This document shows positions 1 through 64,000 of a DNA stretch of 64,000 nt, piece by piece (the first letter of the stretch is position 1; each line of letters begins with the position of its first letter). Origin of the DNA: Begonia masoniana (lineage: Eukaryota; Streptophyta; Magnoliopsida; Cucurbitales; Begoniaceae). Under the pieces are notes generated by a model, which saw nothing but the letters and a program-made list of their open reading frames with translations, had not been told where the DNA came from and searched no databases. The stretch covers positions 28,753,171 to 28,817,170 of the forward strand of contig CM039512.1 in the NCBI GenBank assembly GCA_022432975.1, read 5' to 3'. The position numbers and the translations under genes are program-made.

Positions 1-80
1 CAAATCGGTTTCCCCAATCTTATTATTGATTTCTAGTAAGGTCTAGTGAGAGTTGGATTAATGTACTGTCTTAACCTTAG

Positions 81-646
81 GTAAGCAAGCTTTTGGAGTA
101 GTTGAAATCGTGCATCTCCAGGAGAGCCAGGTAAGTAAAGTTTGCTTGTGCCTTCGGGCCTACATCATAAAACATTAGGATTAAGCTTACTTGGATGAAT
201 CTGTATGTCATGCATCATGTTTTTTTTTTAAAGTATACGAAAATGAATTTGAATGCATGTTGGCATGGTGAGGATTGAACATATTGAAACAGCTATGTGA
301 ATCAGTTTTACTGTTAAGGGAAATAATCCGCCCCTTAATGAGACAGTGGATATTTATACTTTGGAAGAGTTGATCCAACTTCCAATTTCACAGAGGGATC
401 TGGACATGTGAATCAGATTTACTGTTAAGGGACTTAATCCGCCCCTTAATGAGTCAGTGGATGTATATACTTTGGGAGAATTGATCCAACTCCCAATTTC
501 ACAGGGGGATCTGAACAGAAACGAAGCATGAACAACTGAGTTGAGAAAGTAGAAACTGCATGGCTAGGAATTCATATTTCAGTGTTTCATTTCATTACTG
601 CTTTACTTACTTAGCATTAGGCTAATAGATGAGTTTTGTGATGTAG
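81..646 (+). other. Predicted LTR leader splice module (50-nt exon 81-130, intron 131-646)
   Basis: Seen: acceptor-like CCTTAG ends at 80, donor CCAG-GTAAGTA is at 130/131, the branch-like block TTACTTAGCATTAGG lies about 35 nt upstream of acceptor GATGTAG-GTGAAG at 646/647. The layout matches the modules in Tekay-1, Tekay-2 and both solo LTRs, but the exon is 50 nt rather than 45. Splicing itself is inferred, not shown. Confidence 0.45.
297..516 (+). repeat. Two-copy tandem duplication, period 111 bp
   Basis: Segments 297-407 and 408-516 align end to end with scattered substitutions. Each carries TTAATCCGCCCC-type and TTGATCCAACT(T/C)CCAATTTCAC-type blocks. It lies inside the predicted intron of LTR-X, where the Tekay-1 LTR has a different block with paired motifs. 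Confidence 0.85.
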
Positions 647-1179
647 GTGAAGAAGTGATTGCAGGTGTGTTTACTGAGTCTGTTGAGGACTAGACGGGTT
701 GTGGAGTGCATCTTTGTAACAATCTGGCAGCTGATGAGGCGGTTTAACTGATGTCAGTTGGTGTGAAGGTTCAGTTGTCAACGTTTCAATTTTAGTGTGT
801 TGAGTTTTCATGACAGTAGTGGTTTTCAATATTCCGAATACAATTTTTTTTAGAGTTTTCTGATAATAGTATTTGGTTGGGCTTAAATGTTGATTTTACT
901 GAATTTGAGTGATGTAAGGATTTGAATTGTTCTAAATGGTTTCAGTGAAGTAAGCTTGTCCTTCTCACAGTTAGAGATGTTTTTGGATGGAATCTGAGTA
1001 GTTGAAATATTGTTCCACTTTCTGTTGAGTTTTCTGAAGTTACTTAGGGTCAGGGGTTTTTGAAAGTCTTGAGTAAAGTTTGCAAGTTCAACCATCGGTG
1101 AATGGAGTTCACCGGTGGATGTTGTGTGTGTGAATCGAATCATCCGGCTGACGTCACCGGCTGATGTCGAGTATTTTAC

Positions 1180-2880
1180 TCACCGGATGATGTCGTGTGT
1201 AAATCCATCGGATGATGTAGAAAGTCTTTTGTCGTCTAGTGACCGGTGGATGTCGTGTGTAAATCCATCGGATGATGTAGAAAGTCTTTTGTCGTCTAGT
1301 GACCGGTGGATGTCGTGTGTAAATCCATCGGATGATGTAGAAAGTCTTTTGTCGTCTAGTGACCGGTGGATGTCGTGTGTAAATCCATCGGATGATGTAG
1401 AAAGTCTTTTGTCGTCTAGTGACCGGTGGATGTCGTGTGTAAATCCATCGGATGATGTAGAAAGTCTTTTGTCGTCTAGTGACCGGTGGATGTCGTGTGT
1501 AAATCCATCGGATGATGTAGAAAGTCTTTTGTCGTCTAGTGACCGGTGGATGTCGTGTGTAAATCCATCGGATGATGTAGAAAGTCTTTTGTCGTCTAGT
1601 GACCGGTGGATGTCGTGTGTAAATCCATCGGATGATGTAGAAAGTCTTTTGTCGTCTAGTGACCGGTGGATGTCGTGTGTAAATCCATCGGATGATGTAG
1701 AAAGTCTTTTGTCGTCTAGTGACCGGTGGATGTCGTGTGTAAATCCATCGGATGATGTAGAAAGTCTTTTGTCGTCTAGTGACCGGTGGATGTCGTGTGT
1801 AAATCCATCGGATGATGTAGAAAGTCTTTTGTCGTCTAGTGACCGGTGGATGTCGTGTGTAAATCCATCGGATGATGTAGAAAGTCTTTTGTCGTCTAGT
1901 GACCGGTGGATGTCGTGTGTAAATCCATCGGATGATGTAGAAAGTCTTTTGTCGTCTAGTGACCGGTGGATGTCGTGTGTAAATCCATCGGATGATGTAG
2001 AAAGTCTTTTGTCGTCTAGTGACCGGTGGATGTCGTGTGTAAATCCATCGGATGATGTAGAAAGTCTTTTGTCGTCTAGTGACCGGTGGATGTCGTGTGT
2101 AAATCCATCGGATGATGTAGAAAGTCTTTTGTCGTCTAGTGACCGGTGGATGTCGTGTGTAAATCCATCGGATGATGTAGAAAGTCTTTTGTCGTCTAGT
2201 GACCGGTGGATGTCGTGTGTAAATCCATCGGATGATGTAGAAAGTCTTTTGTCGTCTAGTGACCGGTGGATGTCGTGTGTAAATCCATCGGATGATGTAG
2301 AAAGTCTTTTGTCGTCTAGTGACCGGTGGATGTCGTGTGTAAATCCATCGGATGATGTAGAAAGTCTTTTGTCGTCTAGTGACCGGTGGATGTCGTGTGT
2401 AAATCCATCGGATGATGTAGAAAGTCTTTTGTCGTCTAGTGACCGGTGGATGTCGTGTGTAAATCCATCGGATGATGTAGAAAGTCTTTTGTCGTCTAGT
2501 GACCGGTGGATGTCGTGTGTAAATCCATCGGATGATGTAGAAAGTCTTTTGTCGTCTAGTGACCGGTGGATGTCGTGTGTAAATCCATCGGATGATGTAG
2601 AAAGTCTTTTGTCGTCTAGTGACCGGTGGATGTCGTGTGTAAATCCATCGGATGATGTAGAAAGTCTTTTGTCGTCTAGTGACCGGTGGATGTCGTGTGT
2701 AAATCCATCGGATGATGTAGAAAGTCTTTTGTCGTCTAGTGACCGGTGGATGTCGTGTGATAATCCACCAGAAGATGTAGGAAGTGTTTTGTCGTTTAGT
2801 GACCGGTGGATGTCGTGTGTTAATCCACCGGAAGATGTAGGAAGTGTTTTTTCGTCTAGTCACTGGTGGATGCAGTATAA
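1180..2880 (+). repeat. 60-bp minisatellite, about 26 identical units plus diverged edge units
   Basis: Between 1201 and 2760 the same 60-bp unit repeats 26 times. The first 25 are identical; the 26th differs only at its last base or so. Units at 2761-2880 and the lead-in before 1200 are diverged, as expected if unequal exchange homogenises the centre. Each unit contains a near-perfect inverted repeat, CCGGTGGAT with ATCCATCGG, separated by 11 nt. The unit is related to a single-copy stretch in the Tekay-1 LTR near 8095-8150 (shared GTCGTCTAGTGACCGGT). Frames stay open on both strands because 60 is a multiple of three; nothing suggests a real protein. Confidence 0.95.
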
Positions 2881-3288
2881 CGTCGATCATCCGGCTGACG
2901 TCACCGAAAGATGTAGAGAATATTTTATCGTTTTGTCACCGGATGATGTCTTCTATTTTCTGCTTCAGCCCTTTTTGTTGACTTGTTCAGCGGGCGATGC
3001 GTTTGACTCTTGAAACTTTTGAAGTATTTTGCAATTTAAATCTTTATTCTTTTTACCGAGTATTTCTTAGCATTTCAACTGATTAATCAATCATCGTACA
3101 ATAGTTTTGTTTAACTCTATTTTTACTCAAATGATTTCCGCTGCAAGATTTTAAATGTCTGAGGTTTTAGAAAAAAAAAATATATCAAATTATGACTTTC
3201 GAGCGAAGTTTCAAATTTGAACCAGAGTTTCCGAGTCATGTGCAATTCTTGTGTAACGAACCGGGTTCAGAAGACTCGGGGCGTTACA

Positions 3289-3482
3289 GCAAGAGCTCGT
3301 CTCCGTACATCATGGACACTGAATAATTCTGGTAGTAGAATTTTTTGCTGTCAATACTATGCGGTAATATAATGTTAATTTGTTATTATACAATATAATG
3401 TGCGATTTGTTACAGGTGAAATCAGGAGGACGCAATTTTTTTGATGGTACAATGCAGCCATGGGATTGAGGGAGAAAGATAT
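3289..3482 (+). pseudogene. GRF zinc-finger gene, left copy, exon-2 remnant
   Basis: Translation of 3289-3363 gives the LRTSWTLNNSG-type segment followed by CCQYYA, the core of the plant GRF zinc finger (family pattern: CxC, TSWTxxNPGRRF, C). The arginines and first cysteines of the intact version are lost or cut off by LTR-X. A GT follows at 3364 and an AG near 3417, matching intron positions in the right copy. The remaining 3' part continues after Tekay-1 at 15357. It is the mirror copy of the gene at 18337-18847. Confidence 0.7.
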
Positions 3483-4512
3483 TGTAACACCCGACATTCT
3501 CAGTCAGGTGATTTTCTTAACGGAATTAACGGTCACCTCTTTATTTGACCTTTTATTTAATAATTATATGCCAAAGTTTATTGGATCTCTATTGTAGTGG
3601 CAGAATTGTAATTAAGGAGGAACTTATTTGATATAAGTAGAAAATGGAAACTCTTAAACCTCACAAAAAAAAACCCCACTATAGCCGACATTCTCTCTCG
3701 GTGATTCCCATCCTCCCAGAACTCTCTCTCTCGCAGCAGGTAGCCTTCTTCATCAATAACCGATTCTCCTTCGTTCTCGCCGATACTCAGCTTACCAGGT
3801 AAGACTTAATGAATGTAGTTACTGGTAGATACTTTGAGCTCTGTTTTCAGTTAGAACCCGAGGTTTCAGATTCTTTAATGGCAGAGTAATAATAGGATCA
3901 TTTCTATTATGCGTTTAGTAAAAGCATTTCCGAGTTTGTAATATCCGGCTTGTACAGAATTTTATATTATTATATATATTGACATTTTGGTAAATATGTC
4001 AAATCAGATCCATTTTACAAAAAGAATGCGTCATTTCGATCCTAACGATTAATAGGAATTTTAAGGAAATTATGAGATTTTTCGGAGTAATAACGCTTTA
4101 TTTCGAGTAATTACATTTCTTGAAATGTAAAAAGATGTTTTAGTAAAAATAGTAAACGGGATCCGTTTTGCGAACGGACAGTTTCAATAAATCCCAAATA
4201 ATGAGTTGGACTTATGGGTAAAATAAGGAAGTTTGGAGAAACTAAATCGCTAGTCAATTAACGAAACAAAGGACGAAACAAATATAAAAACTAAAGAAGG
4301 GCAAAAAGGTAATTTACCAAGTTACTTTTTAATTTAAAAATCAAATTTCCTTCATTCTGCAGAACACTTCTGCGATTTCAATTCTCTTTTTCCAGAGAGC
4401 TTTTTCTCTCGACTCTCCCTCTCTGCCCGTGGCGATTTCAACGATCCGACCTCCGATCTTTCTCCCGATTGTTTTGTTTTCTTCACGTTTTCTCCTCCGG
4501 TCAACGCTCTAG

Positions 4513-5541
4513 GTATGATTCTATAGTTTTAGAGCGTTAAATTTTGAGTTTCGTAGAGTTAAACCACTTAAGGTTCGTTTAGGGTTTCGATTAAAAACGA
4601 GATTTAGGATTCAAAATTTATAAATTTACTGTAATTAAGTATATATTGAACATATTGGACGTTATTGGACGAATCTAATGGATTTAGAATAAATGTTAGA
4701 TTTTGCGAAATTTCGAGATTTAGGGAAAAAATTGTGATTTGATATTTAGGGTCTTGAGCGTGATTTGCTCGATGAAATAGCTCAATAAATTGGATTAAAG
4801 CTTTAGGAAATTTCTTTAGTTAAGGTTTTGTTGAATTGGACGTTTAGTAGCTTAAACTGGTTTTAGTGGCAAATGTCGTGTTTTGCCTCAGGCGAACGAT
4901 TCTCGTGGTCAGAGCTCGAAGTTCAGCGCGCTCAAGGTAAGTTCTCGTGACTTACTCTGGCCGATTGGCCTACACCGTATTTCGATGTCGAGTCGAGGAT
5001 CTTAGTGGATTGTTTGTTTTAAATTGCTTTGGGTGGGTAGTTAGGTTTAAACGTCTTGTAGGTTATTTCGTTTACAGTCTTGATGGTACGCATGCTTGTT
5101 TGTTTACATTTATATTGAATTGTTCATGCATTACGTATTTTAACTTGGCATGAAAATGAATTTCTGCACAATATTTTCAGAAAATTAATGTGGCCCAAAA
5201 ATTGGGGGCTATTGATCTACCGTGCGGGCCGATTAAGGGTCTGGCCGATACCATATCTCATGTACTATAATTAATGAACGTAATCTGTTATCTGGTCACG
5301 TGAGGTGGGACTCAGACACGGTTGTACGTGTTGTAAGCGTGTACCCCCCTCCTCTAACCGCACGGGGTCGTCCGACCGCTGGATGGACCCCCTTCGGTTA
5401 GGGGGATGAGATCTCGGTGATATACTATCTGCGACGCTCTGTATGTTATGCATGATTTTCGAACTCCATATGCACTGCACGCATCTGCATTTACGTAGAA
5501 TTTACTGAGCCTTTAGCTCATAGTGTGTATGTATGGTGTAG
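4513..5541 (+). other. Predicted leader splice module, solo LTR (exon 4892-4936)
   Basis: Donor CTCTAG-GTATGAT at 4512/4513, acceptor TTGCCTCAG at 4891 (379-nt intron), a 45-nt segment, donor CTCAAG-GTAAGTT at 4936/4937, then 605 nt ending GGTGTAG-GTGACA at 5541. TTTACTGAGCCTTTAGCTCA lies about 40 nt before that acceptor. Same order and 45-nt spacing as Tekay-1, with little sequence similarity inside. Confidence 0.5.
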
Positions 5542-6032
5542 GTGACATTTTAGGTGACACCGAGCCAGGTGAGGACGACGTTCCTCCTCCTAACGTGTGA
5601 GGCAGTTGACGGAAGATGGATTGCGGTGGTGTGTTGCGCAGTCGATGCTTAACCGACCCGTGGGGATGTATGTATAGATTTTGAGGGTTTTTGGACTGAT
5701 ATTTGTATAGAAATTTTAGGATTCTTGGTTCTGGTAGTTGATAGGTTTACGTTTTGAGTTGTTTATAAAACATTTTGAAATGTACTTTGTAAACATATGG
5801 TATAAGGGGATGCTCAGTTTTTAAACAGAACCATGCGGTTCATTTTCTTAAATTTGATTCGGTTTAAAAAGTGAGTTGTGTGCGTTTTGCGATTCGCATG
5901 TAGGGAAGGAGAGAGTTGTTTTATAGACAGTTTTCATGAAAATGTATAGAAGAAATATGGACGAAAATGTTGAAATTGGCTCTCTGGAATCAGATTTCAG
6001 AGAGGCGGAAATGTTGGGTTAGCTCTCTCGAA

Positions 6033-6534
<502 letters not shown>

Positions 6535-7913
6535 CCCTTGACCAATTTAATAAATGTTTTAATTGTTTTATTAATTGTTTTAAATAGATTTAAGTTTATA
6601 AATGGTTTTGTTTTAAGTGGTTTAAAAGGTAGACTTCAGTTCCGCTTAAATTCAATTAAGTATAAAAAAAAAATATATGTATGGGAAAATGGGTAAAGTT
6701 TTAGGGATGTTACAGAGTTGATTATGAACATTTAGATAGCTGTATGCGATTAGTTACTAGGCTGAATCTGGTTATTTAGATTGTAGAAATTTAATCCACG
6801 CACACAAGATGCTCGGCAGAAGAATATAGAAATACAAGTAGGTTAAGCATTAGGATGATTTTTGGTTAGCACTATTAGGATTTTATTTTAACTTGGTAAT
6901 GTGAAATGATTTAGGTGAAGAAGATTTGAAAGGAGTATTCCATTTGCAAAGGACACCAGGTAAGTGAATGTATTAAGACTTCCGGCCACTAGGGCCCTAC
7001 ATCTTAAGAGTACTAAATTAGTTATGTGCTTGATGTTTGTTTTAAGTTAGTAAGATGGTTGTACTTGGATGATTTACGGATGTTTGAGAACTATATAATG
7101 TGATGTTCTGTTGAGCCTATGAAATCAACTGTCTAGAATGATAATTTCCATAGCTTGATGATTAAAAGCATTCATGTCATGCATCATGATTTACTTCTCA
7201 AGCATATGAAAATGATTTATGAGCATGTTTTTCTCCATGAGCAAGATATGAGAATGAATATGAAACTTATGCAACCAAATTAAGTGAGGGTTGGGGGCGG
7301 TTTGGCGTATGTCACTGTCCAAAGAGAAGGACCATGAATACGGCCCGAAAGGGACTATGTACACTTGCACTGTCATCCCCCCTTTACGGCACAAATCCTC
7401 CCTTAATCCATATGATGAAAGTGATGAACAAGAACACGAATAAGAACAAGAAAAGAGCATGAAACAAACATGATCATGATTTTCTTGAAACTATGCATTC
7501 ACGTATACATGTTAGTATTGCATTCCTTACTAAGCATTAGGCTTATAGTTTAAACCTTATGATGTAGGTGACGAGATTTCAGGTGAGGATTCCAAAGCTA
7601 ATGAAGATGTCTAAGTCTGGTTGCTGGAAGGTGATCAGGGTGTAATTCTGTGGCTGGATGGCGATTGAGACCCCTGGTTAATACTCTATGATTTTGTTAT
7701 GATTATGAATATGGTAGTTTAAGCAGGATGAGTTTACTTTTATAACATTGAGTTTTGAAACTGTCTGGTTGACTACTGAGTCTGGGAATGATTAAAAGGA
7801 TTATTAAATGATCTGTTGTTAAGTCTTCCGCTATATGTATTCTGGATGAGTCTCTGATTTTCATTTATAAGAGTGATTAGTCAATGAAGTTAGAAGTCTG
7901 TGCATATCTATGT

Positions 7914-8410
7914 CCACCGATAGCTGTACTCTATCGGATGATGTTAGGAATTTGCATCCACCGATAGATGTTCTCTATCGGAAGATGTATGAGTTTGCAG
8001 TGTGCAGTGACCGATAGATGTTCTCTATCGAAGATGTCTTAAAAAGAGCACGTGGATTGCACATGTCCTATCGATAGATGCTGTGTATCTCAATTACCGG
8101 ATGATGTAAGTGTTGTGTTGTCGTCTAGTGACCGGTAGATGTTTTACAATCGGTAGAAGTAGCATAATATTTGTCGTTTGCTACCGGTCGATGTAAGTGA
8201 TACTCTTTGTCGCCTAGCAATCGGCAGAAGTGAATAAGTCTTCTGCCGGATGATGTCTGCAAATCACGTGAGACGCTCGTGACCATCGGTCGACGTGAGT
8301 TTATGACTCTATCGGCAGATGCAGTTTAAGAGATGTTTAGAAACAGATGTGTCACGTGGCGGGCACGTGACCATCGGTCGATGTGAGTCTATGACTCTAT
8401 CGGTAGATAC
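7914..8410 (+). repeat. Degenerate hairpin array (CCGATAG...CTATCGG), Tekay-1 5' LTR
   Basis: Irregular units of about 20-60 bp built around (A)CCGATAGATG, TATCGGAAGATG, ACCGGTAGATG, CATCGGTCGATGTGAG and CGGCAGATG. Several form 21-nt hairpins with 7-bp arms CCGATAG and CTATCGG around a 7-nt loop. The 3' LTR has the matching array, with small differences that include a duplicated GTGCAGT. Confidence 0.85.
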
Positions 8411-8545
8411 AGTTTAGGAGATGTTTTTGAAGAAAAAAATAATATATAACACTAATAATGAACAAGGTGTATGAAGTAAGAACCGATTGATTAAGAGGTT
8501 AAGTTATGAATTACGTGGCGACTCCAACTGGGGTTGTTACAATTA

Positions 8546-8557
8546 TGGTATCAAAGC
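8546..8557 (+). other. Tekay-1 primer-binding site
   Basis: TGGTATCAAAGC, four bases after the LTR end, complements the 3' end of plant initiator tRNA-Met with one mismatch (TGGTATCAGAGC expected). It marks the minus-strand DNA start site and the LTR/internal border. Confidence 0.85.
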
Positions 8558-8701
8558 AAAACCAGGTTCTAAAATCGATTCTGCAGACTGCCTCCCAGCA
8601 CAGATTGCCACCTGAGTACACTCCAGCAACTGTAAGTGTTTATGATTTTAGTAATGTCATTAAGTTAAGATATGTTATGATTATTGTTTAGGAATCTCAA
8701 A

Positions 8702-9520
8702 ATGGTGAGAGGTCAACAGAGAGAAGACAATGTGGATAGTAACACTATTGCTCAACTGACAGAATTAGTTATTCGTCAATCACGCCAAATAGAACAGCTT
8801 GTGACCACTAAAGAGGAACAAGGCAACTCCAGTACTAATGCAACTCATGATCATGGGGGTGAGCGTTTCCACCGGCTTCGATCCCTGGTGTTTAATGGAC
8901 ATGTTTCGGATCCTATTTATGCTGAGGAATGGATTCGAAAGATGGAGGACATGTTTAAGTATGCGAAGGGGATAAGGTCACATATGCTGTCTTTCATTTG
9001 GAATTGAGTGCAAGACATTGGTGGGATTTAATCCAGAGCACCGCTAATGCAGGAGCTATGACCTGGGAAACGTTTAAGACTGCCTTCTTTGACAAGTACT
9101 TCAATAGGACTGTTCGGGCCAACAAGAAGAAGGAGTTCATGAATTTGTGACAAACTGGCTCTGTGACGGATTACATATGCAAAATTGATGCTTTATCATG
9201 GTTTGCTCCCCGATTGGTTGAGGATGATGAGGACAGGACTTACCAATTTGTTCAAGGACTGAAGCCGAGTTTGTATATGAGAGTAAAGACTACCGAAATA
9301 CACAATGTACCTTATGGTGAAGTGACGGCTAAGGCCTTGGAGATGGAAGAGGCTGAGAACATATGCACAGCGTGAACAGCTCACGAAGGAAACTCAGCAG
9401 CCACCACATTAGAACAAAGGATGGCAGCCGCAACAGAACAGGGGACCACAACAACAGCAGCAAGGTATAAAGAGACCCTTCAATCCAAATGATGACTAAG
9501 GGAAGGGAAAACGACCATTA
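8702..9520 (+). pseudogene. Tekay-1 gag capsid region, frame-broken
   Basis: The frame opens with ATG at 8702 (start MVRGQQRED). The N-terminal part carries a heptad-like segment (IRQSRQIEQLV), then the capsid motif FNGHVSDPIYAEEWIRKME typical of Gypsy retrotransposon gag. The frame shifts near 8990; the next frame continues the capsid (SARHWWDLI, WETFKTAFFDKYF). An in-frame TGA at about 9148, another at 9373 and stops near 9496 break the rest (FVQGLKPSL region is recognisable). Gag would form the particle that packages element RNA. This copy cannot make full-length protein. Confidence 0.9.
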
Positions 9521-10087
9521 GCCCCTTTATGCTCCAACTGCCAAAAGAACCACCATGGCGAATGCAAGTTGCATTCTGGCCGTTGCTTCATATGTGATAA
9601 AGTTGGACATATAGTCAGAGACTGCCCCATGCCACCTGATCCAAATCGAGCAAGAGTAATGCCCCGAGTCTTTGCTATGATGGAAGATGAAGATACCATG
9701 CAGCATACGGTCATAACAGGTACAATTATGATCTGTGGTATTTCTGCTTATACACTTATAGACACGGGAACCACACACTCATTCATTGCAACCTTATTTG
9801 CGTGTAAGCATAAGTTAGAATACTTACCAGCTGATAGGCCATATAGTGTGATGTTACCATCAGGAAAGTCCTTGTATTCTGAGCAGATATTGAAAGGTGA
9901 TATTGTGTCTTTAGGAGATAAGAAGTTATATGTAGAACTAATTGTAATTGACATGAAGGGGTATGAAGTTATACTAGGAATGGATTGGTTATTCAGACAT
10001 CATGCTACGATAAGTTGTAGGTCTGGTTTGGTTAATTCAGACCCCCGAATGGAGATCGGTATACCTTTCAAGCTATCCCAAAGATAA
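9521..10087 (+). pseudogene. Tekay-1 gag zinc knuckle and aspartic protease
   Basis: The frame is open to the stop at 10087. It carries the accessory motif CSNCQKNHHGEC and the zinc knuckle CFICDKVGHIVRDC (CX2CX4HX4C), then protease with LIDTGTTHSFI as active-site loop (DTG) and, about 90 residues later, VILGMDWL, the second conserved protease motif. In active elements the protease cuts the polyprotein; here the segment is separated from the capsid by stops and from RT by stops at 10085 and about 10218. The last 20 residues before the stop no longer resemble the family. Confidence 0.9.
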
Positions 10088-10236
10088 GTAAAATACCGAT
10101 TATATCCTCACTAGAGACTCAACGGATATTGAAAAGCGGCTGTGAGAGTTACCTAGCTAGTATAATAGATGTTCGGGTGAAGAATAAGATAGAATTACAA
10201 GATATTCCTATTGTCTGAGAGTTCCCTGAGGCATTT

Positions 10237-11289
10237 TTGGATGATTTTCCAGGATTACCACCTGATAGAGAAATAGAGTTTGTAATTGATACATATCCCG
10301 AGGCATTACCCGTATCTAAGAACCCTTATCGCATGGCACCTGTTGAGCTGAAGGAATTAAAAGTCCAACTACAGGAATTAGTAGACAAGGGATTTATACG
10401 CTCTAGTAGTTCTCCCTGGGGTGCACCTGTGTTATTCGTTAAGAAGAAAGATGGTTCCCTAAGGATGTGCATAGATTACCGAGAACTGAACAAGTTGACA
10501 ATTAAGAATAAGTACCCCTTGCCCCGAATTGACGACTTGTTTGACCAATTACAAGGAGCTAAAGTGTTTTCAAAGATTGACTTGCATTCGGGGTACTACC
10601 AACTGAAGGTTAAGGAGGAAGATGTACCTAAGACAGCTTTTAGGACCCGTTATGGACATTATGAATTTCTTGTGATGTCGTTTGGGTTAACCAATGCACC
10701 TGCATCTTTTATGTATTTGATGAACCGAGTGTTTCGTGAATATTTGGACAAGTTTGTGATTGTATTCATAGATGATATTCTTATATACTCACGGACTGAA
10801 GCTGACCACGAAGAACACTTAAGAACAGTTTTGACAACCCTGAAACAGCAACAACTTTATGCCAAGTTGTCCAAGTGTGAATTCTGGCTGGATAAGGTTA
10901 ACTTTTTAGGCCATGTCATCTCTGCTGAGGGCATATCAGTAGATCCAACCAAGATTCAAGCTGTTAAGGACTGGCCACAGCCAAGAAATGCCAGTGAAGT
11001 CCGTAGTTTTCTTGGTTTGGCAGGCTATTATAGGAAGTTTATTAAGGGATTTTCGATGATAGCTAAGCCTTTAACTAATTTGACAAAAAAGGACACCAAG
11101 TACCCTTGGACTGAAGCTTGTGAAGATGGCTTCCAAATACTTAAACTGAAGTTGACATCAGCCCCGCTTTTGACTCTTCCAACCGAAGAAGGGAAGTTTA
11201 GTGTTTACTGTGATGCATCAAAAATTGGTCTGGGGTGTGTTTTGATGCAAGATGGTAAGGTTGTAGCGCGTATGCCTCTAGGCAGCTGA
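10237..11289 (+). pseudogene. Tekay-1 reverse transcriptase and start of RNase H
   Basis: A 350-codon open segment covering nearly the whole [22 protein letters not shown], the [20 protein letters not shown] block, DLHSGYYQL, the catalytic FIDDILIY (two Asp of the active site), FLGHVIS and [12 protein letters not shown]. RNase H begins at [13 protein letters not shown] (first catalytic Asp present). The frame is lost by an indel at about 11268 and regained by another near 11312; between them the expected residues can still be read in another frame. RT copies element RNA into DNA. The domain looks well preserved, so the element is probably not very old. Confidence 0.93.
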
Positions 11290-11320
11290 AGAGTTATGAG
11301 CAGAACTACCCACTCACGAT

Positions 11321-12640
11321 TTGGAATTAGCTGCTGTTGTGTTTGCATTGAAGATTTGGAGGCACTACTTGTATGGTCGGCAGTGTGATGTGTTTTCAGA
11401 CCACAAGAGCCTGAAATACCTCTTTACTCAAAAGGAATTAAACATGAAACAGAGACGTTGGTTAGAATTTGTTAAAGATTATGACTTTGAAATTAAGTAT
11501 CATCCTGGTAAGGCCAATGCTGTGGCTGATGCATTAAGCAGAATGTCAAAGACAATGCAGCCCGCAGTATCAACCATATCAGTACCTTTGAGGCAGGAAG
11601 TTCAAAAGTTCGAATTGGAGTTAGTTTATGAGTTGTCGAGCCTACTTGCTACTCTAACCATTCAACCAATCATTTTGGATAAGATCAAAGAGGCACAACA
11701 GATGGATTCAAAGGAGAATAATAGTATGATGAGTAAGTTAAAGGACGCCTCTTCTGAGTTCAGCCTCTCTAATGATGGTATTTTGAAATTTAGGAATCGA
11801 TGGTACATTCCGGGTGTTAAGGAGTTGCGTGAGTTGATCTTGGCTGAAGCTCATTCTTCTTCCTTTTCTGTGCATCCTGGTAGCACCAAGATGTATCGGG
11901 ACTTGAAGCTACATTATTGGTGGCCAAACTTAAAGAGGGATGTGGCCAAGTTCGTAGAGTCATGCTTGATTTGCCAACAAGTTAAAGCAAAACACCAACG
12001 TCCAGGAGGTACGCTTCAACCCTTACCGATCCCTGAATGGAAGTGGGAAAACATTGCCATGGATTTTGTAGTAGGATTACCAAAGACAATCAAAGGACAT
12101 GATAGTATTTGGGTTGCAGTAGACAGAATGACAAAATCAGCACATTTTATGCTAGTAAGAATGACCTTTTCAATGGACCAGCTTGCTAACCTGTATATTC
12201 AAGAAATTATCAGATTGCATGGGATTCCCTTATCGATTGTCTCCGATCGTGATCCTCGATTCACCTCAAGATTTTGGCAAAGTTTGCAAGGCACATTAGG
12301 AACAAAGTTATCCTTCAGCACTGCTTTTCACCCTCAAACCGATGGTCAATCTGAGAGGACTATTCAGATACTTGAAGATATATTGAGGGCTTGTGTGTTA
12401 GAGTTTCAGGCATCGTGGAGTCGATACCTGCCCTTGATTGAGTTTTCTTACAACAATAGTTACCAGTCCACCATTGGTATGGCATCTTATGAGGCACTTT
12501 ATGGCAGAAAGTGCAGGTCACCTTTGTACTGGGATGAGGTCGGTGAAGCAAAACTCCTAGGTCCCGAGATCTTACAACAGATGTCTGACAAGATTGCCAT
12601 TATTAGGAAAAGAATGATTACTGCACAAAGCCGACAGTAA
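11321..12640 (+). pseudogene. Tekay-1 RNase H (rest) and integrase
   Basis: Opens inside RNase H ([39 protein letters not shown]), then the integrase zinc-binding domain with H, H and CLICQQVK, then the catalytic core: MDFVVGLP (Asp), VSDRDPRF (Asp), and [14 protein letters not shown] (Glu). The D, D and E of the active site are all present. Integrase would join the DNA copy to the chromosome. The frame stops at 12638 just before the usual C-terminal domain, which continues at 12671 in another frame. Confidence 0.93.
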
Positions 12641-12670
12641 AGTTATGCAGACCAAAGGAGGAGAGATCTG

Positions 12671-13078
12671 GTGTTCTCCGTCGGAGATGAAGTATTTTTA
12701 AAGATTTCACCATTTAAGGGAGTACTTAGATTTGGCAAGAAGGGAAAGCTTAATCCGCGATTCGTTAGACCATTCCCTGTCTTGGAAAGGATCGGCAGCA
12801 CAGCTTATAGACTGCAATTACCTCTTTCACTGGAGAAAGTTCACAATCTTTTTCATGTGTCTATGTTGAGAAAATGCATACGGGATCCTACACAAGTTGT
12901 TAAGCCAGTGGATGTCAAAATTGAGCCAACATTAATGTATGAAGAGAAGCCAGTGCAAATTTTGGAATCTGCAGTAAAGACTCTGAGGAATAAAGAAATT
13001 CCTTTGGTTAAGGTCTTATGGACGACATGGGAACGAAAGCAAGATATGTTGGACAAATATCCGGAGCTCTTCGTTTGA
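12671..13078 (+). pseudogene. Tekay-1 integrase C-terminus with shortened chromodomain
   Basis: Contains GDEVFLKISPFKGVLRFGKK and HNLFHVSMLRKC, the conserved integrase C-terminal blocks of chromoviruses. It ends with a chromodomain-like stretch (PVQILESAVKTLRNKEIPLVKVLW, read here in two parts: PVQILESAVKTLRNKEI and PLVKVLW), closing with YPELF. Between VKVLW and the end the usual aromatic segment around EEATWE is shortened to TTWERKQ, so an essential part of the chromodomain fold appears deleted. Chromodomains steer integration to modified histones. Confidence 0.85.
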
Positions 13079-13399
13079 TCAATTTTCGGGGACGACATTC
13101 TCAGTCAGGTGATTTTCTTAACGAAATTAACGGTCACCTCTTTATTTGACCTTTTATTTAATAATTATATGCCAAAGTTTATTAGATCTCTATTGTAGTG
13201 GCAGAATTGTAATTAAGGAGGAACTTATTTGGTATAAGTAGAAAATGGAAACTCTTAAACCTCACAAAAAAAAACCCCACTGTAGCCGACATTCTCTCTC
13301 AGCGATTCCCATCCTCCCAGAACTCTCTCTCTCGCAGCAGGTAGCCTTCTTCATCAATAACCGATTCTCCTTCGTTCTCGTCGATACTCAGCTTACCAG

Positions 13400-14385
13400 G
13401 TAAGACTTAATGAATGTAGTTACTGGTAGATACTTTGAGCTCTGTTTTCAGTTAGAACCCGAGATTTCAGATTCTTTAATGGCAGAGTAATAATAGGATC
13501 ATTTCTATTATGCGTTTAGTAAAGGCATTTCTGAGTTGATTATGAACATTTAGATAGCTGTATGCGATTAGTTACTAGGCTGAATCTGGTTATTTAGATT
13601 GTAGAAATTTAATCCACGCACACAAGGTGCTCGGCAGAAGAATATAGAAATACAAGTAGGTTAAGCATTATGATGATTTTTGGTTAGCACTATTAGGATT
13701 TTATTTTAACTTGGTAATGTGAAATGATTTAGGTGAAGAAGATTTGAAAGGAGTATTCCATTTGCAAAGGACACCAGGTAAGTGAATGTATCAAGACTTC
13801 TGGCCACTAGGGCCCTACATCTTAAGAGTACTAAATTAGTTATGTGCTTGATGTTTGTTTTAAGTTAGTAAGATGGTTGTACTTGGATGATTTACGGATG
13901 TTTGAGAACTATATAATGTGATGTTCTGTTGAGCCTATGAAATCAACTGTCTAGAATGATAATTTCCATAGCTTGATGATTAAGAGCATTCATGTCATGC
14001 ATCATGATTTACTTCTCAAGCATATGAAAACGATTTATGAGCATGTTTTTCTCCATGAGTAAGATATGAGAATGAATATGAAACTTATGCAACCAGATTA
14101 AGTGACGGTTGGGGGCAGTTTGGCGTATGTCACTGTCCAAAGAGAAGGACCATGAATACGGCCCGAAAGGGACTATGTACACTTGCACTGTCATCCCCCC
14201 TTTACGGCACAAATCCTCCCTTAATCCATATGATGAAAGTGATGAACAAGAACACGAATAAGAACAAGAAAAGAGCATGAAACAATCATGATCGTGATTT
14301 TCTTGCAACTATGCATTCACGTATACATGTTAGTATTGCATTTCTTACTAAGCATTAGGCTTATAGTTTAAACCTTATGATGTAG
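13400..14385 (+). other. Predicted leader splice module, Tekay-1 3' LTR (exon 13733-13777)
   Basis: Same junctions as the 5' LTR, without the insertion: donor CCAG-GTAAGAC, intron of 333 nt, acceptor ATTTAG, 45-nt exon, donor CCAG-GTAAGTG, intron of 608 nt, acceptor TGTAG-GTGACG. All splice-site bases are retained. Confidence 0.5.
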
Positions 14386-14731
14386 GTGACGAGATTTCAG
14401 GTGAGGATTCCAAAGCTAATGAAGATGTCTAAGTCTGGTTGCTGGAAGGTGATCAGGGTGTAATTCTGTGGCTGGATGGCGATTGAGACCCCTGGTTAAT
14501 GCTCTATGATTTTGTTATGATTATGAATATGGTAGTTTAAGCAGGATGAGTTTACTTTTATAACATTGAGTTTTGAAACTGTCTGGTTGACTACTGGGTC
14601 TGGGAATGATTAAAAGGGTTATTAAATGATCTGTTGTTAAGTCTTCCGCTACATGTATTCTGGATGAGTCTCTGATTTTCATTTATAAGAGTGATTAGTC
14701 AATGAAGTTAGAAGTCTGTGCATATCTATGT

Positions 14732-15230
14732 CCACCGATAGCTGTACTCTATCGGATGATGTTAGGAATTTGCATCCACCGATAGATGTTCTCTATCGGA
14801 AGATGTATGAGTTTGCAGTGACCGATAGATGTTCTCTATCGGAAGATGTCTTAAAAGAGCACGTGGATTGCACATGTCTATCGGTAGATGCTGTGTATCT
14901 CAATTACTGGATGATGTAAGTGTTGTGTTGTCGTCTAGTGACCGGTAGATGTTTTACCATCGGTAGAAATAGCATAATATTTGTCGTTTGCTACCGGTCG
15001 ATGTAAGTGATACTCTTTGTCGACTAGCGATCGGCATAAGTGAATAAGTCTTCTGCCGGATGATGCCTGCGAATCACGTGAGACGCTCGTGACCATCGGT
15101 TGACGTGAGTTTATGACTCTATCGGCAGATGCAGTTTAAGAGATGTTTAGAAACAGATGTGTTGCGTGGCGGGCACGTGACCATCGGTCGATGTGAGTCT
15201 ATGACTCTATCGGTAGATGCAGTTTAGGAG
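14732..15230 (+). repeat. Degenerate hairpin array, Tekay-1 3' LTR
   Basis: Counterpart of 7914-8410. A clear 21-nt hairpin lies at 14735-14755 (arms CCGATAG and CTATCGG) and another about 40 nt later. Units further right use ACCGGTAGATG, CATCGGTCGATGTGAG and CGGCAGATGCAG. Confidence 0.85.
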
Positions 15231-15351
15231 ATGTTTTTGAAGAAAAAAAATATATATAACACTAATAATGAACAAGGTGCATGAAGTAAGAACCGATTGA
15301 TTAAGAGGTTAAGTTATGAATTACGTGGCGACTCCAACTGGAGTTGTTACA

Positions 15352-15504
15352 GATATAATTAATGGGTTACGATCAAAAATAGAAAGCATGGAGCAAATCC
15401 AGGAAGCTATGTTGAATAAGTGGAGGAAAAAAACTGCAATGTATTTACAGTTTTGGCTACTTACAATTGTATTGTTTGTAGCTTATGTTTGTATGACTAT
15501 GTAA
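15352..15504 (+). pseudogene. GRF zinc-finger gene, left copy, C-terminal part
   Basis: Starting in the TSD, the frame reads DIINGLRSKIESMEQIQEAM, then LNKWRKKTAMYLQFW and LLTIVLFVAYVCMTM before TAA. This is a short coiled segment followed by one C-terminal membrane span, the usual tail of small plant GRF-finger proteins. The right copy at 18337-18489 is nearly identical. The upstream exons sit at 3289-3482 across Tekay-1, so this copy was split by that insertion. Confidence 0.7.
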
Positions 15505-16445
15505 TTTAGTGTATGTTTGTTGGTAACTTATGTTTAACAATCAAGGAAATGACGATGAAGACTTGCAATAGATGATGAGATTCATGTTTTCGTGTTTTTA
15601 TTTCATTTTTATTTGTTAATGGTAGATATAATGACTGAAGATTTCCATTTTTATTTCATTTGAATTGTTGCTTAACATGTTATACTAGATATGGATCCTA
15701 CACTGCTGAGAATGTGATAATGGAAGACGACTCCAGAAAAAGACTTGATAAAAACTTACAAAAAGAGGCTTTTCCATAAAAATTAGGTTCATCGTATCAA
15801 TGCCTGGCGCTGGAGATCAGTAAAAGTCTTATTGTTGTAGATATTACCCTCTTTATCTTCATACTTTTCTTCAAGATCTAGCCGCCATTTGTTCACTCCT
15901 TGATACTCCTATATTTTCATACACAAGTCTTTTGCTTCCTGTGTAATTATAAAATGTAGATAATATAGATCACAAGCTTAAAAATTATCCTGCATAAAAT
16001 GAATCCACGTAATGCATTAAGAATTCATCACACAATTCTCTCATAACAGTGCAAAGTAACCAAAGTAGTGCAAGTAACCAAAGACACAAAATTGAAAATG
16101 CATTTAGACCTGCATAAGATTCATTAAGAGCCTATCCTACATAAGATCATCCACGTAAATATTATCTAACAATGTATTAAAAATTCATCACCACGTAAAC
16201 ATTAAGAATTCATTAAGTAACCAAAGTGCAAGTAACCAAAGCAGTGCAAATACCAAAGACACAAAATTGAAAATGCATTTAGACCCCTCGGCCTCTTCCT
16301 CTTTCTCTTTCTCGGCCTCTTCCCCTACCGCTTCCAGCTCCACGTGTAGTTGGTGTAGATGTGTTCAAATTAACTCCTTCGCACCTCCTAACATAATTCG
16401 AACACATCTACACCAACTACACGTGGAGCTGGAAGTGGTAGGAAT

Positions 16446-16945
16446 GCACTGCTTTGGTTACTTGCACTGCTTTGGTTACTTGCACTGCTTTGGTTACTTG
16501 CACTGCTTTGGTTACTTGCACTGCTTTGGTTACTTGCACTGCTTTGGTTACTTGCACTGCTTTGGTTACTTGCACTGCTTTGGTTACTTGCACTGCTTTG
16601 GTTACTTGCACTGCTTTGGTTACTTGCACTGCTTTGGTTACTTGCACTGCTTTGGTTACTTGCACTGCTTTGGTTACTTGCACTGCTTTGGTTACTTGCA
16701 CTGCTTTGGTTACTTGCACTGCTTTGGTTACTTGCACTGCTTTGGTTACTTGCACTGCTTTGGTTACTTGCACTGCTTTGGTTACTTGCACTGCTTTGGT
16801 TACTTGCACTGCTTTGGTTACTTGCACTGCTTTGGTTACTTGCACTGCTTTGGTTACTTGCACTGCTTTGGTTACTTGCACTGCTTTGGTTACTTGCACT
16901 GCTTTGGTTACTTGCACTGCTTTGGTTACTTGCACTGCTTTGGTC
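16446..16945 (+). repeat. 18-bp tandem array, 28 units
   Basis: Unit GCACTGCTTTGGTTACTT, 27 exact repeats plus a partial one ending GGTCACTC. The same unit occurs three to four times in tandem at 17560-17640 in the right arm and, inverted, in the left arm (AGTAACCAAAGCAGTGC). The array is thus an expansion of a motif native to the element. Because 18 is divisible by three, several frames remain open; none resembles a protein. Confidence 0.95.
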
Positions 16946-17373
16946 ACTCCTTGCTACTCCTATATTTTCATACACAAGTCTTTTGCTTCCTGTGTAATTA
17001 TAAAATGTAGATAATATAGATCACAAGCTTAAAAATTATCCTGCATAAAATGAATCCACGTAATGCATTAAGAATTCATCACACAATTCTCTCATAACAG
17101 TGCAAAGTAACCAAAGTAGTGCAAGTAACCAAGACACAAATTGAAAATGCATTTAGACTGCATAAGATTCATTAAGAGCCATATCTACTAATAAGATCAT
17201 CCACGTAATATTATCTAACAATGTATTAAAAATTCATCACCACGTAAACATTAAGAATTCATTAAGTAACCAAAGTGCAAGTAACCAAAGCAGTGCAAAT
17301 ACCAAAGACACAAAATTGAAAATGCATTTAGACCCCTCGGCCTCTTCCTCTTTCTCTTTCTCGGCCTCTTCCC

Positions 17374-17500
17374 CTACCGCTTCCAGCTCCACGTGTAGTT
17401 GGTGTAGATGTGTTCAAATTAACTCCTTCGCACCTCCTAACATAATTCGAACACATCTACACCAACTACACGTGGAGCTGGAAGTGGTAGGGGAAGAGGC
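17374..17500. repeat. Palindrome centre of the GRF element
   Basis: Arms CTTCCAGCTCCACGTGTAGT (17380 region) and its exact inverse (17458 region) flank a short spacer; an equal copy lies at 16333-16440. The flanks continue the inversion (GCCTCTTCC versus GGAAGAGGC). The sequence could fold into a long hairpin. Confidence 0.8.
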
Positions 17501-17865
17501 CGAGGAAGAGAAAGAGGGAAGAGGTGGAGTGGTCTAAATGCATTTTCAATTTTGTGTCTTTGGTATTTGCACTGCTTTGGTTACTTGCACTGCTTTGGTT
17601 ACTTGCACTGCTTTGGTTACTTGCACTTTGGTTACTTAATGAATTCTTAATGCATTGTTAGATAATGTTTACGTGGATGATCTTATGTAGGATGATCTTA
17701 TGTAGGATTGGCTTTTAATGAATCTTATGCAGGTCTAAATGAATTTTCAATTTTGACTTTGGTTACTTGCACTGCTTTGCTTACTTGCACTGTTAGTGGA
17801 GAATTGTGTGATGAATTCTTAATGCATTACGTGGATGCATTTTATGCAGGATAATTTTTGAGCCT

Positions 17866-18048
17866 GTGGATCTATATTATCTACATTTTAAAATTACACA
17901 AGAAGCAAAAGACTTGTGGAAGAAAATACAGGAGCGGCAAGGAGTGAACAAATGGCGACCAGATCTTGAAGAAGAGTATGAAGATAAAAAGGGTAACATC
18001 TACAACAAGAAGACTTTTACTGATCTCCAGCGCCAGGGATTGTTATGA
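17866..18048 (+). CDS. 60-codon frame of unknown function in the GRF element
   Basis: Open from ATG at 17866 to a stop after QRQGLL. It is rich in charged residues (KDLWKKIQERQG, PDLEEEYEDKKG, YNKKTFTDLQRQGLL) and looks like the C-terminus of a larger soluble protein. I do not recognise the family. The mirror copy in the left arm (minus strand, about 15780-15990) has the same reading with a stop and several substitutions, which supports a coding past for this strand. Just upstream on the same strand, near 17500, lies an open stretch GRGGVV that ends in a stop. Confidence 0.35.
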   Translation: MDLYYLHFKITQEAKDLWKKIQERQGVNKWRPDLEEEYEDKKGNIYNKKTFTDLQRQGLL

Positions 18049-18336
18049 TGAACCTAATTTTTATGGAAAAGCCTCTTTTTGTAAGTTTTTATCAATTCTT
18101 TTTCTGGAGTCATCTTCCATTATCACATTCTCAGCGGTGCAGGATCCATATCTAGTATAACACATGTTAAGCAATAATTCAAATGAAATAAAAATGAAAA
18201 TCTCCGGTCATTATATCTACCATCAACAAATAAAAATGAAATAAAAACACCAAAACATGAATCCCATCATCTACTGCAAGTCTTCATCGTCATTTCCTTG
18301 ATTATTAAACATAATTACCAACAAACATACACTAAA

Positions 18337-18847
18337 TTACATAGTCATATAAACATAAGCTACAAACAATACAATTGTAAGTAGCCACAACTGTAAATAC
18401 ATTACAGTTTTTTTCCTCCACTTATTCAACATAGCTTCCTGGATTTGCTCCATGCTTTCTATTTTTGATCGTAACCCATTAATTATATCTTTTTCCCTCA
18501 ATCACATGGCTGAATCGTACTACGAAAAAAAATTGCATCCTCCTGATTCCACCTGTAACAAATCGAACGTTATATTGTATAATTACAGATTAACATTATA
18601 GATTAACATTACATTACCGCATAGTATTGACAGCCAAAAAATCTTCTACCAGGATTATTCGGTGTCCATGATGTACGGAGACAAGCTCTTGCATTGCAAA
18701 AACAATTAACATTTGACGACACCTCTGAATCATCTACAAAATTACACAATGAATACTGTATAATTACAAACATCACTTATTTAAAGAATAATGAGAACCT
18801 ATACCGATAGCACCTTCATTCCTTTGCGACGTATGCGAAGAAGCCAT
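18337..18847 (-). CDS. GRF-type zinc-finger membrane protein, right copy (three exons, last junction doubtful)
   Basis: Minus strand. Exon 1 runs 18847-18805 from ATG (MASSHTSQRNEGAI), donor CG-GTATAG. Exon 2 runs 18733-18618 after GTAG and carries the GRF finger: CFCNARACLRTSW, TPNNPGRRFFGC and QYYA, with the invariant TSW, NPGRRF and Cys. Donor GCG-GTAATG follows. Exon 3 begins near 18552 after TTACAG, but the phase needed to read WNQEDAIFFRSTIQPCD does not match that junction, and a TGA follows before the tail DIINGLRSK with its C-terminal membrane span (LQLWLLTIVLFVAYVYM, stop at 18337). So it is either broken or spliced otherwise. GRF fingers bind single-stranded nucleic acid in other proteins; the role here is unknown. 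Confidence 0.55.
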
Positions 18848-19089
18848 TGTCAATCAAATTATCTCAACAACACCTACACCTAGAGCTCTAGCCTACCAGA
18901 ACAAATTCATCCCAGAATATCAATAATTCTGCACGTTCAGAAATATCAACAGCAATATCAAATCAACATTTTCTTGGTATACAAAAATTGCATGCCTAAA
19001 AAACCCAACATTTTCTTAAGTTTTTTTGTCTCTTTCTGGTTTTATCCCAGAATGGCATCAAAAGAGACAATCGAGTGGAAGTGAAAACA

Positions 19090-19580
19090 GAATTAAAGGG
19101 CACCTGAGTGAAAGCGAAAATCAGAGCTTCGAGTACTTCAAAAAATTCGGGTGCTTGAAAGTCGGGAGCTTCGGGTGCTTGAAAATCAGGAGTTTCGGGT
19201 GCTTTTTGGAAAAATCAAAGAGGGAGAGGGAGGAGTTCGGGATGGAGAAATCTGGGAAAATCAAGGACCTTGAGTGCAAAAATCAGAGAAGGAGGAGATC
19301 AGGATGGAGAAATTTGGGAAAATCAAAGAGCTTCGGGTGCGAAAATCAGAGAGGGAGGAGTTCGGGCTGGAGAAATGTGGGAAAATCAGAGGAGCTCACG
19401 TGCGAAAATCAGAGAAGGAGGAGTTCGGGCTGGAGAAATGTCGGGAAATCAGAAAGGAGCTCGCGTGCGAAAATCAGAGAGTGAGGAGTTCGGGCTGGAG
19501 AAATGTGGGAAATCAAAGAGGACCTCGCGATTTCGTCTGGAAAATGGAAAATCGAAGAGGAAAGTTGGGGATTTAGGGAT
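19090..19580 (+). repeat. GA-rich minisatellite of about 60 bp, seven or so units
   Basis: Units contain GCGAAAATCAGAGAGGGAGG, AGTTCGGGCTGGAGAAATG and TGGGAAAATCAGAGGAGCTC, with indels between units. It lies 250-750 bp upstream of the minus-strand GRF start. Three overlapping open frames run through it only because the repeat lacks stops. It may be a subterminal region of the GRF element. Confidence 0.8.
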
Positions 19581-19599
19581 TCAACAGAATTTTTAGGGC

Positions 19600-21397
19600 A
19601 ATTTTTTAATCTGCACGTGCATTAACGTAACGAAAATTTTCAAAAGGTTCAAATTGATAACGGAATTACAGTACAATGTTCAGTTTGTCGGTTTTTTTAG
19701 TATATGGGGCGAATTGAAAAAAAGTGTATAGTATAAGGTTTAAATCGATAATTATTTAAATTATATTTATGCAAGCAAGGTAACTTATGTTTTTGTGAGA
19801 TGTCTAGTTGATTTTCTAATAATAACATGGTAAGATATATCCATTTTTTAGTGTAACCTATATCCCCTCACATACTTCTCATATTCCAATTCATGAGTTT
19901 CAGTACTAGATGATGCTTGCTTATCAAAAATTGAAAGAGAATCAACAAATTCTATCATATTGATATTATAACTAATGTTCTCAAAGGTTTCCATAACAAG
20001 TGGAAGATGCAATAACTTCACATCAAAAATCACAAGAAATATGAGCATAAATGAAACTCATTTAATGCCAAACAACATAATTGGGATAAAATTGAGAGAA
20101 TTGAGACGTGAGAAATAAGAAAATTGAGAGTTTAGAGAGTTAAGAAAATTGGCAAGTGATGAGTAATAACAATATAATATCTATAGATAAATAAAAACAA
20201 AATTAGAAAAAATAAAAATAAAAAAATAAACACCCTCCCAACGACCAAAGAGATGTTGCTAATTGCTCTTTTAATCGTTGGCCCCGCAACCCCAGTGTCT
20301 AACACTGCAGTCGCGGTGTTCACTGACAGTCTCCAACAACTAGTTGGAAGTTTAGTTGTGACCTTGGATTTGAAGGTTGCGGCCTTATAACTTGAACTAC
20401 AGTGCTATTATGTGTCGCAACACCAATTAAAAAATAAAAATTTGACCTTATGGGCCAACCTTATAAATATTTTTTTAAGACTCGAGTCGGATCCAAGTTA
20501 GTCTGAGTCATTTAGCTTTGCTCGGCTTGGTGAACTTTGTAAGGATTTTAGCTTGTTTGACATCTCTACTACTCAAAGCCAAGAACTAATCAAAATGAAC
20601 ACCTCCCTTGAGAGCAATTTCAATTCAGCAACCCCCCGAAAGCAATTTTCAACCCAATTTTTAAGAAATGTTGAAGCATATAATTGGGAGTATGTGCAGG
20701 GCGAACGATTTCAAAGAAGAAGACTCTCATACATTAAATAGAGAATATCACCAAGATTCCGTGATCAGCTACCGAACTTATTCCTTCCATTCTCAACTCC
20801 TTGTCACATTATACCTTGAGGATGACTTGCACCTAAAGAGTTTTATTTTGATTAAGCTCAATGTTCAAGGATTCCTCCCACCTCAACTTTGCCTTTGATC
20901 CGCTTTCAAATCGATAAATTGACATATACCTAGGGCAAATTTATCAGTTCTCATCACACAGGGTCGATTTACTGGGTCTAATTTGTTTTAAAAAAAGAAA
21001 TTGTTACCATAAACTCTTAGTATATTTGCACTATATATATGATAAAGATACACTAAAATTCCTTTGGTCACAGTGCTTGATAAATGAGAACTATCCCATA
21101 GAACATTCATAAATCAAACCACTCAGCATTTCAATTCTGTAAATCTAATATTGGGAATCACATATTACAAATCATTTCAAAGTGGAAGAACACCAAACAG
21201 CCAAGTTCGCAAGCACTGTCCTTCCAAAGCTCGGCAAGTAAAAAGTAATTTTGCAGAACATTATTACAATCTTGTCGCACAAATAAATGAAATAATCCAA
21301 TATTCTCTATCCCCCACTAATTTACTGGACAATGAATCTCCCTCTAGCTACTTACTGCACATACACAACATTTACCACATTTATCTATTCTCCAATA
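19600..21397. other. Intergenic, no gene recognised
   Basis: AT-rich sequence downstream of the clathrin-adaptor gene. 19610-19760 is A/T-rich with no clear terminal repeat. 20210-20500 contains GC-richer stretches around CTCCCAACGACC without recognisable coding potential. Short open frames show no familiar domain. Confidence 0.5.
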
Positions 21398-21403
21398 TTT
21401 ATT
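21398..21403 (-). terminator. Candidate poly(A) signal of the clathrin-adaptor gene
   Basis: AATAAA on the minus strand, about 91 nt downstream of the stop codon at 21494. The position suits a plant near-upstream element; other AT-rich candidates exist nearby. Confidence 0.35.
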
Positions 21404-21493
21404 ATTACATGGTCCCCATATTTAAGGACTGATCCTCCAATTCTGCTCGTTCACATGTTTGTCCATGGAGATTTAAGTTTTCTGTGCAAGTAT

Positions 21494-24400
21494 CTACATA
21501 AGGTTATATGGATTGTGGGTTTGCATAGGCATACCTGTGCCATAAAGGTGAGCAGGCCCTCCATATGGACTTCCAAACTGGTTCCACTGTTGTTGTGGGG
21601 CCATCATCATCATCATCTGATGCGGCTGATGATACATAAAATTTTGCTGTTGGTTGGCCATGGCTGCCATCTGCACTGAGGGAGGTGCTGCCACCATGTT
21701 AGAGGCAAAAAATGGGTCGTGAAATGGCTGCTGGTGTTGCATCATGGGATTACCAACAGGAACTGGCTCCCATGGATTATAGCTCACATTCTGATTGTTT
21801 CTACGGATGGCATCGTCATATAAGCTGTCCAATGTGAGCTTGTCGAACCCTCCAGACTTCATATTTTAATGCAATGTGTAGGAAATATTTCAGTAATTTA
21901 TCATCCATATGATGTACAAAAGCCAATAGTAAAAAGAACACTAGTTTTCCGGGAACCAAATGGGATCTTAAGCCAATCTATTGAGCGTTTGAAGAGTGAT
22001 AGCCAAGTTCAGTTAAAAAGGGTGTGTGATCTATATTTGCAGACTGAAATAAGAAGTAAATAAAACATATACCAGCTTGCTGGCTGCTGATGCGTTTTCA
22101 TTTGAGCTTGGAGCAGTAACAAGTGCCAATTCCCATCCCGTAGTTTCATTCAATTTGTTGGGAGCAGAAGCTGGTTGTTCGGCTGAGATAAACGAAAAAA
22201 TGTGGGCAACTCAAATAGGTGCTATCGATAATTCAGCAACATCGTCCATAGAAGAACACTTTTAATCCAAGAGTAATGTATCCAGTACATTTCAAAACAA
22301 AAGCTCTCTGAACTAGAGAAATTGAGAGGTGAAAAAATATCTTTTTTTTATGCAACTTCGATCACAACTACTTCAATTTGGCTTCTTGAGGAAAATAAAT
22401 GCAGTATATTACTTAGACTGAAATGATTCAAACATACACAGTATAGATAGAAAAACTTACCAACTGGAACAATAGCCAAAGCTAGAGCATTTTTTTCGTC
22501 TAATTCTGAAGTATTTGGAACAGGATCATTCAAACCCTAGCATACAAAGAAAATTTACATTCAGAAACATAAGAACCAACCAAGAAATAAAATAGATCAA
22601 ACAAAGAAGAATATCAATGTTCCAAATTACCAACAAATCAGGTGGTTCTGTCACAGGAGCTTCTTTTACTGGCTCAGGTGGCGGTGGTGAAGGTTTCTCC
22701 TGAAGATCTTGAGCAGGAGCCTTTTCGTATTCAATGGCCAAAATTTCCTTGGGAGCAGCAATTTTACTTGCCAGCTATTACATTTGTATTCACCAACAAA
22801 AAGTTATGGTCGCATAAGCAATTCTAGAAGCAATAGGTATTTCCAGTTTTGTTCAAAAGGTAAAAAAAAAAAAACAGAAGTATTCCAAATGTGTATCATA
22901 GTTTCCACGCATCAAGTTTAATAGTATTTCATATATTATCCAGTCAAACTAAGAAAATAATAATAAGGCATGAACTATACCTGATCTTTTCGGAAAGTTG
23001 ATCCTCCAGGAGCTTCTCTCACATATTCTTCCATTGCTTGTAGAAATGATGCAGGAGGCTTGGATAAAAGACAACAGTGGAATTTTCTATTCAAATTCTA
23101 ATTTGAAAAACCAAATAGGAGATATAGAAAGCTCAAGTAAATTCTGTGGGAGAGCAGACCAGCTCAATCTTCATAAACTTTTCTCCTCGTCCAATGTCAA
23201 GGCTTTTACAAACTTCATAAAACTCTGACAATTTCTCTGCCTGAAGAAGTTAAATGTGATAAAGAAAAAACAAAACTTCATGCAATCCCGAGATAGATTG
23301 TAAATAAATCAATAACTGCTAAAAAAAATCCAAGTACTTGCCTGCTGCCCAGCACGCCTGTATATGTCCAATGCCCTCATAGCATCATGACGTTGCATCT
23401 CAAAAAACTGTCATAATAGAACTATATCAAGCTCATTTGTCGACATACAGTTTAGTTTTTTAAATATAGAATCACACAGTACCTTGTCAACTAAATTGAC
23501 TGTACCATCATTTATGGCTTGATAAATTTTAATACTTTCAGAAGCAACCTGTGTAAAATTAATAAAAGACGCTCAAGGGAATCAAAAATAAGATCAGTGG
23601 ATAAACTTGAAATAACAGATAAGAAAACTGTAAGTATCACTTACCAGTGACAGAGCCAGCTGAATGACAAAGTTATGAACTGTGCCTCCTTGTGGCTGAG
23701 GAGATAGAAAAGTCACACATTTGAGTTTAACATAGAAAAGAATTGAAGTAGCAACCAGTATGGAAATAAATGTTCAGTTTTATATTCACCTATACACACT
23801 GGTTATGTCAAAAAGTACCTGGCAACCAAGAACACGGTAAAGTAGCTCTTGCAATGCTGGTAATTTCTCAAGCAACTCAGAAGTCTCGAGATCCTTGGTC
23901 CTCTGCATCAAAATTTGCAAGTGTGATTTTTCCCAAGTCTACCTCTCTTTTCAACAAGATATGGATGTGATACAAGTTGAAAAAAAAAAACATATAAAAG
24001 AAGACAAAAAAAAAAGAAAAATCTTTAGAATTCCCCTTAAAAGTAAATAAAAGGTGTGCAATCTAAGCAATGTCCATGTAGAGAATAATACAACAGCATA
24101 GAAAAAGAGAAATATCAAATTCAGGTGAATCACCAACAACAATAGCCATTGACGAACATTCTTCAACAATAGAGTATGCAAGAACAGTGATCAATAGTGC
24201 AACAAAGGATACAATGAAATGGGAAAGAAAATACATATTAGAATAAGTCTGAACGAAGAAGAGAAGAAATGGGCTATCTTCCATCCTGTATTCCATACCC
24301 TGTATGCGTTTTGTATGAGATAGTGATATGGATTTTGGATGTTGATATATTTGCTTCTGCCAGTATTGCAGCATCTTAATTTTTTTAAATATAAGCTGTA

Positions 24401-26078
24401 TGATATAAATCTCTGCAACGTTATAAATCTGGTCTTAACAAACCATTAAGAGAAGAAACTATCAATTTTTTTTCGTTTTTAAGATTTACAGCATCAGAAA
24501 TTTTATACATATATGATCATATAATATGAATGTCAACAACCTTACAAACAAAGATCGTATAAAGACATTTACATAATTCTATGCATAAATAAGTTCTTAC
24601 CGAACGATCCATCTCAACATCATACTTTAATACTCGAAAGCATTCCATCCTCTCCTCCAAAAACAATGCATAGGTGCGGACCCAAGCTGAGTATTCCCAA
24701 GCTTCGATGAAAGATGAATAATTTCATAAAAAATTCTATTTGCCAATTAAAGCTAGTAAGAATTAAGAAACTTTGGAGAGGTTAAAAATAAAGTACCACG
24801 AGCACTAGAATCGTCTTTGAAATGAGCTAAGTTGAGCATATGACTTCTGCTCCTACCATAGTTAATGAGTTCTTCATGAAATGTGGGGTCCACTTCCCTC
24901 AAAGCGCGATGAATAACAATTAAAGTTTTCAGGGCAACCTAAACAAGAAATAGTCATTTGAAAAAACAAAATGCAGATCAGACCATCAGCATAAGTCTGA
25001 AAAGCCTCATAACAAGACTCAGCTACATGTGTGGGATTATTTAGCTATTAATTATGTCAGCCTTCTATGAGTTGAAATTAGTTTGACATAATTGGTTAGC
25101 TAAGATGCTTAATGATCAACAAATTAAAATACCTTATAGATGATTGTTTTGTTCTACATATTTCACAACCACAGGTTACAAAAGGAATATGTACACGTGC
25201 AATGCACAGAAAATGTCATTAGGACAGAAAGATTAGGAATTTTCTCCGCGGGATAAGATAAGTTCACCACTACAAACCTTATAAATTTATAATTAACTTT
25301 AAGTTTGTAATAATGTCATTTCTAGTTTTTGCCTCTGCTGCAACATCACATCATGTGGCCAAGAGATAATGGAAATGGAATACCATCAATATCTATTATT
25401 ACCAATAAATGAAGTCTTCTTTTAAACATTCTCAATTTCACTTAACTACTTACCTGAAGTCATACAAAGGCAATGATAATCTGACTTCAATTTCTTAATA
25501 TCTTATTTTTGGAACAACAGCATTCTGTCTATATCTATTATCTAAAAATGATATTGTTATCCAGTGAACTTACAGCCCAATTATGTGTCCTGCATAATCG
25601 TCTTGCAAGAGCATGGATGCAATATGCGACATCAGCCCGAGGCCTAGTAGCTGAAACAGCAGAAAAAATAGCTGCAAAGAGAAGACTTAAAGTCGTCAAA
25701 TTTCTGGAAAAACTGTGTTATGTTCTTAAAAACTAAAAGTAACAGATTAACAAGAGAAAGACATTATTTGGAGAAAAAAAAAAGAAAGAAAAAAGGGAAG
25801 TTTGACTACAACGTTGAAAAACAAATACTCACCCCTGATGTGTTTTTCTTTGGCTGGCCGCTCTACATGATTTGTTGATTTAACTATAGCAATGTCCAAA
25901 TCCTGAAATTTTAATTTGGCCATAATGACATGATTCATTGGTTGCCAAGAATTTCAACAAACATGTGTAACTCGTTTACCTTATAATCACTATTAACTTT
26001 AGCCAATGAAACTGTGGTGGTATCCTTGAGGGATCCAAGTGCTTTTCTCAAGGTGTTTTGTGTACCCCCTCCCGCCAT
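21494..26078 (-). CDS. PICALM3: ANTH-domain clathrin assembly protein, PICALM3-like (15 coding exons, 542 aa)
   Basis: Minus-strand exons: 26078-25980, 25902-25833, 25671-25574, 24938-24797, 24701-24601, 23902-23819, 23695-23645, 23548-23483, 23407-23342, 23240-23160, 23058-22981, 22774-22631, 22536-22461, 22182-22073, 21856-21494. They sum to 1629 nt in one frame. Residues 1-33 start [19 protein letters not shown]; the ANTH phosphoinositide site is [11 protein letters not shown] (K41, H45, K51); [17 protein letters not shown] helices follow. The tail has a Pro/Glu stretch, [44 protein letters not shown] and a DPF motif (HDPFF). By recall, the block order and length match Arabidopsis At5g35200 rather than ECA1 or ECA4/CAP1. 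Such proteins bind PI(4,5)P2, clathrin and SNARE cargo at the plasma membrane. All introns are GT-AG except after exon 9 (GC-AG); the donor after exon 10 (GTCTGC) is weak. No frame damage. Confidence 0.93.
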
Positions 26079-26101
26079 TCCCCCTCCCTCCGATTACAAT
26101 T

Positions 26102-26707
26102 CTACAAATTAACAAACAGGTCAACGTGATTTTCCATTGCAATCTAGAAATTACACCACAGATGTATATCACTGCAATTCAGACTTATCAATTTCAAGTA
26201 TCACAAAACACCGTCAAAGTGAGAACTGAACCAGGGAGCTCGGTGTGACGGAAAGCAATTACACACCCGATTCAGGTGCAACAAAACAAAATTCCAGCAG
26301 TGTCACACACAACTCAACAAAAATGTTAGAACAGTATAAATATTCACCACCTTTTCATCACATTCTAAAGCTGATTAAGCTTCAGCAAGAGAGAGGCACT
26401 TCAAACAAAGAAACCGCTATTAAACTTCGACAAAAACGAAGAAATGTAATTAGAGAACCAAACTATAGAAAAAAAAACATAATCAAAATCAAGGAAAACA
26501 AAGGAAGAGAAAAGAATAAAAGGAAACCTCAAAAAACATACGAACAAGATCCAACAATTTGATCTAAAACAAACAGAAGCATCAATCAATCAGTCACAAA
26601 CAAAGATCGAAGATGAATTCATGCAATGCAACGCCATACTGACCGCCTAGGCTGAGAAAAGAGAGCCGAGACTCAAGAAAACAGACAGATCAAATACCTC
26701 AGATTAC
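26102..26707 (-). other. 5'UTR intron of the clathrin-adaptor gene
   Basis: On the minus strand a CT-repeat leader (CTCTCTCTCTCTCTG) ends CCGATTCAG-GTAATCTG at 26708/26707, and TTTGTAG-AATTG at 26102/26101 restarts the leader 23 nt before the ATG. Long first introns in leaders are common in this family and often raise expression. Predicted from splice signals only. Confidence 0.6.
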
Positions 26708-26805
26708 CTGAATCGGAGCAGAGAGAGAGAGAGAGACGGGGAGTCGATAAGAAGAGTCTAAAAAATGAAGTTTTCGGTTGGGTCGTCAGCGTCTCTGTCA
26801 GACAA

Positions 26806-26817
26806 GTTATATATTTA
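26806..26817 (-). promoter_or_regulatory. TATA box of the clathrin-adaptor gene
   Basis: TAAATATATAAC on the minus strand, about 100 nt upstream of the predicted end of the leader exon and about 30 nt before a plausible start near 26775. Confidence 0.5.
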
Positions 26818-26917
26818 TTCATATAATTTATTATTTATATTTTCTAAAAATAATTATTCATTTATTTAATTGATTAAATTTTACTCTCTTGTCTTCTTCT
26901 ACGATTTTTCTTGTCAG

Positions 26918-26964
26918 GGAATACGGCATTGTAAGAACTTGTCCTCAGCCTCAAGTTAAAACAG
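26918..26964 (+). pseudogene. Possible orphan 47-nt exon
   Basis: TTTTTCTTGTCAG precedes it and GTAAGTTTCC follows, both strong splice signals. One frame reads EYGIVRTCPQPQVKT. No neighbouring exon is seen: to the right lie AT-rich sequence and the Copia LTR, to the left the adaptor promoter. It may be a remnant of a gene disrupted by the Copia insertion, or chance. Family not recognised. Confidence 0.25.
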
Positions 26965-27298
26965 GTAAGTTTCCTCTACAAACCTCCTCCTTTGCTCTCT
27001 GTTTACCTTGCCATTAAGATCTTGCCACGTGGATAACAAGTCTCAACTACAAAAAGGTAATAATTATATTTTAGGGTAAATATAAAAATATAAATCCGAT
27101 GAGAGTATTTTCAAGTTTTAATTTCATGAATTCCATCTCTTATTTAAAAGCATTAGCAACCAAGACCTTGGCATTAAACTCTGTTATAACTTAATTAATG
27201 TTCTTCAACAGTTTCTCGTTAGTCTCTCTTTTACGTTTTCTTGTCTTCTCAAAACTTTTTGCACCTTCCTCACTACCTCATCGTCGCAATGTTTATCA

Positions 27299-27299
<1 letters not shown>

Positions 27300-27330
<31 letters not shown>

Positions 27331-27719
27331 TTGCATCAAGTAGAAATACCAAGATCTTGAACAAATTGATTTTCACATATTTTATTCAAAAAGAGATAAA
27401 ACTTACTTCGATCCATGATTATGTTGTTGAAAAAACAATCTGAACTTGAAGAAATGAGTTTTTCTCTCTTAACCTTTTAAGCTTTCTTGAGTATGGTGTT
27501 GATGGAAAACCCTAGTAGGTAGGTAGACGAGAGGACCTTTTTCATCAAATTTAATTTCCATCTAATTAAATAATATACATTAGCTTGACCAATAGGATTT
27601 TAACACATGGGCCACATCAATTCCAATGAGACGTTTGAGTTTCTGAAGCTTGGAGGTTTCAAATAAAACAAAACTCATTAAATGTGTTATCTAAAGATAA
27701 CACTAAAGATTATCTAACA
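27300..27719 (-). mobile_element. Copia 3' LTR (left)
   Basis: Aligns with 45253-45684, with a longer T run (27305-27332) at its element-3' end and more substitutions than the Gypsy LTR pairs here, suggesting an older insertion. On the minus strand a purine-rich stretch CCAAGTGAGAGAA stands directly before TGTTAGATAATC, marking the LTR start. Confidence 0.8.
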
Positions 27720-28149
27720 TTCTCTCACTTGGTCCATGTGACATGATTTTTAATAATCATAATGTGCCTAATATAAATCAAATTCTTTGTTATATTTATC
27801 AAACATAATATCACTATCAAGTATACAACTAATATAGATCATAGCGGTTGTATGTCATTGCAGCGACACAGTTCCTTCCATGTATCACAATATTAATTTT
27901 ATACTCAATATGTCATATAAAAAGGTATACCATAATGGTCCACATTAATGTCTTTATTAAAGACAATTCCAATTAGTAACATAATTTCATAATTTCGTTT
28001 ATGAATGCATTCAGCATAATTAAATAGGATTCATAAATGTATATCAGAAACAATAATTAAACAAGCTCAAGAGTGTCAAGTACATACAGAACATAAACCT
28101 AAAGTTAACATTTGGGAATACTCATTCGTTCGACATGTTCTGTAAACGT

Positions 28150-28725
28150 CTTTGGTGGCAATCCTTTTGTCAACGAATCTGCAACCATAAAACTAGTGCT
28201 AATGTGTTCGATTGACACCCTTTGTTTCTGAAGTTCTTCTTTAACGGCCAAGTATTTCAATTCCATGTGTTTAGCAACTTTAGAATACTTATCATTTTTT
28301 TAAACGAAAACTGCTGCGGAGTTGTCACAATAAATTTTCAGCGGCTTGGCAATACTGTCAACAATTCTAAGTCTTGAAATAAAGTTCCAAAACCATAAAC
28401 CCTGAATTGTAGCCTCCATAGTGGATGTAGAAGTGACAGACTGTACTCTTCCATGAAATTGTACCATCGGCTAAAAGAAACAAATAGCCAAAAGTGGATT
28501 TTCTGATATTCACACACCCGGCATAATCAGAATCTGAATATCTGATCACTTCAAGATAGTCAAATCACTTATAGGTGAGCATACTATCTTTCGTTCCTTA
28601 CAAGTACCTAAATACTTTTTTTTTGCAGTTTTCCAATGATCTATGCTTAGGTTACTTTGATACCTACCCAGCATTCCGACAACAAAACTGATGTTTGGCC
28701 TGGTACAAGTCTGTGCATACATCAA
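28150..28725 (-). pseudogene. Copia RNase H region (3' part)
   Basis: Minus strand reads MYAQTCTRPNISFVVGMLGR then YSDSDYAGCVNIRKSTFGYL and ISWKS, conserved Copia RNase H blocks with the Asp of SDSDYAG. Frameshifts separate the pieces. It continues the RT end at 41055-41100 on the other side of Tekay-2. Confidence 0.88.
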
Positions 28726-29130
28726 GTGTAACACCTGGATTTTTGGGTTTTCGGATTTTTCGTCATGCAGGGGCATTTTTGTAAATATAATAAATTAATC
28801 TCGTTTTGCAAACAGGAAGTTTTATTACAACCCTAAGAATAAATTTTAATATTTGGAGGAATAAGAAAATTTGAAGAAACCAAATCGATAGACTAAATAA
28901 CGAAATAGTAGAATATTAAGCTAAAGGGCAAAATGGTAATTGTCAAGTTAAATTTTATAAAAATTATAAAATCCCTCCCCCTCCCACGTTGTGTTCATTC
29001 TGCAGAGAAGGGGGGAGAGCTTCTCCCTTAGGCGATTTTCATCGCCTCTCGACGGTTCTTCACGGCTCAACGGCGATTCCTCCTCCGATAATCAATTTCT
29101 TCTCGTTTTCTTCCTCAATCGACATTCTAG

Positions 29131-30102
29131 GTAAGGTTCTTGCGTTATGGACCGTTAGGTTTTGATTTTACGGATTATAACGGTTAGGGTTTCGATTAGG
29201 ATTTTCTCGAAATTGTCGGGTTATGTTATAAACGGTTAGGGTTACTGTATTTACGACTCTAATGGACGTATTTGTGATTATTGGATATAGTTAGTTGATT
29301 TTAATGGTGGTTGTTTGAGTTTTGGTAGTTGGAAAAGTTGAGAAACTCCATTAATGGAGGCTTAGAGATTTGTCAGCGCGAATTGCTCGATAAAATGCCC
29401 GAATGAGTTAAATTATAATTTTAGGAAATTTCCTTTAGCTAGGAGTTTCGTTAGTTTTGGAACGGTTTATTCGGATTTAGCCTTATTGACCAAATTGTAA
29501 AATGTCTTAGGTAACGAAGCTCAAAACGAGGTGCTCGGCTCGCTAGGGACGTCGAGTAAGTCTTCGTGACTTGTTTGGCCGATTTGGCCTACACCACAAG
29601 AAAAGTTATTGATTGAGGATTTGGTGATTTAGGTTGTTTTAGTGCAACTAGGATGGGTAATTAGATTTAGTTTAAGTTATTGAATGTTTAATGTCCATTG
29701 TTCGTTCTATGTTTTTAATTATGTTTAATGCATTGTACATGTCCTTGCATCACGTTTTCTAAAATAGCATGAAAAATGAACTTCCTCATATGTTTTCATG
29801 AAAAGGAAATGACTAACGAAAAGAAATGAATGCACGTAATCCCGGTCATGTCGGGGTGGGGTTTAGACATGGCTATCCTACAGGTGAAACATGTTCTTTC
29901 CCCTGGGTAGATGGAGAAGGCTATCCAACCGCCGGATGTGCCGTTTTCATCTACTGAGAGCGAACCCCCGGTGACATCCCGTTATATAACGTAAAGAATG
30001 AAAAAGAAATGCATGATTTTATGAACTACATATGCATAGCATGCATTCTCATTTACGTCGATTTACTGAGCCTTTAGCTCATAGAATGTTTCTGTGGTTT
30101 AG
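29131..30102 (+). other. Predicted leader splice module, Tekay-2 5' LTR (exon 29511-29555)
   Basis: Donor TTCTAG-GTAAGG, 380-nt intron, acceptor TGTCTTAG at 29510, 45-nt exon, donor GTCGA-GTAAGT at 29556, 547-nt intron with TTTACTGAGCCTTTAGCTCA, acceptor GGTTTAG-GTGAAC at 30102. Here the last exon base is A; the 3' LTR copy has the consensus AG. Confidence 0.5.
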
Positions 30103-30605
30103 GTGAACTCGAGAAAGATGAGGATAACGTTCCTCTACCCGATGAATGCACAGATTGAAGAAGAATGTCTGAGGGAGTGTGCTAAGCAGTCGAAGCAATT
30201 TTGACCCGTGGGAACCAAAGTATAGGTATTTTGAATATGTTAGGTAGAATTGATATGGAAATTGTATAGAAAGCTATTTAGGAATGATTAGTGACTAGCT
30301 TGATGATAATGATATGGAAGACGGTTTTTGGATGATTATGTAGTTGGGTTACCATTTTTGGATGATTTGTTAGCTTATGATGTGTATGTTTAGTTATTGA
30401 TGAAATGGATTAGATTTTGATGATTTGAGTCGGATTTTGATGATTTTAGGTTGAGGCTTTCAATTAGTGGATGTGTAAATTTTAGGTACAAATGTTATGG
30501 ATGATATTGAAGTGTTATTATGTGAGAAATTGGAGAAGATGGCAAAGGAAGGAAAAAGGAGGGATTTGGTGCGCTGGGCGCACAGCTGGCGCGTAGAGGC
30601 ACGTT

Positions 30606-30775
30606 GCCCTGCTTAGCCGATCGATCGGCGATCATGGCCGATCGATCGGCCAACGTTTCTGGAAATCGATCGCCAGCCGATCGATCGGCAAAAGGTGACG
30701 CATCTGGTGAAAAATCCAGAGCGATCGCCAATCAATCGGCTCGCCAGTCGATCGATCGACCATCGGTGGGTGTTG
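30606..30775 (+). repeat. Palindromic CGATCGATCGGC array, Tekay-2 5' LTR
   Basis: At least seven occurrences of GCCGATCGATCGGC or close variants (GATCGGCGATC, CAATCGGCT, AGTCGATCGATCGACC) within 170 bp, each self-complementary. They are spaced 15-35 bp apart. GC-rich, CpG-dense sequence continues to about 30900. Confidence 0.9.
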
Positions 30776-31150
30776 GACCTGGGCGATGAGGCGCGGGTCA
30801 GGCGTGCGGTGAGGCACGCGATGCGCGGGCGGCACAGGCGGGCGGGCATGATGTGCAAGGGCGCGCGCGCAAAATGCTAGGCGCGCCCCATGCATGCCAC
30901 TCTTTATGTTTTGGAGCCCTAAGCCTCTTTTGATGTTTCCCGACCTTAGACGAGTCGTTTTAGATATGTTTTAAGTTAGACCCTATGTGTCGATAAATGT
31001 GGATTGAATGCCTAAGTATGTTCTCTAACGAATGATGAATGAAAGGAAAGGGAAATGGAAAATTTTATGAGAACGGGCAAGGGTAAACAAAATGAATGTC
31101 ACGGTCTAAGGCTGTGGCGGCTCTGGCAGGGTCGGGGTCGCCACAATAGT

Positions 31151-31162
31151 TGGTATCAGAGC
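31151..31162 (+). other. Tekay-2 primer-binding site
   Basis: TGGTATCAGAGC, five bases after the LTR end: perfect complement to the 3' end of initiator tRNA-Met (without CCA). Confidence 0.9.
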
Positions 31163-31309
31163 TCCCGGGTTTTAAAATCGGTTCTGTAGACTACTCGACT
31201 GCACAAGCCACTACGCGGACATGCTTCCTCAACTGTAAGTACGTTTATGAGCTTTCTTTTATTTCGATTTCTTAGGATTATTTGTCTTTAACTTTATAGG
31301 GTTAACAAA

Positions 31310-31890
31310 ATGGTCCGAGGTAGAGACGCTAGGGACGAAGCCATGGATAGGTTGACAAATTTGCTTAATCGTCAGGCTCAGCATATGGATATGCAAGCTC
31401 AACATCTTGACCGACAAGCACAACATATAGATAGGCAATCTCATCAGCTCGAGACATTGATAAACCGAGAGGGCCCTAGAACCCAAGAGGTGGTTGTTCT
31501 CAATAACCACGGTATGGAGAGGTTCCTCAGAGGGTTTCAACCACACCCAGTAGAGAAAAGACAACACCAATGAGGGGAATAAAGAGGATGGGCGAGAAAG
31601 AAATTGAACGAAGCGACGGAAGCACGTATAAGAACCTCAGCATAAGCCTCGATGCCCAAGGTGTAAGAATAATCATTGTGGCGATTGTAGATTAGGTACA
31701 GACCGATGCTTTAGATGCGGAGAGATTGACCACTATGTAAAGGATTGCCTGAAGCCAGACAAAGACCAATCAGGCAGAGATCAGAAAAAGGTTATGCCAA
31801 GGATCTTCGCTTTCATCGAGCCTAGTGACGTTGATGACGATGCTCAACCATCAGTTGTTTCAGGTAGAGTTTTATCTCCACAGTTAATGG
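31310..31890 (+). pseudogene. Tekay-2 gag remnant with zinc knuckle; capsid deleted
   Basis: Starts MVRGRDARDEAMDRLTNLLN, followed by a heptad-like repeat (QAQHLDRQAQHIDRQ). After MERFLRGFQP the expected capsid of roughly 200 residues is absent, and the frame stops at 31571. In another frame CPRCKNNHCGDCR and CFRCGEIDHYVKDC (CX2CX4HX4C) follow at about 31655-31750, ending near SGRVLSPQLME with a stop. The same N-terminal layout occurs in Tekay-1. An internal deletion rather than drift explains the missing capsid. Confidence 0.85.
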
Positions 31891-33641
31891 AGTGAAGAAA
31901 AATAGAATAGAAAAGATAGTTGGAGTGATGGTTTAATGGCAATATTTGTATGATAGATAAAAGTAGGTTTGAAAATAGAGAGGTAAGAGAATAGTAGAAG
32001 GTGGGTAAGAAGGGTTCCTAGGTGAACTTCGACAAGAAGATAGTAGGTTAAATACAGGACGATATATACCTTATAGAAAGAGAGTTATGCATTAATAGGA
32101 TTAGCCTGACTTAACCATAAGAAGTTGTGCACTTAGAATTTAGTTACAATTTGAGGGATACAACCAATGAGACATAATATTTAAATAGATAGGAACTGGA
32201 CCCTAGTTGAAAAACCCTTGGAGTTTTAGGGTATGATGAATCAAAGAGAGATTTAAAGCTTAGATATAAAACGTATCGAGGGATGCTCTAGATTATTAAG
32301 GTATAATTAGTGCGTTTAAGCAAGTAAGAAAATATAACAGAGACTCATATCTTTCGGATTCGTGTGAAGTCGGGAGTATCTAGACGAAGATAGTATTCAA
32401 GAGTTCAGTTTAAGTGAATTGTTGAGAGGGTATGTAAAGTGTCGATTTCTTTTAAAAGGGGTGACGGAAGAATACAGCGTCGTGGAGGTATAATCTGAGT
32501 GATTTCGTAGAGGTGTTCATATCGGCCAATATTGATAAAGGAAATAAAGGGATTTACTCAGAGTTAGAAAGTTAACAAATTTCGAGATGATAATGGACCA
32601 AGGTTATACGAAAGGTAATACTCGAGTTACAAAATTGGCCGATCTCCAAGAAATAAGTATCATCTAAAAAGACTAGTTAATAAAGGATGATTGCCAATGC
32701 GCGAAAAGATTACGACCGACATACTATAAATGGGAGACTTAGTGAAGTTAAGGTGATCGATGAGTAGTAGACACGTTAGACATTTGGTGTTGCTTGATTA
32801 GAGATTATGAAGCCAAAAGAAAGAGCTTAAAACCTAAACGCATTAACCAATGAGAGAAAAATTTAGCACTTTAAATTGGAAGTCATGTTTAGGGGTTAAA
32901 GAAACTAGTATGACCATAGAAGGGATAGCGATTTAACTAGAGTGAGTCTATAGTTGGTAAGTTTAAGTTAAGAACCACAAACATGAGGCTTACCTCCAGG
33001 ATGGAAGTAAGAACATCAATATTCAAGGAATTAGGAAAGTTAACCTTAATGAAGAGATGTTCTAAAATATTGGAAAATAAAAAGGCAAGATTTGAGAATT
33101 TGAGTAGATTTGGATTAAGGGTGTAAACTTATCTATAACAAATTTGTAAGCAAGAAGATCGTTGGATGAATCGGTGTACGAAAGCCAAGTAGAATATTCA
33201 GAACTTGACTATAAGGAACGAAAGAGGGTAGACTAGTTAGTAAACTCGAAGTAATCCTTGCGTGATATTAAGGACAAGTGAAACAGATTGTTGGATTAAA
33301 TGAAGGTTTAAGATTGGAAGTTTAGCTCAGTGTTTAATGTCGTACGATTGTGAAATTTGCGATTTAACGAATAAGGAGAACGAGGATTTGCACGAGAAAC
33401 CATTTAAGTAAACTTAGAAGTGAGGCTAAGTTAGAAAATTTCAGAAGTACGACTCGTATTTAACAAGTCGAGACCAATGAATACATAAATGATCTAAGGT
33501 TAGATTGTATACTTTAGAGCACATCAATGGTGGAATTTAGGGACTTGACTGTACTCAGAGTTAATAGAGATTTAAGTTAGACAAATGAGAATAATGTAGA
33601 TAGTGTGAGAATTTTAGTTAAGGACATAGCGATAGAGCTCA
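31891..33641 (+). other. Tekay-2 internal sequence without recognisable coding
   Basis: About 1.75 kb of AG-rich sequence full of stops in all frames. No RT, protease or integrase motif could be found on either strand. It is probably decayed or replaced pol sequence; continuations are at 34461-34969 and 38217-38604, the last ending in a G-rich AAGGTGGGTGGAA polypurine tract before the 3' LTR. Confidence 0.5.
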
Positions 33642-33727
33642 TATAACAATCCCTTTTTCTAGTAAGATATTGTCCGCTCTGGGGATTGGGTCGTAGCCCA
33701 ATATCCTCCCCTCACAGCTTTTTTTGG

Positions 33728-33801
33728 CGAGGACTTCCCAGTCGGTCACCCAACATGGTACTACTTTCGCCGAAGCACTTTTAACTTCGGAGTTCTTATA
33801 G
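33728..33801 (-). other. 5S rRNA-like segment in left Cassandra LTR
   Basis: Minus strand: AGAACTCCGAAGTTAAAAGT, then GTGCTTCGGCGA, AGTAGTACC and GGGTGACCGACTGGGAAGTC, closely matching plant 5S rRNA from its promoter box A through box C to the 3' part. The 5S start is missing, so this is not a 5S gene. Confidence 0.85.
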
Positions 33802-34172
33802 AATCCGTTGCCAATTGTACTCAAAAACGCGTCTAACTATCTTGGAAAGGTGTCCTAACATATGTTTCATTTTCATATACTTCCCCAAGAAATGCGGGAT
33901 TGTGAAGACTCTCTCTTTATGACCTGGGATTTGCCTATACTCGAGTCCGGGATCCACCCCGCAACCCGAGATTTGCCCCGCAGTCGTACTCATACGTACA
34001 CATCTGGGTCATCACAATCACTCCCCCTCGAGGCCCAATGTCCTCGTTGGCCACATTTCTGGTTGGGTACAAGCTCTGATACCATTTGTAACAACTCTTT
34101 TTCCTAGTAAGATATTGTCTTCTCTGAAGATTGGGCCGTAGCCCAATATCCTCCCCTCACAGCTTTGTTTGG

Positions 34173-34246
34173 CGAGGACTTCCCAGTCGGTCACCCAACC
34201 TAGTACTACTATCGCCGAAGCACCTTTAAGTTTAGAGTTCTTATGG
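34173..34246 (-). other. 5S rRNA-like segment in right Cassandra LTR
   Basis: As in the left LTR, with AGTAGTACTAGG (box C core) better kept here and AGTTAA in box A altered to ACTTAA. The two copies differ by several bases. Confidence 0.85.
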
Positions 34247-35743
34247 AATGCGTCGCCAATTGTGCTCCAAAACACGTCTTACTATCTTGGGAGGTTTCCT
34301 TACATATGTTTCATTTCCATTAACTTCCCCAAGCGATGTGGGATTGTGAAGACCCCCTCTTTATGACCCGGGATTCGCTTATACTCGAGTCCGGGATCCA
34401 CCTCGCAACCCAAGGTTTGCCCCGCAGTCGTACTCATACGTACACATCCGGGTCATCACAATAATGTAGCTTATAATGAAATGTGATGTTTATAGGATCT
34501 TATTTATAAAGGAACAAGGATCTTAAGAGAGTAGCGACTTTAGCTCCCAGTTGGATTCATTGAGATTGGGAGGTATTTTGATGATATAGTTGTGAAGTAT
34601 AGCAATGAGAACTTAGTTGAGAAACCCACACTGAAATAGTCGCCGACAATCGGCGAATGCCCAAGAAAGTATGTGACTAAGGATATTATCGATAAAATAG
34701 TTTATAAGGGACCATTGTTAAAGAAAACGTAAAAATTGAGTTGTCATACATTCCGACTACGGATAGAGCCGATGAACTTATGCAGAGGTTTGGGTTACAG
34801 CCCAGGAGTTGGTAGAAATCCTTAGATGATATCCAATTCAGCCGATGTTAGGAAGCTTAGATATAACTATGATCTAAAGGAATAGCTAAGGAAAAACTTC
34901 GATGAAGCCTGAGCATAAGGCCAAGCTAGATGGGCAAGGAAAGTTTAGCTTATGGATGATTAAGTGGGATGATACGAACCAAGATAGGTCCAAGCCCAAT
35001 ATCAAGGTATATAATCCATCTAACAAAGGAAGCTCTAATGTGAATCAAGGTGCGACCGAGCTCAAGCCCAAAGACAAACATCAATGTCAAAATATTGTAG
35101 TTCTTCATGGAGAAACATGTTTTACGGAGATCAACATCTTCAATTCAGCATCCCCTTACATTATGACATTCTTCAAGGTGAGGCATAAATGGAGGATCAA
35201 GCACACGTTCAAAGATTATTGGATTACTTCTCAAAGGTTTCTATAGTGGGCTGGATCGCGTAATTTTACAAAGTTTCTTAATTATAGTTTTAGAAAACTT
35301 CTTAATTATAGTTTTAGAAAGCTTTCATAATCATAGATTTAGAAAATTTTCCTAAGTATTGTTTTAGAAAGTTTCCTAATTATTGTTTTAGTAATATTTC
35401 CTAATTAAATTAGGATAGTTTGTAGCATATTTAAAGGCATAAACCTTGCAACATTATTATTAGAATATACATGATTTTGAGTTACTCTTTGTGAGAATTT
35501 TCTCTTTTGTTCTTTGTGAAGAACTAGATCTTCTTCAAGTCAAAACTTGAAAGATCAACTTGATAGCTTTGGTTCTAACCACAAGTTCGGTTACGGGTCA
35601 AGCTCCTTGTTTGATAACTTTGGTTCCGTCGGCAAGGTTCGATTGGGGTCAAGTTCCTTATACTTGATTTCACAGGCATTCCTGAGTTTCTAATTCCGCG
35701 TTATTGAAGGGTCTCGGGTTTCATATACCTGTGGTTCTCATCA

Positions 35744-36597
35744 TTTGGTATCAGAGCTTTGGTTCCTAGATTCAAGTTTCTATCTTTATTGTTTTTTTTT
35801 TCTTCTTCTTCTAGAGTTTCTTTATTTGAAAATTCAAAAAAAAAAAAAAAATTGAAATTTGAAAAAAAAAATCCGAAAATTCGAAAAAAAAATTTCGGAA
35901 ATTCGAAAAAAAAAAAGTCATTGAATCAACGATTCTCTTTATTTGTCAAGTTTTCTTCTTTAAAAAAAAAAAATCTCAATATTTCGAGTATCAATATCTC
36001 GAGTATCAATTTCTTCTTCGTCATTATATGCATCATTATTTGCTTTTTGGTGTGATTATTCAATTCTTTTCTTTGACTGTCTCAATTTCCTTTCTTCAAA
36101 AGTTTCCTTTTGTGAAAAGTTTATTTTCTTGAAAAGTTTCCTTTCGTAAAACGTTTCCTTTCTTGAAAAGTTTCCTTTTGTGAAAAGTTTCCTTTCTTGA
36201 AAAGTTTCATTTCGTAAAACGTTTTCTTTCTTGAAAAGTTTCCTTTCGTAAAAGTTTCCTTTCTTGAAAAGTTTACTCTCTTGAAGTCCTACATCCTATT
36301 CTAAATTGTTTGATTCTAACCGATTTTGGAAATTAGAATTTTGAGTTAAAAAGTTTGATCTTACTTGTTTTTGCTTGTTGAATTTTTTCTCTTGATTAGG
36401 TTTTTACATAAAGAGCTTAAAGAGAAAATTGAGTGGTAAAAGGCAAGAGGGTGAGACTATCATATAAAAGCCATTATTTGAGGGAAACACGAGTGGAGAG
36501 ACATATAATCGAGTGTAAACACGTGAGGGAGTGAGTGAGTTCTATTTACATACTTATTTTTGTTCACTAATAATTTTTATTTTTCTTTCTTGAAATT
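35744..36597 (+). other. Leader of the gag-only element
   Basis: A primer site, then A-runs around 35820-35970 and about ten tandem variants of a 20-bp unit, GTTTCCTTTCTTGAAAA (36090-36275), expanded by slippage. No gene. Confidence 0.7.
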
Positions 36598-37125
36598 ATG
36601 AGTTATGATGAAAGACTTGCTATGAAGTACATGAGGGCTATACTAGATCAATTTAAGCCGTTAGACATGAGGTATGAAAGAAAAAAGTCTCCTTCTAATA
36701 GCCATGCACGGAAGAGCAAATCACCAATTGAGTATTACTATGAGGAATTTGACTACGAGGATGACAATTACAAAAGAGAGAGACATACTAGAACAAAACG
36801 AAGTGACAACTTTTTGATCGACTACTACAATGATTTGGTGGAACAAGAAGCAAAGAAACAAAAAGAGAAACAAGAGGCCGAGGAGGTAAGAACTTCAATG
36901 AGAAAGCTCGAACAACGCCGTGACAACTTTTTGGTTGAATACTACCAAGAGTTGATGGAACAAAAGGCAAAGAAACAAATATTGAAGAAACAAGAGATTA
37001 CACAAAAAGACGACGAGCCACCAACCAAAGAGCAATCGACTGAAGAGCCACCAACTGAAGATCCACCAACCGAAGAACCACCTACCAAAGAGCCCATAAA
37101 AGAGGAAGTTAGTTGTCTTCAATAG
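36598..37125 (+). CDS. Charged gag-like protein of the gag-only element
   Basis: 175 codons from ATG at 36598 (MSYDERLAMKYMRAIL) to TAG. Acid/base-rich coiled segments include a repeated module, (R/S)DNFL(I/V)(D/E)YY(N/Q)(D/E)L(V/M)EQ(E/K)AKKQ, seen around residues 66-85 and 103-124. It ends with a Thr-Glu-Pro-Pro repeat (EEPPTEDPPTEEPPTKEP). No zinc knuckle, protease or known capsid motif. By position it is gag; the function is inferred only from the element's structure. After the stop, a second open stretch begins at 37216. Confidence 0.55.
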   Translation: MSYDERLAMKYMRAILDQFKPLDMRYERKKSPSNSHARKSKSPIEYYYEEFDYEDDNYKRERHTRTKRSDNFLIDYYNDLVEQEAKKQKEKQEAEEVRTSMRKLEQRRDNFLVEYYQELMEQKAKKQILKKQEITQKDDEPPTKEQSTEEPPTEDPPTEEPPTKEPIKEEVSCLQ

Positions 37126-37215
37126 GATCCAATTTTTATAATATTTCAACAAGAGAAAGATAACTACTCGATGGAGGAAATTGTCCCAGAAATCTACGAG
37201 ATTCAATAAGCAAAA

Positions 37216-37719
37216 GTGTTGTTGAAGCATGAACCAAAAGATTATGAAGTTGAGGTACAGAAGGTGAAGGACATTGATGAAGAAAGTGAGAACAATATTG
37301 TCATGTTGGCAAGGGAGCAAGCACTTGTTACTTATTCCAAAGATTTTATTTTTTCTAACAATCTTAATCCTTTTTCTAGTGTGAATTTCTTTGTGTATGA
37401 TCCAGGAGATTCGATGACGAATCTCTTCGAAGGGAAAGGGAATGATACGAACCAAGATAGGTCCAAGCCCAATATCAAGGTATATAATCCATCTAACAAA
37501 GGAAGCTCTAATGTGAATCAAGGTGCGACCAAGCTCAAGCCCAAAGACAAACATCAATGTCAAAATATTGTAGTTCTTCATGGAGAAACATGTTTTACGG
37601 AGATCAACATCTTCAATTCAGCATCCCCTTACATTATGACATTCTTCAAGGTGAGGCATAAATGGAGGATCAAGCACACGTTCAAAGATTATTGGATTAC
37701 TTCTCAAAGGTTTCTATAG
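37216..37719 (+). CDS. Second frame of the gag-only element, ending inside the 3' LTR
   Basis: Open for 167 codons from 37216. The first 75 residues lie in the internal region (KVKDIDEESENNIVMLAREQ, FFVYDPGDSMTNLFEGKG). The frame then crosses the polypurine tract and LTR border at 37443 and continues about 90 codons into the LTR (SKPNIKVYNPSNKGSS, HKWRIKHTFKDYWITSQRFL). The same LTR-encoded portion is open in the 5' LTR (34902-35246 frame), with one residue change seen (E for K), which suggests the frame was maintained. Family not recognised. An in-frame TAA at about 37207 separates it from the first frame. Confidence 0.4.
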   Translation: MLLKHEPKDYEVEVQKVKDIDEESENNIVMLAREQALVTYSKDFIFSNNLNPFSSVNFFVYDPGDSMTNLFEGKGNDTNQDRSKPNIKVYNPSNKGSSNVNQGATKLKPKDKHQCQNIVVLHGETCFTEINIFNSASPYIMTFFKVRHKWRIKHTFKDYWITSQRFL

Positions 37720-39008
37720 TGGGCTGGATCGCATAATTTTACAAAGTTTCTTAATTATAGTTTTAGAAAGTTTCTTAATTATAGTTTTAGAAAGCTTTCA
37801 TAATCATAGATTTAGAAAGTTTTCCTAAGTATTGTTTTAGAAAGTTTCCTAATTATTGTTTTAGTAATATTTCCTAATTAAATTAGGATAGTTTGTAGCC
37901 TATTTAAAGGCATAAACCTTGCAACATTATTATTAGAATATACATGATTTTGAGTTACTCTTTGTGAGAATTTTCTCTTTTGTTCTTTGTGAAGAACTAG
38001 ATCTTCTTCAAGTCAAAACTTGAAAGATCAACTTGATAGCTTTGGTTCTAATCACAAGTTCGGTTACGGGTCAAGCTCCTTGTTTGATAACTTTGGTTCC
38101 GTCGGCAAGGTTCGATTGGGGTCAAGTTCCTTATACTTGATTTCACAGGCGTTCCTGAGTTTCTAATTCCGCGTTGTTGAAGGGTCTCGGGTTTCATATA
38201 CCCGTGGTTCTTATCATGGAAGCCAATGTATGTGTGAATTGTTTATGTGCATAGATATGCAGTTGGGTAATTCGGATTGGAGACTTAGAAATTTGATAGT
38301 GCGAAATGCTTAATCTGGGGCGTAGTTAGTCAAATCGAAGATTGCGAGTGCGGTTAGGGGCTAACGTTGCACCATTAGGTCTTAGGAATTTTGGTTTGGA
38401 ACCATAGAGATTGACCCTAAGTATAGATAGAATCAAAATTCTTAAAGAGAAATTCAAATTTTTTGTGAGATTGAGGGAAGAGACGCGAAAAGAACAGAGG
38501 GATTGTAAGTTGAAGTATAAGGCCACAAGACATGAGACAATAATATCAAGGACTATAAGCTAAGTCAAATTTTGAGGATAAAATTTTAATTAAGGTGGGT
38601 GGAATGTAATATCCAGATTTTTAGGTTTTTGGATTTTTCGTCATACAGGGGTATTTTTGTAAATATAGTAAATTAAGCCCGTTTTGCAAACAATAAGTTT
38701 TATTAGAATCCTAGGAATAAATTAGAATATTTAGAGGAATAAGAAAATTTGGAGAAACCAAATTGATAGACTAAATAACGAAATAGTAGAATATTATGCT
38801 AAAAGGAAAATTGGTAATTGTCAAGTTAAATTTTATAAAAATTATAAAATCCCTCCCCCTCCCACGTTGTGTTCATTCTGCAGAGAAGGGGGGAGAGCTT
38901 CTCCCTTAGGCGATTTTCATCGCCTCTCGATGGTTCTTCACGGCTCAACGGCGATTCCTCCTCCGATCATCAATTTCTTCTCGTTTTCTTCCTCAATCGA
39001 CATTCTAG

Positions 39009-39974
39009 GTAAGGTTCTTGCGTTATGGATCGTTAGTTTTCGTTTTTACGGATTATAAAGGTTAGGGTTTCGATTAGGGTTTTGTCAAAATTGTCGGGTT
39101 ATGTTAGAAACAATTATGGTTACCGTATTTACGACTCTAATGAACATATTTGTGATTATTGGATATAGTTAGTTGATTTAACAGTGGTTGTTTAAGTTTT
39201 GGTGGTTGGAAAAGTTGAGAAACTCCATTAATGGAGGATTAGAAATTTGTGAGTGCGAATTACTCGATAAAATGCCCGAATGAGTTAAATTCGAATTTTA
39301 GAAAATTTCCTTTAGCTAGGAGTTTCGTTAGTTTTGGAACAGTTTATTCGGATTTAGCCTTATTGACCAAATTGTGAAATGTCTTAGGTAACGAAGCTCA
39401 AAATGAGGTGATCGGCTTGCTAGGGACGTCAGGTAAGTCTACGTGACTTGTTTGGCCGATTTGGCCTACACCACAAGAAAAGTAATTGATTGAGGATTTG
39501 ATGATTTAGATTGCTTTAGTGTAACTAGGATGGGTAGTTAGGTTTAGTTTAAGTTATTGAATGTTTAATGTCCATTGTTCATTTTATGTTTTTAATTACG
39601 TTTAACGCATCGTACATGTCCATGCATCATGTTTTCTATATGAAAAATGAACTTCTTCATACGTTTTCATGAAAAGGAAATGACTAACGAAAAGAAATGA
39701 ATGCACGTAATCCCGGTCATGTCGAGGTGAGGTTTAGACATGGTTGTCCTACAGATGAAGCATGTTCTTTCCCCCCGGGTAGATGGAGAGGGCTATCCAA
39801 TCGCCGGATGTGCCGTTTTCATCTACTAAGAGTGAACCCCCGGTGACATCCCATTATGTAGCGTAAAGAATGAGAAAGGAATGCATGATTTTATGAACTG
39901 CATATGCATAGCATGCATTCTCATTTACGTCGATTTACTGAGCCTTTAGCTTATAGAATGTTTCTGTGGTGTAG
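39009..39974 (+). other. Predicted leader splice module, Tekay-2 3' LTR (exon 39388-39432)
   Basis: Donor TTCTAG-GTAAGG, 379-nt intron, acceptor TGTCTTAG, 45-nt exon, donor GTCAG-GTAAGT, 542-nt intron, acceptor GGTGTAG-GTGATC. Despite indels elsewhere between the two LTRs the exon length is the same. Confidence 0.5.
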
Positions 39975-40465
39975 GTGATCTCGAGGAAGGTGAGGGTAAC
40001 GTTCCTCTACCCGATGAATGCACAGATTGAAGAAGAATGCCCATGGGAGTGCGCTGAGTAGTCATGGCAATTTTGACCCGTGGGAACCAAAGTATAGGCA
40101 TTTTGGATATGTTAGGTAGAATTGATATGGAAATTGTATAGAAAGCTATTTAGGAATGATTAGTGACTAGCTTGATGATAATGATGGGGAAGATGGTTTT
40201 TGGATGATTATGTAGTTGGGTTACCATTTTTGGATGATTTGTTAGCTTCCGTTGCGTATGTTTAGTTATTGATGAAATGGATTAGATTTTGAGGATTTGA
40301 GTCGAATTTTGATGATTTTAGGTTGAGGCTTTTAATTAATAGATGTGTAAATTTTAGGTACAAATGTTATGGATGATATTGAAGTGTTATTAGGTGAGAA
40401 ATTAGAGAAAATGGCAAAGGAAGGAAAAAGGAGGGATTTGGTGCGCTTGGCGCGCTGCCCTACTC

Positions 40466-40645
40466 AACCGATCGATCGGTGCTCATGGCGGATTGATCGG
40501 CCAATGTTTTTGGAAATCGATCGCGAGGTAGAGCGATCATCGATCGATCGACTCGCCAGCCAATCGATCAGCAAAAGGTGATGCATCTGGTGAAAAATCC
40601 AGAGCGATCGCCGATCGGTTTGCCTGCTAGCCGATCGATCTGCCA
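40466..40645 (+). repeat. Palindromic CGATCG array, Tekay-2 3' LTR
   Basis: Variants CCGATCGATCGGT, ATCGATCGCGAGG, TCGATCGATCGACTCG, CCGATCGATCTGCC. The order and number of units differ from the 5' LTR array, so the array evolves faster than its surroundings. A GAGGCACGCGG repeat follows to about 40730. Confidence 0.9.
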
Positions 40646-41054
40646 TCGCTGGGCGCTGGGTGCTGAGGCGCGCGGTGAGGCACGCGGGTGAGGCACGCGG
40701 TACAGGCACGCGGTGAGGCACGTGATGGAAACGCGATGCGTGCGCGGCATTTGCGCATGGTTCGCGAGGGGGCGCACGCAGAATGCTGGGCGCGCCCCAT
40801 GCATGCCACTCTTTATGTTTTGGAGCCCTAAACCTCTTTTGATGTTTCCCAACCTTAGATGAGTCATTTTAGATACGTTTTAAGTTAGACTCTATGTGTC
40901 GATAAATGTGAATTGAATGCCTAAGTCCATTCTCTAACGAATGATGAATGAAAGGAAAGGGAAATGGAAAATTTTATCAGAACAGGCAAGGGTAAACAAA
41001 ATGAATGTCACGGACTAAGGCCGTGGCGGCTCTGGCGGGGTCAGGGTCGCCACA

Positions 41055-42016
41055 TCAAGCTTCCCACAAAGGATGCATAAGGAATATCTTGTATTTGTGT
41101 GCGTTCCAATTCATTCTTTGGACATTGATGAACTTATCTCATTTCTGAATTGGAACAACACTTGCAGAGCACTTTTTCATTTTGAATCTCTCTAGAACTT
41201 TATTAATATATGCTTTTTGAGATAATCCTAATAATCCTTGTAATCTATCCTAGAATATTTCAATTTCAATTATATAAGATGCCTCTCCTATATTTTTCAT
41301 TTCAAAGTTCATATCGAGATATTTCTTGGTTCATACAATAAACCAAGATCATTAGTGGCAAGCAAGATGTCATCAACATACAGAACCAGAAATATAAACT
41401 TACTCCCACTAACTTTTAGATATATACACCGATCAATGATGTTTTCCTTAAATTCAAAGGAAGTGATGGTATCGTTGAACTTAAGATATCATTGTCAGGA
41501 AGCTTGTTTAAGTCCGTATATTGACTTCTTAAGTTTACACACCATATATACGTTTCCTTCAACTATAAACCCTTCAGGTTGGTTCATATAAACTTCTTCA
41601 TCTAAACTCTCATTCAAAAATGCGGTTTTCACATTCATTTAATTGAACTCTAAATCATAATGAGCTATCATTGCCATAATAATTATGTGAGAATCTTTTT
41701 TCAAAATAGGAGAAAATGTCTCTTTATAATCAATGCCGTCTTACTAAGTATAATCTTTGGCAACGAGTCTGGCTTTATTACGTTCAATATTGCCATTTGA
41801 GTCGCATTTAGTATTATAGACTCATTTACACCCAAATTTTTTACAACCTTTAGGCAATTCGACGAGTTCCCAAACTTCATTTTGTTCCATCAATTTTAAC
41901 TCATCTTTCATGGCATCTAACCATGTATCAGAATTTTCACTTTCCATGGCTTGTGAAAACGAAACTAGGTCATCATCAATTCCTAAGTCAAATTCAGACG
42001 CTTGAAAATAAACCAC
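41055..42016 (-). pseudogene. Copia reverse transcriptase remnant
   Basis: Minus strand starts with TWLDAMKDELKLMEQNEVWE and LVELPKGCKKFGCKW-type RT N-terminus (about 41990-41820). Further left many stops occur, but IPYASFVGSL just before 41060 is the conserved block preceding MYAQ. Tekay-2 cut between Leu and Met of that block. RT function is lost. Confidence 0.85.
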
Positions 42017-42427
42017 ATAATTATTTGAAATAGCAGATCTTCTTAATGGTATTTCTAGTGGTTCATGTATTTTAGGTTCATTTGTGACAATCTCATTATG
42101 TGGTGTTTGATCATTAATTTGTTGTTCTTGTAAGTCATTGAGATGATCAACAACGGTTGGAACAACAACTTAAGAAGAAGTTATAGGGATTGGAACTTGC
42201 ACCCTAACTTCTTGAATTTCCACTCTATGTGGTTCCAAACTCTCACTGCTTTCACCATTTTCAATGAACCTACCATTTCTAGTTTCAATAATTCTCGTAC
42301 TATGGCTAGGATAGTAAAATCAATATCCTTTAGATTTTTCTGGATAACTAATGAAGAAACCACTGGTTGTTCTTGAATCCTGTTTCTTTTCATGTGGATT
42401 ATAAATTCTTACTTCTGCTGGGCAACC

Positions 42428-43120
42428 TCAAACATTCAGGTGCCTTAAACTTGGTTTCCTTCCTGTCCACAGTTCAAGTGGAGTATTTGATACTACCTTA
42501 CTGGGAACCTGGTTTAATAAGTATCTAGCAGTCTTTAAAGCATACATCCACAATGATAAAGGTAAAGATGAATTACTTAACATACTCCTAACCATATCCA
42601 TTAACGTACGATTGCGCCTTTCTGCAACACCATTCTGTTCTGATGTTCCTGGCATTGTGTATTGAGCACATATACCACGACTTTCAAGGAACTTAGCAAA
42701 TGGATGTGGATGTTGTCCATTTTCATCATAACTCCATAATATTCACCACCTCTATCAGATCTCATCATTTTCACCTTTTGTATCTACTTGTCTTTCAACC
42801 TCATTGATAAATACTTCAAGAGTATTTATTGCTTGAGATTTTTCATTCAGTAAATAGATATATCCATAATGTGAAAAATCATCAATAAAGGGGATAAAAT
42901 ACCTTTCTCCACCAAAAGATGGAACATCAAAAAGACCACATATATCGGTGTGTATAATTTCAAGGAGTTGTTTGTTTCTTGTGGCTTCTTTCTTAATTAT
43001 GTTTCTTGTTTGTTTTCCTTTAATATAATCAACACAAATGCCAAGATTAGTAAAATCCAAATATGAAAGAATTTCATTCTTTACCAATCTTTCCATTCTT
43101 TCTTTGGTTATATGACTCAA
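42428..43120 (-). pseudogene. Copia integrase remnant
   Basis: HTDICGLFDVPSFGGERYFI (core Asp), FIDDFSHYGYIYLL (second block) and GTSEQNGVAERRNRTLMDM (core Glu) appear in two frames on the minus strand, with a break near 42700-42755. ARYLLNQVPSKVV and TPLELWTGRKPSLRHL follow, as in Copia integrases. Confidence 0.88.
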
Positions 43121-43745
43121 TCATTTATACCACAAATCAGTAGAACATTCATTCACTAAACCACGTTTAATTCCCACATTATGATGCAAGGTTAAAAGAG
43201 TCTTAGAAAAATGATTATCAAGCTTTAATTTGTACAAACTATCACAAAAAACACTAGAACCAACAAAAAGAGTATTTTTAAACAAATTGAAACACTCATT
43301 TCCAAAAGAAAAACAATACCCAGCTGTATCGAGTTTGGACAAGGAAACCAAATTATGAGAAACATATGGAACATAAAAGGTTTGAAAAATGTCTAATTGA
43401 TATCCAGTGTCTAAAATCAAACAGCAGGTTCCAATGGCTTCAACTGGAGCTTTGACTCGATTCCCCATAATGATATACTTTTCATTTGGGCTTATGGTTT
43501 AGGTCATAAGGAATCCCTGCATCGTATTAAAAACATGAATGGTACAACCAAAATCAATCCACCAAGTATTACAAGGAACTTCAGTTAAATTTGATTTGAA
43601 AAGTACTAAAGCTCTAGGCTTACCTTTCTTTTCGAACCATGCATTACGTTTCAGGCAATCTTTCTTTCTAATGTCCACGCTTTCCACATAAATGACACTT
43701 AACTTTCAGTTGTTCCTTCTTGTGGATTTGGGTAGAGGACTGATT
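43121..43745 (-). pseudogene. Copia zinc knuckle, protease and pre-integrase remnant
   Basis: From the right on the minus strand: HLCGKRGH-like knuckle remnant, CNTWWIDFGCTIHVFNT (protease loop, normally DSGCT; Ser replaced by Phe), FYVPYVSHNLVSLSKLDTAG and LWYK of the gag-pre-integrase domain. Several stops. The altered active-site loop alone would inactivate the protease. Confidence 0.8.
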
Positions 43746-43939
43746 TGTCAATGATAGTCCTTTCTTGCCTTTTTCGCTTTTCTTTCTTTGTTTCTTTCCA
43801 GCTCCATCATAATTCATGAGATTAAAGCTTGAGTTCCTGGTTTCTTAAGCCTTACTTCTTCCTGAATGAGCATATTTTGCAGTTCATGCACATTCCATTT
43901 ATCCATCATAGTATTATAGCTCATATGAAATGGGCCATA

Positions 43940-44332
43940 TTAAGAAGACAAGGAGTTCAAGATGAATGTCACAAGGAAGTTCTCATTCACTTCCATTCCC
44001 ATGGACTTCAGTTTTGCTGCCATGTTTGTCATTTCGAAGACATGCTCATGCAAGGTATGAGAACAATCAAACTTAATGGTGGTCAAGGTACCCATTAGTG
44101 TCTCAGCAAGTGACTTATTAGTAGATTCAGACTGAGAGCATTTTTCTACAAACTTCATAAATTCCTTAGCACTTTCAGTTTTAGGAAATATGGACATGAT
44201 GTTGTTTGCTACAGTCATTCGCATAAAAATTAAGCTCAGTCTGTTTGATCTTTCCCAAGCATTATAGGAAGATCTCTGATCAACGCTGCTAAGTGCAGTA
44301 ATAACAGCTGGTTTCTTAGTTAAGAGTGTCAA
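43940..44332 (-). pseudogene. Copia gag (UBN2 type) fragment
   Basis: 130 open codons: AWERSNRLSLIFMRMTVANN, ESAKEFMKFVEKCSQSE, LAETLMGTLTTIKFD, HVFEMTNMAAKLKSMGM and LVTFILNSL, matching the gag of plant Copia elements. The N-terminus continues to the right in another frame. Confidence 0.88.
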
Positions 44333-44399
44333 ATCAAGATCCAGAACACCGAGGTGAAACTGAACCTGTTCGCACCATTAAGAGAAATTGAGACCAGAA

Positions 44400-45252
44400 A
44401 ACTTTACAACAAATGTGGCTTGCGAATGAAGAGAAACAGGAACAGATGCTGCAAAATATTAAACATGCTCACACATTAATGTTTTGAGTAACAATGAAAT
44501 CAAACAATCACAAGTATATATTGAAGTTCTTCTTTGGGTGACACAATAATATATCAAAACAAACATGATCGATACTCAATCTAATTTCACATAATTTGCA
44601 ACTAATATACTCGAAATAAACATGTTTGTTATTTTTGGATATACTAAACATACCTAATCAAAACATATCAATTTAGCACGATTATATTCATAATTATAAA
44701 ATAATCAATCAATCTTTGGGCGATTCATAATCTTTTATAATAATGAAAATCAATACATTCATGTCAAAATCATAATTATCGTTATGTCAGTTCATTAGCA
44801 AGCATAACATAAAACATGAGTAATTGAAATTATTTATTTTGATATCTAAAAAAAACTTTATAATTCTGCCACTTTGGTGACAAAATGACACATAATATAG
44901 AAATTAAAGTAAATAATTATAAAATAGTGAAACAGAACATTTATATTTTCAATTTCAATAAATAACAATATAAATATTCAATTTACTAACTAGGCTTTTA
45001 TTGAATAGCAATATAACAAGAATTGATAGAACCAGAAGCTTTCATCAAAATTGTGGGTACTTTAAATCAATTCTACGCTGCAAGCCTGTAACGCTAACTT
45101 GATCTAATCTTTACATAAAGTGAACCATATTCATTAATAATAAAAAATTTTATCGCTAAATATTAGGCAGCGGGTAAACGTGCGATCAACAATCAACATA
45201 GAAGACTCATAATGGAAAATCAAATGTTCTAAATCAATGCTCTGATACCACA
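44400..45252 (-). other. Copia leader and primer site
   Basis: AT-rich, no coding. The primer site TGGTATCAGAGC lies on the minus strand at 45250-45239, two bases inside the 5' LTR border. Confidence 0.8.
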
Positions 45253-45684
45253 TGTAATTTTTTTTTTTTTTTTGCATCAAGGAGAAATACCAAGATCTTG
45301 AACAAATTGATTTTCACAAATCTCATTCAAAGAGAGATAAAACTTACCTTGATCCATGATTAGGTTGTTGAAAAAACAATCCAAACTTGAAGAAATGAGT
45401 TTTTTTCTCTCTTAACCTCTTAAGCTTTCTTGAGTATGGTTCTATTTGAAAACCCTCGTAGGTAGGCAGAGAGAGAGGACCTTTTTCATCAAATTTAATT
45501 TCCATCAAATTAAATAATATACATTAGCTTGACCAATAGGATTTTACACACATGAACTACATCAATTCCAAGGAGACGTTTGAGTTTCTGAAGCTTTGAG
45601 GTTTCAAATAAAACAAAACTCATTCAGAAATTAAAAAAAACTCATTCAGTGTTATCTAAAGATAACACTAAACATTATCTAACA
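45253..45684 (-). mobile_element. Copia 5' LTR (right)
   Basis: Plus-strand start TGTAATTTTT, end TCTAACA, matching 27300-27719. A short internal duplication (AAACTCATTCAG repeated near 45615-45645) is absent from the left LTR. Confidence 0.85.
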
Positions 45685-45696
45685 TTACATATCTCT

Positions 45697-46010
45697 CTAC
45701 CAGCAGATTAATAGAGAAGAGTAAGGTCGATTTAAATCCTCACTAATTGGACATTGAGGCGAAGAGGAAGAAACTGACAAAAGAACTAAATTTTTCATTC
45801 CAAGAAATATTCCTCTATCGACAAAGAACTTCCAAGAACATAGATCCAGAAAAAAATAATCAGAACGTGTTCTTTTAGAGTGAATGGTTCCAGATTCATC
45901 GTAAACGACCATAATGATGTTTGTTACCAATGATCTCTACATCATAATGATGTCTCTTTGCCAGAGATTTAGTACGAGCGATTCCATCATCAAATTTTCC
46001 GATCATTCAT
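45697..46010 (-). other. Two overlapping short frames, not recognised
   Basis: Minus strand: a 36-codon frame from about 46005 (MIGKFDDGIARTKSLAKRHH) runs into a 77-codon frame (45930-45697) containing YDESGTIHSKRTRSDYFFLD and LCSWKFFVDRGIFLG, joined by a frameshift near 45910. The tryptophan/aromatic-rich text looks like a former protein, but I do not recognise it. It abuts the Copia LTR, so it may be gene sequence into which Copia inserted. Confidence 0.25.
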
Positions 46011-46499
46011 TTCTCTATCTTCTTCTCTCATCCCCTTCAATGGCAGTCTCGCTCTCTTCTTCTTTTCTCTAGTTTTTTGTTTTAAACTTGGAGAAAGAAG
46101 AGGAAAGACACTTCTTTCCACCTTATAAATAAAAACACAACTATTTTTTTTATTCTTCTCTCACAATAAAATGCAACAATGTTTCCAATGGATTCCTTCT
46201 TCATCCCTTACACAAACACTTACCAGCATCAAATTCAATCAAGAGAGAGCAAAAAAAAAACACAGAAAGCAACATAATAGAAAATCATGAAGATAAATGT
46301 ACGAAAGCATACATCAAGAATTAAAACCACGGTCTTCATTTCGTCTCTAAAGAAAAAGGCGTTTATCAAGCGAGATCCTTTCATGGTTCAAGTAGTCAAT
46401 GAATGAAAGATATGATATTCTTCATTAAAGTTAATTGCTAAAAAGTTTGAATATGATATTTTTTCTAAACCAAAATAATTAATTTAGATATGCAATATT

Positions 46500-47076
46500 T
46501 TAAATTATGATATTCAGTGAGATAGAGATAGAAAGATGCAACTAATTTGTTAACGCAGTTCGGCCAATCTTGTTTACATCCGCGTTCCAAGGCTCCTCAA
46601 AAATTCTTTTTCAACTTATCTTCAGGTTTGATGGATTGAACTTCTTGGCATCAATTCAATGTCTTTATAATGACTCTTTTGTAGGGCATCACTCTTTGAT
46701 CGTTCAACAATGAGTAGTAAAAAATGTTTGAATACAAATTTCTAATATCGTACTTTCTCTAAGATAAGCATCTCAAGTTTGTATAGGAGAGGACTGATGT
46801 ATGTTGAAGTCTTTGATTCTTAATAGAAATTTGGCCAGTACATCATTGCAATTCTCAAGATCGGTGTTTTTGCACACGGTTGTACCCCTCTATTTATAGA
46901 TGTATTAAGAAAAATAATGGACCATTCGACACCTTCATCTACTTAGTCAACATTAAGGTGACTGTTGCAACATTTTTTAAAAGATTTCATCAACTCGGTC
47001 GACACCATAATAGATCTCACCGGTTGATACTTCGTCTTGCGGTCGACACCTTGAGCTCTCTATTATTTTCTCAAAC
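46500..47076. other. LTR-like sequence with TCGACACC motifs, interrupted by the CRM-like element
   Basis: Contains TTTGTTAACGCAGTTCGGCC, a phrase typical of plant LTRs, and toward the right GGTCGACACC twice, followed once by TTGAGCTCTC. The motif resumes after 57329. The host was probably the LTR of another retroelement. Confidence 0.45.
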
Positions 47077-48335
47077 TGACACGATGGCCCTTAGAAAAGG
47101 GGTCGTGTAAACCAACAAAACTTAGACAAAGTGCTTGGGAGTGTGAAGAGTGAAAAACCGTGGAGAGAAGGTTATGGAGATGAAGAGAAAATGCAATAAT
47201 TTAAAAGGTGAAGTGAGTGAATGAGTGTTGGCCGAAAATATCATGAAATGGAAAGCATGAAATATGAAAGAAAATGGATTAAAGGAACCAAGTGAAGGTG
47301 TGTTCAAATCGAGGGGAAAGAGTGAAATGGTGGAGAGAAAATGCAAGAAAATAAAGGTGAGGTGTGTGTTAGTGAAATGGCCGAAAAGATGGAATACCCT
47401 TGGCAGACCCGGGAGCTATCTTACATGTGCTCTCGGGTGCACGTTTTCCAGGAGAAAAAGTACCACAGTAGGCTTAGGCTTTCTTCCTCAAACCTTAAAC
47501 TCTAAAGAGAGCAAAGGTGAGGGAATGAATAAGTGTTCACCAAGCAACCCAAAGCTAGGGGAACAATGGAGGGCCTTTCCACTCGATAGAAATTGAGGAA
47601 CATCCGAAGGGCTTTTAACACTTAGGTTAGGAAAAGGAAAATTCTCATAAAAAGGCAAAAGTTCCTTTACACACATCAATGCTAGGCTTAAATAGAGAAA
47701 CCTAGGGTGGATGATTAGGGTTTGGCAGTGGAAAAAAGGATTGGAGCCGTTGATGAAGACCAAGATGAAGGGACAAGATTGCAATCCATGTGCTTCATCC
47801 AAGGGTTGAGGTGCTTTCCTTATTTTTATTGATCAAGGGTGCTAAATGGCCATGTCTTTCATCCTTGTGGCCACTACCAATTGTACCTACACAATTCACA
47901 CCTTAAAGTTGGGCTCTCATTTGGGCTAAGTCTTGATTTGAGTCCAGTTTGTTGAAGTAGCTTTCTCCTTTGTTGACTAAGTCTTCAACCCATCATCCAC
48001 CATCATACATCTAGTCCTAACCACACAATCTAATGCATGATGCAATTATAAATAGTTCATACAAAAAGGCTAGTGTTTGCCAAATAAGTTCAAAAGTAAC
48101 AATTACAGTATTTCATGGGCCGGGAAGACAAATTCCTATTGGGCCACTTAAAGTCTCTATTTGAATGCTCTTGTTGAGGCTATACAGGGGCTTGTCCATA
48201 TCTTCCAAAGTTGGTTCCCATGTGAAGTCAATAATGGGATCAATACCTGCAAAAAGAACAAAATCATTAGAAAATTGGCTAAGTAAATTGTGGGTCCGAG
48301 TTTGAGATCTTGTGATAGGCCTCCTTGGCATGTCA
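47077..48335 (-). mobile_element. CRM-like 3' LTR (left), encoding the C-terminus of pol
   Basis: On the minus strand it starts TGACATGCCAAGG at 48335, directly after the purine tract AGAGGGGA, and ends TGTCA at 47077. Its first 220 bp carry the last 74 codons of the integrase frame. The right LTR keeps the same frame open. Confidence 0.9.
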
Positions 48336-49228
48336 TCCCCTCTGGGTGGTTGAGGATTTGTCTTCAAATTTAATGGTTCAGCCTCCTCTTCATGTCCCAA
48401 TTCTCCAATGTAAGGGGAAAAATCTTGAACATTAAAAGTGGATGACACCCCATACTCGCCAGGTAATTCTAATTTATGAGCATTATTATTTATTCGTTCT
48501 AATATCTTGAAGGCACCTTCAGCTTTAGGTAGGAGTTTGGAGCGTCTCTTGGCCAGAAATTGTTCTTTTCTAAGGTGTAACCACACAAAATCTCCCACAT
48601 TGAAGATTACTTCTTTTTGTCCCTTATTGGCATGCTTAGCATAACTGACATTATTCTTTTCTATGGTTTGGCAAACTTTCTCATGTAATTTCTTGATTTG
48701 CTCTGCTTTACTAGCCCCTGAAGGGTTTACTAGGTCCTGGGTTGGAATGAGAATAAGGTCTAGTGGTGAGTGAGGATTAAATCCATAGGCTACCTCAAAG
48801 GGCGTTTGCTGGGTGGTGGAGTGAAGGCTTTTGTTGTAACAGAATTCAATTTGGGGTAGCACTATACCCCAATTGGTTAGATTATTACCTACTACACTAT
48901 GAAGAAGGGTACCCAAGGTCCTATTGACCACTTCCGTTTGACCGTCCATTTGGGGATGAAATGATGTACTGAAGCATAACTTTCTCCCCAATTTCTTCCA
49001 TAAAGTCTTCCAAAAAGTACTCAAAAATTTGGTATCGCGATCAGACATAATTGATTGAGGTACTCCATGGAGTCTAACTATTTCCTTGAAGAATAGGTCG
49101 GCCATAGCAGCAGAATCATCAGTCTTATTACAGGCGATAAAATGCGCCATTTTGGAGAACCGGTCCACGAAAACCAAAATAGAGTCTTTATTGCGACCCG
49201 TTCGTGGCAACCCTAAGACGAAATCCAT
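48113..49228 (-). pseudogene. CRM-like integrase core and C-terminus
   Basis: 371 open codons on the minus strand: MDFVLGLP (Asp), MSDRDTKF (Asp), FHPQMDGQTEVVNRTLG (Glu), then IEFCYNKSLHSTT, GDFVWLHLRKEQF, KLLPKAEGAFKIL and FNVQDFSPY. The last 74 codons from MPRRPITRSQT on are inside the LTR. The catalytic triad is intact, but the zinc-binding domain is cut off by stops near 49240-49360. In CRM elements the tail after the integrase core helps target centromeric chromatin; whether this family does so is unknown. Confidence 0.9.
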
Positions 49229-49368
49229 GCTAACTTCTACTTAAGGATGAGTAGGAATGGGTAAGGGAAGGTAGAGTCCTTGGGGTAGAACCTTGCTCTT
49301 GGTCTTCTTACAAGTAATGCACCCTCAATGGAGTGGTGCACATCTTTCATCATATGAGGCCAATATAA

Positions 49369-49944
49369 TCATTCTTTTAACAACTCAAGGGTTTTCTTTT
49401 CTCCAAAATGTCCAGACAATCCTTCACCATGAGCTTCTTTGATAAGGCATTGTCTCAGACTACAATCAGCTATGCACAGTTTTCCTTCTTTTAATAAAAA
49501 TCCATCAATAATATTATATCCTCCTTCTGCCTTGTCTTGGCAATTTTGGTAAGGCATCCCGAAGTCTTTTTCGGATTCATACATATTCTTTATCCATTCA
49601 AATCCGAATAATCTAACGCCCAATTCCGTTAAGAGGATTCGTCTACGTGATAGAGCATCGACAACAGTGTTATCGGATCCTTTCAAATACTATAAAATAT
49701 ATAGAAATTTTTCCAAGAATTCCACCCGTTTCGCGTGTCTCTTATTTAGTTTGTGCTGAATTTTAATGTGTTTAAATGATTGATGTTCAGAGTGGATCAC
49801 AAACTCCTTGGATAGAAGGTAATGTTGCCAGTGCTCAATGGCTCTTATCACGACATAAAACTCCTTATCATAAGTGGAGTAATTAAGGGCAGCTCCTTTC
49901 AATTTTTCACTGAAATGTGCAAGAGGCTTGACTTCTTGCATCAA
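49369..49944 (-). pseudogene. CRM-like RNase H and integrase N-terminus
   Basis: From the right: [40 protein letters not shown] and [10 protein letters not shown] of RNase H (the usual SDH is SEH here), a stop at about 49690, then NTVVDALSRR and the integrase zinc-domain start with HGEGLSGHFGEKKT. The CC pair lies further left in broken sequence. Confidence 0.85.
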
Positions 49945-49983
49945 TACGGCTCCAATGCCAATTCCTGAGGCATCACTCTTGAT

Positions 49984-50849
49984 CTAAAAAACCTTGTTGA
50001 AATCAAGAAGTGCCAATACAGGGGATTGACAAAGCTTTTCCTTAATCAGGTCGAAGTTACTTTTACTTGCAGGGGTCCAATTAAAATCTACTCCTTTCTT
50101 CGTGAGGTTGGTAATTGACGCTACTAGAGAATTGAAGTCTTTAATAAACCTCCTATAAAAAGAGGCTAATCCGTGAAAACTACGGACTTCAGTGCTGCGG
50201 TTGGGTATGGGCAAATCCTTAATGGCCTTAACCTTGTCATCATCAACTTTTAAGCCATCTTTTGAAATAATGAATCCCAAGAAATAAACCTTTTCTTGAC
50301 CGAAGGAGCATTTACTCATATTTCCAAACAATTTAGCTTGACGGAGAGTTTGAAAATGCATCCCGAGATAGTTGACATGTTGTGGAAGGTTGGGGCTGTA
50401 CACCAAGATGTCATCAAAGTAAACGACAACAAACTTTCCTAGGAAATCCTTAAGGACATGGTGCATCGACCTCATGAAGGTGCTCGGGGCATTAGTAAGT
50501 CTGAATGGCATAACCATCCACTCAAACAATCCGTATTTGGTCTTGAAGGCGATTTTCCATTCTCCTCTTTCATACGTATTTGGTGATAACAACTCTTCAA
50601 ATCAACTTTGGAAAAGTTGGATGCTCCACTTAATTCATCCAACATGTCTTCGAGTCTAAGAATCAGGTATCTATACTTGATAGTGATTTGATTGATAGCT
50701 CGACTATCGACGCACATCCTCATAGTGCCATCTTTCTTAGGTACTAACAATGTAGGTACGACATAAGGACTCATCGATTCTCTAATATAACTTTTTTCTA
50801 ACAACTCTTGGACTTGTTTTTGTAATTCTTTGGCCTCTTCAGGCCTCAT
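49984..50849 (-). pseudogene. CRM-like reverse transcriptase
   Basis: Two overlapping frames. The first has EAKELQKQVQELLEKSYI, PTLLVPKKDGTMRMCVDSRA and [17 protein letters not shown]; a frameshift near 50580 leads into [31 protein letters not shown] (catalytic YFDD) and [18 protein letters not shown]. It ends with a stop after LDFNKVF at 49984. Readable but inactive. Confidence 0.9.
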
Positions 50850-51044
50850 CCTATGGGCCGATCAGTTCGGTAACATGGCTCTAGGCTAGAGGTTGATTTG
50901 ATGCTCGATTCCTCAAATGAGTGGTAAGCTAGGTGGCAGCTCGTTAGGAAAAACGTCTTCTTTGATCGTCCTACCACTAAATTTCAGGCTATAGTTATTG
51001 AGGAAACTGTCATGGTACACCCTAAGATCATACAGCCATGGTCT

Positions 51045-51341
51045 TCATAATAGGAGATGACTGACATTCATCGGAACGACATCGCAAAAAATCGAATCTT
51101 TATATTTATCAATAGTGAAATTGACGGTTACTTGCTTGGTCACTTTGATAGGTTTAGGATGGCTAGTTGTTTCTAATCCAAGTTTGCTTACCATATCTTG
51201 GGAAGCTACGTTGATGTAACTTTCACCGTCATAAATCATCGAGCAAACTTTATCATTGACTGCACATCTACTTTGGAAAATGTTTTCACGTTGGCAGTCC
51301 TCTTTCACATTCTTTGACATCAAGGCCCGCCTTATAACCAT
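51045..51341 (-). pseudogene. CRM-like aspartic protease
   Basis: Minus strand frame with VCSMIYDGESYINVASQDMV, corresponding to the DGGS-type protease loop of this lineage (here DGES), and SIFCDVVPMNVSHLLLG. Stops flank it on both sides. Confidence 0.8.
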
Positions 51342-51360
51342 CAGCAGCGGTCCTTCTTGA

Positions 51361-52299
51361 GCCGTGCAATCATTGTCTCATGTTCACTTTCTTCATCTAC
51401 CTCTTCTTCTTCTTTATCGAGGTATTGTCCTTTATCGTTCTCACTTTCCCATTCTCCCGTTGATTCTTTAATTACCATCACTCGACGGTTAGAGCATTCA
51501 TTAGCGTAATGTCCTTTGCCTAGGCATTTATAGCATTGAACATCATGTGCTCTTTATCCTTTGGATGGGTTTGCTTGGTTCTTGTCCATTGGAGGAGGTT
51601 TATTTTGGTTGATGGGTGCTTTCGGGGGCCAATTAAGGTTAATTGGTCTTTTCTCTTCGTTTTTTCATGGAGGCTTTGGTTTGTCTTAGTCTAAATGTCT
51701 AGGTGGAATTTGCTAGGAAAGTTGGTCTTTCGTTTCCTCTTTAGTTGTCTTTCCAACGTAAGGACTAATTGAATGACCATGTCTATGGCCTCCAATTGTT
51801 GCATCTCAACCGCGTCGTCTATGTCGCGATTCAAACCACAGGTAAACCTTGCGATGAGTTACTCCATAGGCTCATCAATAGCACAACGCATATTGAGTGT
51901 CTCAAATTCTGTGAGGTATTCATCTACTGTGAGGTTGTTTTGTTTAAGGTTGTGAAGTTGATGAAAGAGTTCGTGTTTGTAGTGTCATGGGACGAACCTC
52001 TTGTGGATAAGTTCTTTCATGGAGTTCCATGTGGAGACGGGGTATCCTACAGTCCTCATACGTTGGGCTCTAAGGTTGGACCACCATAGTGCGGCATGGC
52101 TTGTGAGTTCTAAGGAGGTAAGTTGGATTTTTACTCTCTCGGAGTAATCGTGACAATCAAAAACTCGTTCAACCTTATCAACCAAATCTAAGAAAGTGTG
52201 TACGTCACACGTTCCATTGAAAGGTGGAATGGTGATCTTAACATTACGGAGGTCATCGTTGTCTTTACGACGATTTTAGCGATGTTGCTCTTCATCATC
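51361..52299 (-). pseudogene. CRM-like gag, C-terminal part with zinc knuckle
   Basis: From the right: a frame with VDKVERVFDCHDYSERVKIQ, AALWWSNLRAQRM and NSMKELIHKRFVP (Gypsy capsid), several stops, then CYKCLGKGHYANEC (CX2CX4HX4C) at about 51500-51541 and an acidic stretch EEEEVDEESEHET. The left solo-LTR border at 52299 interrupts the start of this part; the N-terminus is at 54774-55168. Confidence 0.88.
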
Positions 52300-52525
52300 T
52301 GTAACACCCGGGATTTTTAAGAGAAAATAAAATGATAGGTAATTGTTTAATAAATAATTGTTTTAAGTAATTTAAAAGAAAAGTGAATAAGTTTGGTTAA
52401 CCTAATTGGTTAATTAATTTAGATTCGGGTATTTCTAGTGAAATTAAGCCGTGGGTTATAATTAAGAATGGGATTTAACGGAATTTACGGAATGGCAAAA
52501 CGGTATATTAATGTGTTAATAGGAT

Positions 52526-52541
52526 TATTATTATTAGTATT

Positions 52542-52582
<41 letters not shown>

Positions 52583-52606
52583 AAATAATAATAATAACAT
52601 AAAAAC
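52526..52606 (+). repeat. TTA/AAT trinucleotide microsatellite
   Basis: TTA repeats run to about 52580 and turn into AATAATAATAA, with a few interruptions. Shadow Ile and Asn runs on the minus strand are not genes. Confidence 0.9.
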
Positions 52607-52610
52607 AAAA

Positions 52611-52640
52611 ACGACAGAATGGCCGAAGCCATTCTGTCGT
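52611..52640. other. Perfect 13-bp hairpin
   Basis: ACGACAGAATGGC, loop CGAA, then the exact inverse complement. It lies about 140 nt upstream of the first predicted donor of this LTR, so it would be in the leader RNA if transcription starts upstream. Confidence 0.8.
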
Positions 52641-52779
52641 TCGACGTCGGGCAGCAAAGGCAGGGGAGGAGGAGAACGAGCGAGCGGCGATCGACGGCCA
52701 CCGCCGGAGATTTTCGACGCTCTCCGGCCAGACGACGGCGACGTGCGACTTCCGACCGTCCTCGCGCACAAACCGAATG

Positions 52780-54012
52780 GTAAGTTCGATTTTTGGCTCT
52801 GTTTTTGTTCGGTTTGTGGCCGAGGGTGACGAGCTCGATTGAGCTCCGATCACCGGCCGTTTTCGGTTGGTCTTGGCTCGGGATTGCCGGATATTAGGCC
52901 GGCTTTAGTCGCCTGGCCGTGAGGGGCCCAATTTGGGCGAAATTCAGTGAAGCCCGATTTAGGGCATTTCGGGTTTTGCTTGATGCCTCGGGATTTTTGG
53001 TTAGATATTGTTAATTGAGTGTATATGTGGTCGATTGGTGAAGGAATTGATGAGAATTGATGGAAAACCGAGAATGGTAAAATTTCCCGGATTAGGGCAG
53101 TTCGGGTTTTGCCTGAATTGACCTAGCTACGGTCGTTTATTTTGAAATTTCTTTTGGCAGGTTAAAATAGGTTATTAGAGGAGTGCGTGGCCGCTGGAAT
53201 CGTTCGATTCCGATATCCGACGCAAAAGTTACGCGCATTCGAAGTTTCGGGTCGATTTTACCAAACCCAAATTAGTGGCCCGTTTAGTTAGGTTTTAGTT
53301 GGATTAGGCTAGAAATAGTAGTTTGAGATGTTTTCACGAAAATGAGAGTTTAGTTATGCCGAGCGAGTTCTAATGCAATGTTTTGATATTTAGGATCGAT
53401 TTTAATACCTTTATTTATGAAATGCCTTAGGTGGACACGGCTTTTGGACGGTGCTCGGCTTGCTACGGACGCCAGGTAAGTGGGTGCTCGGCTTCTCAAC
53501 GATAGGTTTTTGTATTTTGATGATGATTTCCTGATTGTGGGGTTTACTGAGTTGGGTAGCTTAAGATGCTAGTTATTAGTTATTTGTGAAGTTCGTTAAG
53601 AATAATGTATGTCCATGTACATTGTAAATTGTTTGATGATATGTCTTGATGATATGTTATACGTAGAGTCCTCATGCATCATGTTTTCTCAAATGTCATA
53701 TGAAATGTTCATGTATGATGTATGTAAAGGAAAAGTAATGATAAGTGTGGGTGGGAATGTATGGCCATAACAACAAAACTATTGTCACTATCCACGCGAT
53801 GGATCATGAATACGGCCGAAAGGACTATGTACACGCACTTGGCCTACACTCTCTGACAAGATGCCCACCTTAATCCATGTTAACGAAAATGAAAAAGAAA
53901 AAGAATAAGTAAATGAACATGTTTTTATGAAAAGTCATGCATTCATGCATACGTCATTATAGTGTATCCTCTTACTAAGCATTAGGCTTACTGTTTATGT
54001 TGTATGATGTAG
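52780..54012 (+). other. Predicted leader splice module, second solo LTR (exon 53431-53475)
   Basis: Donor AATG-GTAAGTT at 52780, 651-nt intron, acceptor ATGCCTTAG at 53430, 45-nt exon, donor CGCCAG-GTAAGTG, 537-nt intron with CTTACTAAGCATTAGGCTTA, acceptor GATGTAG-GTGACAGG at 54012. The exon shares GGTGCTCGGCTTGCTA-type text with Tekay-2. Confidence 0.5.
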
Positions 54013-54773
54013 GTGACAGGTGTGAAGGTGAGAGTTCCTCTTGATGACAAAGAATAGGTGGTCGACGGGTGGTGCTCGTGGCGACGGGGTGTGTTTTGGC
54101 CTGGCTTGATGATCCGATGGTGTGCCCCGAACTGTTTTGTGGCAAATGGATGTGAGTTAGTTTTGTTGGTTAGTAGGTCTACTTGTCGATTTTGTTTGTG
54201 AAAGTATGAAAATATTTAAGTAGGTGGATCGGATGTTTTGATGGCAAAATGTATGAAAATTCGAGTTTTGATGTATATGTAGTGGAAGTAGAACGTTTAG
54301 AATGTGGAGTCTTAATTTTAGAAATATACTGGAACTGTTTGGTTATTTTGAACTGTTTGGTTATTTTAAAACAGGTAAGGATACGCTCGATTTTTAGAGC
54401 GATCCACGCAGTTTGTTTTCTTGAGTTCTTCCCGAAAGTATAGGTTATATTAGTGTTGTGTTTTGATGATCGACGAATGAGTGTTTTGTTTTAATTGATC
54501 TTGATCTTACTTTAATTGTTAATTGTTTTAAGTTATTAATGGTTTTAGTCTAGTTTTAAATGTTTTAAAAGTCGAAATGTTTTACGCTCAAAATGTTTAA
54601 GTCAAAGTTAGACCCTAAAGGTCGTTAGAGGGGGGTCAATTGTCTAAGTCCGTTTTCTTTTAAAGTGTTAAGTAAAAATGAAAAATTTTATTCGAAAACA
54701 CGAGGGCTTAGGTAAAAGTATGTCAATGTAAAGTCTAGTTCTGTGACGGCCCTACGGGGTTGGGGTCGTGACA

Positions 54774-55168
54774 TCATCTATGGCCCAATCCTCATCCTCC
54801 GAGTCATAATAACGGGGTCTCCTTCTTTGGGCCTCGACCCATTCATCTTCCTCTAAGGGTCTTTGAATAGGAGTTCTACGTCTAAGATGTTCAGGTCTAT
54901 TCTTTGAGGTGGTTTCTCGAGAGGGGTCCCTTTCATTGGATTCTCTATGGGAATTGTTTCTCATGTGCTCTCTAAGTTGTGCCATTTCAAGGGATAAGTC
55001 CTTGAGTTGTTGTGTTAGGGTGCCAACCAATCCCGTTAAGGCATTGAGTTGACCTTGCATGCTTGTTTCACCCTCTTGGTGTGTGTGTTCGGGAGGGAGA
55101 GTGTCCTTAGTTCGGTTGGGCTCTTGATTATGTGGTAGGTCACGTGTAAATCCACTCCTATTCGTCAT
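54774..55168 (-). pseudogene. CRM-like gag, N-terminal part
   Basis: Minus strand from ATG at 55168 (MTNRSGFTRDLPHNQEPNR). It includes a heptad-like helix (LNALTGLVGTLTQQLKDLSL) and a basic segment, and ends in the acidic YYDSEDEDWAIDD, where the solo LTR begins. Apart from the insertion the frame is open. Confidence 0.85.
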
Positions 55169-56050
55169 TACTAAGTATTAGGCAATTAATTAAATCTAAG
55201 TTTTAAGTTTGCCATATTAAATTTAATTATTCTCTAAGTTGTTTTATCTTAAATTAGTGATGGTGATTATCTAATTAGTGTCTAAGGTAAGTTTTAGGCA
55301 CTTAGGGGATAATTCCTAGCTAAGACAATGACTAGTGGAAAACATGCTCATCACTTAACATTTCAAAATTATAGTCATTAAAACAACTTGGAAAATTTAA
55401 CAAACACTTAGTAAACTTCTTTAAAATTCAGATTTTCAATAGGCTGTCTATTACTACAATTCAACCCAAATTCAACAAATTTTTCAACTTCAAGCTAGAT
55501 TCACTTACTTTAATGTTAATATAAAATTTATAACTCAAAAGATAGCAAGATCTAAGATTAAAACACAAGTTATATCAAGATTAACATGCTGAAATTTTCA
55601 GTTTAATAGAGCAGAATTTTGTTTTTCATTTGGCCGATTCTAACATTCTATTGATACGATTTGCAAATTGATTTTTGTAACAAGATGCTAGCGTATATTA
55701 TAGGATTCAAATGACATATAGTAATGCAAAAAGAATCTCAAGCAAGATCCAAATATGAGCTGAAAACCGAGATATATAAACACTAAGAACCGAAACAAAT
55801 TGATGTAAAGCTTAATGCTCACCTTGGCCGATTCACAAGTTAATATTGCAACAACTAAACCAGATTTTTCCTTAATGTTTTAGGCTATCAAATGACAAGA
55901 AATCAAGCTACAAATGTCAAGTTAAACATAGCTAAAGAATCGCACAAACAGAACCGAAACAAGCATTAAAATATGAGTGGCTAACTCGGTTTTTGTGCTA
56001 AGTTTTTTACTAGAGTTAAATGCAACAAAAACGCATATGGGAAGCACCTT
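55169..56050 (-). other. CRM-like element leader
   Basis: About 880 bp between primer site and gag start, AT-rich, without recognisable genes. Confidence 0.7.
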
Positions 56051-56064
56051 GTGCTTTGATACCA
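56051..56064 (-). other. CRM-like primer-binding site
   Basis: TGGTATCAAAGCAC on the minus strand, two bases from the LTR end: tRNA-Met type with one mismatch, the same variant as Tekay-1. Confidence 0.85.
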
Positions 56065-56066
56065 CT

Positions 56067-57324
56067 TGACAGGTGGCCCTTCGAAAAGGGGCCGTGTAAA
56101 CCCACAAAACTTAGACAAAGTGCTCAGGAGTGTGAAGAGTGAAAAACCGTGGAGAGAAGGTTATGGAGATGAAGAGAAAATGCAAGAATTTAAAAGGTGA
56201 AGTGAGTGAATGAGTGTTGGCCGAAAATATCACGAGATGGAAAGCATGAAATATGAAAGAAAATGGATTAAAGGAACCAAGTGAAGGTGTGTACAAACCG
56301 AGGGGAAAAAGTGAAATTGTGGAGAGAAAATGCAAGAAAATAAAGGTGAGGTGTGTGATAGTGAAATGGCCGAAAAGATGGAATACCCTTGTTGGACCCG
56401 GGAGCTATCTTATGTGTGCTCTCGGGTGCACGTTTTCCCGAAGGAAAACTACCACCGTAGGCCTAGGTTTTCTTCCTCAAACTTTAAATTCTAAAGAGAG
56501 CAAAGGTGAGGGAATGAATAAGTGTTCACCTAGCAACCCAAAGATAAGGGAACAATGGAGGACATCTCCACTCGATAGAAATCAAGGAACACCCGAAGGG
56601 CTTCTAACACTTAGGTTAGGAAAAGGAAAATTCTCATAAAATGGCAAAAGTTATTTTACACACACCAATGCTATGCTTAAATAGAGAAACCTAGGGTGGA
56701 TGATTAGGGTTTGATAATAGAAGAAAGGATTAGAGCCATTGATGAAGACCAAGATGAAGGGACAAGATTGCAATCCATGTACTTCATCCAAGGGTTGAGG
56801 TGCTTTCCTTGTTTTGCTTGATCAATGGTGCTAAATGGCCATGTCATCCATCCTTGTGGCCACTACCAATTGTACCTACAAAATTCATACCTTAATGTTA
56901 CACTCTCCTTTGGGCTAAGTCTTGATTTGAGTCCATTTTGTTGAAGTAGCTTTCTCATTTGTTGACTAAGTCTTCAACCCATCATCCACCATCATACATC
57001 TAGTCCTAACCACATAATCTAATGCATGATGCAATTATAAATAGTTCATACAAAAAGGCTAGAATTTTCCAAATAAGTTCAAAAGTAAAAATTACAGTAT
57101 TTCATGGGTCGGAAAGACAAATTCCCATTGGGCCACTTAAAGTCTCCGTTTGAATGCTCCAGTTGAGGCTATGCAAGGGCCTGTCCATATCTTCCAAAAT
57201 TGGTTCCCATGTGAAGTCAACAATGGGATCAATACCTGCAAAAAGAACAAAGTCATTAGAAAATTGGCTAAGTAAATTGTGGGCCTGAGTTTGAGATCTT
57301 GTGATGGGCCTCCTTGGCATGTCA
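56067..57324 (-). mobile_element. CRM-like 5' LTR (right)
   Basis: Pairs with 47077-48335; substitutions are scattered and several small indels occur. The pol-tail frame (57324-57102) is still open here, although in a 5' LTR it is not part of the polyprotein. Confidence 0.92.
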
Positions 57325-57540
57325 CAAACGTAGTCGCGATCGACACTTTTGCTTGACAATCGACACTTTGAGATCTCTGTAAATTTACAATTGTTGTGCG
57401 TCAACACTTGGAGCTCTCGAAAAATTTATGAATTCGGTTAGGCGGTCAATACCTTAATGATGGATTTGTCGACACTTTGAGCTCTCGAAAAATTTGTGAA
57501 TTTGGCCACATGGTTGAAACTTTGAGCTCTGATCCTCGAA
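57325..57540. repeat. Degenerate TCGACACTTTGAGCTCTC array
   Basis: About six units of the type (G/A)TCGACACTTTGAGCTCTCG, some followed by AAAAATTTRTGAATT. Two units stand at 46990-47060 on the other side of the CRM-like element, so the array existed before that insertion. Confidence 0.75.
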
Positions 57541-58243
57541 TCATCGTATTTCTTTGAGGTGTGCCAGAGTGGGCCGTGCACTCTTTTTTCACTAGGATGT
57601 TTTCAACGGAAAATTGAGAGGGTATTTTGATTTTTATAGTCACCTCTGTATGTGAATGGTTTTGTAAATTGAGCTCGTGGAGCCGAGTTTTAAATAAAAG
57701 AAAGGAAAGATGTTTTCATATTTTCTTTTATTTAATCTATGCATAGTTTTAAAAGGTAAATCACATTTTTTTAAAAGAAAGATAAAAACTTAGTTTTAAC
57801 CAGAATGTGTTAGGTATAACCTCCTTACTGAGTTAGTCCCTCAACAAAACCATCTCCGGAAATCTAAGTAAAGAAAAGAGTGGCTAGGAGCTAAAATTCG
57901 ATCCAGCGGAGAGTAGGAGGAAGAGGTTGTTTCCTTTCTTTTCAACTTTATCTGTTTTTCTCGTGGTAAGACTTTAGTTGTAAACTTTATTTAGATTTGG
58001 GCCTATAATCTAACTTTTGGATTGAGCTTAATTATTTTCATACACTGTTGGATATGGATTAAGTTTTTAATGTTATTATGCTATATGCTTGGAATTATCT
58101 ATCTTGTGGGTTTCGCTTGTTTTAAAGCTAAATGGGTTTCTGATGTCAATCTGTTGCCTTGGGCTAGGTGACTGAGTTTCTTTTCTAGAGATCAGGTCGC
58201 CTGACCCATCGTTTCTGCCTTGGCCCCTCCTTGAGTCGTGACA
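57541..58243 (+). mobile_element. 3' end of an LTR preceding a truncated Gypsy copy
   Basis: Ends CTTGAGTCGTGACA at 58243, followed after eight bases by TAGTATCAGAGC (58252-58263), a decayed tRNA-Met primer site. The start is not located; it may include the TCGACACC array and the sequence left of 47077. Confidence 0.55.
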
Positions 58244-58263
58244 AAAACTTTTAGTATCAGAGC

Positions 58264-60443
58264 TAGGTTCACAAAGTTTTGGAATTTGATTTTTCTTAAA
58301 GCATGATAACATAATATTTTGGACAAGTATACCGTGTATGGAAAGTTCTAAGTATGGGTGTTGTTTCCTTTTTAGATAAGCATGCCTCCGGGAATGAACC
58401 TCGTAACCCTAACTAAGATAGCACGACCAGTGCTATCGCAACCATGATGGAGGCACTACAAAACTTGTCTAGTGGGAGCATGTCTCAAAATTATTGCATG
58501 ACTCAAATGCCTACTTCAGGGAATTCTCCAAGCTGAACTCGCCCGTGTTTGAAGGGGGTGTGAATTCGTTGGAAGTAGAGAATTGGCTTCCGGAAATTGA
58601 GAGAGACTACTTTACATGTTCTAGGTGAGTACCAGGTATGGATTGCCACCCATTATCAGAGAAAGTTGGCTCTGAACTGGTGGAACGCAGTGAAGGTGCA
58701 CCTTGATGTCCAGGCCATGGAGTGGAAAGACTTCACAGAGGTGTTTAGAGCACATTACAATAGTCAAAGCCACCATGACGAGGACGTTCAAGGATTTGAC
58801 TTAGTGGATGATGATAGTGGTTGAGTACTATGCTTGGTTCTATGAGCTTCTGCCTTATTTTGAGGGCCTTACCGAGCGAGGCCAGCTTACAAAGTTTTAG
58901 CAGGGCTTAAGACCTAGGATACAACAGATTGTGGCTGTGAACCCATATGATACTCTCCTAGAGGTTTTTTAGGCTGCTTAGATGATGGAGACGAAACTCG
59001 ACGCCAACTATGAGAGCTTTCAGGAAAAGTTAGCCAAGAAGGATGAGAGGAAGGCAACTAAAAAGAACTAGGGGAAGTTCTAGAGTCAGGGGTCAGGTGG
59101 GAGTCGTACTCTGAGTGCCAGTAATGGGTCATCTGAGAGTGACCGTTTTACCCTCTATGCCTGTTTTACTTGTGGTTAGCTGAGACACACGAAGAAAGAC
59201 TGCTCGTAGAACCAGCAGTAGCAACAACAACAACAACCTCAACAGCAATCATTCTCCACTTCCTCGGGCAGTTCTGCTAGAGCCACATCTGGTGGTGGTC
59301 ATGGAGCTGGGGATAGTCTTTCCAGCAGTTTCAACCGATCAGTCCTGATTTCCAAAGGTCAGTGGGCTATCAGCAAAGTTATTGTTCAAACCAATATTCT
59401 CCGCAGAGATCTGGAGACTTTGGAAGGCAGTCAAGCAACAGTAGTGGAAGTGGCCCCAATTCAGTTAAGGGTGGATGTGGGATGCTCCACAAGGGAAAAG
59501 ACAAAGCATCTAGACATGCCTATACAGTTGCAACATATGAGGGGTGCTATGACCAGTACAACTTGGAGGTCGTCAACGGTATGATCCTCCTATCTCACTC
59601 ATTTGCTCGAGTGTTGTTCGATACTGGGTCAACACACTCTTCTATCTCCTCAATATTTGTGTTAGTTTTGGGTTTGACCGTGGAGCAGATGGAGTCTCTT
59701 ATGAATGTCGGTTAGTTTGCGTGGTGATTGATGACTGTAAGTTTTCTGCAAACTTGGTTGTTTTGTTGATGAGCCAGTTTGATATGATTTTGGTAATGGA
59801 TTGGCTTCGAAGATATAAAGCAACTGTTGAGTGCCATCTGAAAAGGGTGACTCTAATTGCGAAAGATGGAAGCATTGTTGTGTACTGCAATGGTTCGAGT
59901 GCAGTGATAACGAATCCTATCTTGAGGGCTTGTTTTGGTAGTCGTCGTGGGTTAGAGCAGTATGAGAACTTGTTGTTGGTTGATGTGGATGGTGAGACCG
60001 CTAGGCAGAATATGGATATCTCGATGGCGAGAGAGTTTCCAGATGTTTTTCCTTATGAGTAGGGATCGAGTTCTGCATTAATCTAGTCTCGAGCGCTACT
60101 CCAGTTTCGATCCCTACTTACCGGATGGTGCCGATAAAGTTGCATGAATTGAGGACTCAATTAGATGAGTTGTTGGAGCGTGACTTTATACGAGAGAGTA
60201 CGTCTCATTTAGGGTGCTCTAGTTTTGTTCGCTAAGAAGGCAGACGATTCTTTGCGACTCTGCATAGACTACTGTAAGTTGAATCGGGTGATCGTCAAGA
60301 ACAAGTATCTGTTGTCGAGGATTGATGACTTGTTTGACCAGCTTGGTGAATCCCAATATTTCTCTATGATAGATATGAGGCTAGAGAATCATCAGATGAA
60401 GATTCGGAAGGAAGATATCCCGAAGACAACCTTTAGATCGATG
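58264..60443 (+). pseudogene. Truncated Gypsy gag-protease-RT
   Basis: Recognisable blocks in order: capsid (LALNWWNAVKVHLD, WKDFTEVFRAHY, 58597-58824), a zinc knuckle CFTCG-LRHTKKDC with a stop in the middle (about 59160-59210), Gln-rich spacer, protease RVLFDTGSTHSSIS (about 59610-59650), MILVMDWLRRYKA, then RT start [16 protein letters not shown] and [16 protein letters not shown] up to IPKTTFRSM. The sequence breaks off at about 60443, before the catalytic Asp-Asp box. Many stops. Older than the other Gypsy copies by appearance. Confidence 0.88.
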
Positions 60444-61417
60444 TAAGTTTTTAAGGTTAGTTGGATTTTGGTAAGTTTTTCGCCGAAAAAAGTTTAGGGT
60501 TTCGAGGTCGGTTTCGTCACCTTAAAACCTTGTTGTACTCGAAAATTTCAGTGTGTATAGGTTGGGTTTGTTGAGATTCTCGCCGACAGTGGTGGCCTAG
60601 GTCGACTAGAGTCAAGCCTGGCCGAACCCAGACTGGCCTAGGACCCCTTTTTGCATTTTTTTTTTTATTTTTCCTAGTTTCCTCTTTCCTTTATTCTGGT
60701 TTTTAATGTGGGTCTTTCTCATTATTTGCTCAGACAATTTTTTCGATTTACAGTCGATCCCTGAGGCTGCAGCTCCCAACTCCCATAAGGAAGAAGATGA
60801 ACCGTTGTAGAGTTAAGGATTTTATGTTTTTTGCATTAGCATTGCACAACTTTCTAAAAAACTATATTTTTGGTTGGTTGCCACTTATAAAATTATGATG
60901 GGGTCTTGTTGCCAACATGTCAGGTTTTTATACGTATATATACGTAGGGTTTTTTATTGTGTTTAATTCAGCATATATATTATCATGATTTTGCTTTGGA
61001 CATTGAGAGGATGAATAATCTTGATGCCTTGGGTTGTTTAGCGCCAAAGCATCACGAGGCTATTCTAGTACCCCTTCTACTGCGTGAAGGTGGTATTGTT
61101 TGTACGGATTACACTGGGTGATAGGGTGGTGATGATGCTCTCCTTGGGGGCCCGATAACCCCTTAACTTTATCAAGGTAGACATTTGTACTGGTGTATGT
61201 AGTTGTGGGCTTTGGTCATCGACTGCATAAGTGATGAGTTGGATCTACGGATCCACAACATGCTTACCTTCTAGCTTATGAGATGTTGTTGGTCCTTGTT
61301 GTTGACTTAAATGATGTTTAAGTCTAAATATGTTTTTGATGATGTATTTGAATGATAATTAAGTAATTTGATTATGTTTATAAAATGAGAATATTGATTT
61401 ATTCAAAAGACTCAATC
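60444..61417. other. LTR-like or intergenic sequence, unassigned
   Basis: Starts where the Gypsy RT breaks off. A splice-like TTGCTCAG near 60732 is followed by an open stretch of 26 codons ending EEDEPL and TAG (about 60810); this could be an exon remnant. The rest (CTTGGGGGCCCGATAACCCC, GCTTATGAGATG) resembles LTR text but no partner copy is in the window. Confidence 0.35.
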
Positions 61418-62791
61418 TGTTGGAAATGCCCTTGGAAAAAGTATTTTATTATTCTAACAATATGGTTAAGCGTACATGGCTAAATAGTTTATACAGGGCT
61501 GAAATATTGGTAAACAAAGACAACACATACCGATCGCTAAACGACAACGCAAAGAAGGCTTCTGCCGATGGCCTTCATCTACCGATCGATAAAACGACAA
61601 AAGAAGAAGTCGTTCAAAGCCTACTTCTGCCGATGGCGATCACTAAACGACAAAGAAGAATTCCATCTGCCGATCGCTAAACGACAAAGAAAAGAAGTGT
61701 TTCTGCCGATGGCATTGTCAAGCAACTCATACCGATAGAGTTTTCAATGATGCATCTGCCGATGGCGGTTCAAGACTCATCTGCCGATGGCTTACAAGTT
61801 GCATCTGCCGATGGAGTCTTCAAGCCGATGAAGTTCAAGATGCATCTGCCGACGATTTTACAAGTTGCACCTACCGATGGAATTCAAAGCTTGCTCATGC
61901 CGATAGCTTATTTGTCTTGCATCTGCCGATGGCGTTGAAGATACATCTGCCGATGGCGTTGAGGACTTCAAAGCATGTACCTGCCGATGAGGTTCAAGGT
62001 ACACATGCCGATGGTTCTTCAAGCTTCATCTGCCGATGACTTTTAAGTTGCACATACCGATGGATTCTTAGAGCAACACATACCGATGACGTGGCAAGTG
62101 AATCAAAGCTGCTTCCACCGATGATCTTCCGCTAGAATTCAAAATAGCCGCGAAGCTACAGTGACGTCGTTTTCAGCATTAACTCCAGAACTTTAATGGC
62201 GACGATGACTTGCAACTACAAACGGCAATGGCTACCTGAGATTGTACGAAAGCTGCTCCAACGGTAACAAAGCTTCCATTATTGGATAAGGAGCATTGAA
62301 GGCAAGAGCTGATTAACACACAGAGTATTTAAGTCAAGGTTAGAGCGCGAAGACCCAACTTTTTCGATTTTCATTACTGAGCTCTAATCTGTGAAATATT
62401 CATACTCTGTATTTCATCTACTCCTCTCGAACCTAAAATTTGAGATTTATTCTTTGAGAGAGTGTAGATTGTGATATACTACTACACATTTAAAATCTGT
62501 AAAGGCAGTGGATTGACGCCCGTCAAGTTCAATCCAGATTTGTAAAGGCAGTTGATCGGAGCCCGGAATTCCGATCTAGTTATTCTCGAGGAGAAGGTTA
62601 AGGATCTTCAAGGGGTGAACTTTGAAGCGTGGATGTAGGCTGGGTTGAGCTGAACCACGTAAAAATTACTGGTGTCATTTTTCTCTTACTCTCTCTTTTA
62701 TATCTGCTGTTGATTCATTTGCTAATAGTTTTAAGTAAAATTTTAAAAAGGTATAATTCACCCCCCTCTTAGACAATCTCGATCCTACAAT
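61418..62791 (+). mobile_element. 5' LTR of a SIRE/Maximus-like Copia element
   Basis: Begins TGTTGGAAATGCCC and ends TCGATCCTACA, directly followed by the primer site. Length about 1374 bp. The pyrimidine-rich ATTCACCCCCCTCTTAGACA near its end is typical of this Copia group. The left border is inferred from TGTTGG only, because the second LTR is outside the window. Confidence 0.8.
61529..62125 (+). repeat. Degenerate CTGCCGATGGC array in the Copia LTR
   Basis: More than fifteen occurrences of (C)TGCCGATGGC, CTACCGATGG, ATACCGATAG and CCGATCGCTAAACGAC at spacings of about 20-40 bp, often preceded by GCATC or TTCAAG. GCCGATGGC is itself nearly self-complementary. Confidence 0.88.
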
Positions 62792-62793
62792 TG

Positions 62794-62805
62794 GTATCAG
62801 AGCAA
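62794..62805 (+). other. Copia primer-binding site
   Basis: TGGTATCAGAGC, complementary to initiator tRNA-Met, two bases after the LTR end. Confidence 0.92.
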
Positions 62806-62843
62806 GGTGTAACATTGTCTAAGTAGTTTATCTAGAAAATATT

Positions 62844-64000
62844 ATGATTTTTGAAATGGCACTCAACACACATTCTACACAAATGGAAGGTCAGTCTACC
62901 ACTAGACCTCCATTCTTTGATGGTAATGATTATGTGTACTGGAAATCTAGGATGAGAATATATGTTCAGGCTATGGACTATGACATATGGAATAATATAG
63001 AAAATGGTCCATACATAGCGTTTAAAACAGAAAATGGTATTAGGCTTCCCAAAGCTTCACATGAACTAAATGATACAGATAAGAGGAATCTGAGCCTTAA
63101 TGCCAAGGCAGTAAACACCCTGTACTGTGCTCTGAATAGAAACGAATTTAATAGAGTACAAGGGTGTGAGAGTGCCCAAGAGATTTGGCACCTATTAGAG
63201 GTCACACACGAGGGCACAAATCAAGTGAAAGAGAGTAAATTAAATATGCTCATACACGAGTATGAACTATTCTCCATGCCTAAGGATGAGTCTGTTTCTT
63301 CCATGTTTACAAGATTTACTAACATTACTAATGGTTTGAAAGCTCTTGGTAAATCTTATTCTAGTGAAGAACAGGGCAGGAAAATCCTCAGATGTCTTCC
63401 AAGAAGCTGGCAGCCAAAGGTGATGCCATACAGGAAGCAAAAGATCTCAAGGCTCTAAAACTTGAGGAACTCATTGGATCTCTCATGACACATGAGATTA
63501 CAATGAGGTCAAATGAGAAGGAAGACCTCAAGGAGAAAGAGGCCACAAAGAGAAAGGACATTGCTCTGAAAAGCCTCCCTCTAGCAAAAATGAGTATCTG
63601 AGGATGAAGAAGAGGAAGATGATGAGGATATAGCTCTCATAACTAGGAAGATGCAGTATTCCTGCAACGGTAGAGGAATGCCTGGAAAAAATTTTTCCAA
63701 ATGTGAGAGTCTCAAAAAAACAAGGAGATCACATGTTTGTGGGTTGTAAGCCTGGCCATATGAAGGCGATTGTCCACAAGCAAAGAAGTATCTCAGAAGT
63801 TTTAGAGAGATTCTTCTCAGAAGATGAGGAAGTAGCAAACCTTGATTCATGGCGCACGAGGACAAGTGAGTTCTTTCTCCCTCTAGTAGTTTTAAGTGAA
63901 TGGTGATAGTGATGACGATGAAGGTAATCTAATTGATGCCTTCAATGACTTGGTTAAACAATTTGGCATGCTTAAGACCAAGTATAACATGTTGAAAAAG
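62844..64000 (+). pseudogene. SIRE/Maximus-like Copia gag, frame-broken, runs off window
   Basis: Open from 62844 for 204 codons; either of the two Met codons near the start is possible. RPPFFDGNDYVYWKSRMRIY is the N-terminal gag signature of this group, then YDIWNNIENGPY, NTLYCALNRNEFNRVQGCES, AQEIWHLLEVTHEGTNQVKE and MLIHEYELFSM. After SWQPKV the frame shifts (QEAKDLKALKLEELIGSL in another frame). A stop at about 63599 and a damaged zinc knuckle (GCKPGHMKAI, first Cys lost, 63735-63770) follow. The window ends within the gag linker (DAFNDLVKQFGMLKTKYNM). Confidence 0.9.

Follow-up and report, generated by a model that had tools for sequence, protein, structure and literature searches.

Do the long terminal repeats (LTRs) of plant Ty3/gypsy retrotransposons carry introns of their own, and what would removing them achieve? 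The question is raised by a stretch of 64,000 nucleotides from Begonia masoniana (hereafter the window; C11:28753171-28817170 of the 795-Mb genome), which holds nested Ty3/gypsy material. A preliminary description of it proposed that the LTRs of several families enclose a 45-nt exon between two introns, and read a constant length with changing sequence as selection for splicing of an LTR-derived leader. That proposal stands in part: the splice sites lie where it placed them, while the fixed length and the non-alignment of the exons did not hold up. Our analyses point to a larger arrangement, probably a multi-intron 5′ leader in the LTR of Tekay-like elements, the splicing of which would divide their RNA into two pools.

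The elements in the window are Tekay-1 (T1), Tekay-2 (T2), two solo LTRs (3937 and 52300, each with five-base target repeats read by eye) and LTR-X at the window start. The 'Tekay' label is carried over from the preliminary description; here they are called Tekay-like. T1 is a Ty3/gypsy element, with an LTR pair (self-match) around protease, reverse transcriptase (RT), RNase H and integrase in Ty3/gypsy order (Pfam RVP_2, RVT_1, RNase H and integrase), and its reading frames are broken. At its integrase end Pfam gave only SH3_Tf2-1, in the last piece and at 0.001, and the window copy is without a stretch there that relatives have; compared with relatives, two parts are missing at 12981-13092, one close to the integrase end, the other the polypurine tract together with the opening bases of the 3′ LTR. 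T2 has an LTR pair by self-match and six frames of at least 100 aa, none of them RT-like by eye. The window also holds a run of about 500 T within solo LTR 3937 (6036-6534, beginning near 6028), a tandem array with a 60-bp unit in or beside LTR-X (1057-2976), a large inverted repeat directly after the T1 3′ LTR (15351-18490; its arms reach 98% complementarity and flank an 18-bp tandem array, 16319-17074), a 779-bp direct repeat of 98% identity inside T2 (34966-35744 and 37439-38217, with low-complexity charged frames between the copies) and a repeat pair of 93% identity around solo LTR 52300 (47077-48335 and 56067-57324). The predicted features are as follows.

81..130 (+): LTR-X exon 2, 50 nt; exon 3, 18 nt, at 647-664
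3664..3798 (+): T1 5′ LTR exon 1, positioned by its offset from the 3′ copy (13265-13399, donor 13400), start placed from the TATA box; donor 1 at 3799
4513..4891 (+): solo LTR 3937 intron 1, 379 nt
4892..4936 (+): solo LTR 3937 exon 2, 45 nt
4937..5541 (+): solo LTR 3937 intron 2, 605 nt
5542..5568 (+): solo LTR 3937 exon 3, 27 nt, or 15 nt from 5554 via a second acceptor
6915..6959 (+): T1 5′ LTR exon 2, 45 nt; the solo LTR (3937-6714) interrupts the upstream intron 1
6960..7567 (+): T1 5′ LTR intron 2, 608 nt
7527..7545 (+): palindrome TTACTAAGC-5nt-GCTTA upstream of T1 5′ LTR acceptor 2
7568..7582 (+): T1 5′ LTR exon 3, 15 nt; donor 3 (GTGAG) at 7583; the frame continues to a stop
7583..8586 (+): T1 intron 3, predicted, from donor 3 to the acceptor before 8587; remaining LTR and primer-binding site
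8546..8563 (+): putative T1 primer-binding site region
8587..8631 (+): T1 exon 4, 45 nt
8632..8691 (+): T1 intron 4, 60 nt, U-rich; gag AUG at 8702
13265..13399 (+): T1 3′ LTR exon 1, start placed likewise; TATAAG at 13233
13400..13732 (+): T1 3′ LTR intron 1, 333 nt
13733..13777 (+): T1 3′ LTR exon 2, 45 nt
13778..14385 (+): T1 3′ LTR intron 2, 608 nt
14386..14400 (+): T1 3′ LTR exon 3, 15 nt
28990..29130 (+): T2 5′ LTR exon 1, start placed likewise; TATAAA at 28956/28965
29131..29510 (+): T2 5′ LTR intron 1, 380 nt
29511..29555 (+): T2 5′ LTR exon 2, 45 nt, end CGA
29556..30102 (+): T2 5′ LTR intron 2, 547 nt
30103..30117 (+): T2 5′ LTR exon 3, 15 nt; donor 3 lost in this copy (GATGAG)
31190..31234 (+): T2 exon 4, 45 nt, one AUG
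31235..31299 (+): T2 intron 4, 65 nt; gag AUG at 31310
39388..39432 (+): T2 3′ LTR exon 2, 45 nt; exon 3 at 39975-39989
52780..53430 (+): solo LTR 52300 intron 1, 651 nt
53431..53475 (+): solo LTR 52300 exon 2, 45 nt
53476..54012 (+): solo LTR 52300 intron 2, 537 nt; exon 3 at 54013-54027

The arrangement AG-45 nt-GTAAGT is present at all six places for which it had been reported (6915-6959, 13733-13777, 4892-4936, 29511-29555, 39388-39432 and 53431-53475), with upstream donors at 13400, 4513, 29131 and 52780 (intron 1 of 333-651 nt) and downstream TAG/GTGA acceptors at 7568, 14386, 5542, 30103, 39975 and 54013 (intron 2 of 537-608 nt). LTR-X has its 50-nt exon 2 at 81-130 and the next acceptor before 647. 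The T2 5′ copy has the 45 nt and the GTAAGT donor, while its exon end, CGA/GTAAGT, is counted among the unconfirmed points. An AG lies 45 nt before GTAAGT 10 times among the 29 GTAAGT sites in the window, both LTRs of a pair being counted, that is twice, against a mean of 2.1 (s.d. 1.6) over lags 20-119 and 7 for the next highest lag. Six of these ten cases are exon 2, two (8632 and 31235) belong to a further exon past the primer-binding site, one (131) is LTR-X, where 50 nt fits too, and one (60471) is unrelated.

Beyond the window the exon is not constant at 45 nt. A pattern that permitted 32-60 nt had 9,004 matches; in the first 100 of them to be listed, exon 2 measured 45 nt in 16 cases, 46 in 50, 47 in 18, 48 in 13 and 56-58 in 3, and 30 loci not chosen on exon 2 gave 45 nt in 10, another or ambiguous length (44-57) in 10 and no clean exon 2 in 10. 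Exon 2 sequences, said in the preliminary description mostly not to align, do align between families. With homologous exons whose length shifts one base at a time, selection can no longer be argued from a fixed length kept while the sequence changes. The window's constant 45 nt is a sample effect. Freely varying length had been named as grounds for giving up the idea; the length does vary, yet 97 of the 100 listed matches lie within 45-48 nt, a narrow range that reflects homology or constraint.

Introns 3 and 4, which were absent from the preliminary description, extend the predicted leader as far as gag and its AUG. When the window LTRs are aligned, TAG/GTGA is followed 15 nt later by MAG/GTGAG, with the exception of the T2 5′ copy (GATGAG) and solo LTR 3937 (a 12-nt longer exon with a second acceptor). 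Past the primer-binding site, the interiors of both T1 and T2 read TTCTGYAG, 45 nt, GTAAGT and a U-rich stretch of 60 or 65 nt, the closing TAG of which lies 10 nt upstream of the gag AUG; the same arrangement occurs in two other families in the fetched loci (46 and 44 nt, counted by hand), and exon 4 measures 44-47 nt in 13 chosen examples. The predicted order is thus promoter, exon 1, intron 1, exon 2, intron 2 with the palindrome and TAG/GTGA acceptor at its end, a short exon 3, the GTGAG donor, intron 3 of about 1 kb spanning the remaining LTR and the primer-binding site, exon 4 of about 45 nt, a U-rich intron 4 of 60-65 nt and the gag AUG. We counted the parts on both strands of the genome, with each pattern read backwards as control, and found 18,557 matches for the palindrome with acceptor 2 (control 0), 9,004 for exon 2 with both splice sites (control 18), 32,687 for exon 3 with donor 3 (control 2,321), 7,247 for the primer-binding site with exon 4 (control 0) and 3,086 for intron 4 up to the gag AUG (control 1). 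As the matches are repeats related by descent, these counts measure abundance and are not independent trials. Judged by its motifs, the module is genome-wide in Tekay-like Ty3/gypsy elements and larger than the exon first described.

For the comparison across families, 30 loci were taken from the earliest matches listed for the palindrome and formed 12 groups under an 80%-identity rule. The alignment comprised 21 LTRs out of 38 (the 30 loci and 8 others), covering the groups, with copies having a recognisable exon 2 preferred; their median pairwise identity was 47%. The GT of donors 1-3 and the AG of acceptors 1 and 2 are at or above the 94th percentile of the 1,357 columns, among the most conserved in these diverged LTRs, contrary to what would be seen were the GT/AG bases no more conserved than their neighbours. 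Flanking donor bases are partly lower (0.83 and 0.60 for the third and fourth of donor 1, 0.87 for the third of donor 3). The search key contained acceptor 2 and the palindrome, which makes their conservation in these loci conditional on it; the other sites lay outside the key. AG/GTRAG stands exactly 15 nt after acceptor 2 in 27 of the 30 loci (background 47 matches in 89,543 nt). Exon 2 is recognisable in 20 of them, with a donor lacking a clean acceptor in 5 and neither site in 5, and the missing clean exons count against the leader model. Conservation within the T1 family (29 copies) was uninformative as a test, the mean major-base fraction being 0.95 over the whole LTR. Two stretches of intron 2 are also kept across families, in the T1 3′ LTR a TCATGCATCATG-like block at 13993-14004 and GGCC...CCTAC at 13802-13818, about 25 nt past donor 2.

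The distribution of AUGs follows the predicted exons. In 18 of the 21 sequences, with expectations from dinucleotide shuffles, exons 2 and 3 have a single AUG each, within 830 nt (6.7 expected) and 293 nt (5.3 expected) respectively, while the introns exceed expectation (intron 1, 135 against 111.7; intron 2, 575 against 340.6). Exon 1, with 9 AUGs against 11.0 expected in stretches that are partly misaligned or truncated in this set (L062, L054 and solo LTR 52300), is AUG-low by composition only, which counts against the leader model. Unspliced, 90 AUGs precede gag in T1 (the LTR part counted on the 3′ copy) and 84 in T2; the predicted T1 exons 1-4 contain none in 240 nt. T2 speaks against the model in two ways, through the loss of donor 3 from its 5′ copy and through the AUG in its exon 4; on a hand reading that AUG would be in frame with gag after splicing. 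G+C is lower in the introns than in most exons of four window LTRs. TATA motifs lie upstream of exon 1 in T1, T2 and solo LTR 3937; two further points against the model are that a TATA motif search in solo LTR 52300 gave no match and that donor 4 scores low (6.6 on the donor matrix used). Selection for splicing of an LTR-derived leader, the interpretation first offered, thus keeps in its favour the conserved splice bases, the AUG-poor exons 2 and 3 beside AUG-rich introns, motif counts far above the reversed controls and the two further introns reaching the gag AUG, and loses the argument from constant length.

These observations from one genome suggest the following model. Transcription would start in the LTR, just upstream of exon 1 (a start placed by TATA motifs), from the LTR promoter. 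Splicing would remove intron 1, intron 2, the intron made up of the LTR remainder and primer-binding site, and the short intron adjoining gag, so as to join an exon 1 of about 135 nt, an exon 2 of about 45 nt, the short exon 3 and an exon 4 of about 45 nt to gag. The 84-90 AUGs that would block scanning would thereby be cleared, leaving a nearly AUG-free leader. Because the primer-binding site would be removed, fully spliced RNA could serve translation only, while unspliced RNA, with LTR and primer-binding site, would be the template for new copies; transcripts would in this way be split into a translation pool and a replication pool. A genome search for the exon 2/exon 3 junction (one exon 2 type, at most one mismatch) gave 136 matches (control 25), and no spliced copy was recognised among the 100 listed, of which the commonest repeat was read at one place and three scattered matches were read, all unrelated, and the rest judged from 24 letters. 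One repeat (L065:601-624, at least 27 exact places) mimics this junction by chance, and the one place read is without exon 2 context. The exon 4/exon 5 junction (one family type, exact) had 0 matches, as had its control. For the few junctions searched, this fits with spliced RNA not being copied.

The palindrome ahead of acceptor 2 has the form TTACT-N-AGC-5 nt-GCT-N-A. Its variable pair covaries in 38 sequences (A-T 18, G-C 18, A-C 1, G-T 1), the remaining stem bases being fixed by the search key. The pair is T-A in LTR-X, and likewise in the 100 places listed out of another 4,362, apparently members of a single large family. When four window sequences were folded, the hairpin was the best structure in one, with no z-score below -0.7; as folding does not favour the hairpin, a palindrome acting at the DNA level is equally possible. 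It holds a sequence resembling the branch-point consensus TACTRA, at branch-point distance, and as a guess it might mask or present the branch point. The pattern had 2 matches in IMG/VR, which we attribute to chance since they read as recA-like genes of DNA phages.

Exon 3 has a further property, which a leader microexon does not account for. Among 58 variants, picked as distinct from 100 listed matches of exon 3 with donor 3, the length is divisible by three in 56 (49 of 51 once the 27-nt class is set aside, since part of that class coincides in position with 15-nt entries), and the frame G/GTGAN has a stop in 1, against 16.6 (s.d. 3.3) in shuffles and 31 and 58 in the other two frames. Read on through GGTGAG, this frame stops after 15 codons in 16 of 23 sequences, after 18 in 4, and after 14, 11 and 2 in one each, with TGA, TAA and TAG all in use. 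Beyond GGTGAG, identity by codon position is 0.61, 0.55 and 0.41 in 12 sequences, and the synonymous share of codon differences is 0.21, the other frames giving 0.12 and 0.13. Upstream, the frame extends into the end of exon 2, where 25 of 27 variants share an Arg and the synonymous fraction is 0.18 against 0.08 and 0.07; it is continuous only with intron 2 removed. Exon 3 and its continuation thus look coding up to the stop; a search for a start codon found none. Donor-3 bases at third codon positions are nearly fixed (in 16, 15 and 14 of 16 groups), where most others vary (codon 13 has T in 13 of 15); given a coding signature with such fixed positions, the site seems to be donor and codons at once.

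This signature could be taken to mean that introns 1 and 2 are real and the chain stops there. Exon 3 would then close the coding sequence of a small protein, or of a protein tail, that the LTR encodes and that ends in a conserved acidic stretch and stop. GGTGAG would be Gly-Glu codons instead of a donor, and the upstream partner would be either exon 2, translated from a non-AUG codon, or gag/pol joined by splicing to the 3′ LTR. The lengths in threes, the rarity of stops, the common end point reached with three different stop codons, the shared Arg and the excess of synonymous differences all favour such an exon; yet 25 of 27 exon 2 variants are free of AUGs and 9 of 27 have a stop in the exon 3 frame, most exon 2 lengths are not multiples of three, the third positions at the donor bases are fixed, no homologous protein was found for the conceptual exon 1-3 peptide of one locus, and the AUGs before gag would partly remain. 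We regard this explanation as unlikely. Exon 2 as a full coding exon is ruled out by its lengths and stops, and reading from exon 3 into gag via exon 4 does not fit in T1 or T2, as judged by hand. Also on the unlikely side, though somewhat less so, is an exon with two purposes: in the 5′ LTR, exon 3 cut at donor 3 would be a leader microexon, and in the 3′ LTR, with donor 3 unused, a terminal coding exon adding a conserved acidic tail and stop, possibly to gag spliced past pol. A splice from gag to the 3′ LTR is one idea for how exon 3 might be translated; the gag of T1-family copies has one phase-1 donor candidate (score 6.9 on the donor matrix).

Least probable is that the motifs reflect only the shared ancestry of related LTRs, or DNA-level control elements, with no splicing. 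The homology of the exon 2s with their single-base length drift, the conservation of other intron 2 blocks such as TCATGCATCATG and the palindrome, and the want of a recognised spliced copy in the junction searches are what it would lead one to see; against it, conservation peaks at the splice bases in several separate places, the AUG shortage ends at the predicted exon borders and the frame from exon 2 to exon 3 runs on only without intron 2. Splicing as such is well supported on these sequence grounds, and the multi-intron leader dividing two RNA pools is the reading we consider probable.

Retroviral 5′ leaders have a donor near their start, downstream of the LTR, and their unspliced RNA is both genome and source of gag. 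The predicted module shares the donor close to the start and the unspliced RNA as genome, and differs in that its donors lie within the LTR and gag would need splicing. Among plant LTR retrotransposons, introns are generally lacking, with Ogre and EVADE as exceptions, according to a 2025 review (PMC12786077). How LTR retrotransposons apportion their transcripts to translation and to reverse transcription is described as a major question in the abstract of a paper on BARE1 (PMC3735527). We took an intron between the protease and RT frames as Ogre-type, and a donor after the gag domain giving a short gag mRNA as BARE/EVADE-type. BARE1 (Ty1/copia, barley) is similar in that splicing and alternative transcripts part translated from replicated RNA, only unspliced RNA being held to be copied; it has one intron, downstream of gag, which knocks out pol (PMC3735527), whereas the introns predicted for the present elements are placed within the LTR and upstream of gag. 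Ogre (pea and Medicago) is likewise a plant Ty3/gypsy element with a partly spliced spliceosomal intron (PMC6317226 and PMC12786077), and EVADE (Ty1/copia, Arabidopsis) makes a distinct gag mRNA by splicing, in its case by removal of the protease region within the coding part, LTR introns going unmentioned in the excerpt (PMC12786077). As these excerpts describe them, BARE1, Ogre and EVADE splice in or after the gag-protease part, unlike the module here, in the LTR and before gag. Maize CRM, also a plant Ty3/gypsy group, has some spliced and back-spliced reads (few per element, 125 for CRM3); its circular RNA derives from the protease region plus the intergenic stretch that follows, LTR-containing reads are set apart, and the excerpted text describes no LTR leader introns (PMC7010299). 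The main text of a CRM survey contains neither 'intron' nor 'splic' (PMC3059260). No description of introns inside plant Ty3/gypsy LTRs was found in the excerpts of open-licence PMC literature, a weak negative. As far as the searched literature goes, splicing to make distinct RNAs is known from BARE1, Ogre and EVADE, and the placing of introns in the LTR and leader is the new part.

If the model is true, splicing would be a basic trait of a large group of elements, given that the motifs of the leader module number in the thousands in this one genome, and both the annotation of LTRs and the mapping of RNA-seq reads would need to take it into account. Should exon 3 have two purposes, the same sequence would act near one end of the element as a splice hub of the leader, and near the other as the exon that ends a protein. 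Solo LTRs, finally, could then readily supply genes in their neighbourhood with promoters, with splice sites and perhaps with a coding exon.
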